Program-made: the position numbers and the translations under genes
Shown here: one piece after another, positions 1 to 64,000 of the stretch
Layout of the letters: each line of letters begins with the position of its first letter
Numbering within the stretch: position 1 is the first letter of the stretch
The notes under the pieces: generated by a model
Told to the model about the DNA's origin: nothing
What the model saw: the letters and a program-made list of their open reading frames with translations, nothing else
Databases searched by the model: none
Source of the DNA: Pseudoduganella albidiflava
GTDB lineage: Bacteria; Pseudomonadota; Gammaproteobacteria; Burkholderiales; Burkholderiaceae_D
Direction of reading: 5' to 3'
DNA: 64,000 nt
Assembly: GCF_004322755.1 (NCBI RefSeq)
Contig: NZ_CP036401.1
Location: 5,332,001-5,396,000, forward strand

Positions 1-1664
1 GCGCCGGAACAGGCGACGATCAGCGTGGCCATCGCGGCGGCGGCGGCGGTATCGCCCGCATCGTCCATGTTGAGCACGGCCAGCGAGGCCAGTTCGGTCT
101 CGGGGCTGTAGAGGAAGATCACGCAGCTGACGGTGGTCATGCTGGAAACGAACAGGTAGCGGAAAACGTTCAGCAGCGACGGCAGCACGATGGGCAGCGT
201 GACCCGCAGGCAGCACACCCACCAGCCCTGCCCCAGGCTGCGCGACGCGGCTTCGATCTCGCCGTCGATCTGGCGCAGCGACGTGGTCAGCGTCATGTGG
301 GCGGTGGTATAGAAGTGGCAGACGCACGACGCCGCCATCAGCGTCATGCCGCCGTACAGGCCATGCAGCGGATTGGCGGGATGGCTGAAGAACATGGCAT
401 AGCCCAGCCCCAGCACCATGCCCGGCACCGCCATCGGGACGACGGCGATGGCGCGCACCAGCAGGGCCGCGCCGGGCGCCACCGGCTGCTTTTCCAGCAG
501 GTAGGCGTTGACGAATACCAGCAGCGTGCCGGCGAGTGCGCTGGCGCCGGACAGCACGAAGCTGTTGCGGAAGGCGTCCCAGCCGCCGCCATCCTGGTGC
601 TCGAAATCGAAGTGCGCCAGCGTCAGGCTCATGTCGTACGGCCACAGCTTGATGAAAGCGGCGGCCACCGCCGCGCCGGCCAGCGCCAGCAGGAACACGG
701 CGACCGCGCCGCAGGCCAGCGACAGCAGCATGTCGCGCCCGGCGTGCGGCCTGGCGTGATACTGCACGGAGCGTCCCGTCATGCCGGCCTGTGCGCGCCG
801 GGCCACGCGCCGCTGGATGGCGAAGCTGGCCAGCGCCGGCAGCAGCAACAGCAGGCCAATGACGGCGCCGCGCCCGAAGTCATGTTGGCCGATCACCTGC
901 TTGTAGGCTTCCAGCGCCAGCACGCTGGTCTGGCCGCCGATCACCTTGGGCACGCCGAAATCCGTGGCGGCCATGGTCAGTACCAGCGTGGCGGCCGATA
1001 CCAGGCCATAGCGGGCATTGGGCAGCGTGATCGTGATGAAGCGCCGCAGCCTGCCGGCGCCCAGCGTTTCGGCGGCCTCGTAGAGCCGCGCATCGGCCAC
1101 CGACAGCGCCGCGGTCAGCACCAGCAGCGCGTGGGGAAATGTGTAGAAGGCTTCGCCCAGCACGATGCCGAGCGGCCCGTAGATGCTGGCACCGGCAGGT
1201 AGAACGGCCAGCCAGCCCTTCAGCAATCCCTGGTTGCCGAACAGGTAGACCAGCGAGATGGCCGGCATCAGCGACGGTGCCAGCAGCGGCGCCAGGCAGA
1301 CCAGGCGCAGCACCGGCTTGCCGGCGATGCGCGAGCGGGTCAGCGCGAATGCCACCACGAACGCGGCGGGAAGCACCAGCGCCAGCGTCGCCACCGCGAT
1401 CGTCAGGCTGTTCCACGCGGCGGCCTGGATGCGCGGTTCGGCCACCGTGCGCGCGATATCCGCGATACCGGCCCTCGTGAGAATCGCCAGCAGCGGCAGC
1501 ACGAGAAACGCCAGCAGCACGGCAAGGCACAGCCATTGCAGCAGCGCAGCGAAGCGGTCGCCGGCACCGCGCACGCCTGGCATCGCCGCGCCGCGCAGTC
1601 CCGGAATCACGCCGCCGCGCGGAAGCGCCGGCAGCAGCGCAGGCAGCAAGGAGCGGCCGTTCAT
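1..1664 (-). CDS. phnU2: Two-domain ABC permease, 2-aminoethylphosphonate type (3' end cut by window edge)
   Basis: The reading frame is open from an ATG at 1664 to the first base of the window, about 554 codons, so the protein is nearly complete (family length about 560-580). It reads as a tandem permease: multiple hydrophobic segments (for example LLQWLCLAVLLAFLVLPLLA near residue 41) and two EAA loops, EAAETLGAGRLRRFITITLP in the first half and EAASRSLGQGWWVCCLRVTLP-like sequence in the second. That is the architecture of FbpB/PhnU2-like importers, where one polypeptide supplies both transmembrane halves. Its start overlaps the stop of the ATPase gene by four bases (1661-1664), so translation is probably coupled. 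The substrate assignment rests on the neighbouring binding protein; ferric iron or another phosphonate cannot be excluded. Confidence 0.8.
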   Translation of the reverse strand, partial: MNGRSLLPALLPALPRGGVIPGLRGAAMPGVRGAGDRFAALLQWLCLAVLLAFLVLPLLAILTRAGIADIARTVAEPRIQAAAWNSLTIAVATLALVLPAAFVVAFALTRSRIAGKPVLRLVCLAPLLAPSLMPAISLVYLFGNQGLLKGWLAVLPAGASIYGPLGIVLGEAFYTFPHALLVLTAALSVADARLYEAAETLGAGRLRRFITITLPNARYGLVSAATLVLTMAATDFGVPKVIGGQTSVLALEAYKQVIGQHDFGRGAVIGLLLLLPALASFAIQRRVARRAQAGMTGRSVQYHARPHAGRDMLLSLACGAVAVFLLALAGAAVAAAFIKLWPYDMSLTLAHFDFEHQDGGGWDAFRNSFVLSGASALAGTLLVFVNAYLLEKQPVAPGAALLVRAIAVVPMAVPGMVLGLGYAMFFSHPANPLHGLYGGMTLMAASCVCHFYTTAHMTLTTSLRQIDGEIEAASRSLGQGWWVCCLRVTLPIVLPSLLNVFRYLFVSSMTTVSCVIFLYSPETELASLAVLNMDDAGDTAAAAAMATLIVACSG

Positions 1665-2770
1665 GCCGCACCATCGATGAAGTAGCGCACCGCGTGCGGC
1701 GCGATCGATACCGGCACACGCCCGCCCGGCACCAGCAGCGGGTAGCCTGGATCGTTGCGCGACACGTCCACCGTCAGCAGGGCATCGCGGTCGGCCGCCA
1801 GCGACAGCACGGCGCGGCGCACGCCGCCAAGGAAGTCCACCCGCTCGACGATGGCCATCGTCATGCTGCCACCGGCCGACCAGTGCGGCTCGACCCGGAT
1901 ATCCTCCGGGCGGCAGAATGCCGTCGCGACAGGCACCCCGGTCGGCAGGCTGCGGCCGAACGACAGGTCGCCCGAACGAACCACGCCTTCCTCATCCTGC
2001 CGCACCGGCAGCCAGTTGGCGCAGCCGATGAACCCGGCGACGAAACGGCTGGCCGGCTCGCGGTAGACCTGTTCCGGCGTACCCACCTGCTCGATGCGGC
2101 CGGCGGACATCACGGCGATCGTGTCGGCAAGCGCCAGCGCTTCTTCCTGGTCGTGCGTGACCATGATGGCGGTCACGCCGAGGCGGCGCTGCAAGGCCTT
2201 CAATTCCTGGCGCAGGCTGTCGCGCACGCGGGCATCGAGCGCCGACAAGGGTTCGTCCAGGAGCAGCAGGCTGGGCGACGTTGCCATGGCCCGCGCCAGT
2301 GCCACGCGCTGCTGCTGGCCGCCGGAAAGCTGCGCCGGATACTGCTCCTGCCGGCCATCGAGCTCCACCATCTGCAGCAGCTGCTCGACACGCGCGGCGC
2401 GTTCCCGGCGCGGCAGCTTCAGGCCATAGGCCACGTTCTGCGCCACCGTCAGGTTGGGGAACAGCGCATAGGACTGGAACACGATGCCGTAGTCGCGCTG
2501 CGCGGGCGGCAGCGCGCCGATATCGCGGCCGCCCATCACCACGGTGCCGCCGTCCTGCGCTTCCAGCCCGGCGATCACGCGCAGCAGCGTGGTCTTGCCG
2601 CAGCCGGAAGGGCCGAGCAGGCACAGGAACTCGCCGCGCCGCACCGGCAGGTCGATACGGTCCAGCACCACGGCGTCGCCGAAGCGCTTGCTGACGCCGT
2701 CGATATGCAGCCAGCCGGCTGGCGGCGCGGCCGTTTCAGCATCGGCCAGCAGGAGGTCGGTCTGTTTCAT
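1661..2770 (-). CDS. phnT2: ABC transporter ATP-binding protein, 2-aminoethylphosphonate/Fe3+ type
   Basis: This 369-residue nucleotide-binding subunit would power uptake of the organophosphonate across the inner membrane. Visible motifs are Walker A GPSGCGKTT, signature LSGGQQQRVALARA, Walker B LLLLDEPLSALD and the switch histidine in MVTHDQEEAL, followed by a C-terminal TOBE-like region with RPEDIRVEP. An upstream in-frame ATG would add 62 arginine-rich residues that look unlike protein, so the start at 2770 (MKQTDLLLAD) is preferred; it also leaves a normal 10-base gap after the binding-protein stop. It lies second in the binding protein-ATPase-permease order. Confidence 0.85.
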   Translation of the reverse strand: MKQTDLLLADAETAAPPAGWLHIDGVSKRFGDAVVLDRIDLPVRRGEFLCLLGPSGCGKTTLLRVIAGLEAQDGGTVVMGGRDIGALPPAQRDYGIVFQSYALFPNLTVAQNVAYGLKLPRRERAARVEQLLQMVELDGRQEQYPAQLSGGQQQRVALARAMATSPSLLLLDEPLSALDARVRDSLRQELKALQRRLGVTAIMVTHDQEEALALADTIAVMSAGRIEQVGTPEQVYREPASRFVAGFIGCANWLPVRQDEEGVVRSGDLSFGRSLPTGVPVATAFCRPEDIRVEPHWSAGGSMTMAIVERVDFLGGVRRAVLSLAADRDALLTVDVSRNDPGYPLLVPGGRVPVSIAPHAVRYFIDGAA

Positions 2771-2780
2771 CGCACGCTCT

Positions 2781-3800
2781 TTACTTGGGTTCGGCCTTGC
2801 CGTCGTAGCGCCGGGTCCACTCGGCCAGGATGCGGTCGCGTTCGCGCGACGACCAGCGCAGGTCCTGCCTGACCAGCAGCGTTTCGTAATTGGCCGGAAT
2901 CGCCGGATGCGGCTTGGCCACGCCCGGATAGGCGACGATGGCGAAGTTCTTCGCATACAGCTCGTTGGCGCCGCGCGAGGCCGCCCAGTCGGCCAGCCTG
3001 CGCGCGGCCGCCTGGTTCTTGCTGGCCTTGAGGATGGCGGTACCTTCCACGTCCCAGCCCAGGCCTTCCTTCGGCAGCACCACGTCGAGCGGCGCGCCGC
3101 CTTCCTTCAGCTTGGCAGCGCGGTATTCGAAGGCGATCCCGATCGGGAATTCGCCGGCCGCCGCCTGCTTGCAGGGCTTCGAGCCGGAATGCGTGTACTG
3201 GGCGATGTTCTCGTGCAGCCCGTCCATGTATGCCCAGCCCTCCTTCTCGCCGAACAGCGCCAGCCAGGCCGTGACGTCGAAATAGCCGGTGCCGCTGGAG
3301 GCGGGATGCGGCATCGCGATCCGGCCCTTGTATTCGGGCTTGAGCAGGTCCTTCCAGGATTCCGGCTTCTTCAGGCCCAGCCTGGCCGCTTCCACCGTGT
3401 TGAAGCAGATCGCCGCGCCCCACACGTCCATCCCCACCCAGGCCGGCGGCCGTGCAGTGTCGACGTAGCGCGGCGACAGCTTGTCGACACCCTTCGGCGC
3501 ATAGGGCTGCAGCATGCCTTCCCTGTCCAGCAGCAGCAGCGAGGTGGCGGCCACGCCCAGCACCGCGTCGGCCTGCGGCGCGGCCTTCTCGGCCAGCAGG
3601 CGGGCGGTGATGATGCCGGTCGAATCGCGCACCCATTTCAGCTTGATGTCGGGGTTCCCGGCTTCGAACGCCGCCTGGTAGGCCTTCAGCTGGTCGGCTT
3701 CCAGCGCGGTGTAGACAGTCAGCGTGGTGGCGGCGTGGGACTGCAGGCAGGCGATCGACAGCAAGGCGGCAAGCGCGCTACGGATACGGGGGACAGGCAT
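2781..3800 (-). CDS. phnS2: Periplasmic substrate-binding protein, putative 2-aminoethylphosphonate
   Basis: A 339-residue extracellular solute-binding protein of the iron/2-aminoethylphosphonate family. It begins MPVPRIRSALAALLSIACLQSHA, a typical signal peptide, then LTVYTALEADQLKAYQAAFE, the usual first beta strand of this family, and contains DSTGIITARLLAEK and SSGTGYFDVTAWLALFGEKE, which are characteristic of the 2-aminoethylphosphonate group as I remember it. The start at 3800 has GGAG seven bases upstream; a start at 3875 would add an N-terminus without signal-peptide character. It is the first gene of the transporter operon and diverges from the porin at 3997, with operator-like repeats between. 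The substrate remains an inference from family resemblance. Confidence 0.82.
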   Translation of the reverse strand: MPVPRIRSALAALLSIACLQSHAATTLTVYTALEADQLKAYQAAFEAGNPDIKLKWVRDSTGIITARLLAEKAAPQADAVLGVAATSLLLLDREGMLQPYAPKGVDKLSPRYVDTARPPAWVGMDVWGAAICFNTVEAARLGLKKPESWKDLLKPEYKGRIAMPHPASSGTGYFDVTAWLALFGEKEGWAYMDGLHENIAQYTHSGSKPCKQAAAGEFPIGIAFEYRAAKLKEGGAPLDVVLPKEGLGWDVEGTAILKASKNQAAARRLADWAASRGANELYAKNFAIVAYPGVAKPHPAIPANYETLLVRQDLRWSSRERDRILAEWTRRYDGKAEPK

Positions 3801-3872
3801 CGGCGACTCCGGTGAGTGGAACGGTTTTGACAGTTGCGGCCATCTTATCGGCCCTTTGTGACTGCACAATGA

Positions 3873-3926
3873 CATCTAGACGTCTGCATTGAAAACGGAA
3901 ATTTTTATCTAGTCATCTAGACGTCA
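3873..3926. promoter_or_regulatory. Repeated ATCTAGAC operator-like sites between transporter and porin
   Basis: The divergent intergenic region holds ATCTAGAC at 3874-3881, ATCTAGTC at 3907-3914 and ATCTAGAC at 3915-3922. The outer two extend to CATCTAGACGTC and sit 41 bases apart, about four helical turns. The 14 bases GACATCTAGACGTC form a near palindrome centred on TCTAGA. One base differs from GTCTAGAC, the core bound by GntR/HutC-type regulators such as DasR and PhnR-like proteins. A GntR regulator of phosphonate uptake is therefore a reasonable guess, but no such gene is in the window. Confidence 0.45.
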
Positions 3927-3996
3927 CTACGTTGTCACAATGGCTTATTAAGCTGCGGTTCCGGTTACTTCTCCACCATCACTAGGGATCGATGAA

Positions 3997-5031
3997 ATGA
4001 AAAAACAAGTCCTGGCCGCCGCTCTCTGCGCAGGCTGCGCAGGCGCCGCATTGGCGCAATCGAACGTGGGCATCTACGGTGTGCTCGACCTCAGCCTCGT
4101 GAACGTTTCCGGCGCCACGCCGGGCAGCGCGGGCTTCGACGGCAACGACACCAAGGTGCAGAGCGGCACGCTGCAAGGCAGCCGGATCGGGTTTCGCGGC
4201 ACGGAGGACCTGGGCGGCGGGCTGTCGGCGATCTTCACGATCGAGTCGGGCATCCTGGCCGACACGGGCGCATCCGACCAGGGCGGCCTGCTGTTCGGGC
4301 GCCAAGCCTTCGTCGGCCTCCGGAGCAGCACGCTGGGCGCGATCACGATCGGCCGGCAGTACGGCCCCGAGTACCTGGCATGGAAACTCATGGAACCGAT
4401 GGATGACGGCTTCGCCGGCGCCGGCAGCAACTTCTTCGCCACCAACGGCAAGCGCGTCAACAATTCCATCAAGTACACCACGCCGACCATCAACGGCCTG
4501 ACCGCCGACGTGCTGTACGGCGCCGGCGAAGTACCCGGCAAGAGCACCGCTTCGCGCGACATTGGCGGCTCGGTGACGTGGGTGCGCGGCCCCGTGGTGA
4601 TCCGCGCCGGCTACAACCGGCTCGATAACGCCGCCGCCAGCGACAAGGCCGTCAACTACGTGGCCGGCGGCAGCTACGACTTCAGGGTCGTCAAGGCGAT
4701 CGCCATCTACGGCAACAACAAGGGCACCGGCAGCATCGACAACCGCGATTTCCTGCTTGGCGCATCGGTCCCCGTCGGCGCCAGCACGTTCCTGGCCAGC
4801 TACATCCGCAAGGACGACAAGAGCGGCGCGAACAAGGATGCGCACCAGGTCGCGGTCACCTGGACCCATGACCTCTCGAAGCGCACCATCGCCTACGTGT
4901 CGGCCGCGCGCGTGAGCAACCGGAATGGCGCCAGCTACCACACCTACAACGCCACGCTGCCGGCGGCAACGCAGGCGGGCGCGGTGGCGGGTACGCGCGA
5001 GGTGAACATCGGCCTGCGCCACGCATTCTGA
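3997..5031 (+). CDS. Outer-membrane porin, betaproteobacterial general type
   Basis: A 344-residue porin. It has a clear signal peptide (MKKQVLAAALCAGCAGAALA, cleaved before QSNVGIYG), then SNVGIYGVLDLSL, the standard first strand of Burkholderiales porins, and LQGSRIGFRGTEDLGGGLSA and LFGRQAFVGLRSSTLGAITIGRQYGP, hallmark strands of the family. It ends NIGLRHAF with the C-terminal phenylalanine used for outer-membrane assembly. It would form a trimeric diffusion channel. The start has AGGGA about ten bases upstream. The gene is divergent from the phosphonate transporter and its stop overlaps the next start. Confidence 0.93.
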   Translation: MKKQVLAAALCAGCAGAALAQSNVGIYGVLDLSLVNVSGATPGSAGFDGNDTKVQSGTLQGSRIGFRGTEDLGGGLSAIFTIESGILADTGASDQGGLLFGRQAFVGLRSSTLGAITIGRQYGPEYLAWKLMEPMDDGFAGAGSNFFATNGKRVNNSIKYTTPTINGLTADVLYGAGEVPGKSTASRDIGGSVTWVRGPVVIRAGYNRLDNAAASDKAVNYVAGGSYDFRVVKAIAIYGNNKGTGSIDNRDFLLGASVPVGASTFLASYIRKDDKSGANKDAHQVAVTWTHDLSKRTIAYVSAARVSNRNGASYHTYNATLPAATQAGAVAGTREVNIGLRHAF

Positions 5032-5492
5032 TGGCCACCGTTCGTCAAGCCGGCATCGCCGATCTCCCGGCGCTGGCCCGGCTCTTCGCGCAGCTCGGCT
5101 ATCCCAACACGGTGGCGCAGCTGGAACAGCGCTGGCCGGACTTCCATGGCCGCGATGCCGATTGCTGGGTTGCCGTCAGCGGCGACGATGTCATCGGCGT
5201 GCTGGCGCAGAACTACGTGCTGCCCTTGAACACCGCCGCGCAGTACGCGGTCGTGAGTGCCTTCGTGGTGGATGAAGCGGTGCGGCGCAGCGGGGCCGGG
5301 AGAGCGCTGATGCGCTGCGCCGAGCGGGAGGCGGTGCGGCGGGGCTGCACGCACACGGAGCTTTCCAGCAGCATGCGGCGGCCGGTGGCGCATCTGTTTT
5401 ATCTGGACTACGGGTTCGTGGAAGTGCCGAAGCGCTTCGTGAAGGAGTATGCGGCGCGGGCACGGATAGCGAAGGATCGTAGCGAGGGTTGA
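5031..5492 (+). CDS. GNAT-family N-acetyltransferase
   Basis: A 153-residue single-domain acetyltransferase. The N-terminus VRQAGIADLPALARLFAQLG is the usual GNAT beta1-alpha1, and VDEAVRRSGAGRALMRCAE contains the R-x-x-G-x-G/A loop that binds the pyrophosphate of acetyl-CoA; YLDYGFVEVPKRFVKEY is the final substrate-side strand. The acceptor substrate cannot be told. The ATG overlaps the porin stop (TGATG at 5029-5033), which suggests co-translation, although the two products have no obvious joint function. Confidence 0.85.
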   Translation: MATVRQAGIADLPALARLFAQLGYPNTVAQLEQRWPDFHGRDADCWVAVSGDDVIGVLAQNYVLPLNTAAQYAVVSAFVVDEAVRRSGAGRALMRCAEREAVRRGCTHTELSSSMRRPVAHLFYLDYGFVEVPKRFVKEYAARARIAKDRSEG

Positions 5493-5658
5493 TAGCGAGG
5501 AGGACGGCAAGGAGTGCGCGGGAACGGGGCGGCAAAACTGTCGCGCCGATCCGACAATGTTTCAAAAGTTAAATTATTGCAAAGCTGATTGCTTACAATG
5601 ACCCGGCGGCCGCCCGCGCGGCCGCGCCCTGTCGCCCTCTCTCCAGCCACATAAAAAC

Positions 5659-8043
5659 ATGCCCATGAAAATTCGCCCGCCTGTCGTGTTGCGCCGTTCC
5701 GTTGCCGCCATGTGTATCCATGCGGCGCTCTATCCCCAGATGGCGGCTGCGCAGCAGGCGGCGCAGGAGGTAGCCCAGGACAGCCAGATCGAAGTCGTCA
5801 CGGTCACGGCGCAAAAGCGCAAGGAAGATCCGGCCAAGGTGGCCATGAGCATTTCCGCCATCAGCGGCTCGCAGCTGCAGTCGCAGCACGTCAACGACAT
5901 TACCGACCTCACGCGCGTGGTGCCCAACATCTCGTTCACCGCGGCCACCGGCAATGGCGGCGCCGGCCCGGGCACGTCGAACATCGAAGTGCGCGGCATC
6001 AGTTCGGGCGCCGGCGCGGCCACGGTCGGCATCTACCTGGGCGACGTGTCGCTCACGGTCGGCAATGTGTACACCATGGGCGCGGTGGAACCGAAGTTCT
6101 TCGACATCGACCGCGTGGAAGTGCTGCGCGGACCGCAGGCCACGCTGTACGGCGCCAGCTCGATGGGCGGCACCATCAAGTTCGTGCCGAACGAGCCGGA
6201 CCTGCAGGAGCGCGCATTCGAGACCTACGCCGAAACGTCCTCGCTGCGCGGCGGCGGCATGAATTATTCCGCATCGGCCGTGGCCAACCTGCCGCTGGTC
6301 GCCAACGAGCTGGCGCTGCGCGTCGGCGTGCAGGCCCAGCGCGCCGGCGGCTTCATCGACCAGGTCGACGGCGACGGCGCCGTGCTGGCGAAGGACATCA
6401 ACCGGGTGGACGACCAGGAAGTGCGCGTGGCGCTGAAGTGGAAGCCGTCCGCCAGGCTGACGGTGTCGCCGTCGGTGTACTACCAGAAGGTGGATGCCAA
6501 GGATATCTCGGCCTTCAACATCGAACTGCCCGAGTGGCAGGCGCGGAAGCAGATCCGCGAACCGTCGAAGGACATCCTGCAGACGGCCACGGTGCTGGTC
6601 AACTGGGACCTGGGCTGGGCCGACCTCACCTCGAGCACCAGCCATTTCAAGCGCAAGTTCGACCGCACCCAGAACGGCTCGGCCTACAACAGCTATTCGC
6701 TGTCGACCTTCCTCACCTCGACGGAAGACGGCGGCACGGCGCCGCCCGAGCTGATCGAGGCCATCGCCGCCCTGCCCTCCGCCGTGCTGCTGAACAACCG
6801 GGTGCGGCAGGTGTCGCAGGAACTGCGCCTGGCGTCGCGGCCGTATATCGCGGACAAGTACGGCCAGGCCCTGTCGCCATGGACCTGGCTGGCCGGCCTG
6901 TACGTATCGAACCAGCACACCAACATCAACGAGAACGACCCGATCTTCGGCGTCAACGACACGTTCGCGCAGTTCGGCTTCAGCAGCGCCGACCCGGACC
7001 TGCTGCCGGACGCCCGGCCGAACGCCTTCCCGAACGATAACGCCTTCATGGGCATCTTCCATTATCACGAGAAGCAAAGCTCGGTGTTCGGCGAAGCGAA
7101 CTACTACTTCACGCCGACCCTGCACGTGACGGTGGGCGCGCGCTACCTGAAGGGCACCTCCACGCTCGACCAGCAGAACGGCCTGTACCTCGCAGGCGCC
7201 GGCAACAACAGCAGCGCGCGCCTGTCGTCGCATGCCTTCATGCCGAAATACGCGGTGACCTGGGAAGTCGATCCCGCCCATACCGTCTACGGCACCGTGG
7301 CCAAGGGCTTCCGGCTGGGCGGCTCGAACGTGTTCGTGCCTCCCACCACCTGCGGCCCCGACCTGGAAGCGAACGGGCTAGCCGAAGGCCCGGCGACCTA
7401 TGCACCGGACAGCCTGTGGAACTACGAGATGGGCAGCAAGTCGCGCTTCCTGAACAACCGGCTGTCGCTGAACGCCGCGCTGTTCTACGCGAAGTGGAAG
7501 AACATCCAGCAAGGCGTGTACCTGCCGACCTGCACGTACACCTACAACGCCAACGCCGGCAATGCCGTCAGCAAGGGTGTCGAGATCGACATCAAGGCCA
7601 AGCCCCTGCCCGGCCTCACGCTGGGCGCGGCCGGTGGCTACGTGAATGCCGAACTGTCGAATGACGAAGGGATCCAGAACGGCGTGATCGGCGCGGTGCG
7701 CGGCGCCAAGGTGCAGGGGGTACCGAAGTACAACGCCTCGGTGACCGCCCAATACAACTTCGCGGTGGGTGGCAGCATGAGCGGCTACGTGGCCGGTGGG
7801 GTGCAGTGGGTGGGACCGAGCAAGGGCTCGCTCAATCCGGAACTGATCGACTACGAGCGGCCTTCGTATCACACCGCCGACCTGAGTGGCGGGCTGGCGT
7901 TCTCGCGGTACAAGCTGAGCGTGTTCGTGAAGAATGTGCTGGATGACGATACCGTGATTCAGCATCCGCAGGTGGCGTCGATCGTGCAGGGGTACCGCGT
8001 GGCACCGCGCAGTATCGGGGTGAGTTTGGCGGCGAAGTTTTGA
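5659..8043 (+). CDS. TonB-dependent outer-membrane receptor
   Basis: A 794-residue receptor of the kind used for large or scarce nutrients. It has an N-terminal signal sequence ending near QMAAAQQ, a TonB-box-like IEVVTVTAQKR at about residues 45-55, a plug domain with NISFTAATGNGGAGPG, IEVRGISSG and VEVLRGPQATLYGASSMGGTIKF, then a 22-strand barrel ending VSLAAKF with terminal phenylalanine. The sequence style (VTVTAQKRKEDPAKVAMSISAISG) matches receptors abundant in Massilia and sphingomonads, which often serve plant glycans or aromatics; the ligand is unknown. About 165 bases of non-coding sequence precede it. An alternative ATG lies two codons in. Confidence 0.92.
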   Translation: MPMKIRPPVVLRRSVAAMCIHAALYPQMAAAQQAAQEVAQDSQIEVVTVTAQKRKEDPAKVAMSISAISGSQLQSQHVNDITDLTRVVPNISFTAATGNGGAGPGTSNIEVRGISSGAGAATVGIYLGDVSLTVGNVYTMGAVEPKFFDIDRVEVLRGPQATLYGASSMGGTIKFVPNEPDLQERAFETYAETSSLRGGGMNYSASAVANLPLVANELALRVGVQAQRAGGFIDQVDGDGAVLAKDINRVDDQEVRVALKWKPSARLTVSPSVYYQKVDAKDISAFNIELPEWQARKQIREPSKDILQTATVLVNWDLGWADLTSSTSHFKRKFDRTQNGSAYNSYSLSTFLTSTEDGGTAPPELIEAIAALPSAVLLNNRVRQVSQELRLASRPYIADKYGQALSPWTWLAGLYVSNQHTNINENDPIFGVNDTFAQFGFSSADPDLLPDARPNAFPNDNAFMGIFHYHEKQSSVFGEANYYFTPTLHVTVGARYLKGTSTLDQQNGLYLAGAGNNSSARLSSHAFMPKYAVTWEVDPAHTVYGTVAKGFRLGGSNVFVPPTTCGPDLEANGLAEGPATYAPDSLWNYEMGSKSRFLNNRLSLNAALFYAKWKNIQQGVYLPTCTYTYNANAGNAVSKGVEIDIKAKPLPGLTLGAAGGYVNAELSNDEGIQNGVIGAVRGAKVQGVPKYNASVTAQYNFAVGGSMSGYVAGGVQWVGPSKGSLNPELIDYERPSYHTADLSGGLAFSRYKLSVFVKNVLDDDTVIQHPQVASIVQGYRVAPRSIGVSLAAKF

Positions 8044-8116
8044 GAAAGTGACTGCAACGCAGCTTACCTGGTCCGGATCGCACCGGCACTTGTTCAGCAG
8101 CCTGCATGCCCCTTCC

Positions 8117-8150
8117 GGAAGCGCCGGAGCCAGGTACGCCCGGCGCTTCC
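8117..8150. terminator. Strong 11-bp hairpin between receptor and hydrolase
   Basis: GGAAGCGCCGG at 8117-8127 pairs perfectly with CCGGCGCTTCC at 8140-8150 across a 12-base loop. There is no following T-run, so it is either a weak or factor-dependent terminator for the receptor gene or a leader structure, because it ends 15 bases before the hydrolase start at 8166. Confidence 0.5.
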
Positions 8151-8165
8151 CTCCTGGAGGACTCG

Positions 8166-9116
8166 ATGAAAGAGTTTCACCACATTTCACAAGCCGACTG
8201 CGCGGAGGTCGTGGAAGGCCCCGCCCCGGCGGCATTGCCGATCGTTCGCTACAAGACGGCGAACATCGATGGCGTGGAGGTGTTCTATCGCGAAGCCGGG
8301 CCGGTGGGCGCGCCGGTCCTCCTGCTCCTGCACGGGTTTCCAACCTCTTCCCACATGTTCCGCAACCTCATTCCCGTGCTGGCGAAACGCTACCACGTGA
8401 TCGCGCCCGATTATCCCGGCTTTGGCCAGAGCGGGGTGCCCGACCGGTCCGCGTTCGCGTACACCTTCGCCAACCTGGCGACCATCATCGACAAGCTGAC
8501 GGTCTTGCTGGGCGCGATGAAGTACAGCATGTACCTGATGGACTACGGCGCCCCGATCGGCTATCGGCTCGCACTCGCGCACCCCGACCGTATCCAGGCA
8601 CTGGTCATCCAGAACGGGAATGCCTATGACGAGGGCATCGCGGGCGCATTCTGGGATCCGTTCAAGGCTTATTGGGCGGATGGATCGCAGGCCAGCCGCG
8701 AGGCGCTTGCCCGCTTCGTCACGCTGGAAACGACCAGGCTTCATTACATGGATGGCATGAGCGACATCGCCCGCGTCAGCCCGGACAGCTGGATGATCGA
8801 CCAGGCATTGCTCGACCGGCCCGGTATCCGCGATATCCACCTCGACCTGTTTCACGACTATGGCAGCAATGTCGCGCTGTATCCGGAATTCCAGGCATTC
8901 TTCCGGCGCTGCAAGCCGCCCGCGCTGATCCTGTGGGGGAAGAACGATCCGATCTTTCCGGAGGCGGGGGCGCACCCTTACTTGCGCGACCTGCCCAGGG
9001 CGGAGCTGCATGTTCTCGATACGGGGCACTATGCGCTGGAGGACAAGTTCAATGCGATGGTGCCGCTGATCGGTGATTTTTTGGAGCGGAACTCGTGGGG
9101 GCGGTATCGGTCTTGA
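8166..9116 (+). CDS. Alpha/beta hydrolase, epoxide hydrolase/haloalkane dehalogenase-like
   Basis: A 316-residue alpha/beta-fold hydrolase. The oxyanion-hole strand LLLLHGFPTSSHMFRNLI comes at about residue 53, and the nucleophile elbow reads LMDYGAPIGYRLA with an aspartate in the nucleophile position, as in epoxide hydrolases and haloalkane dehalogenases rather than serine esterases. WGKNDPIFPEAG supplies the acid and DTGHYALED the catalytic histidine. NGNAYDEG after the elbow is shared with a well-populated group annotated only as alpha/beta hydrolase. The start at 8166 is chosen because GGAGG lies six bases upstream; an ATG at 8106 lacks one and would place the hairpin inside the gene. The substrate is unknown. 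Confidence 0.85.
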   Translation: MKEFHHISQADCAEVVEGPAPAALPIVRYKTANIDGVEVFYREAGPVGAPVLLLLHGFPTSSHMFRNLIPVLAKRYHVIAPDYPGFGQSGVPDRSAFAYTFANLATIIDKLTVLLGAMKYSMYLMDYGAPIGYRLALAHPDRIQALVIQNGNAYDEGIAGAFWDPFKAYWADGSQASREALARFVTLETTRLHYMDGMSDIARVSPDSWMIDQALLDRPGIRDIHLDLFHDYGSNVALYPEFQAFFRRCKPPALILWGKNDPIFPEAGAHPYLRDLPRAELHVLDTGHYALEDKFNAMVPLIGDFLERNSWGRYRS

Positions 9117-9151
9117 GGGTGGTGCCTCGCGGCCCACGGGAGTGGACCGGG

Positions 9152-9212
9152 CTTGATGCGATGAATGCCGCCAGTTCGTCCAGCGTCGCTTGGGAGTGCT
9201 TCCTCACGGCAT
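9152..9212 (-). pseudogene. C-terminal remnant of a LysR-type regulator
   Basis: On the minus strand this stretch reads RKHSQATLDELAAFIAS, matching the C-terminus of the intact LysR gene at 16440 (LREAFPKGTPDELAAFIG). The DNA from about 9160 to 9187 matches the corresponding LysR end at 25 of 28 bases. No start or upstream part is present here. It is a decayed fragment of a second, related LysR gene at the left edge of the helicase cassette. Confidence 0.6.
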
Positions 9213-9291
9213 AGAAAAAAATACAGTGCTATGGAAAGACGTAGCAATCCAAGCAGGATGGTATCGACATCATGGGCCGTAGTTTCGCGCC

Positions 9292-12200
9292 CTAGCGCTC
9301 AGAGAGCAGCAAGGTATTCAACAGATTTAATTCATTCGAAGCCATGAAGTAGCGGTCATCGAAAACCTGTGCCAATCTGAGCGGTTCAACCACTCCGACT
9401 ACGGCACACCACGGGAAGGACCTGTATCGTGCGATGGGTGGCATCGCCGCAGACCCGACGCACAACGATTTGCTGAGAGCGTTGAGCCAAAGGTCCGAGT
9501 CGCGCAACTCGAAAAACAGTCCACTGTTAGCCACTTCCGCTTGCATGAACTGCAGATAACCTGCGGGCACTGCGACCCAGGTGTTGGGCGATTTCAGGTC
9601 CTTCAACGTACTGAATTCAACAGCTGAGTCCTGATTGTCGCGACGCAGCAGCTCTGCCAGAGACTTGGCAGGTGTACGGAGCGTGTTCGGATAGCCCTTG
9701 TCTCCATCGATTTGATAAAGCTGGTTGAGTAGCTTGCGAGTCGACTGGGCAGTCTCGGCTTCGTGCCCTTCGAAAGTGAAAACTTCCTGCTTTGCGAAGG
9801 CCCCCCAATTTTCGACAATCACTGGCCCCGCGAAATATGTATGGTCGGGGAAACTGCTCGTTTCGCTGTAACAAAGTAAAGGGGAGATGGCGTTCGTGGC
9901 CAACTCCCGCATTGATGACAGTTCAGATTCCTTGACAACAGTCCGGCTATCGACATCCTTTTTACCCACGGCCTGGAGCTTCGTGCGGGAGAATAGCTCG
10001 ACAATATTTGCGCCAGCAGCTTTGACCAGGCCAACCCGGAGCGGATCCTTTCCTCGAAGCTTGAGTACTTCGGCTTCCTTGAGGAAATTGCTCACGTGTT
10101 GGGACATGATGCTGATCAGTTCTTCGGTACCGACCGCCCCGACAGGTACGAGTGCCAAAGGCTGCCGCAAGCCTGCGTCTCCCGTTATGCGCGTATAGAT
10201 GGTCGACCGCAGCATCACGAGGAGGGTGAGCAAATCCAGTGACTGCCGCAACCACTGGCGCTTGTCCGTCGGACCATCGCCAATGATGAAGTCGTCGACC
10301 ATCATCACTAACTGCCGGGGAACACTATCCCCGGAAACTTTTACCCCCTCCTCATTTAGATACTGACCACGGCCGCGATAGATCAACTGAGCGATTTCCA
10401 TCAAGGCCGCTTCGATGTTGAATCGAGGAACCGTCGCGATAATCCAGTCAGTTTTTGGGAACGAGACACCCCGCGCGCCGGAGGACGTCATGAGGAATAC
10501 CCGAACTTCGTCGCGAGTCTCGGGCTCGACCAATTGCTTCCTGCGCCAACCTGGTACCGACGAGTCCAGAATTTGCACATTCTCATCGCCAAGCCCAAAC
10601 GTTCTCCGGCGGGCAAGGAGGTCTTTCAAACTGCTCAAAAACAGCTTGTCTTGAGCGAAATAGATTACCTGCGCGGCACCTTTACTCAAGGCGTGGCAGA
10701 TTTCTTCAGCCGCGGACTCCAGAAGCTTCGCTTCGGCTTCGCGTCGAATCGCCTGGCGAGGAGTTTCCAGCAGGCCCTGGCTGGTTTCTTCAGGATGGAT
10801 TGACGTCATCCGAACGCGATAATGAATCCCCAGCTCACTCGCGGGATAGCTGTTGGTCATTACATGAAATGTCTTTGTCTTGACTCCGCCAATTTTTATG
10901 TCGGTGACTGCGATGCGAAATGCACGGTCGCCCTCTGAACGAGAGATGAGCACTTTGTCCGGCGTACGATCGCCGGCGTTGAGGTATCGGTCCAGGACCA
11001 CCTCGTTGCCCAGGGACGCGTCAGAGACAATTAGTGTCACCGTAAACGGACTGGGTTCGTCTTCAAAACAATGTATGAACTCGTTACGGAGCCACTTCGC
11101 TACCGCGTGCACAAAAGGCGCGCCCGCCCCATCGCCTGCCAATTCGTCGACCATGACAACGATGTTCGGGATGCTTTCTGCGAACTTTTTTCGTTCCTTG
11201 ATGGCCGCGTGAACATGGTTGCAAGGATTATTGAAGAGGCTGGAAAGCGCGTCCATGGTCGTTTTCCCGCCCCCCCGATCCCGGAATCCTTGCAGTGCGG
11301 CGGTCATGACGACACGATTCACGTTCGGGTTCAACACGAGCAACTCTCGCGTTGTCGCTGCCATTCCTTTGAGAACGCCAACCAGCGATTTCTCGCTGAC
11401 CCGGTCTTCATTTTCCGAAAGCGTATCTTTCCTTATCCTGCTGCTGGCGAAGTTGTCCTCGATTTCTTGCTCAGTTTCTGGTTCCAGCACAAGAATGGTG
11501 CCAGCCGCAGGCTTGACCAGGTTACGAACACCGTCCGCTACGACCGCGCCTTCGATATGCCGGCTCTGTGCCTTGCCTTCCTTTACCTGCTGCAGATGCC
11601 ACCGCTGTGCGGAAGCAATCAGTTGCGCGTTCGTGGTAACGGTGAGAATGCCGGTCGGCTCGCCCTCGTAGCGTGCGAGGCTTTCCGTGACATCACGGTT
11701 GATGACGACTCGCGGGCTCACATATAGGAACAAATAGCCCTCCTGTTTTGCTCCCAGGTGCTTGCGGACCGCCGTCGTCTTGCCGATTCCTGGATTCCCC
11801 TCCAGCGCAATGACATTGAGTTTTCCGGCCGCCTCTCTCTCCATGCCGGCAACGACCGCAGCGGCATGCAGGTCCCTGAGTGAAATACCCTGGCCATCGA
11901 CATCGTATTTTGCAAAGGCTGCGGACATCGCGACTTTCGCTGGCTGGCCGAGGAAATCGGTAAGTTCGGCGTCGTGCTCGACCATATCGAGCGACGCCGC
12001 CAAACTGAACTTCTCCATCGGGTTCGCGAACCTGGGCAGGTTCTCGTGGAAATCGAACTGGTAGTCTTCGCCCGGCTTCGGCATGGCGCGGAGACCTTTC
12101 ATGCCACGCTGAAGCGCGGCCGGCAGCTTTCGCAACACACTGTTGAACACTGCTTCCGTTTGCTCGGTCAAGCCATCCTCGTCGCCATCGGCCATTTTTT

Positions 12201-13140
12201 TTGTGTGGCGGTATGCATGGGCCATCTGCTCCATGAGCGCGCGGTCAGTGCCTCCTTGCTGGTCATCGAAACGGGCAGCAAGGCTTTCGAGCCCGTTCGG
12301 TGTGATGGCCAATGCACGAACGACGCAGGGATTGGCCATGACACCGGCGGCACGAAGTGTCCTGATGGTGGACTCGCCATAAGCGCTGGCCTGGCACAGC
12401 TTGTAGAGCGGCTTGTCGTGGCCAGAGAGTGCGTTCAGGTGATTTCGGATGTCGCTCGATAGCTCGAAACGTTCGCCATCGACTTCAGCGGCTACGCGGG
12501 CAAAGACGCTGCGTGAGTCGACGAAACGCCGATGCCTGACGATTTCGTCGAGATGCGCATCCTGGTCGCGAAAATCACCGAGCTCGGAAGGCATATCGTA
12601 CGAGTACTCCTGCACCAGGAGGTGGTCTTCACGCGAATCCCCGGATAACCAAAGCAGGAAGTCGGCATTGGCTGGCATTCCCTTTGCAGACAGGGCAGGA
12701 TCGGCGGCACCAGAAAGCCCGAACTCCTTTACAAACGCCAGACGATTCGCGAGCCGGGCCTCTGCCGGAGCACTGGAACTGCCGGGTAGCGCCAACGGGC
12801 ACCAGATAGCTCGCAAGCGGAGGCTACCGGCTTCTATGCGCCTGCACAAAGGCTTCAGATATTCACGCATCGCCGTATATCCGAGTCCATATGCTGTCAG
12901 AGCCATATGCTCGATCGCCGCCTTGACAACGTCTCGCGAAGTTTCATCCAGCAGGTCAAGCTCGCGGATGACACAGGCTGACACGCTCAGGAGCCGGGTT
13001 TCGCGCCACAAAAGCAAGCCAGGATGTTCCGGTGGCAACAGCTTCAACTCGATCAAGCATGCGAGCACGCCTCGCTTGACCAGAACTTCGTAGGCTTGCC
13101 CCCAGATCGCCGCTTGCTGTTGGAAAGATAGCTGGCTCAT
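9292..13140 (-). CDS. Large SF2-helicase-like ATPase, family not recognised
   Basis: A 1282-residue protein with an N-terminal region of about 440 residues that I do not recognise, followed by a helicase-like motor. Motif I is EGNPGIGKTTAVRKHLG near residue 450, motif II is VVMVDELAGDG near 665 (a DE box), a motif III candidate is IVSDASLGNE near 707, motif V is TSSGARGVSFP near 888, and motif VI is EIAQLIYRGRGQY near 921. Over 200 residues separate motifs I and II, far more than usual, so a domain is probably inserted. About 330 residues follow motif VI. The start overlaps the stop of the 1040-residue partner by four bases (13137-13140), indicating coupled translation of one system. GC is visibly lower than in neighbouring core genes, suggesting transfer. 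A DNA- or RNA-translocating role in phage or plasmid defence is inferred from architecture only. Confidence 0.75.
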   Translation of the reverse strand: MSQLSFQQQAAIWGQAYEVLVKRGVLACLIELKLLPPEHPGLLLWRETRLLSVSACVIRELDLLDETSRDVVKAAIEHMALTAYGLGYTAMREYLKPLCRRIEAGSLRLRAIWCPLALPGSSSAPAEARLANRLAFVKEFGLSGAADPALSAKGMPANADFLLWLSGDSREDHLLVQEYSYDMPSELGDFRDQDAHLDEIVRHRRFVDSRSVFARVAAEVDGERFELSSDIRNHLNALSGHDKPLYKLCQASAYGESTIRTLRAAGVMANPCVVRALAITPNGLESLAARFDDQQGGTDRALMEQMAHAYRHTKKMADGDEDGLTEQTEAVFNSVLRKLPAALQRGMKGLRAMPKPGEDYQFDFHENLPRFANPMEKFSLAASLDMVEHDAELTDFLGQPAKVAMSAAFAKYDVDGQGISLRDLHAAAVVAGMEREAAGKLNVIALEGNPGIGKTTAVRKHLGAKQEGYLFLYVSPRVVINRDVTESLARYEGEPTGILTVTTNAQLIASAQRWHLQQVKEGKAQSRHIEGAVVADGVRNLVKPAAGTILVLEPETEQEIEDNFASSRIRKDTLSENEDRVSEKSLVGVLKGMAATTRELLVLNPNVNRVVMTAALQGFRDRGGGKTTMDALSSLFNNPCNHVHAAIKERKKFAESIPNIVVMVDELAGDGAGAPFVHAVAKWLRNEFIHCFEDEPSPFTVTLIVSDASLGNEVVLDRYLNAGDRTPDKVLISRSEGDRAFRIAVTDIKIGGVKTKTFHVMTNSYPASELGIHYRVRMTSIHPEETSQGLLETPRQAIRREAEAKLLESAAEEICHALSKGAAQVIYFAQDKLFLSSLKDLLARRRTFGLGDENVQILDSSVPGWRRKQLVEPETRDEVRVFLMTSSGARGVSFPKTDWIIATVPRFNIEAALMEIAQLIYRGRGQYLNEEGVKVSGDSVPRQLVMMVDDFIIGDGPTDKRQWLRQSLDLLTLLVMLRSTIYTRITGDAGLRQPLALVPVGAVGTEELISIMSQHVSNFLKEAEVLKLRGKDPLRVGLVKAAGANIVELFSRTKLQAVGKKDVDSRTVVKESELSSMRELATNAISPLLCYSETSSFPDHTYFAGPVIVENWGAFAKQEVFTFEGHEAETAQSTRKLLNQLYQIDGDKGYPNTLRTPAKSLAELLRRDNQDSAVEFSTLKDLKSPNTWVAVPAGYLQFMQAEVANSGLFFELRDSDLWLNALSKSLCVGSAAMPPIARYRSFPWCAVVGVVEPLRLAQVFDDRYFMASNELNLLNTLLLSER

Positions 13141-16100
13141 GCCAAATCCCTGTCCTTGTGCAGGACCTTCGTTACGTGAGCCAGGACTGCAGGTACCGAC
13201 AGCAATACCGAACGGCCTCCTCTACGGCTCATGATTTCGACTTCGCCTGCCGCCGCGGTCGTTGTTGGCGATGACCAGTCGAAAGGATCGAGCACGGGCA
13301 ACAAGTGGGTCTTGTCCGAAGGTTTCTCGCTTTCCATGAAATGAATCGCGCGCAAAACGGCAACGAGCGACTTGCGCACTCCCTCTCCAGCACCGACACC
13401 GAGAATGTTCTGACGCACGGTTTCGTTAAGCTGCATATCGGATAGCCGCTGTTCCACATCGAAGAAGTAAGTGCAAAATCCAGACTGTGGGCGTGACTCC
13501 TCACCCACCACCGACAGCGTCGCAAAGGTATATATCGGCATCAGGCTACGCAGCACGTCGGGGGCGATTTCGTCATACATTGCTTGATGGTCCTTGAAAG
13601 ACACGACTTCAAACGCGCTCTCGTGGCTGGCGCGCCGGCGTAGCCTGGTGGCCGGGAAGACGTCTCGCCGGAGTGTATAGAGAAATACGCCAGGGAAGCG
13701 CTTTGCGGCGTCGTCGAGAAATTCCAAGGTGCCATGGGGCGAGTGCCGTTCCGCGGCACGCCCGATATGCCGGTTCCCGTAGTGGTGCGACAGAAGCACG
13801 ATATGCTCGAACCCATCCTTCTGCAGGCGGGATATCTCCTCGAGAATTGACTGCGGCGTATTGAAGTCCTTGCGAGTATCGACAACCCGCGACTGCATCT
13901 GGTCGAAACGCACGACTCCCTGGCCGTTCTCCCTGGAAGCTTTGTAGGTGCGGCTGATAAAAAGGAAGCCATCCGCATCCGCGTGGCCCGGATAAAGGTC
14001 ACATGGCCGCGTTACATAGGTGACGAGCGCCACCTTCTCGAGCTCTCCGGGCATGTCGAATTTCACCGGCTGGCTCCCGAGCAGTGCGTGAAGAGCACCG
14101 CGCTTCTTCCACCGATAGCCGTCGGCAGGATTGCGGTCCAAAGTTGTAAGACCTTGCAGCTTGACCGGCAGCTCACGCGAAAGCGTTTTTTCCAGGGCCT
14201 GGCTTACCGAATAGATCGCCGTATTGCCATCATGCGCGTCTTCTTCCCGCGAGCTCTTCTTCCCGCTGTGCTGCAGCCGCACCATCGTCATCGAAACGGG
14301 GCGGTTCAATGCCGTGGCAGTACGCCTCACTACCTCCCACAGCGCCACATAAGTCAGCAAGGAGAATGCAGTAAGAACCGCGGCACGTAGTTGCTCGCTC
14401 CGGGCCCTGTCCACCTCGGCGACCCGGCTCAGTTTGAGCGTTTTCAGGTCGTACTCGACCTGGACTCCCGCGCCGGCCATGAATGCGGCTTCGTTCGGGA
14501 TATCGCTTGACCAGTCCAGCTTTTCTTTCGTCCAGCGGAATGGAACGAGGCGCACCGGCAGAACCGCGGAAGACAAATCTCTCTCAATGGTGATTTGTTC
14601 CGCATCCCCCGAAGGTGTGAAGGACCGCTCCTGGAGCTGGGTCTGTACTGAGTAGCTTGCAATACTGCCTGGAACAACAGGCATGTCCGAGATCGTCAAG
14701 TGGGCAAACCAGACAACCGAGTTCGGGCCTTTTTCAGCCTCCTTCAGGACATTCGTTTTCGATGACGTCAGCGATTCCACCGCGTCCCAGTTCACGATTT
14801 CGCGGCCCAGTGCTACCGTGAACTTGTCGACTCCGCGATTGACAACGTCCACCAGGGTACGAGACTTCGTCTGCAGCACGGACACCAGCTCGTCGGCGAT
14901 GTCGTCCATGGCCTTGGACCGCCGGGTGAGCCGGTCGTGCAAAATCGTCAGCGTCCTGACAGGGTCGAGCTTGAGCTGGCTCGCGATACTCGCAGCCGTT
15001 GCTCCCAGGTCGAGCGCTTCGGCATCATCGATCGACTTGGGAATGACGAGATAAAGCAGTATGAGTTCGGCGACCGGCCTCTTCACATTCTGTTCTGGCC
15101 CTGGCGCGGCCAGTACGCGCTCATGAATGCGGGAAAGCCGGGTGTCAAAGGCGGACATGCCTGATTGCGGATTCTGGCCGTTGACCCGGAAACGGTACGA
15201 CACCTCACGAACGGTGTTAAAACCACGGGCCGGCTCAGTGCGGGTCTCGAACAGTTGAACCGACCACTCAGCCCACGCAGGCAGGCAATGATAGAAAAGA
15301 GCCTTGCGCAGATGGTCGCCAAACTCGGAGTTGTTCCCGAGACCGTACGCAGAACTGACATCGAGTAGCAGCGAATCCGCCTCGATACCGGCGAACATAT
15401 CGAAGCACTCGCGCACCCTGCCGACATACGCCTTCATCCCGGGCCGATTGCTCTGCGCGGCGACACACTCCATCAAGCGCAAGGTGACCTGCAGCCGCAC
15501 GCGGGACAAAGCTTCGTCGTCCAGGAAGTCCAACAGCTGTCGAATTTGACTCCCAGGTCGCGTGCCCTGGCTTCGAACGGCTGTAACAACCTCTTCGATA
15601 AACATCTCCTCTTGTCCATCTTTCCGCAACTTCGTCGCAATGCCGTTGAGGAGTACGTCGAGCCAGTTCCGGCCGTCTATGGTCTCGATTGCCGACAGTA
15701 CCCGCGCTACATCTTTCGAACGCTCATCGGACTTACGGCCGGGAGCGGCGAACTGGATTGGTACCATCGTCGCGGTCTTGGGGAACTCGGGCACGCGCTC
15801 ACCGACACTCTTCGCAAGGACTTCGAGCGCTTTGCTCAGGGAGGGAATGGTCAAGGCGCTGAAGTCAACGTCAGCCATCAACGCGTCGAGCTCGCTGGAG
15901 ATTGCGTCGCGCAGCTTCTCGACAGCATGCGCCGTGGCCGGCTCCGAACCCGGCACAAGCCGGCCACCAAGCTTGGCAGTAGTACCGAAGGGAGGAATTT
16001 CCACATCCCGTATGAAGCCAGTCTCGGTGCCTGGCACGAACTCGGGCTGGAACGAAGGGTTGGCCACGAGTCGCTGGATCACGCTTCGTGTGTTCAGGTG

Positions 16101-16259
16101 AAGGGTCGTGCCTTCCAATCGCATGAATGGCATCGCGGAGATGCCTCCTTCCCCCTTGGGTACCGCCTTCGCGACCAGGTCGGCCAGCTTGGCGAGTTGG
16201 AGAGAAGGGGTACGGTCGCGCGCGGATACGCTCGACCCACCGCGGATCGCGGAGGACAT
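13137..16259 (-). CDS. 1040-residue partner of the helicase-like ATPase, unknown family
   Basis: I do not recognise this protein. It has no signal peptide and only one notably hydrophobic helix (AAVLTAFSLLTYVALWEVV, about residue 610), so it is probably cytosolic. The N-terminal half is largely helical in appearance with a middle beta-rich part (VVWFAHLTISDMPVVPGSIA onward). The C-terminal third suggests an alternating alpha/beta fold: strands VALVTYVTRP, GFLFISRTYK and VVRFDQMQSRVVD, a helix with ILEEISRLQKDGF, strand EHIVLLSHHYG, a helix, and strand GVFLYTLRRD. That order is compatible with an RNase H-like or PIWI-like fold, but no catalytic motif is certain. The start at 16259 has GGAG eight bases upstream. 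It is the first gene of the two-gene unit and of the same lower GC as its partner. Confidence 0.7.
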   Translation of the reverse strand: MSSAIRGGSSVSARDRTPSLQLAKLADLVAKAVPKGEGGISAMPFMRLEGTTLHLNTRSVIQRLVANPSFQPEFVPGTETGFIRDVEIPPFGTTAKLGGRLVPGSEPATAHAVEKLRDAISSELDALMADVDFSALTIPSLSKALEVLAKSVGERVPEFPKTATMVPIQFAAPGRKSDERSKDVARVLSAIETIDGRNWLDVLLNGIATKLRKDGQEEMFIEEVVTAVRSQGTRPGSQIRQLLDFLDDEALSRVRLQVTLRLMECVAAQSNRPGMKAYVGRVRECFDMFAGIEADSLLLDVSSAYGLGNNSEFGDHLRKALFYHCLPAWAEWSVQLFETRTEPARGFNTVREVSYRFRVNGQNPQSGMSAFDTRLSRIHERVLAAPGPEQNVKRPVAELILLYLVIPKSIDDAEALDLGATAASIASQLKLDPVRTLTILHDRLTRRSKAMDDIADELVSVLQTKSRTLVDVVNRGVDKFTVALGREIVNWDAVESLTSSKTNVLKEAEKGPNSVVWFAHLTISDMPVVPGSIASYSVQTQLQERSFTPSGDAEQITIERDLSSAVLPVRLVPFRWTKEKLDWSSDIPNEAAFMAGAGVQVEYDLKTLKLSRVAEVDRARSEQLRAAVLTAFSLLTYVALWEVVRRTATALNRPVSMTMVRLQHSGKKSSREEDAHDGNTAIYSVSQALEKTLSRELPVKLQGLTTLDRNPADGYRWKKRGALHALLGSQPVKFDMPGELEKVALVTYVTRPCDLYPGHADADGFLFISRTYKASRENGQGVVRFDQMQSRVVDTRKDFNTPQSILEEISRLQKDGFEHIVLLSHHYGNRHIGRAAERHSPHGTLEFLDDAAKRFPGVFLYTLRRDVFPATRLRRRASHESAFEVVSFKDHQAMYDEIAPDVLRSLMPIYTFATLSVVGEESRPQSGFCTYFFDVEQRLSDMQLNETVRQNILGVGAGEGVRKSLVAVLRAIHFMESEKPSDKTHLLPVLDPFDWSSPTTTAAAGEVEIMSRRGGRSVLLSVPAVLAHVTKVLHKDRDLA

Positions 16260-16439
16260 GAGTCAGCTCCTTTCATTGGCCAGCTACGCCACTTCCCAAC
16301 GCGTCGATTCGATGCGAGGGGTTTTCGTTTTGGGTGACCCTAGTGTACCAACACTGCTTAAAAAAAGAGCAGGCGCGCTGAACTTTTTTATGACCTGTAT
16401 GCGCCTCCTGGGAGTGATGCTGATGAATTCTTCCGACCT

Positions 16440-17330
16440 TCATCCAATGAACGCCGCCAGCTCGTCCGGCGTCCCCTTCGGAAAAGCCTCCCTCAGGAAA
16501 TCGAGGACGGCGGACACCCTGGCGCTCAGCAACCGGCGGCTCGGATAGAGCGCCCACAGTTCGATGGCAGGGCCTTCCACGTCGCCCCAATGCACTAGCC
16601 TGCCAGCCGCCAGGTCGCCGCTCACGAGCGATATGGGCAGGCGCCCGGCGCCGACGCCAGCTCGCACCGCGTCGCGCACCATCACGAGCGACGACAGTGC
16701 CAGCACCGGATCGATGGCGATACTGGTCCGGGCCGCCGGGCCCGCGACTTCCCATGCCGCGGTCCGGTCGCCCGCGCCGCGCACCACGGCGGGCACCGGT
16801 GAACCATCCGCTGGCCGGGCGAGGCCAGGCGATGCCACGACCACCAGCCGGTCACGCAGCAGGATGCGGCCGACCAGGTTTTCATCCCGCGCCGGATTGA
16901 CGCGGATGACCAGGTCGTAGCCCTCTTCCACCATGTCCACGGAGCGGTCTTCCGTGGTGACCTCGACCCGCACATCTGGATACTTCAGCGCGAACCCCGC
17001 CGCCAGGCGCCCCATCGCGGTCTGCGAAAACAGCAGCGGCGCACTGATGCGCAGGCGGCCACGCGGCCGGTCGCCGCCCGAGGCAATCGCGGCCGCCGTT
17101 TCGTCGATCTCCGTCAGCAAGGCGCCAGTGCGCTCGAACAGTGCCCTGCCCTCCTCCGTCAGCTTCAACGTGCGTGCGCCCCGTTCGAACAGGCGCAGTT
17201 CCAGGCTGCTTTCCAGTTCCGCCACGCGGCGCGACAGCGTGGCTTTCGGGCGTCCGGTAGCCCGGGCGGCGCGGCCGAAGCCACCGTGGCGGGCAACGAG
17301 ATTGAAATCGGCAAGGGCAAGCAAGTCCAT
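16440..17330 (-). CDS. LysR-family transcriptional regulator
   Basis: A 296-residue LysR regulator. It has an N-terminal winged helix-turn-helix (DFNLVARHGGFGRAARATGRPKATLSRRVAELE, residues about 8-40) and a type 2 periplasmic-binding-like effector domain (GRLRISAPLLFSQTAMGRLA onward). The start at 17330 (MDLLALADFN) gives the standard N-terminus; an ATG at 17357 adds nine residues. It is transcribed away from the SDR gene at 17435, with about 100 bases between, the usual arrangement in which LysR controls its divergent neighbour. The effector is unknown. Two decayed fragments of a similar gene lie at 9152 and 19396. Confidence 0.9.
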   Translation of the reverse strand: MDLLALADFNLVARHGGFGRAARATGRPKATLSRRVAELESSLELRLFERGARTLKLTEEGRALFERTGALLTEIDETAAAIASGGDRPRGRLRISAPLLFSQTAMGRLAAGFALKYPDVRVEVTTEDRSVDMVEEGYDLVIRVNPARDENLVGRILLRDRLVVVASPGLARPADGSPVPAVVRGAGDRTAAWEVAGPAARTSIAIDPVLALSSLVMVRDAVRAGVGAGRLPISLVSGDLAAGRLVHWGDVEGPAIELWALYPSRRLLSARVSAVLDFLREAFPKGTPDELAAFIG

Positions 17331-17434
17331 AAGTGTTCCACCAGTGAGACAGTCCATCCAACTATACCGTCTATCGGACCGGCTGTGGAATACCTACCAT
17401 GGGAACCGTCATCTACCACTACGGAGCAAACATC

Positions 17435-18304
17435 ATGACCATTCTCGTTACCGGTGCCACCGGCACTGTCGGCCGCAACGTCGTCGAACAACTCGCCCGC
17501 CGCGGCGCCAGCGTGCGGGCGCTCGTTCGCGATCCTTCCAAGGCCAGCTTCCCCGCCGGGGTGACAGTCGTACAGGGCGACCTGCTCGATGTGGACTCGC
17601 TGCGCGGCGCCTTCGAAGGCGTCACCACGCTGTTCCTCCTCAACGCCGTGGTGCCGGACGAATTCACCCAGGCACTGGTGGCGCTGAACGTGGCCCGCGC
17701 CGCGGGTGTGAAGCGCGTGGTCTACCTGTCGGTGATCCACAGCGACGTGTACGTGAACGTGCCGCACTTCGCCGGCAAGTTCGGCGTCGAGCGGATGCTG
17801 GAAAACATGGGCTTCCAGGCCACCGTGCTGCGGCCCGCCTACTTCATCGACAACGATCTCACCGTGAAGGATGCGGTGCTGGGCCATGGCGTGTATCCGA
17901 TGCCGGTCGGCGCCAAGGGTCTGGCGATGATCGATGCGCGCGACATCGGCGAGATCGCCGCCATCGAGCTGCTGCGGCGCGAGCGCTCCAACGAAGCGCT
18001 GCCGTTCGAACGCATCAACCTCGTCGGACCGGACACGCTGACCGGCCCGGAGATCGCTGGCATCTGGAGCGAGGTACTGGGGCGGCCGGTGGGTTACGGC
18101 GGCGACGATACCGCCGCATTCGAGCGGAACCTGCGGAACTTCATGCCGGGATGGATGGCGTTCGACATGCGCCTGATGGCCGAGCGCTTCATCAGCGACG
18201 GCATGCTGCCCGGCGCCGGAGATGTGGCGCGCTTGACGGAGATGCTGGGGCGGCCGCTGCGCTCCTACCGTGAATTCGCTGCTGGCGTGGCCGCCGCGGC
18301 CTGA
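17435..18304 (+). CDS. NAD(P)-binding NmrA/SDR-like oxidoreductase
   Basis: A 289-residue atypical short-chain dehydrogenase of the NmrA/azoreductase type. The N-terminus MTILVTGATGTVGRNVVEQL is a Rossmann beta-alpha-beta with the GxxGxxG dinucleotide loop, followed by VRALVRDPSKASFPAGVTVVQGDLLD typical of NmrA-like proteins that prefer NADP(H). The start at 17435 has GGAG upstream and matches the family; the longer frame from 17399 lacks support. It is divergent from the LysR gene and followed after 21 bases by an SRPBCC gene, so the two probably form a small LysR-controlled operon. The substrate is unknown. Confidence 0.88.
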   Translation: MTILVTGATGTVGRNVVEQLARRGASVRALVRDPSKASFPAGVTVVQGDLLDVDSLRGAFEGVTTLFLLNAVVPDEFTQALVALNVARAAGVKRVVYLSVIHSDVYVNVPHFAGKFGVERMLENMGFQATVLRPAYFIDNDLTVKDAVLGHGVYPMPVGAKGLAMIDARDIGEIAAIELLRRERSNEALPFERINLVGPDTLTGPEIAGIWSEVLGRPVGYGGDDTAAFERNLRNFMPGWMAFDMRLMAERFISDGMLPGAGDVARLTEMLGRPLRSYREFAAGVAAAA

Positions 18305-18325
18305 CCTTTTCTTGAGGAGATCATC

Positions 18326-18799
18326 ATGATTTATTCGACTGCGACCGTTCCCGTGAATCCGGAGGGCGCGACCCCGCTGACGCGTGCGCAGGCGTGGGCC
18401 GGGCTGGTATCGAAGGCCCGGGATGCGCGCCTGTTCCTGCCGCCCGGCTTGTGCACGTGTTGCGATGTCGTCGAGGAGAGTGCGACGCATATCGTCCGCG
18501 AGGCCGTCATTGCCGGGGATGCTTTACGGGAGATCATCAGCTTCGAGCCCATGGCGAAGGTGTCGTTCTTCCAGGCCAGCGGGCCGCGCGAAGGCGTGAT
18601 CGTCAACGAGCTGTTCGAGGATGGAACCGGCGCGTTGCACTTGCGGTTCTACTGCTACCTGGGGTTGCGGGGGAAGGAGCCTGGTGGGACGGAAGAACAG
18701 GCCGAGCAGGCCTGGATGGATAGCGACAAGGGTTATCGGACCGCGTTGCTGTCGACGTTGCAGAGGACTCGGGAACTGGCTGGGGAAGGACGGCTTTGA
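18326..18799 (+). CDS. SRPBCC-fold protein of the AtaL/DUF1857 type
   Basis: A 157-residue protein. The opening IYSTATVPVNPEGATPLTRAQAWAGLVSKARDARLFLPPG and the segment EESATHIVREAVIAGDALREIISFEPMAKVSFFQ fit the DUF1857 (AtaL-like) branch of the START/SRPBCC superfamily, small hydrophobic-cavity proteins often beside oxidoreductases. GAGGAG lies a few bases before the ATG. It follows the SDR gene by 21 bases, consistent with an operon under the divergent LysR gene. The ligand is unknown. Confidence 0.7.
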   Translation: MIYSTATVPVNPEGATPLTRAQAWAGLVSKARDARLFLPPGLCTCCDVVEESATHIVREAVIAGDALREIISFEPMAKVSFFQASGPREGVIVNELFEDGTGALHLRFYCYLGLRGKEPGGTEEQAEQAWMDSDKGYRTALLSTLQRTRELAGEGRL

Positions 18800-18935
18800 T
18801 GCTGGTGCTGGCAGGGAGCGCGGCCCCTGCCTGTTCATCTAGCGGTGGCTCGGCATTCGATGCGGGGCTGGCTCCTGCGTGATGATCTCGCGCTGGTTGA
18901 TCATGCAGGGCGGAACAGCCCCATGCGGGCTCTAT

Positions 18936-19307
18936 TCAACAGCTTCCACCGGGATGCGGTTGCCCCGTCCTTAGATCAAACCCGAGGAAGCACATATACC
19001 CGTCGCCTGGCATGTAGGAGCACCATATCTCACCCTTGCTTCTCATCCGCTCGCCCTCCTCGGCGCTGCAAATTACGCCTTTCACATCTGGACCGATGGA
19101 CTCGAAGATTTGCCTGGCAGCTTGCCCGCGGATGGCAATCGCCAGCTTTTTGTCGGAGTTTGTCGGCGGTTTTCTGTTACCCGCTTCGCCCGAGTAAATA
19201 AGGTAGCTCGCAGATGTCAAAGGCCGGTTGGCACCAGTCCATTCGCCCGCTTCTTCGGCGTTTAAAGCACTTGGCACAAGTAGTGCCATGGCGAGCAATG
19301 TCTTCAT
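18936..19307 (-). CDS. Small secreted hypothetical protein
   Basis: A 123-residue protein with a signal peptide (MKTLLAMALLVPSALNAEEAGEW). The start at 19307 is favoured by AGGAG upstream. The mature part is about 100 residues with cysteines in GVICSAEEG, EIWCSYMPGDGYMCFLGF and the C-terminal PGGSC, suggesting disulfides in the periplasm. I do not recognise a family. GC is lower than in core genes, and it sits in an accessory stretch next to a LysR fragment. Confidence 0.6.
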   Translation of the reverse strand: MKTLLAMALLVPSALNAEEAGEWTGANRPLTSASYLIYSGEAGNRKPPTNSDKKLAIAIRGQAARQIFESIGPDVKGVICSAEEGERMRSKGEIWCSYMPGDGYMCFLGFDLRTGQPHPGGSC

Positions 19308-19395
19308 ATCGAACTCCTGGTGGAATGGCATGAAAGTAAGCGTCTTGACCCAATGCTTCACGCCGAGAATGTTCATATCGTTGAATAGGATTTAC

Positions 19396-19490
19396 AGGCT
19401 AACCAGCCGTTCATCCTGCGCCGGACTGACCCGGATGATCGGGTCATCGCCTTCTTTCACTATGTCCACGAAGCGGTCTCCGTCGTGACC
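19396..19490 (-). pseudogene. Internal remnant of a LysR-type regulator
   Basis: On the minus strand this reads GDRFVDIVKEGDDPIIRVSP then AQDERLVSL and a stop. It corresponds to EDRSVDMVEEGYDLVIRVNP then ARDENLVGRIL in the intact LysR gene (about 16870-16965). DNA similarity is roughly three quarters over about 95 bases. Neither the helix-turn-helix nor the C-terminus adjoins it, so it is a decayed fragment. It may come from the same ancestral gene as the C-terminal remnant at 9152. Confidence 0.65.
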
Positions 19491-19496
19491 CGTGAT

Positions 19497-19937
19497 CTAC
19501 CTGCACCGTATTTCAATACGCCGTGGCTCACCAGCCACCGGCCTGAACTTCGTGACCGTGCATTCCCTGATGCGATCACTCAGGCGTTGGGAAATCGAAA
19601 TCTCGCCACCCTCTCCGTACGCACAGTCGAGCCACGCCTGGTTTGAAGGCGCGCCTGGTTCGAAGGCATATCTCGTCGAGATCACGTGCTCCGTCCTGCG
19701 TAGTTCTTCGCCACGCAGGGTCAGCAGGCTGCCGGGCGGGCCGGACGACATGCCCGCCGAGTAAAGCTGCAACGGGAACTCGACATGGGGTACCCAGCCA
19801 GCGCCAGCTGCAACCTTGATCGCTTGCGGCTGAATCTGCGATGAACAAGCGATGTGCTTGCCCTGCGCCGCGACGTTTGCCGCCTGAAGAGTCAACGCTG
19901 CGGCGAGAAGATAGCGAGGAAAATGGTTCGAAGTCAT
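19497..19937 (-). CDS. STY0301-like secreted protein
   Basis: A 146-residue protein starting MTSNHFPRYLLAAALTLQAANVAAQG, a signal peptide. The mature part IACSSQIQPQAIKVAAGAGWVPH, then WLDCAYGEGGEISISQRLSDRIRECTV, matches the pattern I remember for the STY0301 family: an early cysteine, a central GW, then a W-x-C-x-Y and a late cysteine. Function is unknown; such proteins often lie in accessory islands. The longer frame from 20135 lacks signal-peptide character, so the start at 19937 is used. Confidence 0.6.
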   Translation of the reverse strand: MTSNHFPRYLLAAALTLQAANVAAQGKHIACSSQIQPQAIKVAAGAGWVPHVEFPLQLYSAGMSSGPPGSLLTLRGEELRRTEHVISTRYAFEPGAPSNQAWLDCAYGEGGEISISQRLSDRIRECTVTKFRPVAGEPRRIEIRCR

Positions 19938-20234
19938 TCGATCACCGGCAAAGCAAGCATAGTGCGCGCTGCCCGGCCTCGATACATTGATCACTGGCAA
20001 CAATCTGCCTCCCCACCGTCTGATGTGCAGGGCACAGTCATCCCGGCAAAAACAAATCCTGCCACCTGCACAGGATTTTCTTTTGACAATATCTTTTGCC
20101 AAGATGGAAAATAGCAGAATCGCTGGCTGCGACATGCCTTGTCGGTACGCAGTTCATGCTGCCGCCATCCCAAGCACACACAGCTTTCTAACCAGCGTTC
20201 AGCTCGCCACCCGCCATCCACCAGGAACGAACCA

Positions 20235-21161
20235 ATGCACCAACAACACCCCAGTCTCTACCAGCAAGTCGGCAACCTGCCCGACGAATCCCAGCGCAAG
20301 CGCCGCATCCGCTTCCACCAGGGCTGGTGGCGCACCTTCGTGCTGACGGAAGCCGCCGGTGCCCACCCGCTGCGCGCCGGAGAGACCGTCTGCAATGTGC
20401 TGGATGGCGGCGAAATCTCGAAGAAAAACCTGTTCGGTCCAGGCACCGTGGCGGCCGTCGAAGCAACGCTGGCCGCGCGCAGCAAGGCATCGGGTGGCCT
20501 GATCGACCAGCGCCGCCTGTTCAACAACCTGCTCTCCAGCCAGCCACTGGTGTTCAACTTCTTCGGTCCGCTGCAGCAGGACCTGGCGCTGGCGACGCGG
20601 GTGGTCCAGGCGCTGTTCCCCGGCGTCGACGAAGTCACGGCCATCCTGTTCGAATATGCGCCAGACAGCTGGATCGACAATTCCGCGTTCGACGTGGCGC
20701 TGGAAATCACATCGCAGGGCCGCAGCGGCCTGCTCGGGCTGGAGTGCAAATTCACCGAGCCCTTCTCGCCTACGGAATACAACACGGAGGACTACCGCAA
20801 GCTGGCAACGGCATGCGAGGCGTTCACCGTGCCATACGAAGCCTGCATCAAGCCGGAATTCAACCAGCTGTTCCGCAACCAGCTCATCGCCGAACACCAG
20901 GTGCGCGAGAAGAAGAAGTATGCGTTCCGGATGACGGGCCTGTTCTGCGAGCCCGGCGATGACAGCGCCATCGCTACCGGCAAAGCGTTCCGCGCCATGC
21001 TCCGGGACGGCGACAGCTCGTTCCATGTCGTCACCTACACGGCCTTCATCGAGGCGTTGCAGCGGCTGGAGCTGACGTGGGAGCAGCGCGAGTGGAGCAT
21101 GATGCTGTGGGCCCGGTACTGCGCACTGGGGCTCAGCGCCGGAGCTTATGGCGAGCGTTGA
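20235..21161 (+). CDS. PD-(D/E)xK nuclease, PGN_0703-type putative restriction endonuclease
   Basis: A 308-residue protein. The middle part SWIDNSAFDVALEITSQGRS leads into GLLGLECKFTEPFSPTEYNT: an aspartate, then E-C-K on a strand, the core D...ExK of PD-(D/E)xK nucleases. The surrounding pattern (FFGPLQQDLALATRVV before, ACIKPEFNQLFRNQLIAEH and WARYCALG after) resembles proteins annotated as PGN_0703 family putative restriction endonucleases. The start at 20235 replaces an upstream frame start at 20139 because the family begins with HPSLYQQVGNL-like sequence. No methylase is adjacent, so a classic restriction pair is not evident. A UDG-like gene follows after 110 bases on the same strand. 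Confidence 0.65.
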   Translation: MHQQHPSLYQQVGNLPDESQRKRRIRFHQGWWRTFVLTEAAGAHPLRAGETVCNVLDGGEISKKNLFGPGTVAAVEATLAARSKASGGLIDQRRLFNNLLSSQPLVFNFFGPLQQDLALATRVVQALFPGVDEVTAILFEYAPDSWIDNSAFDVALEITSQGRSGLLGLECKFTEPFSPTEYNTEDYRKLATACEAFTVPYEACIKPEFNQLFRNQLIAEHQVREKKKYAFRMTGLFCEPGDDSAIATGKAFRAMLRDGDSSFHVVTYTAFIEALQRLELTWEQREWSMMLWARYCALGLSAGAYGER

Positions 21162-21271
21162 TGAAGTGAACGCCCGACAGGCGGCGATTGGCTGCGACAC
21201 GTGATGTCGCATTGGCCGATAAGCTGATCTCATTCGTGGCAAGCTGCTTTCCACTCAAACGAAAGAAAACA

Positions 21272-22045
21272 ATGCAAGAACTGTTGGAACAGTATCAGCA
21301 AGTCCTGAGCCGGATGGACAGAAGCCGGTTTCCGCTAGCCGATGACAAGTACTCGGGTGTGTTCCTCCCCGTGGCATTCGACGAGTACCGAGCTGCCGAT
21401 TTTCGCATCATGCATGTCGGTCGCGAGACCTCGGGCTGGAATACGGCGAACAGCAAAAACACGCTCGGCCGCATTTTCTCCGCCAACGAGACGGGAACTA
21501 CCGCAGCGATCGTGGAGGAGGCGGTAATTAGATATGAAAAGCACTTGGACATCCGGCCAGATGGAACGGTTGCGACGACCAGCAAGAGCCGGTTCAAGCA
21601 ATACTATTTCCGGCTCGCGAAGGAAATGTCGCTGCCGCCGAAATCGATCATCTACGCTAACCTCTTCGCGTGGGATTACGCCGGAAAATCTCCGTTGACC
21701 AGCCCGGCGGAGGAACTTGCCGCCGTCAGCACCGTGTCCCTCGAACTGCTGGCGCTGCAGGTAAAATTCTTCAAACCGCACGCCATCGTTTTCTCCACCG
21801 GGTATGCAGGCATAGATGGCATGCTCAAGAACATGTTCAGCCAGCACTTCAACGGGCACGAGACTGTCAGTGTCGATCCCCGCAAGCTGTGGGAGTTTAC
21901 AGTGGATGACATCACTTGCTTCCGGATCGCGCACCCCCGGGCGTCGTGGGGACATGGCGAGTACCGCACGAAGGTCATTGAGCGGCTGCACCAGCTTCGG
22001 TCCGCCGGTGGTACGCCAATCGGTCAGCTGGAACCAGCTAGCTGA
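21272..22045 (+). CDS. Uracil-DNA glycosylase-like fold protein (tentative)
   Basis: A 257-residue protein. FRIMHVGRETSGWNT resembles the first active-site loop of the UDG superfamily, SIIYANLFAWDY the next conserved strand, ALQVKFFKPHAIVFSTGYAG the central parallel strand, and CFRIAHPRASWGHGEY the HP-containing leucine-loop region. Enzymatic residues are not certain, and many such proteins are annotated only as hypothetical. It follows the PD-(D/E)xK nuclease on the same strand, and UDG-like folds occur in several base-sensing defence systems, so a joint role is possible. The start at 21272 follows an A-rich leader; the frame is open from 21188. Confidence 0.5.
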   Translation: MQELLEQYQQVLSRMDRSRFPLADDKYSGVFLPVAFDEYRAADFRIMHVGRETSGWNTANSKNTLGRIFSANETGTTAAIVEEAVIRYEKHLDIRPDGTVATTSKSRFKQYYFRLAKEMSLPPKSIIYANLFAWDYAGKSPLTSPAEELAAVSTVSLELLALQVKFFKPHAIVFSTGYAGIDGMLKNMFSQHFNGHETVSVDPRKLWEFTVDDITCFRIAHPRASWGHGEYRTKVIERLHQLRSAGGTPIGQLEPAS

Positions 22046-22327
22046 TAGCACGGCCTGTACGGTAACCATCTAATGATGCATCGGATGAGATGCCGTGGTT
22101 AATCTCCGGCCATCACTGCCACATCAGAACTCCTGCTGCGCAACACCAAGTTGACGACGGCTGAGGGCCAAGCAATGGACTCGCGGCCAGCCGACATGGC
22201 TGCGAGACCTGTCTGCCCGAACTGAGCGCACATCGTCAGGACGTTCAAGCGGTAGAACTAACAGGCTTCCGTTCTGGGAAGGCCATTATTCGAACGGAGT
22301 TCAACCAGACATCGGCAACGCGCAGCC

Positions 22328-22813
22328 TCACTGCCACCAATCCAGCAGCGTCTCATCCTCCGCATCGTCGAAGTTCTTGTAGACGTTCGCGAAATACCAC
22401 GGTACGCCCGTCCTCGCGGTGAACCCGTCGAAGACCTCGCAGATACTGGCCATCCCGGCGGAAGCCGGGACCGACAGCGCCAGGTTGCCACGATAGCTGC
22501 CGTCCAGCGTGCCATGCAGTTTTTCGCCGACGTTTTCCCGAAGTTCCGCGACATGCGCTGCGGCGAGTTCGTCGGCATAGATCTGGATACAGAAATTGCC
22601 GCCACGCCGCACCACGGTGGCTGGTGCCGTGCCGCTTTTGATCTCCACGATATCGCCGCGCGCGAGGTTCAGCGCCAGCCCGGGCGACGACAGCAATTCA
22701 TACTGGTTGCCGCCGAGGCTCTGCGCGGGTATCTCTTCGCATACCGGCCCGTTTTCCCGCATCGCCACGAACAGCGCGATCAGCGTCGTCCCATCTTCGT
22801 CCACATGGTGCAT
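22328..22813 (-). CDS. DUF4265-like protein
   Basis: A 161-residue cytosolic protein. The order PVCEEIPAQSLGGNQYELLSSPGLALNLARGDIVEI followed by VVRRGGNFCIQIY and a C-terminal half ending FANVYKNFDDAEDETLLDWWQ fits my memory of DUF4265, a family of unknown role often found in accessory DNA. The C-terminus is strongly acidic. The gene stands alone, facing the metallopeptidase gene across about 185 bases, and about 280 bases without a gene separate it from the UDG-like gene upstream in the window. Confidence 0.55.
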   Translation of the reverse strand: MHHVDEDGTTLIALFVAMRENGPVCEEIPAQSLGGNQYELLSSPGLALNLARGDIVEIKSGTAPATVVRRGGNFCIQIYADELAAAHVAELRENVGEKLHGTLDGSYRGNLALSVPASAGMASICEVFDGFTARTGVPWYFANVYKNFDDAEDETLLDWWQ

Positions 22814-22998
22814 GACAGCTTCCCCTTCAGTTAAGGCATTCCATGGCCAAGCTGGCCATGGGCGCCAACGCCGAGCTTACAGGATGCGCGCCCCCGCGCA
22901 CGATATGAGGCGTTGTCCGACACGACCGAAACGCAACAGCCTTTACTGCTAGATTGTCAATATCCGCAATCCAACCTCTTTCACACCGGTACCTGTCC

Positions 22999-24081
22999 AT
23001 GAAAACGTTCCATTGCGACAAATGCTCGCAACAAGTCTTCTTTGAGAACACCCTGTGCTTCAACTGCGACAGCACGCTGGGCTACCAGCCCGCCACGCGC
23101 AGCATCAACAGCTTCGAGGAAACCGAGGATGGCCACTGGCGCAGCCTGAACCGCATCGACGAAGGCAAGCTGTATAAAAAATGCGGCAACTATGTCGAGC
23201 ACAACGTCTGCAACTGGATGCTGCCCGCGGACGATCCCCACGAACTGTGCGCGTCGTGCCAGCTGACCGTCGTGATCCCGGCACTGTCGTCGGAAAAGAA
23301 CCACGTGTTGTGGGCACGCCTGGAAACGGCCAAGCGCCGCCTGCTGTTCTCGCTGGCCACGCTGAACCTCACGCCCGCTTCAAAGGAAGAGGAACCGGAA
23401 ACGGGCCTGGCGTTCCAGTTCCTGGAAGATGGCGTCACCGACCAGTGCGTGATGACGGGCCATGCCAACGGCGTGATCACGCTGAACATCGCCGAAGCCG
23501 ATCCCGCCGAACGCGAACGCACGCGCGAGCAGATGCATGAACGCTACCGCACCCTGCTGGGGCACTTCCGCCACGAAAGCGGGCACTATTATTTCGACCG
23601 CCTGGTCGTGGACAGCGAATTCATCGACGGCTTCCGCGCGCTGTTCGGCGACGAGCGCCAGGATTACGGCGAAAGCCTGAAGCGCCACTACGCCGAAGGG
23701 CCGGTGGAAGACTGGGAGTCGCGCTTCGTGAGCAGCTACGCCAGCTCGCACCCGTGGGAAGACTGGGCGGAAACCTGGGCCCACTACCTGCACATGATGG
23801 ACACGCTGGAAACCGCGCACGCCTGCGGCCTGTCGCTGCATCCGACCAAACCGCTCGAACCATCGCTGGACATCACCGCGCCGCCCACCAAGGTTGCCTC
23901 GTTCGACGACACCCTGAGCGACTGGTTCGCCCTCACGTACGTGCTCAACAGCCTGAACCGCAGCATCGGCATGCCCGATTCGTATCCGTTCAAGCTCAGC
24001 ACGCCGGTGCTGGAAAAGCTGGAGTTCGTGCACAAGGTGGTGCGTGCCCAGCGGCCGCGCGCCTCAAAGCGCCCCATCTAG
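22999..24081 (+). CDS. Zinc-binding putative metallopeptidase
   Basis: A 360-residue protein. The N-terminus MKTFHCDKCSQQVFFENTLC, then FNCDSTLGY, has two CxxC pairs and a later CASC, a zinc ribbon. The middle holds LGHFRHESGHYYFDRLV, an HExxH-type site in the order H-E-S-G-H, and HPWEDWAETWAHYLHMMDTL with a conserved glutamate as a likely third ligand. This matches the family annotated as putative zinc-binding metallopeptidase. The start at 22999 gives the ribbon directly at the N-terminus. Its 3' end overlaps the convergent transglutaminase gene by 18 bases. Confidence 0.85.
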   Translation: MKTFHCDKCSQQVFFENTLCFNCDSTLGYQPATRSINSFEETEDGHWRSLNRIDEGKLYKKCGNYVEHNVCNWMLPADDPHELCASCQLTVVIPALSSEKNHVLWARLETAKRRLLFSLATLNLTPASKEEEPETGLAFQFLEDGVTDQCVMTGHANGVITLNIAEADPAERERTREQMHERYRTLLGHFRHESGHYYFDRLVVDSEFIDGFRALFGDERQDYGESLKRHYAEGPVEDWESRFVSSYASSHPWEDWAETWAHYLHMMDTLETAHACGLSLHPTKPLEPSLDITAPPTKVASFDDTLSDWFALTYVLNSLNRSIGMPDSYPFKLSTPVLEKLEFVHKVVRAQRPRASKRPI

Positions 24082-24858
24082 GAGATCGACGGACACCTCC
24101 ATGTCCTGGCGTTCCAGCGGCGGCCCGAACTGGCTGAAGATCGCCACGTTGGCCGCGTCGTGGCCGCGGGCGATCGTCACGCGGCCGCCGCGCGGGCCCG
24201 CCTGGGTCGGATCGAAGGTGTACCAGCGCCCGCCCACGTAGGCTTCGAACCATGCGTGCAGGTCCATCGGTTGCAGTCCGTGCAGGTAGCCGGCCACGAT
24301 GCGCGCCGGGATGCACAGGCTGCGGCACAAGGCGATGCCCAGGTGCGCCAGGTCGCGGCAGACGCCCTCGCGCCGCTCGTTGACGTCGGACGCCGCCATG
24401 TGGCTGTAGGGCGACGCCGGATTGAAGCGCACCGAGTCGCGCACCCATTCGGTGATGCGGGCCACCTGGTCGTATCCCGGCGCGGCGCCGGCAACGATCT
24501 CGGTGGCCATGTCCAGGAACAGCTCGGATTCGCAATAGCGGCTGGGCAGCAGGTACGTGAGCACCTCGTCGGGCAGGTGCTGCACGTCGACGAACGGCGC
24601 GCCGGGTGCGATGGCGATCGTGGCGGCCGTCATCACGTCGGCCGAGGTGTAGATCGAAAAGGCGCCGGGCGGCGCCACCAGGCGCTGGCACAAGTTGCCG
24701 TAGGCATCGGCGAATTCCACCGCCGGCACGCCGGGGGCCAGGTTATAGCTTTGATGCGCCACCCACTGGTTTGCGTCGCTGCGGGGGCGCAGGATCAGGA
24801 TGAACGGCGTCGGCTCGGCAACGATAAAACTCAGGTTGCAACGGGTGCGCAACAACAT
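24064..24858 (-). CDS. Transglutaminase-like cysteine peptidase family protein
   Basis: A 264-residue protein with an N-terminal beta domain (RTRCNLSFIVAEPTPFILIL) and a transglutaminase core. The catalytic triad is visible as cysteine in REGVCRDLAHLGIALCR, histidine in DLHAWFEAYVGGRW and aspartate in TFDPTQ. It belongs with the alpha-E/ATP-grasp genes that follow upstream on the same strand. The start at 24858 (MLLRTRC) is preferred to 24885 because family members begin with this strand; the spacer to the alpha-E gene is about 130 bases. Confidence 0.85.
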   Translation of the reverse strand: MLLRTRCNLSFIVAEPTPFILILRPRSDANQWVAHQSYNLAPGVPAVEFADAYGNLCQRLVAPPGAFSIYTSADVMTAATIAIAPGAPFVDVQHLPDEVLTYLLPSRYCESELFLDMATEIVAGAAPGYDQVARITEWVRDSVRFNPASPYSHMAASDVNERREGVCRDLAHLGIALCRSLCIPARIVAGYLHGLQPMDLHAWFEAYVGGRWYTFDPTQAGPRGGRVTIARGHDAANVAIFSQFGPPLERQDMEVSVDLLDGAL

Positions 24859-24986
24859 GGCAGGCTCGCTTTCACTTGTCGGCATAAGCGCACCAATAAG
24901 GCGCGATAGTTGCAAATATTACCATTTTGGTGCAGTGCGTCATATCCTGGTGCAGAAGTGTGACATCCTGCGTACAGGACGACACC

Positions 24987-25940
24987 TCAAGCGTGGTCTT
25001 CGGCCGGCACCAAAAAGTCGCTGCCGATGCCGTTGCCGATTTCCTCGATCGATGCCAGGAACGCCGTGAGGAAATCATGCAGGCCTTCTTCCAGGATGTC
25101 GTCGATCACGGCCAGCCGCACCTTGGCGTGCAGCTTGCCGGCCAGGCGCTCGGTTTCCTGCGACACCTCGTTGCTGATTTCCTGCAGGTTCGCCACCACG
25201 GCGGCCATGCAGGCCACCAGCGAGCGCGGCATCTTTTCTTCCAGGATCAGCAGCGCGGCCACGCGCGACGGCGTGATGGCATCGCGATAGACCTTGCGGT
25301 ACGTCTCGAACGCGGACACGGAGCGCAGCAGCGCCGCCAGGTAATAGAACTCGCCCTGCGGCCCCGCCTTGATCGCATCGGAATCGAGGAAGCGGAACTT
25401 CACGTCGAGGATGCGCGCCGTGTTGTCGGCCCGCTCCAGGAAGGTGCCGAGGCGGATGAAGTTGAACGCCCCATCCTGGAACATGGTGCCCAGCGTGACG
25501 CCGCGCGACAGGTGCGAGCGGTGCTTCACCCACTCCAGGAACTGGCCAGGGTGCGTTTCGAACATGCGGCTCTTCAGATGCTGCTGCAGCTCGATCCAGG
25601 TGGTGTTCTCGGTTTCCCACACTTCGGTGGTGAGGGTGCCGCGCACGGCCCGGGCATTCTCGCGCGCCGCCGTCAGGCAGCTGGCGATCGAGGAAGGATT
25701 GTCCGGATCGCGCACCATGAAGTCGATGACCTCCTTCTGGGTCAGGGCGGAGTACTTGGCATCGAACTGCTGCTCCAGTTCCGACACACCCAGCATGGTG
25801 CGCCAGCCCTGCTGGGCGGCCAGCGCCGTTTGCGGCATGAGCGAATACTGCACGCGCACGTCGAGCATGCGGGCCGTGTTTTCCGCCCGTTCGGTGTAGC
25901 GGGCCATCCAGAACAAATGATCTGCGGTGCGGCTCAACAT
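24987..25940 (-). CDS. Alpha-E domain protein (DUF403)
   Basis: A 317-residue helical protein beginning MLSRTADHLFWMARYTERAENTARMLDV, the diagnostic N-terminus of alpha-E proteins, with ERADNTARILDVKFRFLD as the internal counterpart. These proteins accompany circularly permuted ATP-grasp enzymes and transglutaminase-like proteins; comparative-genomics work on ATP-grasp amidoligases (Iyer, Aravind and colleagues) predicts a peptide-tagging or peptide-synthesis role. One base separates it from the ATP-grasp gene upstream, so the two are surely co-transcribed. Confidence 0.92.
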   Translation of the reverse strand: MLSRTADHLFWMARYTERAENTARMLDVRVQYSLMPQTALAAQQGWRTMLGVSELEQQFDAKYSALTQKEVIDFMVRDPDNPSSIASCLTAARENARAVRGTLTTEVWETENTTWIELQQHLKSRMFETHPGQFLEWVKHRSHLSRGVTLGTMFQDGAFNFIRLGTFLERADNTARILDVKFRFLDSDAIKAGPQGEFYYLAALLRSVSAFETYRKVYRDAITPSRVAALLILEEKMPRSLVACMAAVVANLQEISNEVSQETERLAGKLHAKVRLAVIDDILEEGLHDFLTAFLASIEEIGNGIGSDFLVPAEDHA

Positions 25941-25941
25941 G

Positions 25942-27354
25942 TCAGTTCTCCAGTATCCAGGTGTCCTTGGTGCCGCCGCCCTGCGACGAATTCACCACCA
26001 GCGAGCCTTCGCGCAGCGCCACGCGGGTCAGCCCGCCCGGCACCATCGTCACCGTCTTGCCCGACAGGACGAACGGGCGCAAATCGATATGCCGCGGCGC
26101 CACGCCCGACTCCACATAGGTCGGGCAGGCCGACAGCGCCAGCGTGGGCTGGGCGATGTAGCCCGCCGGATTGGCCACCAGCCGCTCGCGGAACGCCTCG
26201 ATCTCGGCGCTCGTCGCGGCCGGGCCGACCAGCATGCCGTAGCCGCCGGCGCCATGCACTTCCTTGACCACCAGCTCCGGCAGGTTCGCCAGCGTGTACG
26301 CCAGGTCGTCCTTCTTCCGGCATTGATAGGTGGGCACGTTGTTGAGGATCGGTTTTTCGCCGAGATAAAACTCGATCATGTCCGGCACGAACGGGTAGAT
26401 CGACTTGTCGTCGGCCACGCCGGTGCCGATGGCGTTGGCCAGGCCCACCCGGCCGGCGCGCACCGCGTCCATCAGGCCGGGCACGCCCAGCGTGGACTCG
26501 GGGCGGAATGCACGGGGATCGAGGTAGTCGTCGTCGATGCGGCGATAGATCACGTCGACCTTGCGCGCGCCGCGCGTGGTGCGCATATAGACGGTTTCGT
26601 TTTTGACGTAGAGGTCCTGCCCCTGCACCAGCGAGACGCCCATCTGCTGGGCCAGGAACGCATGCTCGAAGTAGGCCGAGTTGTGCATGCCGGGCGTGAG
26701 CACCACCACGGTCGGATCGGCGCTGTCGTACGGCGCCACGGTGCGCAGGTTGTCGAGCAGCAGGTCGGGATAGTGATCGACCGGCGCCACCCGGTTGCTG
26801 GCGAACAGCGCGGGGAACAGCCGCATCATCATCTTGCGGTTTTCCAGCATGTACGAGACGCCGGACGGTACCCGCAGGTTGTCTTCCAGGACGTAGAACT
26901 CGCCCTCTCCGGCCCGCACGATATCGACGCCGGCGATGTGCGCGTAGATGCTGGCGGGGACGTCGATGCCCTGCATGGCCGGGCGGTACTGGGCGTTGTT
27001 CAGGACCTGCTCGCGGGGGATGACGCCCGCCTTGAGGATTTCCTGGTCGTGGTAGACATCGTGCAGGAAGCGGTTCAGCGCCGTCACCCGCTGCACCAGG
27101 CCGGCCTGCAGCGTGGCCCACTCGGCGGCGTGGATCACGCGCGGGATGATATCGAACGGGATCAGCCGCTCCTTGCCGGCCGTGTCGCCATACACGGCGA
27201 ACGTGATGCCCACGCGCTGGAAGATGAGCTCCGCTTCGGTGCGCTTCTGGTCGATCAGGCCGGGTGGCTGCTCCGCCAGCCACTGCGCGAACGCCTGGTA
27301 GTGGGGGCGCACGCTGGCCTCGGTGGAATACATTTCGTCGTAAAAGTTCGGCAT
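25942..27354 (-). CDS. Circularly permuted type 2 ATP-grasp protein
   Basis: A 470-residue enzyme. MPNFYDEMYSTEASVRPHYQAF and VYGDTAGKERLIPFDIIPRVI are the standard N-terminal blocks of the DUF404/DUF407 family, GVADDKSIYPFVPDMIEFYLG and LVVKEVHGAGGYGMLVGPAA carry the nucleotide-binding part, and SQGGGTKDTWIL the conserved C-terminus. It is predicted to form amide bonds with ATP. The start at 27354 has AGGAGGAATTCG immediately upstream, a very strong ribosome site. It heads the minus-strand operon ATP-grasp, alpha-E, transglutaminase. Confidence 0.92.
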   Translation of the reverse strand: MPNFYDEMYSTEASVRPHYQAFAQWLAEQPPGLIDQKRTEAELIFQRVGITFAVYGDTAGKERLIPFDIIPRVIHAAEWATLQAGLVQRVTALNRFLHDVYHDQEILKAGVIPREQVLNNAQYRPAMQGIDVPASIYAHIAGVDIVRAGEGEFYVLEDNLRVPSGVSYMLENRKMMMRLFPALFASNRVAPVDHYPDLLLDNLRTVAPYDSADPTVVVLTPGMHNSAYFEHAFLAQQMGVSLVQGQDLYVKNETVYMRTTRGARKVDVIYRRIDDDYLDPRAFRPESTLGVPGLMDAVRAGRVGLANAIGTGVADDKSIYPFVPDMIEFYLGEKPILNNVPTYQCRKKDDLAYTLANLPELVVKEVHGAGGYGMLVGPAATSAEIEAFRERLVANPAGYIAQPTLALSACPTYVESGVAPRHIDLRPFVLSGKTVTMVPGGLTRVALREGSLVVNSSQGGGTKDTWILEN

Positions 27355-27454
27355 CGAATTCCTCCTCGTAGCCAAAGTGCTATCAAGAAACGTGCCAGGG
27401 TCAGAAGCTCGATGCAGCCACGGCAGCCAGCGTCTCAGGGGTCTGTCCCCGGTA

Positions 27455-27625
27455 AGTGATCGCATCAGTTCTCGCCATTAGCTTCGTTAGGGGACTGACC
27501 CCGGTTTTTGCCAGCATTCCCGGAACACTCTAAAAAGCCGGGGACAGTCTCCTTGCACCCAAGTGCGAAATCCGGGGTCAGACCCGGCGGGTCTGACCCC
27601 AGCACTCTGCCGTTGGGGTGAAAAC
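27455..27625. repeat. Cluster of short GGGGTC/GGGGAC palindromes in a divergent intergenic region
   Basis: Between the two divergent ATP-grasp operons (27355-27730, no gene) lie several related palindromes: GGGGTCTGTCCCCGG, GGGGACTGACCCCGG, CCGGGGACAGTCTCC and CCGGGGTCAGACCCGG followed by GGGTCTGACCCC. The same motifs recur near 53.6, 60.2 and 61.4 kb. They look like a dispersed intergenic repeat family rather than specific promoters. Confidence 0.6.
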
Positions 27626-27730
27626 ACGAGTAGCCGTTGGTTTCAGCACCATCCGACAGTTGCATTTATAGCAGGTACGAATCATGCTTCATCACCCCCA
27701 CATCGCGCCCATTTCGAAAGGCAGTCCCGC

Positions 27731-30700
27731 ATGGCTATCCGTATCGCGCTGCACCACAAGACCAGTTACCGCTATGACCGCCCGGTCGGCCTCTCCCCCC
27801 ATGAAGTGCGCCTGCGCCCGGCGCCCCATGCGCGCACGCCGATCCTCTCGTACTCGCTGACGGTGCAACCGCAGGAACACTTCATCAACTGGCAGCAGGA
27901 CCCGTACGGCAACTACATCGGCCGCTTTGTCTTCCCCGAAAAATCGGACACGCTCGACTTCACGGTCGACCTGGTGGCCGACATGACCGTCATCAACCCG
28001 TTCGACTTCTTCGTCGAGAAGTACGCGGAAACCTTCCCGTTCGCCTACCCGCCGCAACTCACGGCCGAACTGAGCGCCTACCTGCAGACGGAACCATCCA
28101 GCCCGCTGGTAATGGAATGGGTGACGGCGGCGCGCCGCGACCTGCTGGGCAAGCCGATGGGCACCAACGACTTCCTGGTGGCCGTCAACCAGCGCCTGCA
28201 GCGCGACATCGCCTACCTGCTGCGCATGGAACCCGGCGTGCAGGCGCCCGATGAAACGCTGCAGAAGCGCTCCGGCTCGTGCCGCGACACCGGCTGGCTG
28301 CTGGTGCAGATCCTGCGGGAGATGGGCCTGGCGGCGCGTTTCGTGTCCGGCTACCTGATCCAGCTGCGCGCCGACCAGGAAGCGCTCGATGGCCCCAGCG
28401 GCACCGACGTCGACTTTACGGACCTGCACGCGTGGACCGAGGTGTACATCCCCGGCGCCGGCTGGATCGGGCTCGATCCCACCTCCGGCATGCTGGCCAG
28501 CGAAGGCCACATCCCACTGGCCTGTACGGCGCTGCCGTCGTCCGCGGCACCGGTCTCCGGTTATACGGACAAGGCCGAAGTCACCTTCTTCCACGAGATG
28601 ACGATCACGCGCATCCACGAAGACCCGCGCGTGACGAAACCGTACACCGAGGCGGACTGGCAGAAGATCGACCGCCTCGGCCAGCAGGTCGATGCCGATT
28701 TGAAGCGGCAGGACGTGCGCCTGACCCAGGGCGGCGAACCCACCTTCGTGTCGATCGACGACATGGACGGCCCGGAATGGAACACCCTGGCCCACGGCGA
28801 CAAGAAGCGCGAGTTGGCGGGCAACCTGATGCACCGGCTGAAAAACCACTTTGCACCGGGCGGCATGCTGCACTACGGCCAGGGCAAGTGGTATCCGGGC
28901 GAACCGCTGCCGCGCTGGGCCCTCAACATCTACTGGCGCATCGACGGCCAGCCGATGTGGCTCGACGCCACGCTGTTCTCGGACGAACACATCGACGACG
29001 GCTATGGCCCCGACGATGCCGGCCGCTTCACCGCCGAACTGGTGAAGTCGCTCGCCCTGCCCGCCAACAGCGCCATCCCGGCCTACGAGGACGTGCTGCT
29101 GCAAGCCCAGCGCGAACAGGCACTGCCGCGCAACCTCGATCCGCTGGACGCCGACCTCACCGCGCCGGAAGAACGCCGCCGCCTGGCGCGCCTGCTGGAA
29201 CGCGGCCTCGGCGAGGTGGCCGGCTACGTGCTGCCGCTGAAGGCGAAGGATTACGATCCGTCGACGCTGGGCACCGTGTGGCAAACGTCGCCGTGGCCGA
29301 TCCGGCGCGAGAACCTGTACCTGATCGAAGGCGATTCGCCGATCGGCCTGCGCCTGCCGCTGGCCACGCTGCCGTGGGTGCTGCCGGAAGAACGCGAACC
29401 GGAATTCGATGTCGACCCGTTCGCACCGCGCTCCGCCCTGCCGGTCGAGGAACGCAAGAAGGAAAAGGAAAAGCGGCCGATCCTGGGCCTGGCCGCCAGC
29501 AAGGCCGGGGACAAGCCGACCGCGAAAGGAAGCAGGCCGGTCGTCGAACCCATCCGACCCATCAAGCCGGCCGAACCGGCCGAGCCGGCCCCGCGCGATG
29601 TGATCCACACCGCGCTGTGCGTCGAAGTGCGCGCCGGCCGCCTGTATGTGTTCATGCCGCCCATTAAACGCATCGAGGATTACCTGGCGCTGGTGAGCGC
29701 CGTCGAACGCACCGCCGCCAAGCTGGCGATGAAGCTGCGCATCGAAGGCTACGCGCCGCCGCGCGACCCGCGCATCAAGCTGCTCAGCGTAACGCCCGAC
29801 CCCGGCGTGATCGAGGTGAACATCCACCCGGCGGCAAGCTGGAACGAGCTGGTTTATAACGTGTCGACCCTGTACCAGGAAGCCCGGCTCACGCGGCTGG
29901 GCACCGAGAAATTCATGCTCGACGGCCGCCACACGGGCACCGGCGGCGGCAACCACGCCACCCTGGGCGGCGCCACCGCCGAGGACAGCCCGATGCTGCG
30001 CCGGCCGGACCTGCTGAAAAGCCTGATCACCTACTGGCAGAACCACCCCGCCCTGTCGTACCTGTTCTCGGGCACTTTTATCGGGCCGACCAGCCAGGCG
30101 CCGCGCGTGGACGAAGCCCGCGACGACAACCTGTATGAACTGGCGATCGCCTTCCAGCAGATGGACCAGGTGCTGCCGACGTTGCATGAAGGCGACAAGC
30201 CGTGGATCGTCGACCGCCTGCTGCGCAACCTGCTTGTGGACCTGACGGGCAACACGCACCGCGCCGAATTCTCCATCGACAAGCTGTATTCGCCGGACGG
30301 CCCCACCGGCCGCCTGGGCCTGGTGGAATTCCGCGCCTTCGAGATGCCGCCGCACGAGCGCATGAGCCTTCTGCAAATGTTGCTGCTGCGCGCCCTGGTC
30401 GCGCGCTTCTGGCGCGAACCATACCAGGCCAAGCTGGTGAACTGGGGCGTGGCCCTGCACGACCGCTGGATGCTGCCGCATTTCGTCGCCCAGGATATCC
30501 GCGACGTGGCCCGCGACCTGCGCGCGCACGGCTATGAATTCGAGGACCACTGGTTCGAGCCCTTCATCGAATTCCGTTTCCCCCGCTTCGGCACCGTGGT
30601 CTACGAGGGCGTGGAAATGGAGCTGCGCCAGGCGATCGAGCCGTGGAACGTGCTGGGCGAGGAAGTGAGCGCGGGCGGCACCGCGCGCTATGTCGATTCT

Positions 30701-31123
30701 TCCGTGGAGCGGATGCAGCTGCTGGTGCGCGGGCTGACCAACGGCCGCCACGTCATCGCCTGCAATGGCCGCATGTTGCCATTGCACCCCACCGGCATTC
30801 CGGGCGAGTATGTGGCAGGGGTGCGCTTCCGCGCCTGGAGCCCGTGGTCGGCGCTGCACCCGACCATCCGCGTGCAGGCGCCGCTCACCTTCGACCTGGT
30901 CGACACCTGGAGCGGGCGCGCGATCGGCGGCTGCACCTATCATGTGGTGCATCCGGGCGGGCGCAACGAGGTAGGTTCGCCGGTCAACGCCAACGCCGCC
31001 GAGGCACGCCGTTTCGCGCGCTTCTGGCCGCACGGCCACACGCCGGGGCCGATGACTGTGCGAAAAGAGGAACGGAATCCCAGCTTCCCGATGACATTGG
31101 ATTTGCGCTGGCAGGCAGATTGA
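27731..31123 (+). CDS. Transglutaminase/DUF2126 two-part protein
   Basis: A 1130-residue protein. Residues 1 to about 290 form a transglutaminase-like domain (IRIALHHKTSYRYDRPVGLSPHEV, catalytic cysteine in RSGSCRDTGWLLVQ, histidine in DLHAWTEVYIPG, aspartate in GLDPTSG). The long C-terminal part is DUF2126, with LTQGGEPTFVSIDDMDGPEWN, HYGQGKWYPGEPLPRWAL and AEFSIDKLYSPDGPTGRLGLVE. These large proteins accompany alpha-E and ATP-grasp genes. The start at 27731 gives the family N-terminus; frames starting at 27563 run through the repeat cluster. Confidence 0.92.
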   Translation: MAIRIALHHKTSYRYDRPVGLSPHEVRLRPAPHARTPILSYSLTVQPQEHFINWQQDPYGNYIGRFVFPEKSDTLDFTVDLVADMTVINPFDFFVEKYAETFPFAYPPQLTAELSAYLQTEPSSPLVMEWVTAARRDLLGKPMGTNDFLVAVNQRLQRDIAYLLRMEPGVQAPDETLQKRSGSCRDTGWLLVQILREMGLAARFVSGYLIQLRADQEALDGPSGTDVDFTDLHAWTEVYIPGAGWIGLDPTSGMLASEGHIPLACTALPSSAAPVSGYTDKAEVTFFHEMTITRIHEDPRVTKPYTEADWQKIDRLGQQVDADLKRQDVRLTQGGEPTFVSIDDMDGPEWNTLAHGDKKRELAGNLMHRLKNHFAPGGMLHYGQGKWYPGEPLPRWALNIYWRIDGQPMWLDATLFSDEHIDDGYGPDDAGRFTAELVKSLALPANSAIPAYEDVLLQAQREQALPRNLDPLDADLTAPEERRRLARLLERGLGEVAGYVLPLKAKDYDPSTLGTVWQTSPWPIRRENLYLIEGDSPIGLRLPLATLPWVLPEEREPEFDVDPFAPRSALPVEERKKEKEKRPILGLAASKAGDKPTAKGSRPVVEPIRPIKPAEPAEPAPRDVIHTALCVEVRAGRLYVFMPPIKRIEDYLALVSAVERTAAKLAMKLRIEGYAPPRDPRIKLLSVTPDPGVIEVNIHPAASWNELVYNVSTLYQEARLTRLGTEKFMLDGRHTGTGGGNHATLGGATAEDSPMLRRPDLLKSLITYWQNHPALSYLFSGTFIGPTSQAPRVDEARDDNLYELAIAFQQMDQVLPTLHEGDKPWIVDRLLRNLLVDLTGNTHRAEFSIDKLYSPDGPTGRLGLVEFRAFEMPPHERMSLLQMLLLRALVARFWREPYQAKLVNWGVALHDRWMLPHFVAQDIRDVARDLRAHGYEFEDHWFEPFIEFRFPRFGTVVYEGVEMELRQAIEPWNVLGEEVSAGGTARYVDSSVERMQLLVRGLTNGRHVIACNGRMLPLHPTGIPGEYVAGVRFRAWSPWSALHPTIRVQAPLTFDLVDTWSGRAIGGCTYHVVHPGGRNEVGSPVNANAAEARRFARFWPHGHTPGPMTVRKEERNPSFPMTLDLRWQAD

Positions 31124-31167
31124 TCTACTGTTTCAGTTCCTTATGGAAAGTAAAGCTGCCGTGCGAC

Positions 31168-33756
31168 ATGTCCAATAACCTCCTTGAGTCTTATCTTTCA
31201 GCGCCAGATGGTTTCGATGAAATGCTCGACGCGGCCGGCGTGCCGCGCGCGCACTGGCGCGCCATGCTCGACAGCCTGGAGCACGAACCGCCGGACATGA
31301 TGCGCCAGCGCCACGAAATGGTGCAGCGCCAGGTGCGCGAAAACGGCGTGACGTACAACGTGCGCGCCGATGCCGACGGCCTGCAGCGGCCGTGGGACCT
31401 GAACGTGCTGCCGCTGATCCTGCCGCACGAGGAATGGGCCGGCATCGAGGCGGCCGTAATCCAGCGCGCGCGGCTGCTCAATAAAATCCTCGGCGACGTC
31501 TACGGCCCGCAGGACATGCTGCGCGAAGGCCTGCTGCCGCCAGCGCTGGTGCACGGCCACGCCGGCTTCCTGCGCCCGTGCCACGGCATGGGCCACCACG
31601 ACGACATCGCCCTGCACTTTTACGCGGTGGACCTGGCGCGCGCGCCGGACGGCCGCTGGTGGGTGCTGGCCGACCGCACGCAGGCGCCCTCCGGTGCCGG
31701 CTATGCGCTGGAAAACCGCGCAATCATCTCGCCCACCTTCCCCGACCTGCTGCGCGAACTGAAAGTGCAGCCGCTGGCCGGCTTCTTCCGCACCATGCGC
31801 GACAGCCTGGTGCACTGGGGCCGCCTGTGCGCCGCCAAGGGCGATTCCCCGGCGCCGCTGCGCGAGGGCGAAATGCCATTGATCGTGCTGCTCACGCCAG
31901 GCCCACGCACCGAAAGCTATTACGAGCAGGCGTATCTCGCCCGACATCTCGGCCTGCCGCTGGTGGAAGGCAGCGACCTCACCGTGCGAGATGGCGTGGT
32001 GTACCTGAAAACCTTGGCCGGCCTGCACCGCGTGCACGTGATCATGCGCCGCGTGGACGACGAATCGTGCGATCCGCTGGAACTGTGCAGCTCGATGCTG
32101 GGCGTGGCGGGGCTGACGCAGGCCGCCCGTCGCGGCAACGTGCTGGTAGCGAACAGCCTGGGTTCCAGCCTGCTGGAATCGGGCGCCCTGCTCGGCTTCC
32201 TGCCGGCGCTGTCGCGGCGGCTGCTGGGCGAGCCGCTGAAGATGCCATCCGTCGCCACCTGGTGGTGCGGCGAACCGGCCGCGCTGGAAGCGGTGATCGG
32301 CAAGCTCGATCGGCTGGTCATCAAACCAAGCTTCTCGCAGCTGCCACCAACCACGGTGTTCGGGCAGGACCTGGCCGGCGAAGCGCGCGCGGAGCTGATC
32401 GCCAAGCTGCGCGCCAATCCCAATAACTACATCGCCCAGGAAGTGGTGCAGCTGTCGCGGGCACCAGTGTGGAAAGCTGGTGCGGCATCCGGCTTGCAGC
32501 CGCGCGCCATCGGCCTGCGCGTATTCGCCTGTGCCACGCCGAACGGTTACGTGGTGATGCCGGGCGGCCTGACCCGCGTGGCCACCGGCCCGGATGCGCG
32601 CGTGCTGACGATGAAGATGGGCGGCGCCAGCAAGGACACCTGGGTGCAGGCGCGCGCCAGGGTGGCGGTGCCGCGCCTGCAAAAGCGCAGCATCACCGGC
32701 AAGGACCTGGTGCGCGAAGACAGCAATCTGTCGAGCCGCGTGGCGGAAAACCTGCTGTGGTTCGGCCGATACGCGGAACGCTGCGACAACATCGCCCGCC
32801 TGCTGCGCGTGGCCCTGAACTTCCTGTTCAACGTGCGCTTCGACCAGCGCGGCGCCGAATGGCCGACCGTCGAGGCGCTGTGCATCTGGTTCCAGCTGAT
32901 CGATGGCGAAAAGCGGCCGGTGGCCGGCCAGGCGGCACAGATGCAAAGCCAAACTTCCGGCCCAGGTGGTCAATCGCAAAGCCAGGGGCAGGCGGTTGCC
33001 ATCTTTACCGATGCCGAACTCGAATCGGCCCTGCTGCTGGCGGTGGTGTCGCCCAACGTGCCCGGGCTGGCCCGGCAGCAGCAGCACCTGGTGCGCATCG
33101 CCGGCCAGCTGCACGAGCGCTTCTCCGTCGACAACTGGCGCGCGCTGAACCGCATGGTGCAGCCGGCCGCCCGGCCCGGCGAGCGGCCGTCGCAGTCCGA
33201 AGTGATGACCATCCTCGACGACGCCGCCTCCGCGCTGATGACGCTGGCCGGCTTCGCGCTCGACGGCATGACGCGCGACCTCGGCTGGCGCTTCATGTCG
33301 ATCGGCCGCCGCCTGGAGCGGCTGCAGTTCCAGAGCGTGGTGCTGCAGCGCGCGCTGGCGATGGACGAAAACGGCAACCTGGAATGGCTGCTCGAACTGT
33401 CCGACAGCATCATCACTTATCGGGCCCGCTACCGCGCCCAGCCCGAGTGGCTGCCGGTGCTCGACCTGCTCCTGCGCGACGGCACCAACCCGCGCTCGAT
33501 CCTGTTCCAGATGGACGGCATCCTCGGGGCGTTAAGAAAAATCGCCCAGACGCATGGGGCCTGCGGCGTGGAGCTGCTGGAGCCATTGCGGGAGGAAGTG
33601 TTGGCGCTTGAACCGGATGCCGACCTCAATTACGCCAATGCGCATTTGAGCGACCTGCTGAATCGTATCCAGGTGGCCAGTGCGGCGTTGTCGGAGCAGA
33701 TCAGCGTGCAGTTCTTCAGTTATACGGATGGGCAGCAGAGGAGCCGGCGATCATGA
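31168..33756 (+). CDS. Fused circularly permuted ATP-grasp and alpha-E protein
   Basis: An 862-residue fusion of the two proteins encoded separately at 25942-27354 and 24987-25940. The first 500 residues are ATP-grasp (VQRQVRENGVTYNVRADADG, LADRTQAPSGAGYALENRAI, MKMGGASKDTWVQAR). From about residue 525 comes the alpha-E domain (SSRVAENLLWFGRYAERCDNIARLLRV to the C-terminus). Between strands of the alpha-E part is a Q/G/S-rich insert (QSQTSGPGGQSQSQGQ, about residues 592-608), probably flexible. The start at 31168 is the first ATG giving family sequence. The stop overlaps the next gene's ATG (33753-33756). Its last 250 codons are duplicated at 40690-41449. Confidence 0.9.
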   Translation: MSNNLLESYLSAPDGFDEMLDAAGVPRAHWRAMLDSLEHEPPDMMRQRHEMVQRQVRENGVTYNVRADADGLQRPWDLNVLPLILPHEEWAGIEAAVIQRARLLNKILGDVYGPQDMLREGLLPPALVHGHAGFLRPCHGMGHHDDIALHFYAVDLARAPDGRWWVLADRTQAPSGAGYALENRAIISPTFPDLLRELKVQPLAGFFRTMRDSLVHWGRLCAAKGDSPAPLREGEMPLIVLLTPGPRTESYYEQAYLARHLGLPLVEGSDLTVRDGVVYLKTLAGLHRVHVIMRRVDDESCDPLELCSSMLGVAGLTQAARRGNVLVANSLGSSLLESGALLGFLPALSRRLLGEPLKMPSVATWWCGEPAALEAVIGKLDRLVIKPSFSQLPPTTVFGQDLAGEARAELIAKLRANPNNYIAQEVVQLSRAPVWKAGAASGLQPRAIGLRVFACATPNGYVVMPGGLTRVATGPDARVLTMKMGGASKDTWVQARARVAVPRLQKRSITGKDLVREDSNLSSRVAENLLWFGRYAERCDNIARLLRVALNFLFNVRFDQRGAEWPTVEALCIWFQLIDGEKRPVAGQAAQMQSQTSGPGGQSQSQGQAVAIFTDAELESALLLAVVSPNVPGLARQQQHLVRIAGQLHERFSVDNWRALNRMVQPAARPGERPSQSEVMTILDDAASALMTLAGFALDGMTRDLGWRFMSIGRRLERLQFQSVVLQRALAMDENGNLEWLLELSDSIITYRARYRAQPEWLPVLDLLLRDGTNPRSILFQMDGILGALRKIAQTHGACGVELLEPLREEVLALEPDADLNYANAHLSDLLNRIQVASAALSEQISVQFFSYTDGQQRSRRS

Positions 33757-34672
33757 TTTCTTTGCTACTTGACGGCGACCTCGGTGAGGTTTGCGCGCGG
33801 TACCGGGTGGTGCATGAGACGCGGTATCGGTACCAGAGCACGGTGACCTTGTCGCAGCAGTACCTGCATCTGACGCCGCGCTCGTTTGCTTACCAGCAGA
33901 CCGAGTCGCACCAGATCTGGCTGGACCGGGGCGTGGACGATGCGCGCGATGGGACCGATTATTTCGGGAACTGCACGCGGCATGTTTCGCTGACCGTGCC
34001 GCATGACAGTTTGCTGGTGCATGCCGAGTCGACGGTGGCGCTGTTTGCGCGCCCTACCCTGGCCGATATTGGTGGCACGCTGCCCTGGGAAGGGACGCGG
34101 GACATGATGGCCAAGGAGAAGAGTGCCGCGACGCTGGAGGCTTGCCGGTATCTGTATGGGTCGCCGCATGTTTACATGTTCCCGGAGTTGGAAGCCTATG
34201 CGCGGGAAAGTTATACGCCTTGCCGGCCGCAGTTGGATGCCGCGCTGGAGCTGACGCATCGGATTTTCGAGGACTTCGAGTTCGATGCGCGGGCGACGGA
34301 GATTTCAACGCCTTTGGAACAAGTGCTGCGGGGGCGGCGTGGGGTTTGCCAGGATTTTGCTCAGTTGATGATTGGCTGCTTGCGCAGCCTTGGGCTGCCG
34401 GCTCGTTATATCAGTGGGTATATCTTGACGCATCCGCCGGAGGGGAAGCCTCGGCTCGTCGGCGCTGATGCTTCGCATGCCTGGGTTTCGGTATTTTGCC
34501 CTTCCATCGGGTGGGTGGATTTTGATCCGACCAATCGGTGCCTTGTGGGGCATGAGCACATCACGCTCGGGTGGGGAAGGGATTTTAGTGATGTGACGCC
34601 GATGCGGGGGATTGTGTTGGGGGGTGGGGGGCAGGTGCTGGATGTGGAGGTGACGGTGACGCCATTGGAGGT
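32998..34672 (+). repeat. 1.67-kb direct repeat, copy 1 (functional copy)
   Basis: This segment, the alpha-E half of the fusion gene plus nearly all of the following transglutaminase gene, recurs at 40690-42352 in the same orientation with roughly 93-95 percent identity by eye. Copy 1 belongs to intact genes. The two copies bracket the type VI effector cassette. Confidence 0.85.
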
Positions 34673-34682
34673 GGTGGACTAG
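33753..34682 (+). CDS. Transglutaminase family protein
   Basis: A 309-residue protein. An N-terminal strand block (YRVVHETRYRYQSTVTLSQQ) and RSFAYQQTESHQIWLDRGVDD are followed by the catalytic core: cysteine in [20 protein letters not shown], histidine in DASHAWVSVFCP, aspartate in WVDFDPTNRC. It is the last gene of the DUF2126, ATP-grasp/alpha-E fusion, transglutaminase operon, with an ATGA overlap to the fusion. Late codons are less GC-rich than those of the operon's first genes. A pseudogene copy lies at 41446. Confidence 0.92.
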   Translation: MISLLLDGDLGEVCARYRVVHETRYRYQSTVTLSQQYLHLTPRSFAYQQTESHQIWLDRGVDDARDGTDYFGNCTRHVSLTVPHDSLLVHAESTVALFARPTLADIGGTLPWEGTRDMMAKEKSAATLEACRYLYGSPHVYMFPELEAYARESYTPCRPQLDAALELTHRIFEDFEFDARATEISTPLEQVLRGRRGVCQDFAQLMIGCLRSLGLPARYISGYILTHPPEGKPRLVGADASHAWVSVFCPSIGWVDFDPTNRCLVGHEHITLGWGRDFSDVTPMRGIVLGGGGQVLDVEVTVTPLEVVD

Positions 34683-35089
34683 GATTTAAAGTCGAGGACG
34701 ACGCACGAGAGCGCTGATCCAACGCGCTAAATCCGCGCCGCGCTCGCGAACGAGCGCGGCTACGGGGTTATAGCCAATGTGCCAGTACTGCCGAGTTCTC
34801 AAGCGCTACAAGGATTACAGCACGGCCTACGAGCAAATTTTGGAGGAATGGGATAGCACGCCGCCATTTCGTCATTGAATCCGCAACCATCTGGCTCCAG
34901 GAGTTCGATGAGAATCTCGAGCGGACCACCCTAAGCCATCGCGGGAGCGAGATCCACATCACCTGACAAATCGACGCGACGACGTATGCATGATATTTAT
35001 GGCAAACACAGGGTGTGAGTCGGCGGTCGAGCACTGTCCCATCATCGAGCTCGATGGTGTCACGCTCTCTATTTTTCTTATCCCCCACT
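34683..35089. other. Intergenic junction with doubtful small frame
   Basis: The stretch starts with a hairpin (CCGCGCTCG, four-base loop, CGAGCGCGG, about 34738-34760) that may end the transglutaminase operon. A minus-strand frame with GTG at 35088 runs 106 codons to 34768 (it begins GDKKNRERDTIELDDGTVLD). It resembles no family I know and is probably decayed junction DNA. Confidence 0.4.
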
Positions 35090-36196
35090 TCACTTGCAGG
35101 CCGCGCCTTCGAATTTTCTGTTTCTGACTACCTTATCCTCAGCCCAAAGAATAGCGTTCTTTCGACCATCAGGCTCTCCTTTCCAGTCGTCAATCTTCAC
35201 ACACTGAAGTTCAGGATATGTTTTGTTCTCAATTGCCAAAATGGTTTTATGCCAACCTACCGGAGTAAAACTTTTTGGCTCGTCAAAAGGATCACCAGCT
35301 TGAACGAGACAGCTATCCAGTACATCAGATGGCCACCTTGGCGGGCTACAAGTCCACATCGATATTATGCGGAAACAGGCTAGCGTAGCGAACATTGGGA
35401 AGCCGACTACGCGGAGCGCAGGCCTCAACCGAAAGGCCATACCATACATGCAACATAGAAATGCCTCAAATACATTTTCCTTTTCCGGCAGAAAAATACC
35501 AGGGCATGGCAAGCCCTCTGGCCCCCGGTTCATGAACCAGCACCAGTAATTCCACTGCGATAACAACTCTTGCAATCCATCTACGCCATCCCAGTCCCGG
35601 CCGATCGCCACCGCTTTTTGGACATTTCCAAATTCATCGAGCTTATAGTATCTTATCCAGTAGTGGTAAACACCATCATATTCCCGATGGATGCAGAAAA
35701 TTGACCGTTCATCCCACTCTATTTCCTCTACTTTATCTTCGCTCAATGCTCTGCTTCGCCCCCCCTCCTCTCGGATTAACGCATATAGCCGCTTTGATTT
35801 ACGATTGAATCGTATTGGATATCTAGTCCGCGCAAAAAATTCCTCCTTCCCATAACGAGATAAACAGTACAAAAGCCCCACCACCAAAGTGAGGGGAAGC
35901 AGCAATCCCACTCTATCAGCCAATGGGAAACCTCTATTTATGCTAACCACCACCATGGCGCAGAACGTGAAGGCTGCCGCCAGCATCATGACAAACGCAA
36001 TTATTATCCCGCCTGCATACCAGTGCCGAACCATATGACATTGTTCGGTTGCCTCGATAAAAGTAGAGTTAATGCGGTAGGTCGTAGCTCCATCTTGGCA
36101 GTCCGGGCCGACCCAATCTATGGTTGAAAGACGATGTTCCAAATCCCAATCGGGAACTGGGGCGCCAATTTTAGCGCTGAATATTCGGTCATCCAT
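35090..36196 (-). CDS. DUF6708-like membrane protein, probable effector partner or immunity
   Basis: A 368-residue protein with two strong membrane segments (GGIIIAFVMMLAAAFTFCAM, about 60-85, and VGLLLPLTLVVGLLYCLSRY, about 95-115) and then a soluble part with RYPIRFNRKSKRLYALIREE and DWDGVDGLQELLSQWNYWCWFMNRGPEG-like sequence. The order fits DUF6708 proteins encoded beside VasX-type effectors. One base separates its ATG from the effector stop, and AGGAG precedes it, so they are one operon. Because the effector appears to act on membranes, an inner-membrane immunity role is a natural guess. The gene is AT-rich like its neighbour. Confidence 0.6.
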   Translation of the reverse strand: MDDRIFSAKIGAPVPDWDLEHRLSTIDWVGPDCQDGATTYRINSTFIEATEQCHMVRHWYAGGIIIAFVMMLAAAFTFCAMVVVSINRGFPLADRVGLLLPLTLVVGLLYCLSRYGKEEFFARTRYPIRFNRKSKRLYALIREEGGRSRALSEDKVEEIEWDERSIFCIHREYDGVYHYWIRYYKLDEFGNVQKAVAIGRDWDGVDGLQELLSQWNYWCWFMNRGPEGLPCPGIFLPEKENVFEAFLCCMYGMAFRLRPALRVVGFPMFATLACFRIISMWTCSPPRWPSDVLDSCLVQAGDPFDEPKSFTPVGWHKTILAIENKTYPELQCVKIDDWKGEPDGRKNAILWAEDKVVRNRKFEGAACK

Positions 36197-36197
36197 G

Positions 36198-38714
36198 CTA
36201 GACTCCTATCGCTCCATTAAAGGCCTCCAACTCCTCGTCAATAGAAGAATACCGCCCTTCCGAATCGCTTGCATTCGAAATGGAAAAATAACTCCGAGCC
36301 AGCCATTTCTTTATTGCTGGAGGCCGTATTGTAGATATAAAGATAGTCAAACAGAATGCAGCGATGAAAAGAGGCCAATAGATTACTGCGGTCCATTTGA
36401 ATCCAGCGATTGCCAATCCAATTGCCAAGCTCGCGTTGACAATGTATAAGTTCATCAAAACAATATCACCATCATTAAAAGCCCCATATGCATTTTTGAA
36501 ATCAAAAAGCGCACTCAGGCCACTAGCCAATGCTCCGAAGAACTTTCCTGTTTGAATCCCGTAACTAATACCATTTGTGCTAAACTTCCATTGATTGACG
36601 ATAAATTTTGATAATGGATTATCAGGAAGCTTCTGAAGTGCAGTAGCAGCGGCCTCTAGAGCCGCAGCTCCAACTGCCAGAGATGCTACGGCGACCTTCA
36701 TGTTCTGGGTATTCCGATCGACCTCATCCGCGCGCATCCGATCTTCATTGATATAGTAGAGTGCTAGCAATTGCAAGACCACCCCCACCGAACCGGCGTT
36801 GACATCTCCATTCTGAAACCAATTTTTCACCAACTCAAGGTCGGGAATTTTTACAGTCTTCAAGATACCCGTGTCTATTTTTCTCTCTAGTTTAAGGTTC
36901 TCAACATCAAGTTCAAACGCACATACGACAGGTGCAGCTGGGTATCTGGGCAGTACTCGCTTTGCTTCTCTCTGAGCATTAATATTGCTTTCGAATGATA
37001 GCTGCTGTAGCTGAACTCCTTGCGCCTTTGCGCTATCCAAAATCCAGTGCGACAATTGCTCTCTGGTCAAGCCACTTGGCTTAATCATAGTTTTTCCGTG
37101 CAGAACCAAACCCGCAGTCACTAAGTTGCGCATAGCTATGCTACGCGCTTGACCAAGGGCCCTTGCGAGAAAGCCTGCTGTCGTTAGCACCAAGCGATCT
37201 ACCAGACGATTGGCCTCATGTTTTGGAATACGGCCTAGTACTTGCTTATATAAACTGAGAAGGTACTTCGGCTTAAAATCAGAGCCACGTATATCAATCA
37301 TTGCGGCGTCGATTAACTCCTCTTGATTGAAGAGTAGTGCGCGTGCAAATAAGTTGCCTGAACTCGATATATCGCCCGATGTTAACCACTCTTCAAGCTT
37401 CTCTTGACATGCGCTGGTGGTGATTCCGTTTCCTATGCATTGGGCTAGAGATTCCCTGTAAGCAGATCCACTACGGATGTCTTCAGGATCGTGCACACCA
37501 CTCATCCAGTTGCTGAGCTGGAGACTCTTAAGCCAAGAACAGTGCAAATTTGCAAGAGTCAATGAAGTTGGCTCATATTTTTTCGCTGCGTCAACGTAAC
37601 GCGATGGGAATGATCGAATACGCTCAGCATCCAGAAAACTTTCCCCATCTCCATGACTTGTAAATTCTCGCCATGCACGCTCTTCAGCGGCCTTCATTTT
37701 TCCCTTCTGGCTATCGCCGTATTTCTTCTTTTCCGCTTTTTGCTGGGCCGAATATTTATTGACACCTCCAGCTTTGACTACATTCCATAGATACCGAATC
37801 GAATCTCCCGTTACCGCTTCGGGATCGTTTTCAAGAACACGACGAAAAAGAATATCCTTCTTAAATTCATCCCGTGCGTCGTTGCGGATAGCATTTTCGA
37901 CAGAGCGTATTAGCTGGCCACACATATGGCCGCGAAAAATTTCTTCATCGAATCCTGCGTGATGGGTTGGCGAAGTCAGCTCGCTTAGGTCGTTTGTAAT
38001 TCCCACAGGGTCATTCACTGCGACAATAAAACCACCATAGGGGCAACGCTCTTCCATTACGCGTTCAAGCGCCGTATAGTGCTCTTTAATGGAAATATCA
38101 TGTGATGCTAGAATACTACTAAAGTCGAAGGCTTTTTTTAATTCAGTGTCCTCCGCTGAAAATTGTGGAACATTTTTACTGACTTCCTTAAAATTCCCCG
38201 CGTGTGGTGCCGAACCAACTAGCATTTCCTGGATGTCTATGCTTTGCATGTGCTTTTTTCTCCAGTTTCCGTCACTAACTTTGTTGACGGATTTTTTTGT
38301 CCATATAGAACTGGACCAACCAATCCAGATATTCCCCATCATTTCACATGACAAAGGATCAACATCAATGCAGTAGGAAAGTGCAGCGCTCACGCGATCG
38401 AGACAGCAACCATTCATGCTATATGGATTCACTATTGGCACATACTCGACAGGAAACTCCCAAAGTGCACCTTGCGGCAAAACGATGTATGCCTTGAGCC
38501 GCTTTAGTTTTTCCTCATACGTATAGAGATAGCCTGGCCGCAAAGCTCGAAGTGTATATTTCGCAGGTGCAGCATTTTGAGGCGCGCCAATGATTTTAAA
38601 ATTTCCAGAAAGTCCAGGTACATCTTTCTGGCCGTTTGGACAAGCCACAGCATATCTTACGGGATACAAGAGAAGTCCTTTTCGACCGCAGTAACTACAA
38701 TTAATGTTGGTCAT
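36198..38714 (-). CDS. Type VI secretion effector, VasX N-terminal/BTH_I2691-like
   Basis: An 838-residue protein. The N-terminus MTNINCSYCGRKGLLLYPVR, then YAVACPNG, is the CxxC-G-PVRYAV pattern of the VasX N-terminal region, followed by YTLRALRPGYLYTYEEKLKR. The C-terminal quarter has several hydrophobic stretches (VASLAVGAAALEAAATAL, FGALASGLSAL, LYIVNASLAIGLAIAGF, VIYWPLFIAAFCLTIFI), as expected for a colicin-like membrane-permeabilising toxin delivered into rival cells. The start at 38714 has GGAG just upstream. GC content is far below that of the surroundings, a sign of recent acquisition. Only a broken tssF of the secretion apparatus is nearby. Confidence 0.75.
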   Translation of the reverse strand: MTNINCSYCGRKGLLLYPVRYAVACPNGQKDVPGLSGNFKIIGAPQNAAPAKYTLRALRPGYLYTYEEKLKRLKAYIVLPQGALWEFPVEYVPIVNPYSMNGCCLDRVSAALSYCIDVDPLSCEMMGNIWIGWSSSIWTKKSVNKVSDGNWRKKHMQSIDIQEMLVGSAPHAGNFKEVSKNVPQFSAEDTELKKAFDFSSILASHDISIKEHYTALERVMEERCPYGGFIVAVNDPVGITNDLSELTSPTHHAGFDEEIFRGHMCGQLIRSVENAIRNDARDEFKKDILFRRVLENDPEAVTGDSIRYLWNVVKAGGVNKYSAQQKAEKKKYGDSQKGKMKAAEERAWREFTSHGDGESFLDAERIRSFPSRYVDAAKKYEPTSLTLANLHCSWLKSLQLSNWMSGVHDPEDIRSGSAYRESLAQCIGNGITTSACQEKLEEWLTSGDISSSGNLFARALLFNQEELIDAAMIDIRGSDFKPKYLLSLYKQVLGRIPKHEANRLVDRLVLTTAGFLARALGQARSIAMRNLVTAGLVLHGKTMIKPSGLTREQLSHWILDSAKAQGVQLQQLSFESNINAQREAKRVLPRYPAAPVVCAFELDVENLKLERKIDTGILKTVKIPDLELVKNWFQNGDVNAGSVGVVLQLLALYYINEDRMRADEVDRNTQNMKVAVASLAVGAAALEAAATALQKLPDNPLSKFIVNQWKFSTNGISYGIQTGKFFGALASGLSALFDFKNAYGAFNDGDIVLMNLYIVNASLAIGLAIAGFKWTAVIYWPLFIAAFCLTIFISTIRPPAIKKWLARSYFSISNASDSEGRYSSIDEELEAFNGAIGV

Positions 38715-38938
38715 GCAACTCTCCTTTTTTTTATAGCGATTTAAGAATATTAAAAGTTGTCGCAACCCAAGTAATTATTCTTTCTTGAGGGTGCATTGAC
38801 AGACGCTTAGACGGTTGATGCGCTGAATTGACGTGGGCACTTGCTCATTAGATCCAAGCACGTCAGGTGAAATACTTTTTTGACTGGCCAGACGACCGGT
38901 GCGCTCCGCATTGCACCGGCGGCAAAACGACTCGTTGG

Positions 38939-40423
38939 TCAGCACACGGTTCGCGACTTGCCGCGGTCGTTAACGATGTTGATCGCGGCGGGCAGCGCGG
39001 CGACAAGGTAGTGGGCGAACACGCGTTCCCTCACTTGCACTTCCGCTTCGTCCGCGATGAGGAGCGGCATAGACGGCTCGCACAACATGCGGATAGGCGT
39101 GCCGCCGATAACAGATTGTCCGGCCATGTCGCCATCCCCACAGCCAATCGACATAGAGCAAGGCGCGTTGCCATTTGTGCAGGTAACTTGCGCGGGCACT
39201 GTGCCTTCGCCCAGCTTGAGCGGCTCGTACACCCGGTTGACGAACGAAACCGTATCGCTGTTCCCCACGGTCGGATTGGCGAGTTCGAACGTCCAGCAAG
39301 GCTGCGTTTCGTACCGCTTGATGTAGAACCAGTTCATATCGATGGCCGTGCTGCCGTCGTCCGCGCCCTGCTTCAGCTTCATCGCGTCGATGCTGTACAA
39401 GATGGCTTTCGCGCCGCTAGTTGGTTGTATCGACGCCGGGTAGGCACCGCGTACTTTGCGGAGCCGGATCGGCATCGTCGCACGCGAGAACATGTTGACC
39501 ACGGGTGCACAGCCCAGCCGCAGCGCCGTTGCAGGCAAAGTGCGCAGCAACTGTGGCATCGCCGTGGCGTGCATGTGCAGCTGGAGCAGGTGTAGCGCCA
39601 GCCGCCACGTGCCGGCGGGGCACGCGGCGAGCACCGCCTTCAGGTCGATATCAGTGACGTTGAGTTTATGCGGGAACGCAAAGTACTCCATCAGCAGGCG
39701 CAGACTTTCCTCCTGGAGCCTCGGCGTGAGCAGGAAGGCTTCTTCCTTGACAAAGCCCACCTGCGCACAGCGCAGCGCCTGCAGTTGAGGCCATTGCTGT
39801 TCCGACTGCACGCACGTGCACACCGTGGGCACGAACATCGCATACTGCAGCGCCGCGTGCGGAGCCATCGGCATCGATGAATACGCGGATGGGTGAACCG
39901 GCCGCTTCTTCGAGAGCGATCGCTGGCTCCGTGGTGTGGACCATGATCGCGAGCGTGCATCCGATGCCGACAGGCAAACCGAGCTTGGCTGGCGCTTCGG
40001 CGCGCGCCAAGAACCGGACGGCGAGCGCGACGGGGAGACTGCGGCATCGTAGATGGTGCGGAAACCGAACCCCGGCGCTGCCTTTGCTTGCAGCTCGGTA
40101 TCGTGCTGGATGGTGTCGATGGCCCGGCCGCCAGCGTAGTCCACTTGCGCTACCGAACATGAGGGTATGTTGCGCGGGTAGAACGGGGCCAAAATGCCAC
40201 GCAGGTCATTCGTGAACGGTTCGTGCGCGCGTTCCAATTTGCGGTCGATGCGCGCGGACAGCAGGGCCGCAACCTGCAGGAGACGCTCAACGCCAGCGTC
40301 CGAGCTTCGCTCGCCTAGAAGGCTGAACAGCTCGCCCGGTTTCGGATAGCGTTCGACAAACTCGCGTACCTTGGCACGCTGTATGGCGAGTTCGCGTTCG
40401 TAGTAACTGAGAATATTTTCCAT
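38939..40423 (-). pseudogene. tssF: Type VI baseplate protein TssF, frameshifted and truncated
   Basis: The start MENILSYYERELAIQRAKVREFVERYPKPG, then RIDRKLERAHEPFTNDLRGIL, is typical TssF/VasA. The frame stays open for 494 codons, but from about 40050 to 39875 it reads low-complexity arginine/serine sequence, while the true TssF sequence (RFLARAEAPAKLGLPVGIGC) continues in another frame and then returns. Two compensating indels are implied. The C-terminus also ends about 100 residues short of the usual 590-620 and finishes in unrelated sequence. No other tss gene adjoins. The product is unlikely to work in a baseplate. Confidence 0.75.
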
Positions 40424-40689
40424 GCAGCACTCTTTGAAGAGGAATGCCGATAATTGCATGCGGGAAATTACAGTGCTTGAGGGCGGTCAACCCGTAGCAT
40501 GGTGGTGGCTGTGAGTCGCGCATCTCGCAACACGAGGATGGTGCGACTGCGGTCGCGAATAGCCGCGGGGGCTCTCGGTCTGCGGAGCAGAAAAGTTCGA
40601 TTGGTTCAGCTCGGTCGCAATGGAATTCATGTGGCGATATGCGCTGGCCAGTGAGGCTGGTCCAACCCACATCGAGCCTAGAGCCAGGG
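40424..40689. other. Junction between tssF remnant and the second direct repeat
   Basis: No gene is seen in these 266 bases. The sequence changes from the tssF upstream region to the middle of an alpha-E coding region at about 40690, marking the right edge of the effector cassette. Confidence 0.4.
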
Positions 40690-41449
40690 TGGCGTAATCT
40701 TCACCGACGCGGAACTGGAATCCGCCCTGCTGCTTGCGGTGGTATCGCCCAACGAGCCCGGCCTGGCCCGGCGGCAGCAGCACCTGGTGCGCATCGCCAG
40801 TCAGCTGCACGAGCGCTTGGTCGACAACTGGCGCGCGCTGAACCGCATGGTGCGGCCCGCCGCCCGGCCCGGCGCGCGGCCATCGCAGTCGGAGGTGATG
40901 ACGATCCTCGACGACGCCGCCTCCGCGCTGGTGACGCTGGCCGGCTTCGCACTCGACGGCATGACGCGCGACCTCGGCTGGCGCTTCATGTCGATCGGCC
41001 GCCGCCTGGAGCGGCTGCAGTTCCAGAGCGTGGTGCTGCAGCGCGCGCTGGCGATGGATGAAAACGGCAACCTGGAATGGCTGCTCGAACTGTCCGACAG
41101 CATCATTACTTATCGGGCCCGCTACCGCGCCCAGCCCGAGTGGCTGCCGGTGCTCGACCTGCTGCTGCGCGACGGCACCAACCCGCGCTCGATCCTGTTC
41201 CAGATGGACGGCATCCTGGGGGCATTGAGGAAGATCGCCCAGACCCACGGGGCCTGCGGCGTGGAGTTGCTGGAACCGTTGCGGGAGGAAGTGCTGGTGC
41301 TCGAACCGGATGCCGACCTCAATTACGCCAATGCGCATTTGAGCGACCTGCTCAATCGCATCCAGGTAGCCAGTGCGGCGTTGTCGGAGCAGATCAGCGT
41401 GCAGTTCTTCAGTTATACGGATGGGCAGCAGAGGAGCCGGAGATCATGA
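40690..41449 (+). pseudogene. Truncated alpha-E domain (duplicate of fusion gene 3' end)
   Basis: This is the C-terminal 250 or so codons of an alpha-E domain, from IFTDAELESALLLAVVSPNEP to SYTDGQQRSRRS, nearly identical to the end of the gene at 31168. The reading frame is intact but there is no ATP-grasp half and no credible start; an internal GTG at 40739 would give 236 residues lacking the N-terminal alpha-E signature. Expression is doubtful. Confidence 0.75.
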
Positions 41450-42352
41450 GTTCTTTGCTTACTTTTGGATCTGACGCTGAAGTCTGCGCGCGGTATCGGG
41501 TGGTGCATGAGACGCGGTATCGGTATCAGAGCACGGTGACGTTGTCGCAGCAGTACCTGCACCTGACGCCGCGCTCGTTTGGTTACCAGCAGACCGAGTC
41601 GCACCAGATCTGGCTGGACCGGGCTGTCGACGATGCACGCGATGGGACCGATTATTTTGGCAACTGCACGCGGCATGTTTCGCTGACGGTGCCGCATGAC
41701 AGTTTGCTGGTGCATACCGAGTCGACTGTCGCGCTGTTTGCGCGCCCTACCCTGGCGGATATTGGTGGCACGCTGCCCTGGAAGGGGACGCGGGACATGA
41801 TGGCCAAGGAGAAGAGTGCCGCGACTTTGGAGGCTTGCCGGTATCGGTATTCGTCGCCGCACGTTTATTCGTTCCCGGAGTTGGAAGCTTATGCGAGGGA
41901 GAGCTACACGCCTTGCCGGCCGCAGCTGGATGCGGCGCTGGAGCTGACGCACCGGATTTTCGAGGATTTCGAGTTCGCTGCGCGGGCGACGGAGATTTCG
42001 ACGCCTTTAGAACAGGGTGCTGCGGGGGCGGCGTGGGGTTTGCCAGGATTTTGCTCAGCTGATGATCGGCTGCTTGCGCAGCCTCGGGCTGCCGGCTCGG
42101 TATATATCTTGACGCATCCGCCGGAGGGGAAGCCAAGGCTGGTGGGGGCGGATGCTTCGCATGCTTGGGTTTCGGTGTTTTGTCCTTCCATCGGCTGGGT
42201 GGATTTTGATCCGACCAATCGGTGCCTTGTGGGGCATGAGCACATCACCCTCGGCTGGGGACGGGATTTAGTGATGTGACGCCGATGCGGGGGATTGTGT
42301 TGGGGGTGGGGGGCAGGTGCTGGATGTGGAGGTTACTGTGACGCCGTTGGAG
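41446..42352 (+). pseudogene. Frameshifted duplicate transglutaminase
   Basis: The copy starts MSSLLTFGSDAEVCARYRVV and follows the intact protein for about 185 codons. One inserted G near 42015 then shifts the frame until a 10-base deletion near 42105 restores it. The interval, which should encode [16 protein letters not shown], reads [20 protein letters not shown], so the catalytic cysteine block is lost. DASHAWVSV and DFDPTN return afterwards. A further missing base near 42270 ends the frame early with GRDLVM. It cannot be an active transglutaminase. Confidence 0.85.
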
Positions 42353-42752
42353 CTCGGAAAGAGCGGTGAACAGGCCCGCGAAATGTAATCGTCGAATGGG
42401 ATGGTTCCATCGCTGCGAGACTTTCCTACGCCGCTTGAGCTAGATGGCAGCTGGGTACCAAACGCAAGTAGCATGACAGCACACTGGTGGCTCCGCTCCA
42501 TAAAGCGATATTTCACTGGCATGCCAAGTTACTCTGATTACGTGTAGAGTCAAATTAAATAGGCTCGTGGCACCGCATTAATCGGCGGTGTTGAGAAGCC
42601 TCCTGAGCGGATCAACAAGTGATTAGAGATACGTAAAGCGCTTCATGGCACACTCAGATGAACAGTGATATCGTTAGCAAATCTAACTATGACGTTCGTT
42701 AGCCGGTTTACTCTTTCGATCTATCTGAGTGCGCCATAAGACATTAGCCAAG
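42353..42752. other. AT-richer gap with a 15-bp inverted repeat
   Basis: No gene is seen in 400 bases. ATGGCACACTCAGAT at 42645-42659 and ATCTGAGTGCGCCAT at 42723-42737 are inverted copies (14 of 15 match) spanning 93 bases, just past the 3' end of the next gene. They could be a structured 3' end or the tips of a tiny mobile element. Confidence 0.5.
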
Positions 42753-44795
42753 TTATTCGAAATGAGGATCGTGTACTTCCTCGAGGGTTGGCGCAAAGCT
42801 GCACTCCCGTAAGCGTTGCTCCAACATGCCCTGCTCAGGAAATTCCAGTTCCACAGCTCTATAAAATCCTTCAATATCACTATCATCGAAGGCTTTTACC
42901 CAATAATCGACCGGGACTATACATCGCGCAAAGAACTCTGTTTTCGGCGAATGTCGGAGGGCAGCAATTACGCCGCTTGCCACGGAGCCGTGCGGACCCA
43001 CCTGAATTGGCGCCCTCAGAATATGCTCCTCAATACCGCGAGTAACTTCAAAATGCACTCCGCCATGGATAACATTAATCAGGGTATCCCAGTGACAATG
43101 ACATATATCACCTTGATATAATCCATCACGCAGATAAGAGTTAGTCGCTACCAGACCAAAGACCTTGGTTACGCTGTAGCGAAAACTATCATCGTTAGCC
43201 CACTCGGAAATTTGGCCTAAATCTCGCATAAGTGCGGCGCATTGCGCACGGCACTGCTTTGTTTTTTTATCAAGCCGTTTTTCTATTTCGCAAAACTCGT
43301 ATGCTTCAGCGGGTGAAGGAAGAGAGGCCGTTTCAATGACAAATGCCGTATCGTCAATCACAATCAAGATGTCAACTTCATCGTCGATTTTTTGGCGAGG
43401 ATGCAAACCTGTCCCTATAAACCGCATATGTTTGTGATATGGGTTTTTTCTCACCGCGTTGCGCAGGGCATTTGCCAACAACTCTTCATTAGCAGTGCCC
43501 TTCGTATCAAAGGCGATCTTAAGTTTATCATTATTTTTCGCCCAAGAATTTAATAGACGCGCATGGTGCGTGCCTTGCAATGGCCACCAGAGCAAAACTA
43601 ACTCGTCCCCTGCTGGCAACAATGGCTTATCCCAAAGGGTTGCGGCCTTAGTCGGTGTGAAACAGAAAAATTCGATACACTGCTTTACTCTATCATTCGA
43701 CAAAGCCACACATCGCTTAATAGTCTCAATGACCTGATCCCGCAGCAAGCGGCTTTCCAGTATAATTGACAAGACTGTCTTATCTGTATTTTCATCCAGC
43801 GGCATTGCCAAGGAGTATAACTGACTTGCCATCACAGATAATTCCGCCCAAATAATCAACATTTCGCTGATATAGAGTCCTACTTCAGGGTGAGTTTCAC
43901 GAACAAATCTGTCCAACGTAGCATCTTGCAATAAGCCACTTGAACGGCGTATTTGAAAGACCATTTCACGCTCCTTCTCAGGCATTAAAAACGCTGGTAG
44001 CGCCTGAACAGTTAAACGCCCTTCACGAAGTCGAACATACGGGGCAAAAACATTATTTTCTGGCGTGAGTGGATTCGCTCTCTGGAAGTTATCAATAGCT
44101 CTCGCCATTAAGGCTGGCCGCCGCGCCAAATCGATGGTAGCGCGTACCACTAAGTCACTGTTTTTTTCATCGACGATATAGCTCGACATATCGTGCGCAA
44201 CTGCAACGCCAGCCCGCCACCAAATCACCGAATTCCAAACTCGCTGAATCGATAAACTGTGCTGAGCAAGATCCATGAGATTATTTAGTACGTCCTCAAG
44301 CAAGCCCTCTTCACTCCGGTTTCTTTCCAGCGTCCCCAACCCACCAGTACGCCCAAGCAATTTCAGCATACTAGTGATCGCATCTACGACTGCCTCTATA
44401 GTCGATTGCAGCGCATAAGAATTTCCTGCCGCATCAGTAAAGCAACGCATTTCTCTTATACGCTCCCCTGAGATAACGTCCACCCCCGACAATGCATTCG
44501 AAAGACTTTTAAATACACTGAGCTGCACTCCGTTCACTCGTGTCGAGAGATAGCGGCTTAGCTCGCTTAAGCTTCGGAAGTGAATTTTCTCCGCGCACCT
44601 ATCAACACTCGCCCGGACAAGCTTAGATTGAATACCAAACACGATTCCTAGAAGATAAATATTATGGTCTTCGGAACTGCCGTCGCGTTGGGCCAAGTAT
44701 GCTTACTCCCAGACAATCTGATCAAAGCCGTGGCTTAAAGGATTTGGTAAGGACTTAGGTTGCTCCCGAATTGTCTCAATAAAGTTAAATTTCAT
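42753..44795 (-). pseudogene. Large nuclease-like gene with an in-frame stop at codon 31
   Basis: From an ATG at 44795, preceded by AAAGG, the frame reads MKFNFIETIREQPKSLPNPL, then SHGFDQIVWE and a TAA at 44703-44705, and continues in the same frame as AYLAQRDGSSEDHNIYLLGI for 650 codons to 42753. The continuing part could only restart at a TTG (44696). The long part is unrecognised for most of its length. Near residue 480 (counting from 44795) comes DDEVDILIVIDDTAFVIETA, which looks like the D...ExK strand pair of a PD-(D/E)xK nuclease, but with alanine where lysine is usual. GC is far below that of core genes. It is either a recently inactivated gene or expressed by readthrough or the TTG start. 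Confidence 0.6.
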
Positions 44796-45036
44796 AAGAT
44801 CTACCTTTCGATTGAAAATCCAGTTATCCATCTCTAGTATATCTACGAAACTACGATATCAACTCACCGGAATCTGTCATACTTTTTGACCAGGATCACG
44901 ACATAATTCTTATTGAATAGTCCCTCGGTCGATGTGATAACTGTAATCAATAAGGCGCGCCCCTGATCTCGATTGAGTAGAGCGGGCAGCATTTTGACCT
45001 GGTGCAGAGCACGCACCCCGAGTCAATTCGAACTGA
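44796..45036. other. AT-rich spacer without a gene
   Basis: It presumably holds the promoter of the minus-strand gene ending at 42753, with AAAGG before the ATG. No other coding or repeated structure was recognised. Confidence 0.35.
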
Positions 45037-45400
45037 AGTTAGCTTCTCTGAACAGCTTAAGAAGTTGCTCGCTCAGTGCGTGCTGGCGGTCGAGCTGTCA
45101 CATCATTTGTCCACTGAGACCGATTAAGGCAATTGTCACAATGGGACGAGCTACGAGACAGCAAAGGCCCGGCGGCGGAATACGGCACTACATTTCACGC
45201 AATTGCTCGATAGCTTCGAAACCAAGCCAGTGTCAAGTGCGTGCGACGAGTGCTGGGGTAGATCACGCCCATCAGCATATATGTGTGCGGCATGAGCGTG
45301 CGCGAGATCCAGGACCACATGCTGGAGCTGTATTGCACTTAGTGGCGTCGGGCCTGTCCTCGTCGATCACCGACGAGGACACGTAGTGGCAGCAACAGCC
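45037..45400 (+). pseudogene. Decayed IS256-family transposase remnant
   Basis: Fragments in different frames match the intact transposase at 45869-47131: LLAQCVLAVELSHHLSTETD corresponds to LAERMLSAELSHHLASE, and ISIYVCGMSVREIQDHMLEL corresponds to ISMYARGMSVREIQAHLLEL, the latter followed by YCT and a stop. Orientation is opposite to the intact element. Several stops and frameshifts are present. Confidence 0.65.
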
Positions 45401-45520
45401 GGCTGAAAAGATTTTTCAAAACGTCCACGCGCTGCGCTCGACGAATCGTGACGAGGCGCATACCAGAGCAGTGCAAATTAGAAGCCTACTTATCAGTCTC
45501 GGACATTTGCGACGGAGTGT

Positions 45521-45700
45521 TCACTGTTGCGCCGCCGAGCCGCCGTCCAATTTAGCACGCAATGCCTCATAAAGCTGCGCAGGCTCAAGCAGGATGTCTC
45601 GCAAGCCTTCGCGACCCCTTTCTGACCCCAATGCCTGGGTACTCATAGTCTGGTGGGCCTCCAGCGCATCCATAAAGGCATGCATTGCCTTGGGCGGCAT
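45521..45700 (-). pseudogene. Short C-terminal fragment, possibly of a restriction/helicase protein
   Basis: The frame reads MPPKAMHAFMDALEAHQTMS, then TQALGSERGREGLRDILLEP and AQLYEALRAKLDGGSAAQQ. The in-frame sequence upstream continues for about 20 residues (HIAGSTQPTSNVRLL) to a stop. The style resembles the last residues of type I restriction R subunits as I remember them, but I am not sure. No remainder of such a gene is nearby, so it is a leftover beside mobile DNA. Confidence 0.35.
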
Positions 45701-45819
45701 TAGGAGACGGACGTTTGATGTTGGCTGAGTTGAGCCGGCAATATGGGCGAAGCATAGCGGCTAAGAAACAGTTATACAGAATGCACAACGCGCTAGCGGC
45801 GTGCCACGCCGTTGAACCG

Positions 45820-47199
45820 TCGCCGCCGGGCCTGTCAGAAATTCTGTGTGCGGGGCCAGATTTCGTAGTTAGGTAATCGCGTTGGTGAATCGCTCGCCGA
45901 ACATGATGGCGAACTGATTGGCAGCGAGCTTCCAGGTACGCGGCGCCATCTTCCAGTCTTTCTCAATATTGCGCAAGGCCAGGAATAGGAGTTTGGTCGC
46001 GGCGTCATCGCTCGGAAAATGACCGCGGTTCTTGACGATCTTCCGAAGGCGCATATGCAAGCTCTCAATAGCATTTGTGGTGTAGATGATTTTGCGCACC
46101 TCTGGCGGGTATGCGAAGAACGGAATCACCTGCTGCCACTGGCGTCGCCACATCGCTGCCACTGTCGGGAATTTGATGCCCCATGGACCGGCCGCAAACG
46201 CGTCCAGCGCAGCTTCGGCTGCCTCGGCGTTGACTGCCTGATAGACAGGCTTAAGAGACGCTGCAAGCTCTTTGCGGTCCTTCCAGCTGGCCAGGGTCGT
46301 CGAGTTGCGGATCAGATGCACGATGCATGTCTGGATCTGCGCTTGCGGATATACGGCCTCGATGGCCTCGGGAAAGCCGCGCAAGCCGTCGACGACGGCG
46401 ATCAGGATGTCTTCCAGGCCACGATTTTTCAATTCGTTGAAGACCTTCAGCCAGAACTTGGCTCCTTCGGTTTGCTCTATCCACAGGCCCAAAACTTCCT
46501 TGCGGCCGTCGGCGCAAATGCCCAGTGCCAGATACACGGCTTTGTTCTTTACCGTGCCTTCGTCACGAATTTTCAGGCGCAAGGCGTCGAAGTAGACGAT
46601 CGGGTACATCGCTTCGAGCGGCCGCTGCTGCCACTGCGTGACCTCCTCGAGCACCTCGTCGGTGATGGTTGAAATCAGATCGTGAGACACCTCGGTGCCG
46701 TACAACTCGAGCAGATGTGCCTGGATCTCCCGCACGCTCATGCCGCGCGCGTACATGCTGATGACGTGGTCGTCAAAGCCCGCCATGCGTCGCTGGTGCT
46801 TGGCCACCAGCTTTGGCTCAAAGCTCGACAGGCGATCACGCGGGATGTCCAGATTAAGCTCGCCGCCGGGCGTAAGCACCTTTTTCGGGCTGCTGCCGTT
46901 GCGGTGGTTTTTGCTGCTTTCGCTCTCGCTCGCCAGATGATGGCTCAACTCGGCAGACAGCATGCGCTCGGCCAGCATCTTCTTGAGCTGCCCGGCCAAG
47001 CCGTTTTCGCCAAGGATCGACTCAGCGTCCTTGTTCTCAACCTGGGCAAGCAACTGGTCGATCAACTCGACGGGGAACAGATATGGTGCTTTCTGTTTCT
47101 TGGGCTTCTTGGTGGTCATCACTTCGGTCATGGAACAGTCCTTTCGGCATTATTTCATGACCCCGTTCCACACAGAAAATCTGACAGGCTCTCGCCGCC
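45820..47199. mobile_element. Intact IS256-family insertion sequence with 8-bp target duplication
   Basis: The element spans 45828-47191 (1364 bp). Terminal inverted repeats are GCCTGTCAGAAATTCTGTGTG at 45830-45850 and its complement at 47169-47189, 19 of 21 matching. The flanks 45820-45827 and 47192-47199 are both TCGCCGCC, an exact 8-bp target duplication. It carries one transposase gene. The target lies inside a palindromic repeat that is intact at 53.1 kb. Confidence 0.92.
45869..47131 (-). CDS. IS256-family transposase
   Basis: A 420-residue DDE transposase (Mutator/IS256 type). Blocks seen are SAELSHHLASE and GMSVREIQAHLLELYGTEVS in the DNA-binding part, the first catalytic aspartate in YPIVYFDALRLKIRDEG, the second in LIAVVDGLRGFPEAI, and the glutamate in IYTTNAIESLHMRLRKI, with the usual C-terminal RFTNAI. 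Length is normal for the family and the frame is unbroken, so the element may still be mobile. AAGGA precedes the start at 47131. Confidence 0.95.
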   Translation of the reverse strand: MTEVMTTKKPKKQKAPYLFPVELIDQLLAQVENKDAESILGENGLAGQLKKMLAERMLSAELSHHLASESESSKNHRNGSSPKKVLTPGGELNLDIPRDRLSSFEPKLVAKHQRRMAGFDDHVISMYARGMSVREIQAHLLELYGTEVSHDLISTITDEVLEEVTQWQQRPLEAMYPIVYFDALRLKIRDEGTVKNKAVYLALGICADGRKEVLGLWIEQTEGAKFWLKVFNELKNRGLEDILIAVVDGLRGFPEAIEAVYPQAQIQTCIVHLIRNSTTLASWKDRKELAASLKPVYQAVNAEAAEAALDAFAAGPWGIKFPTVAAMWRRQWQQVIPFFAYPPEVRKIIYTTNAIESLHMRLRKIVKNRGHFPSDDAATKLLFLALRNIEKDWKMAPRTWKLAANQFAIMFGERFTNAIT

Positions 47200-47308
47200 C
47201 GCAGGCGGCAGCGCCTTAACAACAAGTGGCGACTCGGATAGAGGCGCGCGAGCATGCATGCGCCCTGTCGGGTCACCCCAAGACTTAATCCAGTTAGTCG
47301 ACTTTAGC

Positions 47309-49018
47309 TCAGCCCCCGTACGCGGCCGCCCCAACCCGCGGCAACGTCACCTCCAACTGACACCCCATCCCCGCCCCATCGCTTTTCGCATTGACCACCC
47401 CGCCATGCAGATGCACCAGACTCCTGGCCAGCGCCAGCCCAATCCCCAGCCCACCCTGGCTCCGATCCAGCCCCTGCACGCCCTGTGAGAAAAGATCAAA
47501 CGCACTATCGATCAGTTCTGAGGACATCCCAACGCCGTTATCCCGGATCGAGACCATCACCGTCCTGGCCCGCGCCTCGAGAAGCAGTTCGATCCGCCCG
47601 CCATCCGGCGTGTACTTCGCCGCATTCCCGAGCAGGTTCGCGAACACTTGCACCAGGCGCTTGCGGTCCCCCTTCACCATCACCTGCACAGGCGCGAGCA
47701 GCACATCCAGGTGATGCTGGTGGCGTGTGACGAGTGGCCGCACCTGTTCTATGGCGTCGGCGATCACGTCCTTGATGTTCAGTTCCGCGGTGTCCAGTTC
47801 CACCTTGCCGCGCGTGACCCGTGAAACGTCGAGCAGGTCGTTGATCAGCGAGGTCATGTGCCCGGCCTGCCTGGCGATGATCGCACCGGTACGCCGCACG
47901 ACGCCCTCGTCGAAGTGGAAGTTGGACAGGATGGCGGATGCCGACATGATCGGTGCGAGCGGGTTCCGGAGCTCATGCGCGAGCATGGCAAGAAACTCGT
48001 CTTTCTTCTGGTCCGCCGTGCGCAGCGCGCTCTCGGCGTCGACACGGTCCGTGATATCCATCTGCGCGATGACGGCGCCGATGATCGCGCCGGTCTCGTC
48101 GCGCACCGGGCGGCCAGAATTGAGCACGGTGCGGCGGGGCGTGGCCGCATCGAATGGTGCGATCTCGATCACCTGGCGGGGCGATTCCTCGCCAAGCAGG
48201 GCCCGCGCCAGCGACCATTCATGTGCCGCAAGCGGCTGTCCGTGCCGTGCCGAGCCATCGGCCCACCAGCCCCGCCATGGCTGACCCGGCCCGAGGTCGG
48301 TGGCCTCGGGGTCCACTCCCAGCATCCTGCGATTCTCCGCGTTCATCTTGACGATCACGCCGTTGGCATCGGCGATGACAATGCCGACGGGCGCGGCCTC
48401 CAGCAGCGCGTCGGTGCGCCTGCGCTCGGCTTCGGCCTGGTGGGACACCTCCAGGGAACGCAGCTGGCTCTCGCGCAGTTCGCGCTGGATCTGTGCCTGC
48501 CGGGCGATCAGCACCGCCTGGTCCTTCACCACCTTGCGCAACTCGATCTGGCTCATGATCTGCTGGGCGAGCGTGGCCAGCACGAACTGCTGCTGCGGCG
48601 TCAAGCCATGCGGCCGCGGTTCCAGGTCGAGCACGCACAAGGTACCCAACGGGATGCCCGCCTTGGTTTTCAACAACTGGCCGGCGTAGAACCGCAAGCC
48701 CGGCTCGCCGGTCACCAAGGGATTGCGGGCGAAGCGCGCATCCTCCCGCGTATCGGGCACGATCATCTGCTCGGCCTCCAGCAATGCGAACTTGCAGATC
48801 GAATCGTCGAGCGGCATCTCGCGGGTGCCGAGGCCCACTTCCGACTTAAACCACTGCCGATCCTTGGCAATCAGGTTGACGGCGGCGATCGGCGCATCGA
48901 GCAGCTGGCTGGCGAGCTTGACGACGTCGTCGAAGGCCTGCTCCGCAGGTGTGTCGAGGATGTCGTAGGAATCGAGTATGGCAAGACGCTCGGTTTCGTC
49001 GTACTGGTCAGCGTCCAC
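47309..49018 (-). CDS. Sensor histidine kinase with GAF and PAS domains
   Basis: About 569 residues from a GTG at 49018; the frame is open to 49144 but the upstream codons overlap a receiver-like fragment read in another frame. Order: GAF domain (LDTPAEQAFDDVVKLASQLL to about residue 165), coiled linker, PAS domain (LLEAAPVGIVIADANGVIVK), HisKA with MLAHELRNPLAPIMSAS, and HATPase with N-box FANLLGNAAKYTPDGG, DNGVGMSS and GGLGIGLALA. No membrane segment is present, so it senses a cytosolic cue. It lies downstream of rsbRST on the same strand and may report to or from the stressosome. No complete receiver protein adjoins. Confidence 0.85.
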   Translation of the reverse strand: MDADQYDETERLAILDSYDILDTPAEQAFDDVVKLASQLLDAPIAAVNLIAKDRQWFKSEVGLGTREMPLDDSICKFALLEAEQMIVPDTREDARFARNPLVTGEPGLRFYAGQLLKTKAGIPLGTLCVLDLEPRPHGLTPQQQFVLATLAQQIMSQIELRKVVKDQAVLIARQAQIQRELRESQLRSLEVSHQAEAERRRTDALLEAAPVGIVIADANGVIVKMNAENRRMLGVDPEATDLGPGQPWRGWWADGSARHGQPLAAHEWSLARALLGEESPRQVIEIAPFDAATPRRTVLNSGRPVRDETGAIIGAVIAQMDITDRVDAESALRTADQKKDEFLAMLAHELRNPLAPIMSASAILSNFHFDEGVVRRTGAIIARQAGHMTSLINDLLDVSRVTRGKVELDTAELNIKDVIADAIEQVRPLVTRHQHHLDVLLAPVQVMVKGDRKRLVQVFANLLGNAAKYTPDGGRIELLLEARARTVMVSIRDNGVGMSSELIDSAFDLFSQGVQGLDRSQGGLGIGLALARSLVHLHGGVVNAKSDGAGMGCQLEVTLPRVGAAAYGG

Positions 49019-49172
49019 GATGGACCAGTGTCGGGCGAGGCAGCAATCGCGCAAGCGCGTGCAAGCCATCGTGGGCCACCACCTTGCAGCCCGGCCATCG
49101 CACAAGCTCGGCGAGCATGGTGGCGGCGTCATGGTGTTCTTCAACGGCCATCACCTGGGATGGTGTGTACAT
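49008..49172 (-). pseudogene. Truncated receiver-domain fragment
   Basis: The frame from an ATG at 49172 reads TPSQVMAVEEHHDAATMLAE, then LVRWPGCKVVAHDGLHALAR and stops at 49008. This follows beta1-alpha1-beta2 of a response-regulator receiver domain (acidic pair, DAA-x-x-LA, then A-x-DG-x-x-AL). The phosphoacceptor strand and everything after it are missing. It overlaps the kinase start and probably derives from a deleted regulator. Confidence 0.5.
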
Positions 49173-49481
49173 ACATGGTTTGTTGATATCTCCTCCCGTG
49201 TTATCGATCGATCACCGGCTCGGTGCATCGCAATTCCCGGGCTGAGTCACTTTTAACCAGTATAGACAGCGGACGAGCAGACTGATGCCGTCCGGCGTGG
49301 GACGGAGACACCAGCCTTCGTAGGACGAGCGCCCTGTGTAACTTCAGGTATTGGGAATACGGGAAGTGCTGGACGATGGCCAGTGGCCTGTCGAGGTAGC
49401 AGCCCGGGCAGACGGGCCGCGCTGCCCTTTAAAGTAACCGACGCGAACCGGCCGGCGGCGTTGGCGCCGTCGACCGATCCG
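49173..49481. other. Gap between rsbT and the kinase
   Basis: About 310 bases with no supportable gene. It may hold the kinase promoter, but no clear consensus was seen. Confidence 0.4.
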
Positions 49482-49898
49482 CTAGAACGACTTCCATTTG
49501 CTGATCTGCACCGTGGTGCCCTGGCCGGGGGCTGATGCGATATCGAATTCGTCCGCCAGCCGCCTGGCGCCGGACAGTCCCACGCCCATCCCGCCACGGG
49601 TCGTAAAACCTTCGGTCAGGGCGAGATCGATATCGGCGATGCCGGGTCCCTGGTCGATGAACGCGAGGCCGATTCCCTTGCGCGAACCGGTGAGGAGCCG
49701 CCGTACGTGAGCTTCCCCGCCGCCGCCATAGCGCAGCGTATTGCGCGCCAGTTCGCTGGCGGCGGTGATCATCTTGGTCTGCTCGAGGAGCGAAAAACCC
49801 GCGGCGATCATCAGTTCGCGAACGCACTGGCGTAAGCGCACCACATCCTCGTCGGAGCGGAGTGACAGGTGTTGCGTATCGGCGTCTGTATGGCTCAA
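49482..49898 (-). CDS. rsbT: Anti-sigma regulatory kinase RsbT
   Basis: A 138-residue GHKL-type serine/threonine kinase of the partner-switching system. N-box AASELARNTLRYGGGGEA, G1 box FIDQGPGIADID and G2 box GGMGVGLSGARRLADEF are intact. In the Bacillus model RsbT is held by RsbR-RsbS and, when released, activates a downstream effector. No ATG suits the frame; a TTG at 49898, 19 bases after the rsbS stop, is the best start, since the ATG at 49958 lies inside rsbS. It is the third gene of the rsbRST unit. Confidence 0.88.
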   Translation of the reverse strand: MSHTDADTQHLSLRSDEDVVRLRQCVRELMIAAGFSLLEQTKMITAASELARNTLRYGGGGEAHVRRLLTGSRKGIGLAFIDQGPGIADIDLALTEGFTTRGGMGVGLSGARRLADEFDIASAPGQGTTVQISKWKSF

Positions 49899-49917
49899 AG
49901 ATCGCCTGTCTCGGGGG

Positions 49918-50274
49918 TCAAGTGGCTGTTCGCTGCAGCAGCGCGATGCCTTTTTCAACGTTCAGTGCGGTCTGCACGCCGTGCAGCGTGAGACCCAGCT
50001 CGACGAGGGTGATGGCCACGGCCGGCTGCATGCCGACCAGCACCGTGCGTGCATCGAGGATGCGCGCCATCGCCGCGGTATTGCTGATCATCCTGCCGAT
50101 GAACGAATCGACGATGTCCAGCGCCGAGATGTCGATCAGCACCCCGTTCGCCTGGTCCTTGACGATGCGCGAGGTCAGGTCGTCCTGCAGCGTCATCGCG
50201 AGCCGGTCGTGCATGTCGACCTGGATCGTGACCAGCAGCAGGTTGCCCATTTTCAGGATGGGGATATGCTCCAT
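49918..50274 (-). CDS. rsbS: Stressosome STAS protein RsbS
   Basis: A 118-residue STAS-domain protein. VLIDISALDIVDSFIGRMIS contains the serine (about residue 57) that RsbT phosphorylates in the Bacillus system. The ATG at 50274 follows GAGG overlapping the rsbR stop; a GTG at 50280 is also possible. It forms the scaffold core with RsbR. Confidence 0.9.
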   Translation of the reverse strand: MEHIPILKMGNLLLVTIQVDMHDRLAMTLQDDLTSRIVKDQANGVLIDISALDIVDSFIGRMISNTAAMARILDARTVLVGMQPAVAITLVELGLTLHGVQTALNVEKGIALLQRTAT

Positions 50275-50281
50275 CGCCACC

Positions 50282-51148
50282 TCAGAAGGACTGTTCGGCG
50301 CGCGTCACGGTGGCGCCCACGCGTTTCAGGGCGACCAGGAACGCATCGGCCAGCGTGGCTTTCGTGGTCACTTCTTCCAGGTTCACGCCCAGGTGCACGA
50401 TGGTCTGCGCGATCTGCGGGCGGATGCCGCTGATGATGCAGTCCGCGCCCATCAGGCGCGCGGCGGCCACCGTCTTCAGCAGGTGCTGCGCTACCAGCGT
50501 GTCGACGGTCGGCACGCCGGTGATGTCGATGATCGCGATCGATGCGCCGGTCTCGATGATCTTCTGCAGCAGGTTTTCCATCACCACCTGCGTGCGCGCA
50601 CTGTCCAGCGTGCCGATCAGCGGCAGCGCCAGCACGTCCTTCCACAGCTGCACGACCGGCGTGGACAGTTCCAGCAATTCCTGCTGCTGGCGCATGATCA
50701 CGCTTTCGCGGCCGCGCTGGTACTCTTCCACCGTGAACAGGCCCATGCGGTCGAACAGCGTGCCGGCTTCCGTCAGCACGGCGGTCATCGTGTCCGGATC
50801 ATGCGCCATGGTTTGGCGCAGCACCGCGAATAGCGGTTCTTTCAGGGAAAAGATGAACGCGGCCGTGTCGGTCGACGAATAACCCTGGCGCACACGCCCC
50901 AGGGAGATCTCGGCCAATGTCTGGCGCACCTCCGCCCAGGCGGGCGAGTCGAATTCATGGTTCTGGCTCTTCTCCAGCGTGGCCGCAACTTCCGGCAGGA
51001 ATCGCGTGGCCTGCTGGCGGATCTCCCCTTCGGCCACTTTGTCCCGGCGGACCATGCGGGACAGCATGCCGCCCAGCCACACCTCCAGCAAGGCTGCCTG
51101 GTGTTCGTTGAGGGTTTTGGCCAATAGGCCTGTCGTTGCCATGCTCAT
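50282..51148 (-). CDS. rsbR: Stressosome sensor RsbR
   Basis: A 288-residue protein with an N-terminal sensory helical domain (residues 1-150, turret part) and a C-terminal STAS domain. IIDITGVPTVDTLVAQHLLK and SGIRPQIAQTIVHLGVNLEE closely follow Bacillus RsbRA, with threonines at about 210 and 249 in the positions phosphorylated by RsbT. It is the first gene of rsbRST, 184 bases downstream of a hybrid kinase. The signal sensed is unknown. Confidence 0.9.
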   Translation of the reverse strand: MSMATTGLLAKTLNEHQAALLEVWLGGMLSRMVRRDKVAEGEIRQQATRFLPEVAATLEKSQNHEFDSPAWAEVRQTLAEISLGRVRQGYSSTDTAAFIFSLKEPLFAVLRQTMAHDPDTMTAVLTEAGTLFDRMGLFTVEEYQRGRESVIMRQQQELLELSTPVVQLWKDVLALPLIGTLDSARTQVVMENLLQKIIETGASIAIIDITGVPTVDTLVAQHLLKTVAAARLMGADCIISGIRPQIAQTIVHLGVNLEEVTTKATLADAFLVALKRVGATVTRAEQSF

Positions 51149-51332
51149 GCATTCTCCTGGGTTATTGCCGAACCACTGGTGAGTGGCTTATCCAGTATCA
51201 CACAGAAATAAGTTATCAATGCATTAATCGTCGCGAATAGGCCGGAATGTTCGGCGGCTGACGACAAAGGCGGCATCCCGGGCGTGGGATACCGCTTCAG
51301 TGCTTGGAAGGATGGCGGTGAGGTGGCGGAAC

Positions 51333-52613
51333 CTATTGCCCGCGATGACGGGGCAGCCGCACCGAGAAAGTGCTGCCGGCATCTTTTCCGTCGCTGCGCG
51401 CGGACACCGTGCCGGCATGGGCCTCGACCAGCCGCTTGACGAGTGCCAGTCCAAGGCCCAGGCCACTGTCGCGGGCGGCCGCCGCCAGGTCGGCCTGGAC
51501 ATACAGGTCGAACATGGTGGGAATCAGCTGCGGATCGATGCCGATGCCGTCGTCGGCGATTTCAACGATCGCGTGCTCCCCGTCGATGGCCAGGCGGATG
51601 CGGATTTCGCTGCCGGAAGGCGAATATCGGCTGGCGTTGGACAACAGATTGCTCATCACCTGGGTCAATCGCGTGCGGTCGCCGATGACGACGGCGTCGG
51701 CGCATGCGACCATCCGCACGGCCTGGACCTTCGCGGCGATCAGCGCCCCCACCTGCTCGATCGCCGCCTCTGTCACTTGGTCCAGGTCGACGACTTCGCG
51801 CCCGAGCGCCATCGTCCCGCGTTCGAAACGGGAGACATCGAGCAGGTCTTCGGCAAGGCGGCTCATGTACCCCACCTGACGCTTGACGAGCCTGCCGATG
51901 CCGGCGATGCGTGCGGCGTCGAGGTGGCGCGCGTTGATCAGCAGGTCGGCGGCGCCGTTGACCGCGGACAGCGGGCTTCGCAGCTCGTGGGCCAGGACGG
52001 CGAGAAACTCGCCCTTCTGCGCATCGGCCTTCACGGCCGCGGCATAGCGCGCCTCATTGCTCAACTGGCGCTCTTCGAACTGGCGAGCCTGCCGTTCGAG
52101 CATGTCGGCGCGTGCCGCCAGGACCGAGTTGTCCGCGGTGAGACCGGCGATCTTTTGATGCAAGGGGTCCTGGCGAAGGGCGGATCCCCGGCGGATATCG
52201 GCCGTGGAGGCATCCACCTTGGCAAGTCCGGTCGCGAAGGAATCCCTGGTCAGCGAACTGCTGGCGGGACACTCCCGCCACATGACGATGGAGCCGCCTG
52301 CCTGGTCGTAGTCGATGGTATCGGCCCAATCGTTGGCGAGGCGCAGCGGCTCGGCCAGGGCGCTGCGGTCGAGGGGGTTCGCGGTTCCCGTCGCGATGGA
52401 GATCCCCAGGCGTGTCGACGGCATCGCGCCGCCCAGGCTGAACTGCAGGGTGCCCACGGCACCGGACGAGACCACGCTGCGAACGATATCGGAAACGATG
52501 GTGCCGAGCCTCACCTGGTTCAACGAACTGAAGCCGCAGATCGCCGCGACCTGCAAGGCGCGCTGGCGTGCGGAAAAGACATCAAATTCATTGAGGAGTT
52601 CAACGGTTAGCAT
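51333..52613 (-). CDS. Sensor kinase with an RsbT-like N-terminal domain
   Basis: A 426-residue protein. The C-terminal half is a regular kinase: HisKA LAVLAHELRSPLSAVNGAAD, N-box VMSNLLSNASRYSPSG, DDGIGIDP and SGLGLGLALVKRL. The first 120 residues (ARQRALQVAAICGFSSLNQV, then SDIVRSVVSSGAVGTLQFSL) align by eye with RsbT (VRELMIAAGFSLLEQTK, then SELARNTLRYGGGGEAHVR). The N-box asparagine is serine here and no DxGxG box follows, so this domain is probably inactive and used for binding. A coiled coil (about 155-195) links the parts. It is upstream of rsbRST on the same strand. Confidence 0.82.
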   Translation of the reverse strand: MLTVELLNEFDVFSARQRALQVAAICGFSSLNQVRLGTIVSDIVRSVVSSGAVGTLQFSLGGAMPSTRLGISIATGTANPLDRSALAEPLRLANDWADTIDYDQAGGSIVMWRECPASSSLTRDSFATGLAKVDASTADIRRGSALRQDPLHQKIAGLTADNSVLAARADMLERQARQFEERQLSNEARYAAAVKADAQKGEFLAVLAHELRSPLSAVNGAADLLINARHLDAARIAGIGRLVKRQVGYMSRLAEDLLDVSRFERGTMALGREVVDLDQVTEAAIEQVGALIAAKVQAVRMVACADAVVIGDRTRLTQVMSNLLSNASRYSPSGSEIRIRLAIDGEHAIVEIADDGIGIDPQLIPTMFDLYVQADLAAAARDSGLGLGLALVKRLVEAHAGTVSARSDGKDAGSTFSVRLPRHRGQ

Positions 52614-52801
52614 AGGTGGGGGGGCTGGGCTGGCGACGGCGGGTCGCAGAAGTGATCTGAATCAACGCATTCTAGCGTGAGGATGCTGCGAGATGTCGAC
52701 AACTTCGCTGTTGGCGGTTGGTGCTGATGAGCTGGCTGTGGTGATGTTTGGGCGCTTGGATGCGTGGCTGAGGGGGCGTTACGCTGCGGACCGGGTAGTG
52801 T

Positions 52802-53083
52802 GTGAGGGTTGGTTCCGTGGGGACCAGGGGCGCGTGAGGGTTGGGTTCCTTGGGGACCAGGGAGCGCGTGAGGGTTGGTTTCCCTGGGGGCCAGGGAGCG
52901 CATGGGGATTGGGTTCCCTGGGGACCAAGGAGGGCGCGAGCTTTGGTATCCCTGGGGACCAGGGAGCCCATGAGGACCGGGTTTCCCGGGGACCGGGGAG
53001 CGCGTGAGGATCGGGTTCCCTGGGGACCAGGGAGCGCATGCGGATGGTTTCCCCGGGGACCGGGGATCGCGTGAGGATTGAAT
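52802..53083. repeat. 34-bp tandem repeat, about eight units, each a hairpin
   Basis: Units of 32-34 bases follow one another without spacers. A typical unit has GTGAGGATCGGGTTCCCTGG then GGACCAGGGAGCGC. In most units TCCCTGG pairs with CCAGGGA around a three-base loop. Units differ by a few bases. The length is not a multiple of three, so collagen-like frames across it (GPQG, PGNP) are by-products. The wider stretch 52614-53258 has no supportable gene. Confidence 0.85.
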
Positions 53084-53095
53084 GGGGTGACGACG

Positions 53096-53210
53096 CGCGC
53101 CCTTGGCGCGCGACGCCGTTGAGGTGCTGTCGCCCGCAGGCGGGCGACAGCACCTCAACGACAAAGTGGCGATTCGGACAGGGCTGCGCGTGGACGCGTG
53201 CGCCCTTCGA
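53096..53210. repeat. Palindromic repeat element, intact copy
   Basis: A near-perfect inverted repeat, GTTGAGGTGCTGTCGCCCGC and its complement GCGGGCGACAGCACCTCAAC around 53114-53161, is followed by ACAAAGTGGCGATTCGGACA and a GC-rich tail. A second copy near 45.8/47.2 kb is split by the IS256 element. Nature unknown: dispersed repeat, RNA gene or binding site. Confidence 0.6.
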
Positions 53211-53258
53211 ATCCCCCGCGCAGGGCCCGCAGGGGCCCTGCTTCTCTCCGCAGGAATG

Positions 53259-53286
53259 AAAAAAGCCACCCGGGGGTGGCTTTTTT
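53259..53286. terminator. Rho-independent terminator after tRNA-Ser
   Basis: AAAAAAGCCACCC and GGTGGCTTTTTT form a stem with T-runs on both strands, so it can act in both directions. It lies 10 bases beyond the tRNA-Ser 3' end. Confidence 0.85.
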
Positions 53287-53295
53287 CTGTATTCC

Positions 53296-53386
53296 TGGCG
53301 GAGAGAGGGGGATTCGAACCCCCGTTAGGCTATGAACCTAAACACGCTTTCCAGGCGTGCGACTTAAACCACTCATCCATCTCTCC
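53296..53386 (-). tRNA. tRNA-Ser (GGA anticodon)
   Basis: The minus strand begins GGAGAGATGGATGAGTGG, has an anticodon arm ACGCCTGGAAAGCGT with anticodon GGA, a long variable arm (TTTAGGTTCATAGCCTAA), a T arm GGGGGTTCGAATCCCCC and ends CTCTCCGCCA with encoded CCA. The type II variable arm and discriminator G identify serine. Confidence 0.95.
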
Positions 53387-53415
53387 TGCATTCTCCCGCG
53401 TTGCGAGAGGCGCAG

Positions 53416-53443
53416 ATTATAGCAGGTGGCCTGTAGAGTGCAA
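53416..53443 (-). promoter_or_regulatory. Promoter of tRNA-Ser
   Basis: On the minus strand TTGCAC (53443-53438) and TATAAT (53421-53416) are 16 bases apart, a near-consensus sigma-70 promoter about 30 bases before the tRNA 5' end. Confidence 0.75.
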
Positions 53444-53551
53444 AGTTTTTTCTCGGAAAGGGACGGGCGTGGTCAAGCGTTCCGTTGCGGGCTCACGGGC
53501 GCACAACTGTCAAACCCAAGGACAAGGGCAATCCGGGATCGCGACCGCTGC

Positions 53552-53762
53552 GGGCTAAAGAACCGGGGACAGGCACCAAACGCGAGAACCGGTGCCAGTC
53601 CCCTGGCGCTACGGGTGTGCGGAGGAACCCAACTGCCCCAAGCAAAGGCTGCGGACAGGCCTGAAGACCAAAAGCAAGAGCAACCCGGAATCACGAAGGC
53701 CGATGGCTGAAGAACCGGGGACAGGCACCAACCGCGAGAACCGGTGCCTTTCCCCTGGCGTC
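53552..53762. repeat. Pair of GGGGACAGGCACC hairpin repeats
   Basis: Two units (53552-53607 and 53706-53762) share GAACCGGGGACAGGCACCAA, CGCGAGAACCGGTGCC and TCCCCTGGCG. Each folds GGGGACAGGCACC against GGTGCC...TCCCC. Just beyond, 53886-53905 carries GGGTCAGACCCC. The stretch 53444-53919 has no supportable gene. Confidence 0.65.
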
Positions 53763-53919
53763 TAGGTAGCGGGACCAGACAGCAACCCAAGAAGCAAAAG
53801 CTAAGGACAGGAAGGAGCGCTGGCCTGCAGGCCAGCGCCGCATTGCAGGCACGGAGCAGTGCTCCGCGAAACCCCTGCAATGCCCCGCAGGGTCAGACCC
53901 CATGGCATCAGCCGCAGGC

Positions 53920-55917
53920 TTAGGCGGTTTCCTTGAGCTGCTCGAGGATTGCCGGGTTTTCCAAAGTGGAGACGTCTTGCGTAATGCTCTCCCCCTTGGC
54001 GAGCACGCGGAGAAGGCGCCGCATGATCTTGCCGGAACGCGTCTTCGGCAGGTTGTCCCCAAACCGGATCTCCTTCGGCTTGGCAATCGGCCCGATCTCC
54101 TTGCCCACCCACGTGCGCAGTTCGGCGGCGATGCGCTTGGCATCCTCACCCGTAGGCCGGGCCTGCTTCAGCACGACGAAGGCGCAGATCGATTCGCCCG
54201 TGGTGTCGTCCGGCTTGCCGACCACGGCAGCTTCGGCGACCAGCGGATTGGCGACCAGGGCGGATTCGATTTCCATCGTGCCCATCCGGTGGCCGGAAAC
54301 GTTCAGCACGTCGTCGATGCGGCCGGTGATGGTGAAGTAGCCGGTGTCCTTGTTGCGGATCGCGCCGTCGCCGGCCAGGTAGTATTTGCCGCCCAGTTCT
54401 TCGGGGAAGTAGCCGGCCTTGAAACGGTCCGGGTTGTTCCAGATGGTGCGGATCATCGAAGGCCATGGGCGCTTCACCACCAGGATGCCGCCCTGCCCGT
54501 TCGGCACGTCGGCACCGGATTCGTCCACGATGGCGGCCATGATGCCCGGCAGCGGCAGCGTGCAGGAGCCCGGCACCATCGGCGTGGCGCCCGGCAGCGG
54601 CGTGATCATGTGGCCGCCGGTTTCGGTTTGCCAGAAGGTGTCGACGATCGGGCAGGCTTCGCGGCCCACGTTCCGGTAGTACCACATCCACGCTTCCGGA
54701 TTGATCGGTTCGCCCACGGTGCCCAGCAGGCGCAGCGACGACAGGTCGAAACTCTTCGGGTGCACTTTCTCGTCGGCGTCCGATGCCTTGATCAGCGAGC
54801 GGATCGCGGTCGGGGCCGTGTAGAAGATCGTCACCTTGTGCTTTTGCACGGTTTCCCAGAAACGGCCGGCGTGCGGGAAGGTTGGAACGCCTTCGAAGAT
54901 CACCTGCGTGGCGCCGACCGCCGTGGGGCCGTAGGCGATGTAGGTGTGGCCGGTGACCCAGCCGATGTCGGCGGTGCACCAGTACACGTCGCTGGGCTTG
55001 ATGTCGAAGGACCACTTCATCGTCAGCGCGGCCCACAGCAGGTAGCCGCCGGTGGCGTGCTGCACGCCCTTCGGGGTGCCGGTGGAACCGCTGGTGTACA
55101 GGATGAACAGCGGGTGCTCCGCTTCCACCCATTCCGGCTCGCATTCGGCGGCCTGGTTGTCCACCAGGTCGGACAGCCAGATGTCGCGCCCTTCGGTGAA
55201 GGCGATGTTGCCGCCGGTGCGCTTGTAGACGACGACGTTCTTAATGGTGTCGCAGCCGCCCATGGCCAGCGCTTCGTCGACGATGGCTTTCAGTGGCAGC
55301 TGCTTGCCGCCCCGCGATTGCTCGTCGGCGGTGATCACGGCCACGGCGCCGGCGTCGATGATGCGCTCCTGCAGGCTCTTCGCCGAGAAGCCGCCGAACA
55401 CCACGGAGTGCGTGGCGCCGATGCGGGCGCAGGCCTGCATCGCGGCCACGCCCTCGACGGACATGCTCATGTAGATCACCACGCGGTCGCCCTTCTTGAT
55501 GCCGAGCGATTTCAGGCCGTTGGCGAACTTGCACACCTTGGCGTGCAGCTCTTTATAGGTAACGTTGGTGACGGTGCCGTCGTCCGCCTCGAAGATGATG
55601 GCGGTCTTGTCGGCGTTGCCGTTGGTGAGATTGCGGTCCAGGCAGTTGTACGACACATTCAGCTTGCCGTCCTCGAACCATTTGTAGAACGGCGCGTTGT
55701 CTTCGTTCAGTGTGCGGGTGAACGGCGTTTGCCAGTCCACGTTTTCCCGCGCCAGGCGGGCCCAGAAGCCTTCGTAGTCGCGCTCGGCCTCGGCGACCAG
55801 CGCGTTATACGCTTCCATGCCGGATACGGCGGCGTTGGCCGTGAAGGCCGCGGGCGGGTTGAACACGCGTGTTTCGCCGAGGCCCTGCTGACCTTGTTGT
55901 TCGGTAGCTGCGTTCAT
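53920..55917 (-). CDS. acs: Acetyl-CoA synthetase
   Basis: A 665-residue AMP-forming acetate-CoA ligase, a normal length. Motifs: [20 protein letters not shown] (phosphate loop), [17 protein letters not shown] (acetate/adenylate site), [20 protein letters not shown] and [20 protein letters not shown] with the catalytic lysine that is controlled by acetylation in well-studied Acs enzymes. It assimilates acetate into acetyl-CoA via acetyl-AMP in the cytosol. It is monocistronic; about 165 bases with a terminator separate it from the chemoreceptor gene upstream on the same strand. Confidence 0.97.
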
Positions 55918-56025
55918 GCTTTGTCTCCATCGTGGTAGTTATTTGCCATGACAGTAAGGCGAGGCGCTTACAACGCCCTTACAGGGCGCGTGCCCGGCAA
56001 ACCGTCCTGCCATTCTACCCACAAT

Positions 56026-56061
56026 GAAAAAAGCGGGAGGGTGGCCGCAGCCGCCCTCCCG
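56026..56061 (-). terminator. Terminator of the chemoreceptor gene
   Basis: On the minus strand GCGGGAGGGCGGC pairs with GCCACCCTCCCGC and is followed by TTTTTT. It lies about 25 bases after the chemoreceptor stop at 56085. Confidence 0.8.
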
Positions 56062-56084
56062 CCCGGATACCGCGACGGTTACTG

Positions 56085-57653
56085 TCAGTTGCGGTGCGCC
56101 AGCAGCGTGCGGCCGGCGGGGGCCGAGCTGTCGAGGCGGAACACGGAGACCGCCTGGGCCAGGCCGGCGGCCTGTTCCTGCAGCGATGCGGCGGCGGCGG
56201 ATGCCTGCTCCACCAGCGCGGCGTTCTGCTGGGTGATGTCGTCCATCTGCACAATCGACACATTGACCTGCTCGATGCCGGCGCTCTGCTCCACCGTGGC
56301 GCTGGTGATCTCGGCCATGATGTCGGTGACGCGCTTCACGCCTTCCACCACGTCGTTCATCGTGCTGCCGGCCTGCGATACGAGGCGTGTGCCGGCGTCC
56401 ACTTTGTCCACGGAGTCGCCGATCAGTTGCTTGATTTCGCGGGCGGCGCTGGCCGAACGCTGCGCCAGGTTGCGCACTTCGGAAGCCACCACGGCGAAGC
56501 CGCGGCCCTGTTCACCCGCGCGGGCTGCTTCCACGGCGGCGTTCAGCGCCAAGATGTTGGTCTGGAAGGCGATGCCGTCGATCACGCCGATGATGTCGAC
56601 GATCTTGCGGGCCGACGCATTGATCGCATCCATCGTCGAGACGACTTCGCCGATCACGGCGCCGCCCTTCACAGCCACGTCGGAAGCCGACTGGGCCAGC
56701 TGGTTGGCCTGGCGCGCGTTGTCGGCGTTCTGGCGCACGGTCGTCGTCAGCTCGCCCATCGAGGCGGCGCTGTGCTGCAGCGAGCCGGCCTGGTTCTCGG
56801 TGCGCTGCGACAGGTTCAGGTTGCCGGCGGCGATCTCGCTCGACGCGGTGGCAATGGTATCGGTACCGCTGCGCACCTCGGAAACGATGCGCACCAGGCT
56901 GTCGTTCATGTCCTGCAGCGCGCGCATCAGCTGGCCGATCTCGTCGTTGCTGCGCACCGTCACACGGCTCGTCAGGTCGCCCTTGCTGACCGTTTCAGCC
57001 AGGTGCAGCGCATCGCGCAGCGGCAGCGTGACCGAGCGCACCACGCGGTAGCCGGCCGCCACGGAAATGGCGATCGCCAGCAGCACCGCCACGATCATCT
57101 CGTTGCGGTTGGCGGCGTTGGCGGCCAGCAGGCGGTCCACTTCCTCGCTGGCGCGCTTCTCCTGCATTTCGATCAGCGACTTGAAGCCCTTCACGGTGGC
57201 GGCGCCGAACTTGTTGGTGTTATTGGCGCGCCATTCGGCGGCTTCCTCGGTCTGGCCGGCCGAATACAGTTCGAACCAGCGCGGGCGCGAGGCGAAGTAC
57301 TTGGCATACGAATCCCGCAGCTGCGCCAGGCCGGCCTTCTCTTCGTCCGAGTGCGGCAGTGCTTCGTAGAGCTTGAGGTTGTCCTCGATGATGCCGGCCC
57401 ATTTCTGCTCGTCGCCCAGGATCTTGGCGCGGCCCTGCTCGTTGGCCGTCATGAAGTTGGCCACGCCGAAGCGCAGTTCCCACATGGCGTTCTGCGCGGC
57501 CACCAGGCCGGCGCTGCTGTTTTTCAGGTCGCGGATGCCTTCGTTGTTGCGCGCGACGCCTTGCATGGAGAGGCCGCTCACCACGAGCAGCAGGAAGACC
57601 AGCACACCCAGCACCATGCTGATGCGGGTGCCGATTTTCAGGTTGTTGAACAT
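56085..57653 (-). CDS. Methyl-accepting chemotaxis protein
   Basis: A 522-residue transmembrane receptor. MFNNLKIGTRISMVLGVLVF and the following hydrophobic stretch form the first membrane helix, residues about 35-185 a four-helix-bundle ligand domain, MIVAVLLAIAISVAAGYRVV the second helix, then HAMP, and a signalling hairpin with GEQGRGFAVVASEVRNLAQR, the invariant tip bound by CheA and CheW. The start at 57653 gives a correct N-in topology; the upstream frame to 57827 has no support. The C-terminus lacks a CheR-tethering pentapeptide. Ligand unknown. Confidence 0.93.
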   Translation of the reverse strand: MFNNLKIGTRISMVLGVLVFLLLVVSGLSMQGVARNNEGIRDLKNSSAGLVAAQNAMWELRFGVANFMTANEQGRAKILGDEQKWAGIIEDNLKLYEALPHSDEEKAGLAQLRDSYAKYFASRPRWFELYSAGQTEEAAEWRANNTNKFGAATVKGFKSLIEMQEKRASEEVDRLLAANAANRNEMIVAVLLAIAISVAAGYRVVRSVTLPLRDALHLAETVSKGDLTSRVTVRSNDEIGQLMRALQDMNDSLVRIVSEVRSGTDTIATASSEIAAGNLNLSQRTENQAGSLQHSAASMGELTTTVRQNADNARQANQLAQSASDVAVKGGAVIGEVVSTMDAINASARKIVDIIGVIDGIAFQTNILALNAAVEAARAGEQGRGFAVVASEVRNLAQRSASAAREIKQLIGDSVDKVDAGTRLVSQAGSTMNDVVEGVKRVTDIMAEITSATVEQSAGIEQVNVSIVQMDDITQQNAALVEQASAAAASLQEQAAGLAQAVSVFRLDSSAPAGRTLLAHRN

Positions 57654-57931
57654 TTGTTGTTTTTCCGGAGTTGGCGCGGGCGGCGGGGACAGGGCCATGT
57701 CGCGAAGTGCATGCCGGCGAGAGCTGCAGGGGGATGGGCAGCGGCCGAAAGGCGAGATTGTAAATCGAAGATGTTGCCGTAACCAAACATTACAACAATT
57801 TTTGTTTCGGCTCAGCAACAAGCGCACATAAAAGAGGCGGCGGGCGGCCAGGCCTTGAGCTGCGGCAAGGTGCGCTCAGGTGTAGAATGTCGGGTGTTTT
57901 TATCCGCACCACCCACCGGAGCCATTATTCG

Positions 57932-58540
57932 ATGACCGATCCGAAGCATTCCAACGGACGCCGCCTTACCCCCATCGCCTCCTTCATCTTCATGTCCCGC
58001 TGGCTGCAGCTGCCGCTGTACCTGGGCCTGATCCTGGCGCAGTGCGTCTACGTGTTCCACTTCTGGGTCGAGCTGAAGGATCTGATCGGGGCCGCGCTGG
58101 GCAACCAGGCATCGCTGGATCACATCATCCAGGCGGTGACGGTACCTGGCGGCGCGCCGCCGACCAAGCTGAACGAAACCACCATCATGCTGGTGGTGCT
58201 GGGCCTGATCGACGTGGTCATGATCTCGAACCTGCTGATCATGGTCATCGTGGGCGGCTATGAAACCTTCGTCTCGCGCATGCATCTCGAAGATCACCCG
58301 GACCAGCCAGAGTGGCTGTCGCACGTGAACGCCTCGGTGCTGAAGACGAAGCTGGCCACGGCGATCATCGGCATCTCGTCGATCCACCTGCTGAAGACCT
58401 TCATCAACGCCCAGGTGTACGACGCCAAGACGCTGATGGCGCAAACCCTTATCCACATTGCATTCCTGCTGTCCGCCATTGCGATCGCCTATACCGACCG
58501 CCTGATGACCGGAACGCAAAACGGTTCCAAGCATCACTAA
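57932..58540 (+). CDS. YqhA/UPF0114 family inner-membrane protein
   Basis: A 202-residue membrane protein of the TIGR00645/YqhA type. FIFMSRWLQLPLYLGLILAQ is the diagnostic N-terminal helix, followed by LIDVVMISNLLIMVIVGGYE, KLATAIIGISSIHLLKTFIN and a last helix IHIAFLLSAIAIAYTD. The start at 57932 follows GGAG. It sits 25 bases before the fumarase gene on the same strand, so it is probably co-transcribed. The function is unknown. Confidence 0.9.
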   Translation: MTDPKHSNGRRLTPIASFIFMSRWLQLPLYLGLILAQCVYVFHFWVELKDLIGAALGNQASLDHIIQAVTVPGGAPPTKLNETTIMLVVLGLIDVVMISNLLIMVIVGGYETFVSRMHLEDHPDQPEWLSHVNASVLKTKLATAIIGISSIHLLKTFINAQVYDAKTLMAQTLIHIAFLLSAIAIAYTDRLMTGTQNGSKHH

Positions 58541-58565
58541 TCCAGCCAATCGCAAGAGAACAGTC

Positions 58566-60095
58566 ATGACCATCATCAAGCAAGAAGACCTGATCGAATC
58601 CGTGGCCGCAGCGCTGCAGTACATCAGCTATTACCATCCGGCCGACTACATCCAGCACCTGGGCCGCGCCTACGAGTCCGAGCAGAGCCCGGCCGCCAAG
58701 GATGCGATCGCGCAGATCCTGACCAACTCGCGCATGTGCGCCGAGGGCAAGCGGCCGATCTGCCAGGATACCGGCATGGTCAACGTGTTCCTGAAGATCG
58801 GCATGGGCGTGCGCTTCGAGGGCTTCACTGGTACCGTTACCGACGCGGTCAACGAAGGCGTGCGCCGCGCGTACAACTTCGCGGACAACAAGCTGCGCGC
58901 ATCGATCGTGGCCGACCCGCACTTCGAGCGCAAGAACACCAAGGACAACACGCCGGCCGTGGTGCACATGGAACTGGTGGAAGGCAATACGGTGGACGTG
59001 GGCGTGGCTGCGAAAGGCGGCGGCTCCGAGAACAAGACCAAGTTCGTCATGCTGAATCCTTCCGACTCGCTGGTGGACTGGGTGCTGAAGACCGTGCCGC
59101 TGATGGGCGCCGGCTGGTGCCCGCCGGGCATGCTGGGCATCGGCATCGGCGGCAGCGCCGAGAAGGCCATGCTGCTGGCGAAGGAGTCGCTGATGGAAGA
59201 CATCGACATGTTCGAGCTGAAGAAGCGCGGCCCGCAGAACAAGCTCGAAGAGCTGCGCATCGAACTGTGCGACAAGATCAACGCGCTGGGCATCGGCGCG
59301 CAGGGCCTGGGCGGCCTGACGACGGTGCTGGACGTGAAGATCAACATGTACCCGACGCACGCTGCATCGAAGCCGGTCGCCATGATTCCGAACTGCGCCG
59401 CCACACGCCACGCGCACTTCGTGCTGGATGGTTCCGGCCCGGCCTATATCGAGCCGCCGAAGCTGTCCGACTGGCCGAGCGTGTCGTGGGCGCCGGATAC
59501 CGAGAAATCGAAGCGCGTCGACCTGAACACGCTGACCAAGGAAGAAGTGGCTTCGTGGACGCCGGGTCAGACCCTGCTCCTGAACGGCAAGATGCTGACC
59601 GGCCGCGATGCCGCGCACAAGCGCATCCAGGACATGCTGGCCAAGGGCGAGCCGCTGCCGGTGGACTTCACCAACCGCGTGATCTATTACGTGGGCCCGG
59701 TGGATCCGGTGGGCGACGAAGTCGTCGGCCCGGCCGGCCCGACCACGGCGACCCGCATGGACAAGTTCACCGACATGATGCTGGAGAAGACCGGCCTGAT
59801 CTCGATGGTGGGCAAGGCCGAGCGCGGCCCGGTGGCGATCGAATCGATCCAGCGCCACAAGTCGGCTTACCTGATGGCCGTGGGCGGCGCCGCCTACCTG
59901 GTGTCGAAGGCGATCAAGAACGCGCGCGTGGTCGGCTTCGAAGACCTGGGCATGGAAGCGATCTACGAGTTCGACGTGGTGGACATGCCGGTTACGGTGG
60001 CTGTCGATTCCACCGGTACTTCGGTGCACCAGACCGGGCCGAAGGAGTGGGCGGTGAAGATCGAAAACCTGAAGGCTGAGGGCGCGCTGGCTTAA
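58566..60095 (+). CDS. fumA: Class I fumarate hydratase
   Basis: A 509-residue iron-sulfur fumarase that interconverts fumarate and malate in the citric acid cycle. The three cluster cysteines are in RPICQDTGMVN (about 66), GAGWCPPGMLGIGIGG (about 182) and IPNCAATRHAHF (about 278), with the spacing of known single-chain class I enzymes. The C-terminal block VGPVDPVGDEVVGPAGPTTA and SMVGKAERGPVAIESI are also conserved. Class I enzymes are oxygen-sensitive. It follows the yqhA-like gene closely. Confidence 0.95.
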   Translation: MTIIKQEDLIESVAAALQYISYYHPADYIQHLGRAYESEQSPAAKDAIAQILTNSRMCAEGKRPICQDTGMVNVFLKIGMGVRFEGFTGTVTDAVNEGVRRAYNFADNKLRASIVADPHFERKNTKDNTPAVVHMELVEGNTVDVGVAAKGGGSENKTKFVMLNPSDSLVDWVLKTVPLMGAGWCPPGMLGIGIGGSAEKAMLLAKESLMEDIDMFELKKRGPQNKLEELRIELCDKINALGIGAQGLGGLTTVLDVKINMYPTHAASKPVAMIPNCAATRHAHFVLDGSGPAYIEPPKLSDWPSVSWAPDTEKSKRVDLNTLTKEEVASWTPGQTLLLNGKMLTGRDAAHKRIQDMLAKGEPLPVDFTNRVIYYVGPVDPVGDEVVGPAGPTTATRMDKFTDMMLEKTGLISMVGKAERGPVAIESIQRHKSAYLMAVGGAAYLVSKAIKNARVVGFEDLGMEAIYEFDVVDMPVTVAVDSTGTSVHQTGPKEWAVKIENLKAEGALA

Positions 60096-60139
60096 GGTTT
60101 ATCCTCGCCGGTCGGCTGGCATGCATTCACCCCAACGGC

Positions 60140-60262
60140 GGAGAGCTGGGGTCAGACCCTTCGGGGTGAAGCAGGGGTTTCGCGAAGCATGCTTCGCGCC
60201 TGCGGAACGGTGCTGGCATGCAGGCCAGCACTCCTTCCTGACCCCGGACTCTGCTTTTGGGG
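60140..60262. repeat. Dispersed intergenic repeat between fumA and murI
   Basis: The segment contains GGGGTCAGACCCTTCGGGGTG, then CGCGAAGCATGCTTCGCG, a palindrome, CTGGCATGCAGGCCAGCA and CCTGACCCCGGACTCTG. Related pieces (CTGGCCTGCAGGCCAGCGC, GAGCAGTGCTCCGCGAA, GGGTCAGACCCC) lie downstream of acs at 53820-53905. Confidence 0.6.
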
Positions 60263-60336
60263 TGGATGCATGCCATTCGGCGCGCCAACTAGTTCCAACA
60301 CACGATACGCCGCATCCCTCGAACCAGGAGCCCCTG

Positions 60337-61173
60337 ATGACCCACCCCACCCATCCCGTCAATGCCGATTCCCCCATCGGCATCTTCGATTCCGGCGTGG
60401 GCGGTCTGTCGGTACTGCGCCACGTGCATGCGCAGCTGCCCCACGAGCACCTGATCTACTTCGCCGATTCCGGTCGCGCGCCCTACGGTGACCGCGAAGA
60501 GGAATGGATAATCCAGCGCTCGCTGGCTGTCACCGAATTCCTGCTCGGGCAAGGCATCAAGGCGCTGGTGGTGGCGTGCAATACCGCCACCGTCGCTGCC
60601 ATCAAGGCCATCCGCACGCAGTGGCCGGGCGTGCCGATCGTCGGCGTGGAACCGGGCCTGAAGCCCGGTGCCGCGGCCACGAAGTCCGGCAAGGTCGGCG
60701 TGCTGGCCACCGACCGCACGCTCCACAGCGAAAAACTCCTGACACTGCGCGACCAGATCGCCGCTGCCACGCAAACCGAATTCCTGCTGCAGCCGTGCAT
60801 CGGCCTGGTCGACCAGATCGAGCTGGGGCAACTAGGCTCGGCGGGCACCATGGCACTGCTGGAACAGTACGTGGTGCCGCTGCTCGACGCCGGCGCCGAT
60901 ACGCTGGTGCTGGGGTGCACGCACTACCCGTTCGTCGAGCAGGCGATGCGCGACGTGGTGGCGAAGCACACTACACAGCCCATCGCGCTGATCGACACCG
61001 GCGACGCCGTTGCCCGCCAGCTCGCCCGCCTGCTCGAAGGCGCCGGCATGCTGCGTCCCGCTGGCGTGCCCCACCTGCGCGGCTACACCACCGCCAGCGC
61101 CGCCGTCCTCGCCGAAGCCTTCCGCGCCCTGCTCTCGCTCACCCCGCAAGTCGAAGCCGTCGACGTCGCCTGA
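60337..61173 (+). CDS. murI: Glutamate racemase
   Basis: A 278-residue enzyme making D-glutamate for peptidoglycan. PIGIFDSGVGGLSVLRHVHA is the N-terminal signature, LVVACNTATVAAI holds the first catalytic cysteine (81) and LVLGCTHYPFVEQAM the second (about 194). The start at 60337 follows CAGGAG; upstream frames run through the repeat. Its last 21 bases are duplicated 97 bases downstream. Confidence 0.96.
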   Translation: MTHPTHPVNADSPIGIFDSGVGGLSVLRHVHAQLPHEHLIYFADSGRAPYGDREEEWIIQRSLAVTEFLLGQGIKALVVACNTATVAAIKAIRTQWPGVPIVGVEPGLKPGAAATKSGKVGVLATDRTLHSEKLLTLRDQIAAATQTEFLLQPCIGLVDQIELGQLGSAGTMALLEQYVVPLLDAGADTLVLGCTHYPFVEQAMRDVVAKHTTQPIALIDTGDAVARQLARLLEGAGMLRPAGVPHLRGYTTASAAVLAEAFRALLSLTPQVEAVDVA

Positions 61174-61270
61174 GTGTTGCCAGAAAAACGGTGACAGTCA
61201 CCATTTTCCGGGAAACATTTCCAGAAAAACGGTGACAGTCATCATTTCTGAAGCCGTCGACGTCGCCTGA
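61153..61270. repeat. Duplicated murI 3' tail with GGTGACAGTC repeats between
   Basis: The 21 bases at 61153-61173 (the end of murI with its TGA) recur exactly at 61250-61270. Between them AGAAAAACGGTGACAGTCA occurs twice (61181 and 61222). The arrangement looks like a short insertion that duplicated its target, or slippage. Confidence 0.7.
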
Positions 61271-61291
61271 CATCGCCGGCACTCGGTGCCG

Positions 61292-61347
61292 AAAAACCGG
61301 TGACAGGCTCCGATTTCAACAATAATCGGAGCCTGTCACCGGTTTTT
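61292..61347. terminator. Long perfect hairpin, probable murI terminator
   Basis: AAAAACCGGTGACAGGCTCC, then GATT (61292-61315) pairs over 24 bases with its complement at 61324-61347, loop of eight, followed by TT. The T-runs on both strands make it a bidirectional terminator; its core CCGGTGACAGGCTCCG belongs to the dispersed repeat family. Confidence 0.8.
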
Positions 61348-61373
61348 TGCTTATTCCGCGGAAATATTTCCTC

Positions 61374-61398
61374 AAACCGGGGTCTGACCCCGGTTTTT
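61374..61398. repeat. GGGGTCTGACCCC palindrome
   Basis: AAACCGGGGTCTGACCCCGG followed by TTTTT is a 17-base palindrome core with flanking A and T runs. It is the cleanest copy of the family seen at 27.5, 53.9 and 60.2 kb, and can also act as a terminator. Confidence 0.7.
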
Positions 61399-61422
61399 GG
61401 AAACTTTCCGGGAAATAGGGGT

Positions 61423-61451
61423 TTGCCAGATGCCAATCGGCCTTGTATAAT
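61423..61451 (+). promoter_or_regulatory. Promoter of tRNA-His
   Basis: TTGCCA (61423-61428) and TATAAT (61446-61451) are 17 bases apart, a near-perfect sigma-70 promoter about 45 bases before the tRNA. Confidence 0.8.
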
Positions 61452-61496
61452 GCGGCCTCTGTTGCGCTACTGGCGAAACAGAAAACGTAGTTCAGT

Positions 61497-61573
61497 GGTG
61501 GCTGTAGCTCAGTTGGTAGAGTCCAGGATTGTGATTCCTGTTGTCGTGGGTTCGAGCCCCATCAGCCACCCCA
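61497..61573 (+). tRNA. tRNA-His (GTG anticodon)
   Basis: GTGGCTGTAGCTCAGTTGG begins the mature part after the extra G at -1; the anticodon arm is CAGGATTGTGATTCCTG with GTG; the T arm is GTGGGTTCGAGCCCCAT; the end is CAGCCACC followed by encoded CCA. G-1 opposite C73 is specific to histidine tRNAs. Confidence 0.95.
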
Positions 61574-61590
61574 CCGAATTCAATGAAGAA

Positions 61591-61620
61591 GGTCACCTGC
61601 TCCGGCATGTGGCCTTTTTT
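61591..61620 (+). terminator. Terminator of tRNA-His
   Basis: GGTCAC and GTGGCC pair across 12 bases and are followed by TTTTTT, 18 bases after the tRNA. Confidence 0.65.
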
Positions 61621-61633
61621 GTTTTGCATCCCG

Positions 61634-62101
61634 TTACTTCAACGGCCAGAACCAAACCTCCATCGCGCCGAAGAAGCAGGTGCGGGCGCACACGGGAAAC
61701 CCGCTCGCGGCGGGCAGAACCAGGTCGATGTGGCCACCGCTGTTCGGCGTGCCGTGAATACGGAAGAACGAAGCAACGCCGGCTCGTCTGCCGATACCAT
61801 CCCTGGCAGCCTGCTCGCCCTTGTACACTTCAGGATTTCCCCAGATCCGCTTCAGGATCTGTGAGAGCTTCCCTTGTCCGGGTTCAATCCGCTTTCCCTT
61901 CAGGCGTCCACTTTTTGCCGCCATCCTTGCTCCCGGCAGCCTCACGCCGGCTCGAAGTAAGGCCACGCTCATCCGGATCGCACATGTATCGTAGAAAGCA
62001 GGGTTGCTGGTCAAATCGGACCAGCCGATTTCCTCATACAGCGCCTCGCGTTTTTCGCTCTGCGGGAAATTCTGTTCCACCTGATTGAACGACGGCTTCA
62101 T
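61634..62101 (-). CDS. tae4: Type VI amidase effector Tae4
   Basis: A 155-residue peptidoglycan amidase of the Tae4 family. The start KPSFNQVEQNFPQ is usual, FYDTCAIRMSVALLRAGV carries the catalytic cysteine (C40) and SGGHIDLVLP the histidine (H124), at positions close to those of characterised Tae4 proteins. No signal peptide: delivery is by a type VI apparatus into the target periplasm, where it cuts D-Glu-mDAP bonds. Its ATG overlaps the immunity gene stop (62098-62101), and GGAGGT lies inside the end of that gene. No secretion gene is adjacent. Confidence 0.88.
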   Translation of the reverse strand: MKPSFNQVEQNFPQSEKREALYEEIGWSDLTSNPAFYDTCAIRMSVALLRAGVRLPGARMAAKSGRLKGKRIEPGQGKLSQILKRIWGNPEVYKGEQAARDGIGRRAGVASFFRIHGTPNSGGHIDLVLPAASGFPVCARTCFFGAMEVWFWPLK

Positions 62102-62556
62102 GGATTACCTCCTTTGACGGGACACGGAAATCTGCGACGCAGCAGATCGAGCAGGAGAATCGACGCGTTTTTCTTTCGCTCTGCAGCAGGAAGTCTGGCC
62201 AAGTCAGCGGCGAGTTCATATGCAAGATCTGGTGTTTTCAACTGATTTACATCGCACCAGTCACGGCCCTCCGTGCCATCCCGCACGCCGTCGAGGTAGC
62301 TGTAAGCCTTTTCGCGCAAGGTGTATTCGTAGCTATCAAGTGACTTGGTGCTGCCTATCATTTGAACGAATCGGTCTCCGGTCAGCGTGTAGGCGTATGG
62401 GGATTGGGCATGTGCAACGCTGGGGGACAATGCAACGAAGCCCGAAATGATGAGTAGCGCAGCCTCTTTGAATCTGAGGACAGCCTGGAACTGATGGGAT
62501 GGGAGCAACTGCTGCAAGAAGAAACCCTGGTGGGCTGGCGGTGGCGAGGGACGCAT
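62098..62556 (-). CDS. tai4: Tai4-like immunity protein
   Basis: About 152 residues. A hydrophobic signal-like stretch (EAALLIISGFVALSPSVAHA, cleaved before QSPYAY) leads to a helical mature domain with KAYSYLDGVRDGTEGRDWCD, LAADLARLPAAERKKNASIL and RRRFPCPVKGGNP. The two cysteines are placed as in periplasmic Tai4/Rap1a proteins. The start is uncertain; an ATG at 62556 is used, though a shorter N-terminus from a TTG would better fit a signal peptide. It precedes the effector, with overlapping codons. Confidence 0.75.
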   Translation of the reverse strand: MRPSPPPAHQGFFLQQLLPSHQFQAVLRFKEAALLIISGFVALSPSVAHAQSPYAYTLTGDRFVQMIGSTKSLDSYEYTLREKAYSYLDGVRDGTEGRDWCDVNQLKTPDLAYELAADLARLPAAERKKNASILLLDLLRRRFPCPVKGGNP

Positions 62557-62749
62557 GCGAATGTCTCCGAAACTGGCTGTACAAAGTTTGCTACCGCGAT
62601 TAGCTCCATTGTTTGCGTCGGCTCGAAGCCATCCGACAAAGCAATGCGGAAGTCCGGTTTTGTTGTTTTCGTGCTTGTTGGTAGTTGCCATAAATACATC
62701 CAATGCCATTTTTCCTGCATACTTGTGCAGCGGAAAAATGGAGGGTCCC

Positions 62750-63784
62750 ATGGCGCAGCCCGATCGGCAAAACAACTTCAACCTGATCCGGTTGATCCTG
62801 GCGCTGTGCGTCATCCTGTCCCACTCCCCCGAACTGACCGATGGCGACAACCATCGCGAGCCGCTGATGTGCCTGTTCGACACGATCCCGCTCGGGTTCG
62901 CCGCAGTCGACGCGTTCTTCGTGCTCAGTGGCTACCTGATCGTGCAGAGCTGGGATCTCGCTCCCAGCGCGAAGCAGTTCCTGCGCAGCCGCATGTTGCG
63001 GATCTATCCTGGCTTCCTGGTGGCGAGCGTGATCTCCGCCCTGCTGGTCGGGCCGCTGGGTGCCGACGCCGCCGCGTATTTCACCGCATTCGATATCGGC
63101 GCTTTCGCCAGCGGGGCACTGCTGCTGCAGGCGCCCGTGGTACCGCCGGTCTTCCAGGGCACGCCGCTGCCGAAGGTAAATCTGTCGATGTGGACGATCT
63201 CGTACGAATTCGCCTGCTACCTGCTGGTGCTGGCAGCGGGACTCACCGGCGCGCTGCGAATCCGCCACTTCTGGCTGGCGATGACGCTGGCCGTCCTCGG
63301 CGCCCTGGCCCTGTCGAAAGTCGTGCATTTCGACGTGGGCTTGCTGCGGCTGCCCAGCTTCTTCCTGACCGGCGGCTGCTTCTACATCTACCGTGACAAG
63401 ATCCGCCTGGATGGCCGCGTCGCCATTGCCGTGACGGCGGCCGTGATCGTCTGCATGTTCTCGTGGAGCGCGAGCGAACTGGCGCTGGCCACCGGCGGCT
63501 GCTATGCGCTGATCTACCTGGCCAAGAAACCGTCGGCATTCCTGAACCGGTTCAACGCATTGCCGGACGTTTCGTACGGCACTTACCTGTACGCCTGGCC
63601 GATCCAGAAACTGCTGGTCTGGTATTTCCCCGGCATGTCGCCATGGCTGGTGTTCGCCATCGCCGCCCCGGCCGCCCTGGCGCTGGGCGCCGCCAGCTGG
63701 TTCGCCATCGAAAAACCGGCACTCAAGTTCAAGCGCCCGGCAGCGCCCGCCGTTCCTCACGAAGCCGACCGCGCCGCCGCCTGA
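62750..63784 (+). CDS. Membrane acyltransferase (acyltransferase 3 family)
   Basis: A 344-residue multi-pass protein. NNFNLIRLILALCVILSHSP with the catalytic histidine, GFAAVDAFFVLSGYLIVQSW and QFLRSRMLRIYPGFLVASVI are the three N-terminal signatures of the OafA/NolL-like acyltransferase 3 family, and about ten membrane helices follow, ending with a soluble tail. These enzymes add acyl groups to surface polysaccharides or exopolysaccharide. The start at 62750 has GGAGGG upstream; an ATG at 62738 adds four residues. Acceptor unknown. Confidence 0.9.
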   Translation: MAQPDRQNNFNLIRLILALCVILSHSPELTDGDNHREPLMCLFDTIPLGFAAVDAFFVLSGYLIVQSWDLAPSAKQFLRSRMLRIYPGFLVASVISALLVGPLGADAAAYFTAFDIGAFASGALLLQAPVVPPVFQGTPLPKVNLSMWTISYEFACYLLVLAAGLTGALRIRHFWLAMTLAVLGALALSKVVHFDVGLLRLPSFFLTGGCFYIYRDKIRLDGRVAIAVTAAVIVCMFSWSASELALATGGCYALIYLAKKPSAFLNRFNALPDVSYGTYLYAWPIQKLLVWYFPGMSPWLVFAIAAPAALALGAASWFAIEKPALKFKRPAAPAVPHEADRAAA

Positions 63785-63936
63785 CAGCCAACCCGCATCG
63801 CCGGCGCGTTCAACAGCCCTCTTCCCGGGCCAGCACGCGCCAGCCAGCAGCCCTATAATTGCCGCCTTCGCCGGCAAAGTCCTCGCGTGATTCCGATGGG
63901 AGATCGCGCCGGCGCATCCGCAACCACGGGAATCCG

Positions 63937-64000
63937 ATGCATGTCGTAAAACAAACCCTGACCCGCGCCGATGTTGAAAGCGCGATCGCCCAAGGCCCCC
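63937..64000 (+). CDS. Start of a gene cut by the window edge
   Basis: An ATG at 63937 opens MHVVKQTLTRADVESAIAQG and runs off the window. Twenty-one codons are too few to name a family. A TATAAT at 63854-63859 may be its -10 box, though no good -35 is seen. Confidence 0.4.
   Translation, partial: MHVVKQTLTRADVESAIAQGP

Follow-up and report, generated by a model that had tools for sequence, protein, structure and literature searches.

Two very large genes lying side by side in the genome of Pseudoduganella albidiflava, a single contig of 7.4 Mb, raise the question of what a protein pair without a recognised name does in this bacterium. In the stretch analysed here (the window, 64,000 nucleotides; NZ_CP036401.1, positions 5,332,001 to 5,396,000), both are encoded on the minus strand: P0002 (13137-16259, 1040 aa) is the first gene of the pair and P0001 (9292-13140, 1282 aa) the second, and the two share an ATGA overlap (13137-13140) that suggests translational coupling. 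The GC content of the P0002 gene (59.0%) and of the P0001 gene (56.4%) lies below that of the surroundings (66.7% at window positions 1-9000 and 64.1% at 16300-33000). On the P0001 side the pair adjoins an alpha/beta hydrolase gene (8106-9116, plus strand) and on the P0002 side a LysR gene (16440-17357, minus strand); a TonB receptor gene (5659-8043, plus strand) and an NmrA-like gene (17399-18304, plus strand) are further neighbours. The size, overlap, low GC and position of the two genes had been pointed out in a first-pass annotation made from the DNA letters, and all four are borne out. The genes directly beside the pair are ordinary ones, which counts against an immune function. No flanking repeats were found in the window, and a promoter was sought with no convincing candidate. 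When an empty site was sought within the genus, the two flanks were matched but at separate places (e.g. in genomes G720 and G527), so that simple insertion of the pair is not demonstrated.

P0001 is a helicase of superfamily 2 (SF2) by its motifs and by the fold matches of its computed model (residues 83-1282, pLDDT 81.4), which include MrfA, presumably the same protein as YprA. Sequence models recognise it poorly: Pfam returns Helicase_C below its cut-off (E 5.8e-4) together with weaker AAA/NTPase models, searches of the PDB give weak DExH/DEAD matches, and PADLOC and NCBIfam give no match at E<=1. In distant relatives Helicase_C rises above the cut-off (L046, L035) or equals it (L045). The helicase core spans residues 420-1000 approximately (10141-11883, minus strand). 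Within it, the motifs listed by the first-pass annotation are all present, and their key residues are invariant in all 47 aligned relatives: K454 of motif I or Walker A (GNPGIGKT, residues 448-455; 11776-11799, minus strand), D665 and E666 of motif II (DELA, 665-668; 11137-11148, minus strand), D707, A708 and S709 of the DAS motif (707-709), R890 of SSGARGVSF (886-894), and Q918, Y921, R922, G923, R924 and G925 of an unusual motif VI (QLIYRGRG, 918-925; 10366-10389, minus strand).

On either side of this motor lie two further conserved domains. The N-terminal one (residues 83-291; 12268-12894, minus strand) resembles PD-(D/E)XK enzymes in its invariant residues and in the alpha-beta-beta-beta-alpha order of the model. 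Its signature, D160, E178-x-S180, K243, K247, Q250 and Y254, is invariant at all seven positions in 28 of 28 aligned N-termini; among 50 sequences only position 178 of the seven varies (E in 47, D in 3). The resulting form, D...(E/D)-x-S...K-x3-K-x2-Q-x3-Y, is odd in that a serine stands where the lysine of E-x-K is expected, which counts against a nuclease, as does a profile search of the domain against the PDB in which no nuclease was matched. The C-terminal domain (residues about 1036-1280; 9301-10035, minus strand) occurs as a separate third gene in Acetobacter persici (L047:16783-17772; hhalign probability 99.1, E 1.3e-18). No D/E-x-K pair is found among its invariant residues, and P0001 has no Pfam match to DUF1998 at E<=1.

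The 1040-residue partner, which the first-pass annotation had left as an anonymous second protein, is Argonaute/PIWI-like, as judged from a MID-PIWI fold in its predicted structure. In a comparison of the AlphaFold2 model (pLDDT 84.1, pTM 0.81) with the PDB by Foldseek, every one of the best 13 matches is an Ago or Piwi protein, and 48 of 50 rows of a VIA structural comparison are of the Ago/Piwi type. One VIA row, 8xih, is titled simply as a protein-DNA complex, and no chain named DdmE appears among the rows. The predicted MID-PIWI-like region covers residues 553-1034 approximately (13158-14603, minus strand), which VIA aligns to residues 8-418 of AfAgo. For the best 13 Foldseek matches the whole-chain TM-score, relative to the query, is only 0.18-0.23 and the rmsd 10-24 A, and these values count against the assignment.

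This kinship with Agos is based on the predicted fold, since sequence profiles give no link. P0002 has no match at E<=1 in Pfam, the Piwi family (PF02171) included, or in PADLOC or NCBIfam; searches of the PDB with its sequence gave nothing meaningful, and a profile of its PIWI region matched no Ago there. Comparison by hhalign with 12 real prokaryotic Agos yielded probabilities of 0.1-0.4% (0.24% against L063 alone), which also counts against the fold-based reading. A classical prokaryotic Argonaute recognisable by sequence profile was accordingly rejected as an identity for P0002.

Classical PIWI nucleases carry an aspartate at the centre of the first strand and another at the end of beta-4. 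With positions placed by secondary structure rather than superposition, the corresponding centre in 52 aligned P0002 sequences is Y748-x-T750-R751-P752; the residue closing beta-4, at position 825, is H in 39, N in 6, S in 4 and Q, R and D in one each. Of the catalytic DEDX tetrad, which inactive classical members lack, a conserved acid was likewise missing behind beta-4. Lacking these aspartates, the PIWI-like domain is probably catalytically dead. Two acidic residues of the PIWI-like region are conserved (D754 in 49 of 52 and D866 in 51 of 52), so a residual catalytic centre is possible and the loss of catalysis is probable rather than shown. Upstream lies a MID-like motif, Y683-x3-Q687...Q702-G703 (14151-14213, minus strand), in which Q702, G703 and E690 are invariant in all 52 sequences. 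Position 683 is Y in 49 and F in 3; position 687 is Q in 43, H in 5, K in 2 and Y in 2. Since the MID motif has its 5'-phosphate lysine where Q stands in those 43, this substitution counts against guide binding by P0002. The Ago-like fold could instead be a scaffold for proteins or duplexes in a guide-free defence, in which the helicase itself senses aberrant DNA. Basic residues at 700 (K/R in 50 of 52) and 718 (K/R in 45 of 52), like the invariant QG, suit nucleic-acid binding and argue against this alternative, which we consider unlikely.

The two proteins belong together. They have 468 and 313 whole-length relatives at E<=1e-3, numbers far above chance, and among the best 120 listed for each the nearest named homologues are from Massilia or Telluria. 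Scanning genome contigs with the P0002 alignment recovered 40 loci (31-60% identity), titled mostly as beta- or gamma-proteobacteria plus Synechocystis, with a few metagenome-assembled genomes titled Rhizobium, planctomycete, Propionibacterium and Chlorobiaceae. In 40 of 40 a relative of P0001 directly follows that of P0002 on the same strand, overlapping it or a few bases apart, which answers the question of co-occurrence raised with the first annotation; three loci (L013, L021, L032) have split or truncated copies. No third neighbour family is shared by more than 5 of the 40 loci; short contigs are frequent among them. Across 24 loci (21 of the 40 and three plasmids) the correlation between the identity matrices of P0002 and P0001 is r=0.991, a value reached by none of 2000 permutations. 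The pair is thus strictly linked and co-evolving.

It is also patchy. With the genome of origin counted each time, the phylum sample has one of the two genes in 1 of 398 genomes, the family sample in 2 of 294 and the order sample in 3 of 300, where one match was partial. Neither gene was found in phage records, the P0002 alignment found 1 locus in IMG/VR, and P0001 DNA had no match in E. coli genomes. Large SF2 helicases are often housekeeping enzymes, and the ordinary neighbours in the window would suit an RNA/DNA helicase complex with a regulatory or housekeeping role outside defence. Such a complex is rejected as very improbable because of this patchiness; the occurrence of the pair on plasmids and its flanks in other genomes, rich in defence genes, argue against it as well.

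Those flanks place the pair in defence islands elsewhere. When PADLOC was run on 118 proteins from 35 loci (of 176 listed flanking ORFs, the two nearest per side, leaving out the near-duplicate locus L023), 130 models matched at E<=1e-10, compared with 3 for a control set of 108 proteins, taken from 16 stretches of 15 kb each; the figures count models, not proteins, and redundancy among restriction-modification models makes them overstate the number of independent systems. ORF calling was mechanical in both sets, and the control stretches come from genomes related to that of the window while the loci cover more taxa. The first 25 of the 130 models include ZacA and ZacB (Azaca), SngA (Shango), HmaC, mad2 (MADS), a TIR effector, type I, II and III methyltransferases, and type II and III restriction enzymes. 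Pfam families on the same flanks (25 of 81 listed) include McrBC, GmrSD, integrases and plasmid RepB; ordinary genes such as those for sugar-nucleotide enzymes are also present, which counts against an immune role. In Acinetobacter the pair adjoins HipA/Fic genes and a PADLOC candidate helicase-REase (PDC-S37, also Hhe) in one setting, and HNH, methyltransferase and WYL genes in another. The suspected defence-island location therefore holds for other genomes and fails for the immediate neighbours in the window. Likewise, the proposal of a new or highly diverged defence module survives in that the pair is unnamed, linked, patchy and flanked by defence genes, and needs amending in that one partner is Ago/PIWI-like.

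The wider family extends to mobile elements, with P0002 relatives in 4 plasmid records and P0001 relatives in 11. Of seven further cyanobacterial records with P0001 relatives, four were inspected. On conjugative plasmids of Trichormus, Nostoc N6 and Tolypothrix, a gene for a protein of 1012-1169 aa lies directly upstream of the helicase; the helicase of Stanieria is short, and no upstream partner of that kind was seen. By hhalign, P0002 has a homologue in the Trichormus partner (probability 98.9, E 2.3e-17, 780 columns) and a weak match in the Nostoc partner (probability 42.7, E 2.5e-4). Three cyanobacterial P0002 relatives keep the QG and have K, K and E at position 687; Y683 is replaced by R or H, which counts against a MID pocket. 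In the Acetobacter relative the lysine form, Y-x3-K...QG, is present. A homologue search with the Ago-like protein of Acinetobacter found 6 proteins, and the distant Ago-like relatives had no match of note among Pfam, PADLOC and NCBIfam models.

Several known systems share parts of this architecture. SPARTA and SPARDA, which appear among the Foldseek and VIA matches of P0002, likewise use an inactive PIWI fold to activate a partner, but P0002 has about twice the length of the matched Foldseek chains, and the SPARTA/SPARDA partners are TIR or nuclease-APAZ proteins and are not known to be helicases. The systems built on YprA-family helicases (DISARM, Druantia and ARMADA, as excerpted from PMC12458937) also have a large SF2 helicase, although P0001 lacks a DUF1998 match and its partner is Ago-like. 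The pPIWI-RE family, too, combines a divergent bacterial PIWI protein with a helicase, but in the excerpts of its description (PMC3702460) it comprises three genes, in the order REase, DinG helicase and pPIWI-RE, whereas here there are two in another order. Its Pfam models (RNaseH_pPIWI_RE and related) match neither protein at E<=1, no REase gene was seen, and Pfam does not recognise the P0001 helicase as DinG. A pPIWI-RE identity was rejected since these defining features, as far as the excerpts give them, are absent; any kinship with this system, which the first-pass annotation had named, is one of fold at most. A search of 274 genomes with PF13032 gave 0 matches and was uninformative, its 14 controls being silent too. 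As for the pair itself, PADLOC and NCBIfam match it to no named system, as the first-pass annotation had found no match either, and among the titles and abstracts listed in literature searches there was no paper on it.

The closest analogues are DdmDE and ApsAB, both acting on plasmids, and not DISARM, BREX or Hachiman, which had been named as comparisons initially. In DdmDE of Vibrio cholerae, the sensor is a DNA-guided Ago without catalytic activity, and the SF2 helicase-nuclease that it recruits travels along plasmid DNA (PMC12409362, in excerpt). ApsAB is an antiplasmid system of E. coli ST38, in which plasmid loss depends on both proteins, the motor residues and the MID lysine, and partly on the nuclease; it left eight phages unaffected, and it lies in genomic islands beside other defence systems such as Shango (PMC11096173, in excerpt). 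By analogy with these modes of action, the same division of labour is proposed here, and we think it somewhat probable that P0002 and P0001 form a two-gene immune system against invading DNA, in which an Ago-like sensor recruits a helicase(-nuclease). The MID-like pocket of P0002 would grip the 5' end of a short nucleic-acid guide, and P0002, so guided, would recognise complementary invader DNA; bound to its target, it would recruit P0001, which would load on the DNA, move along it using ATP and, through its N-terminal PD-(D/E)XK-like domain, nick or degrade it. Guide binding, recruitment, nuclease activity and the type of target all follow the analogues: the targets would probably be plasmids and possibly phages, the excerpted phage results for ApsAB counting against the latter.

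Whether the pair was assembled separately from these analogues is a further question. It may belong to the published ApsAB/DdmDE family as a distant branch with the same ancestry. Both consist of two adjacent genes, in the ApsAB case within one operon, for an Ago-like protein and an SF2 helicase; both families reach beta-proteobacteria and cyanobacteria, the ApsAB family being broad in the excerpted survey (PMC11096173); and P0002 shares the Y and QG of the ApsB motif, with the lysine form in Acetobacter and K at position 687 in two cyanobacterial relatives narrowing the gap. The differences are nonetheless several, judged by the excerpted published description of ApsAB. The ApsB motif is Y[X]3K[X]nQG[X]nK, whereas P0002 has Y[X]3Q[X]14QG. 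ApsB, whose C-terminal residue is 743, is described in those excerpts without a PIWI RNase H fold, and P0002 aligns through that fold. By the operon as excerpted (PMC11096173), apsA comes first, and the study retrieved the CDS downstream of it, while the Ago-like gene leads in all 40 loci here. The helicase motifs diverge (GFGKS/DELH/SAT/QAVGRVER in ApsA against GNPGIGKT/DELA/DAS/QLIYRGRG). The nuclease of ApsA is a C-terminal PD-(D/E)XK domain (D...DVK), and DdmD, for all its likeness as the helicase-nuclease partner of an inactive Ago-like sensor, also has its helicase N-terminal and PD-(D/E)XK C-terminal (PMC12409362, in excerpt); in P0001 the nuclease-like D...E-x-S domain is N-terminal, and no D/E-x-K pair was seen among the invariant residues at the C-terminal end. 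Scanning IMG/VR for ApsA motifs produced 32 stretches, and the ApsA motif set is absent from all of them; L100 holds another helicase-like ORF. PDB profile searches with P0001 and P0002 returned no DdmD or DdmE chain, although such chains are presumably present in the copy used.

We regard descent from the ApsAB/DdmDE family as possible but less likely than not. We tentatively entertain the idea that the pair is a class of Argonaute-helicase immunity assembled separately, the third after DdmDE and ApsAB. It would reside in chromosomal defence islands and on conjugative plasmids, and would combine a PIWI lineage that sequence profiles of classical prokaryotic Agos miss with an SF2 motor whose N-terminal nuclease has its catalytic lysine moved from E-x-K to the next helix (K-x3-K-x2-Q-x3-Y).

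If the immune reading is true, it would add a hidden Argonaute-like branch that escapes the models of Pfam, PADLOC (2023) and NCBIfam (2026) applied here, and would mean that pairs of Argonaute-like sensor and helicase motor have repeatedly arisen or diverged. The system is directly testable in its guides, target, motor and nuclease, and may show how such sensors tell plasmids from the chromosome. It would also give a likely function to large hypothetical genes in Burkholderiales, methanotrophs, Chromatium, Acinetobacter and cyanobacteria.

Low-GC genes adjoining a T6SS TssF gene, at 35090-40459 of the window, encode one protein with DUF6708 and another with the VasX N-terminal region; the segment resembles an effector region of a type VI secretion system. 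A stretch of 46-49% GC holds a 647-aa ORF (window 42753-44696) for which Pfam and PADLOC gave no match at E≤1e-5, and a Mutator-family transposase is encoded at 45869-47131.

On a Fibrella plasmid (L069 1-2886), a DEAD/DEAH helicase gene precedes the gene for a Piwi-domain protein, possibly a separate Ago-helicase pairing. In a genome from the order of the window, Burkholderiales (L062 146-3756), a long pAgo gene is overlapped by a 508-aa ORF that contains a nuclease-like VEAKYS stretch.

The helicase of the Argonaute-like/SF2 helicase pair is itself divided in the distant relative from Acetobacter persici (L047 13790-17772), where two overlapping genes stand in place of one and the second encodes the C-terminal domain. 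Comparison of neighbouring genes across the 40 loci also revealed additional genes beside the pair. Just upstream, five loci carry a small ORF of 105-127 aa in divergent orientation (L003 9492-9857, L006 9499-9816, L009 9484-9843, L010 9495-9839 and L013 9489-9872), a possible regulator. Directly 3' of the pair, a gene of about 300 aa occurs solely in the three Chromatium loci (L028 16980-17888, L029 16989-17900 and L031 16942-17841), where it may constitute a lineage-specific third component.
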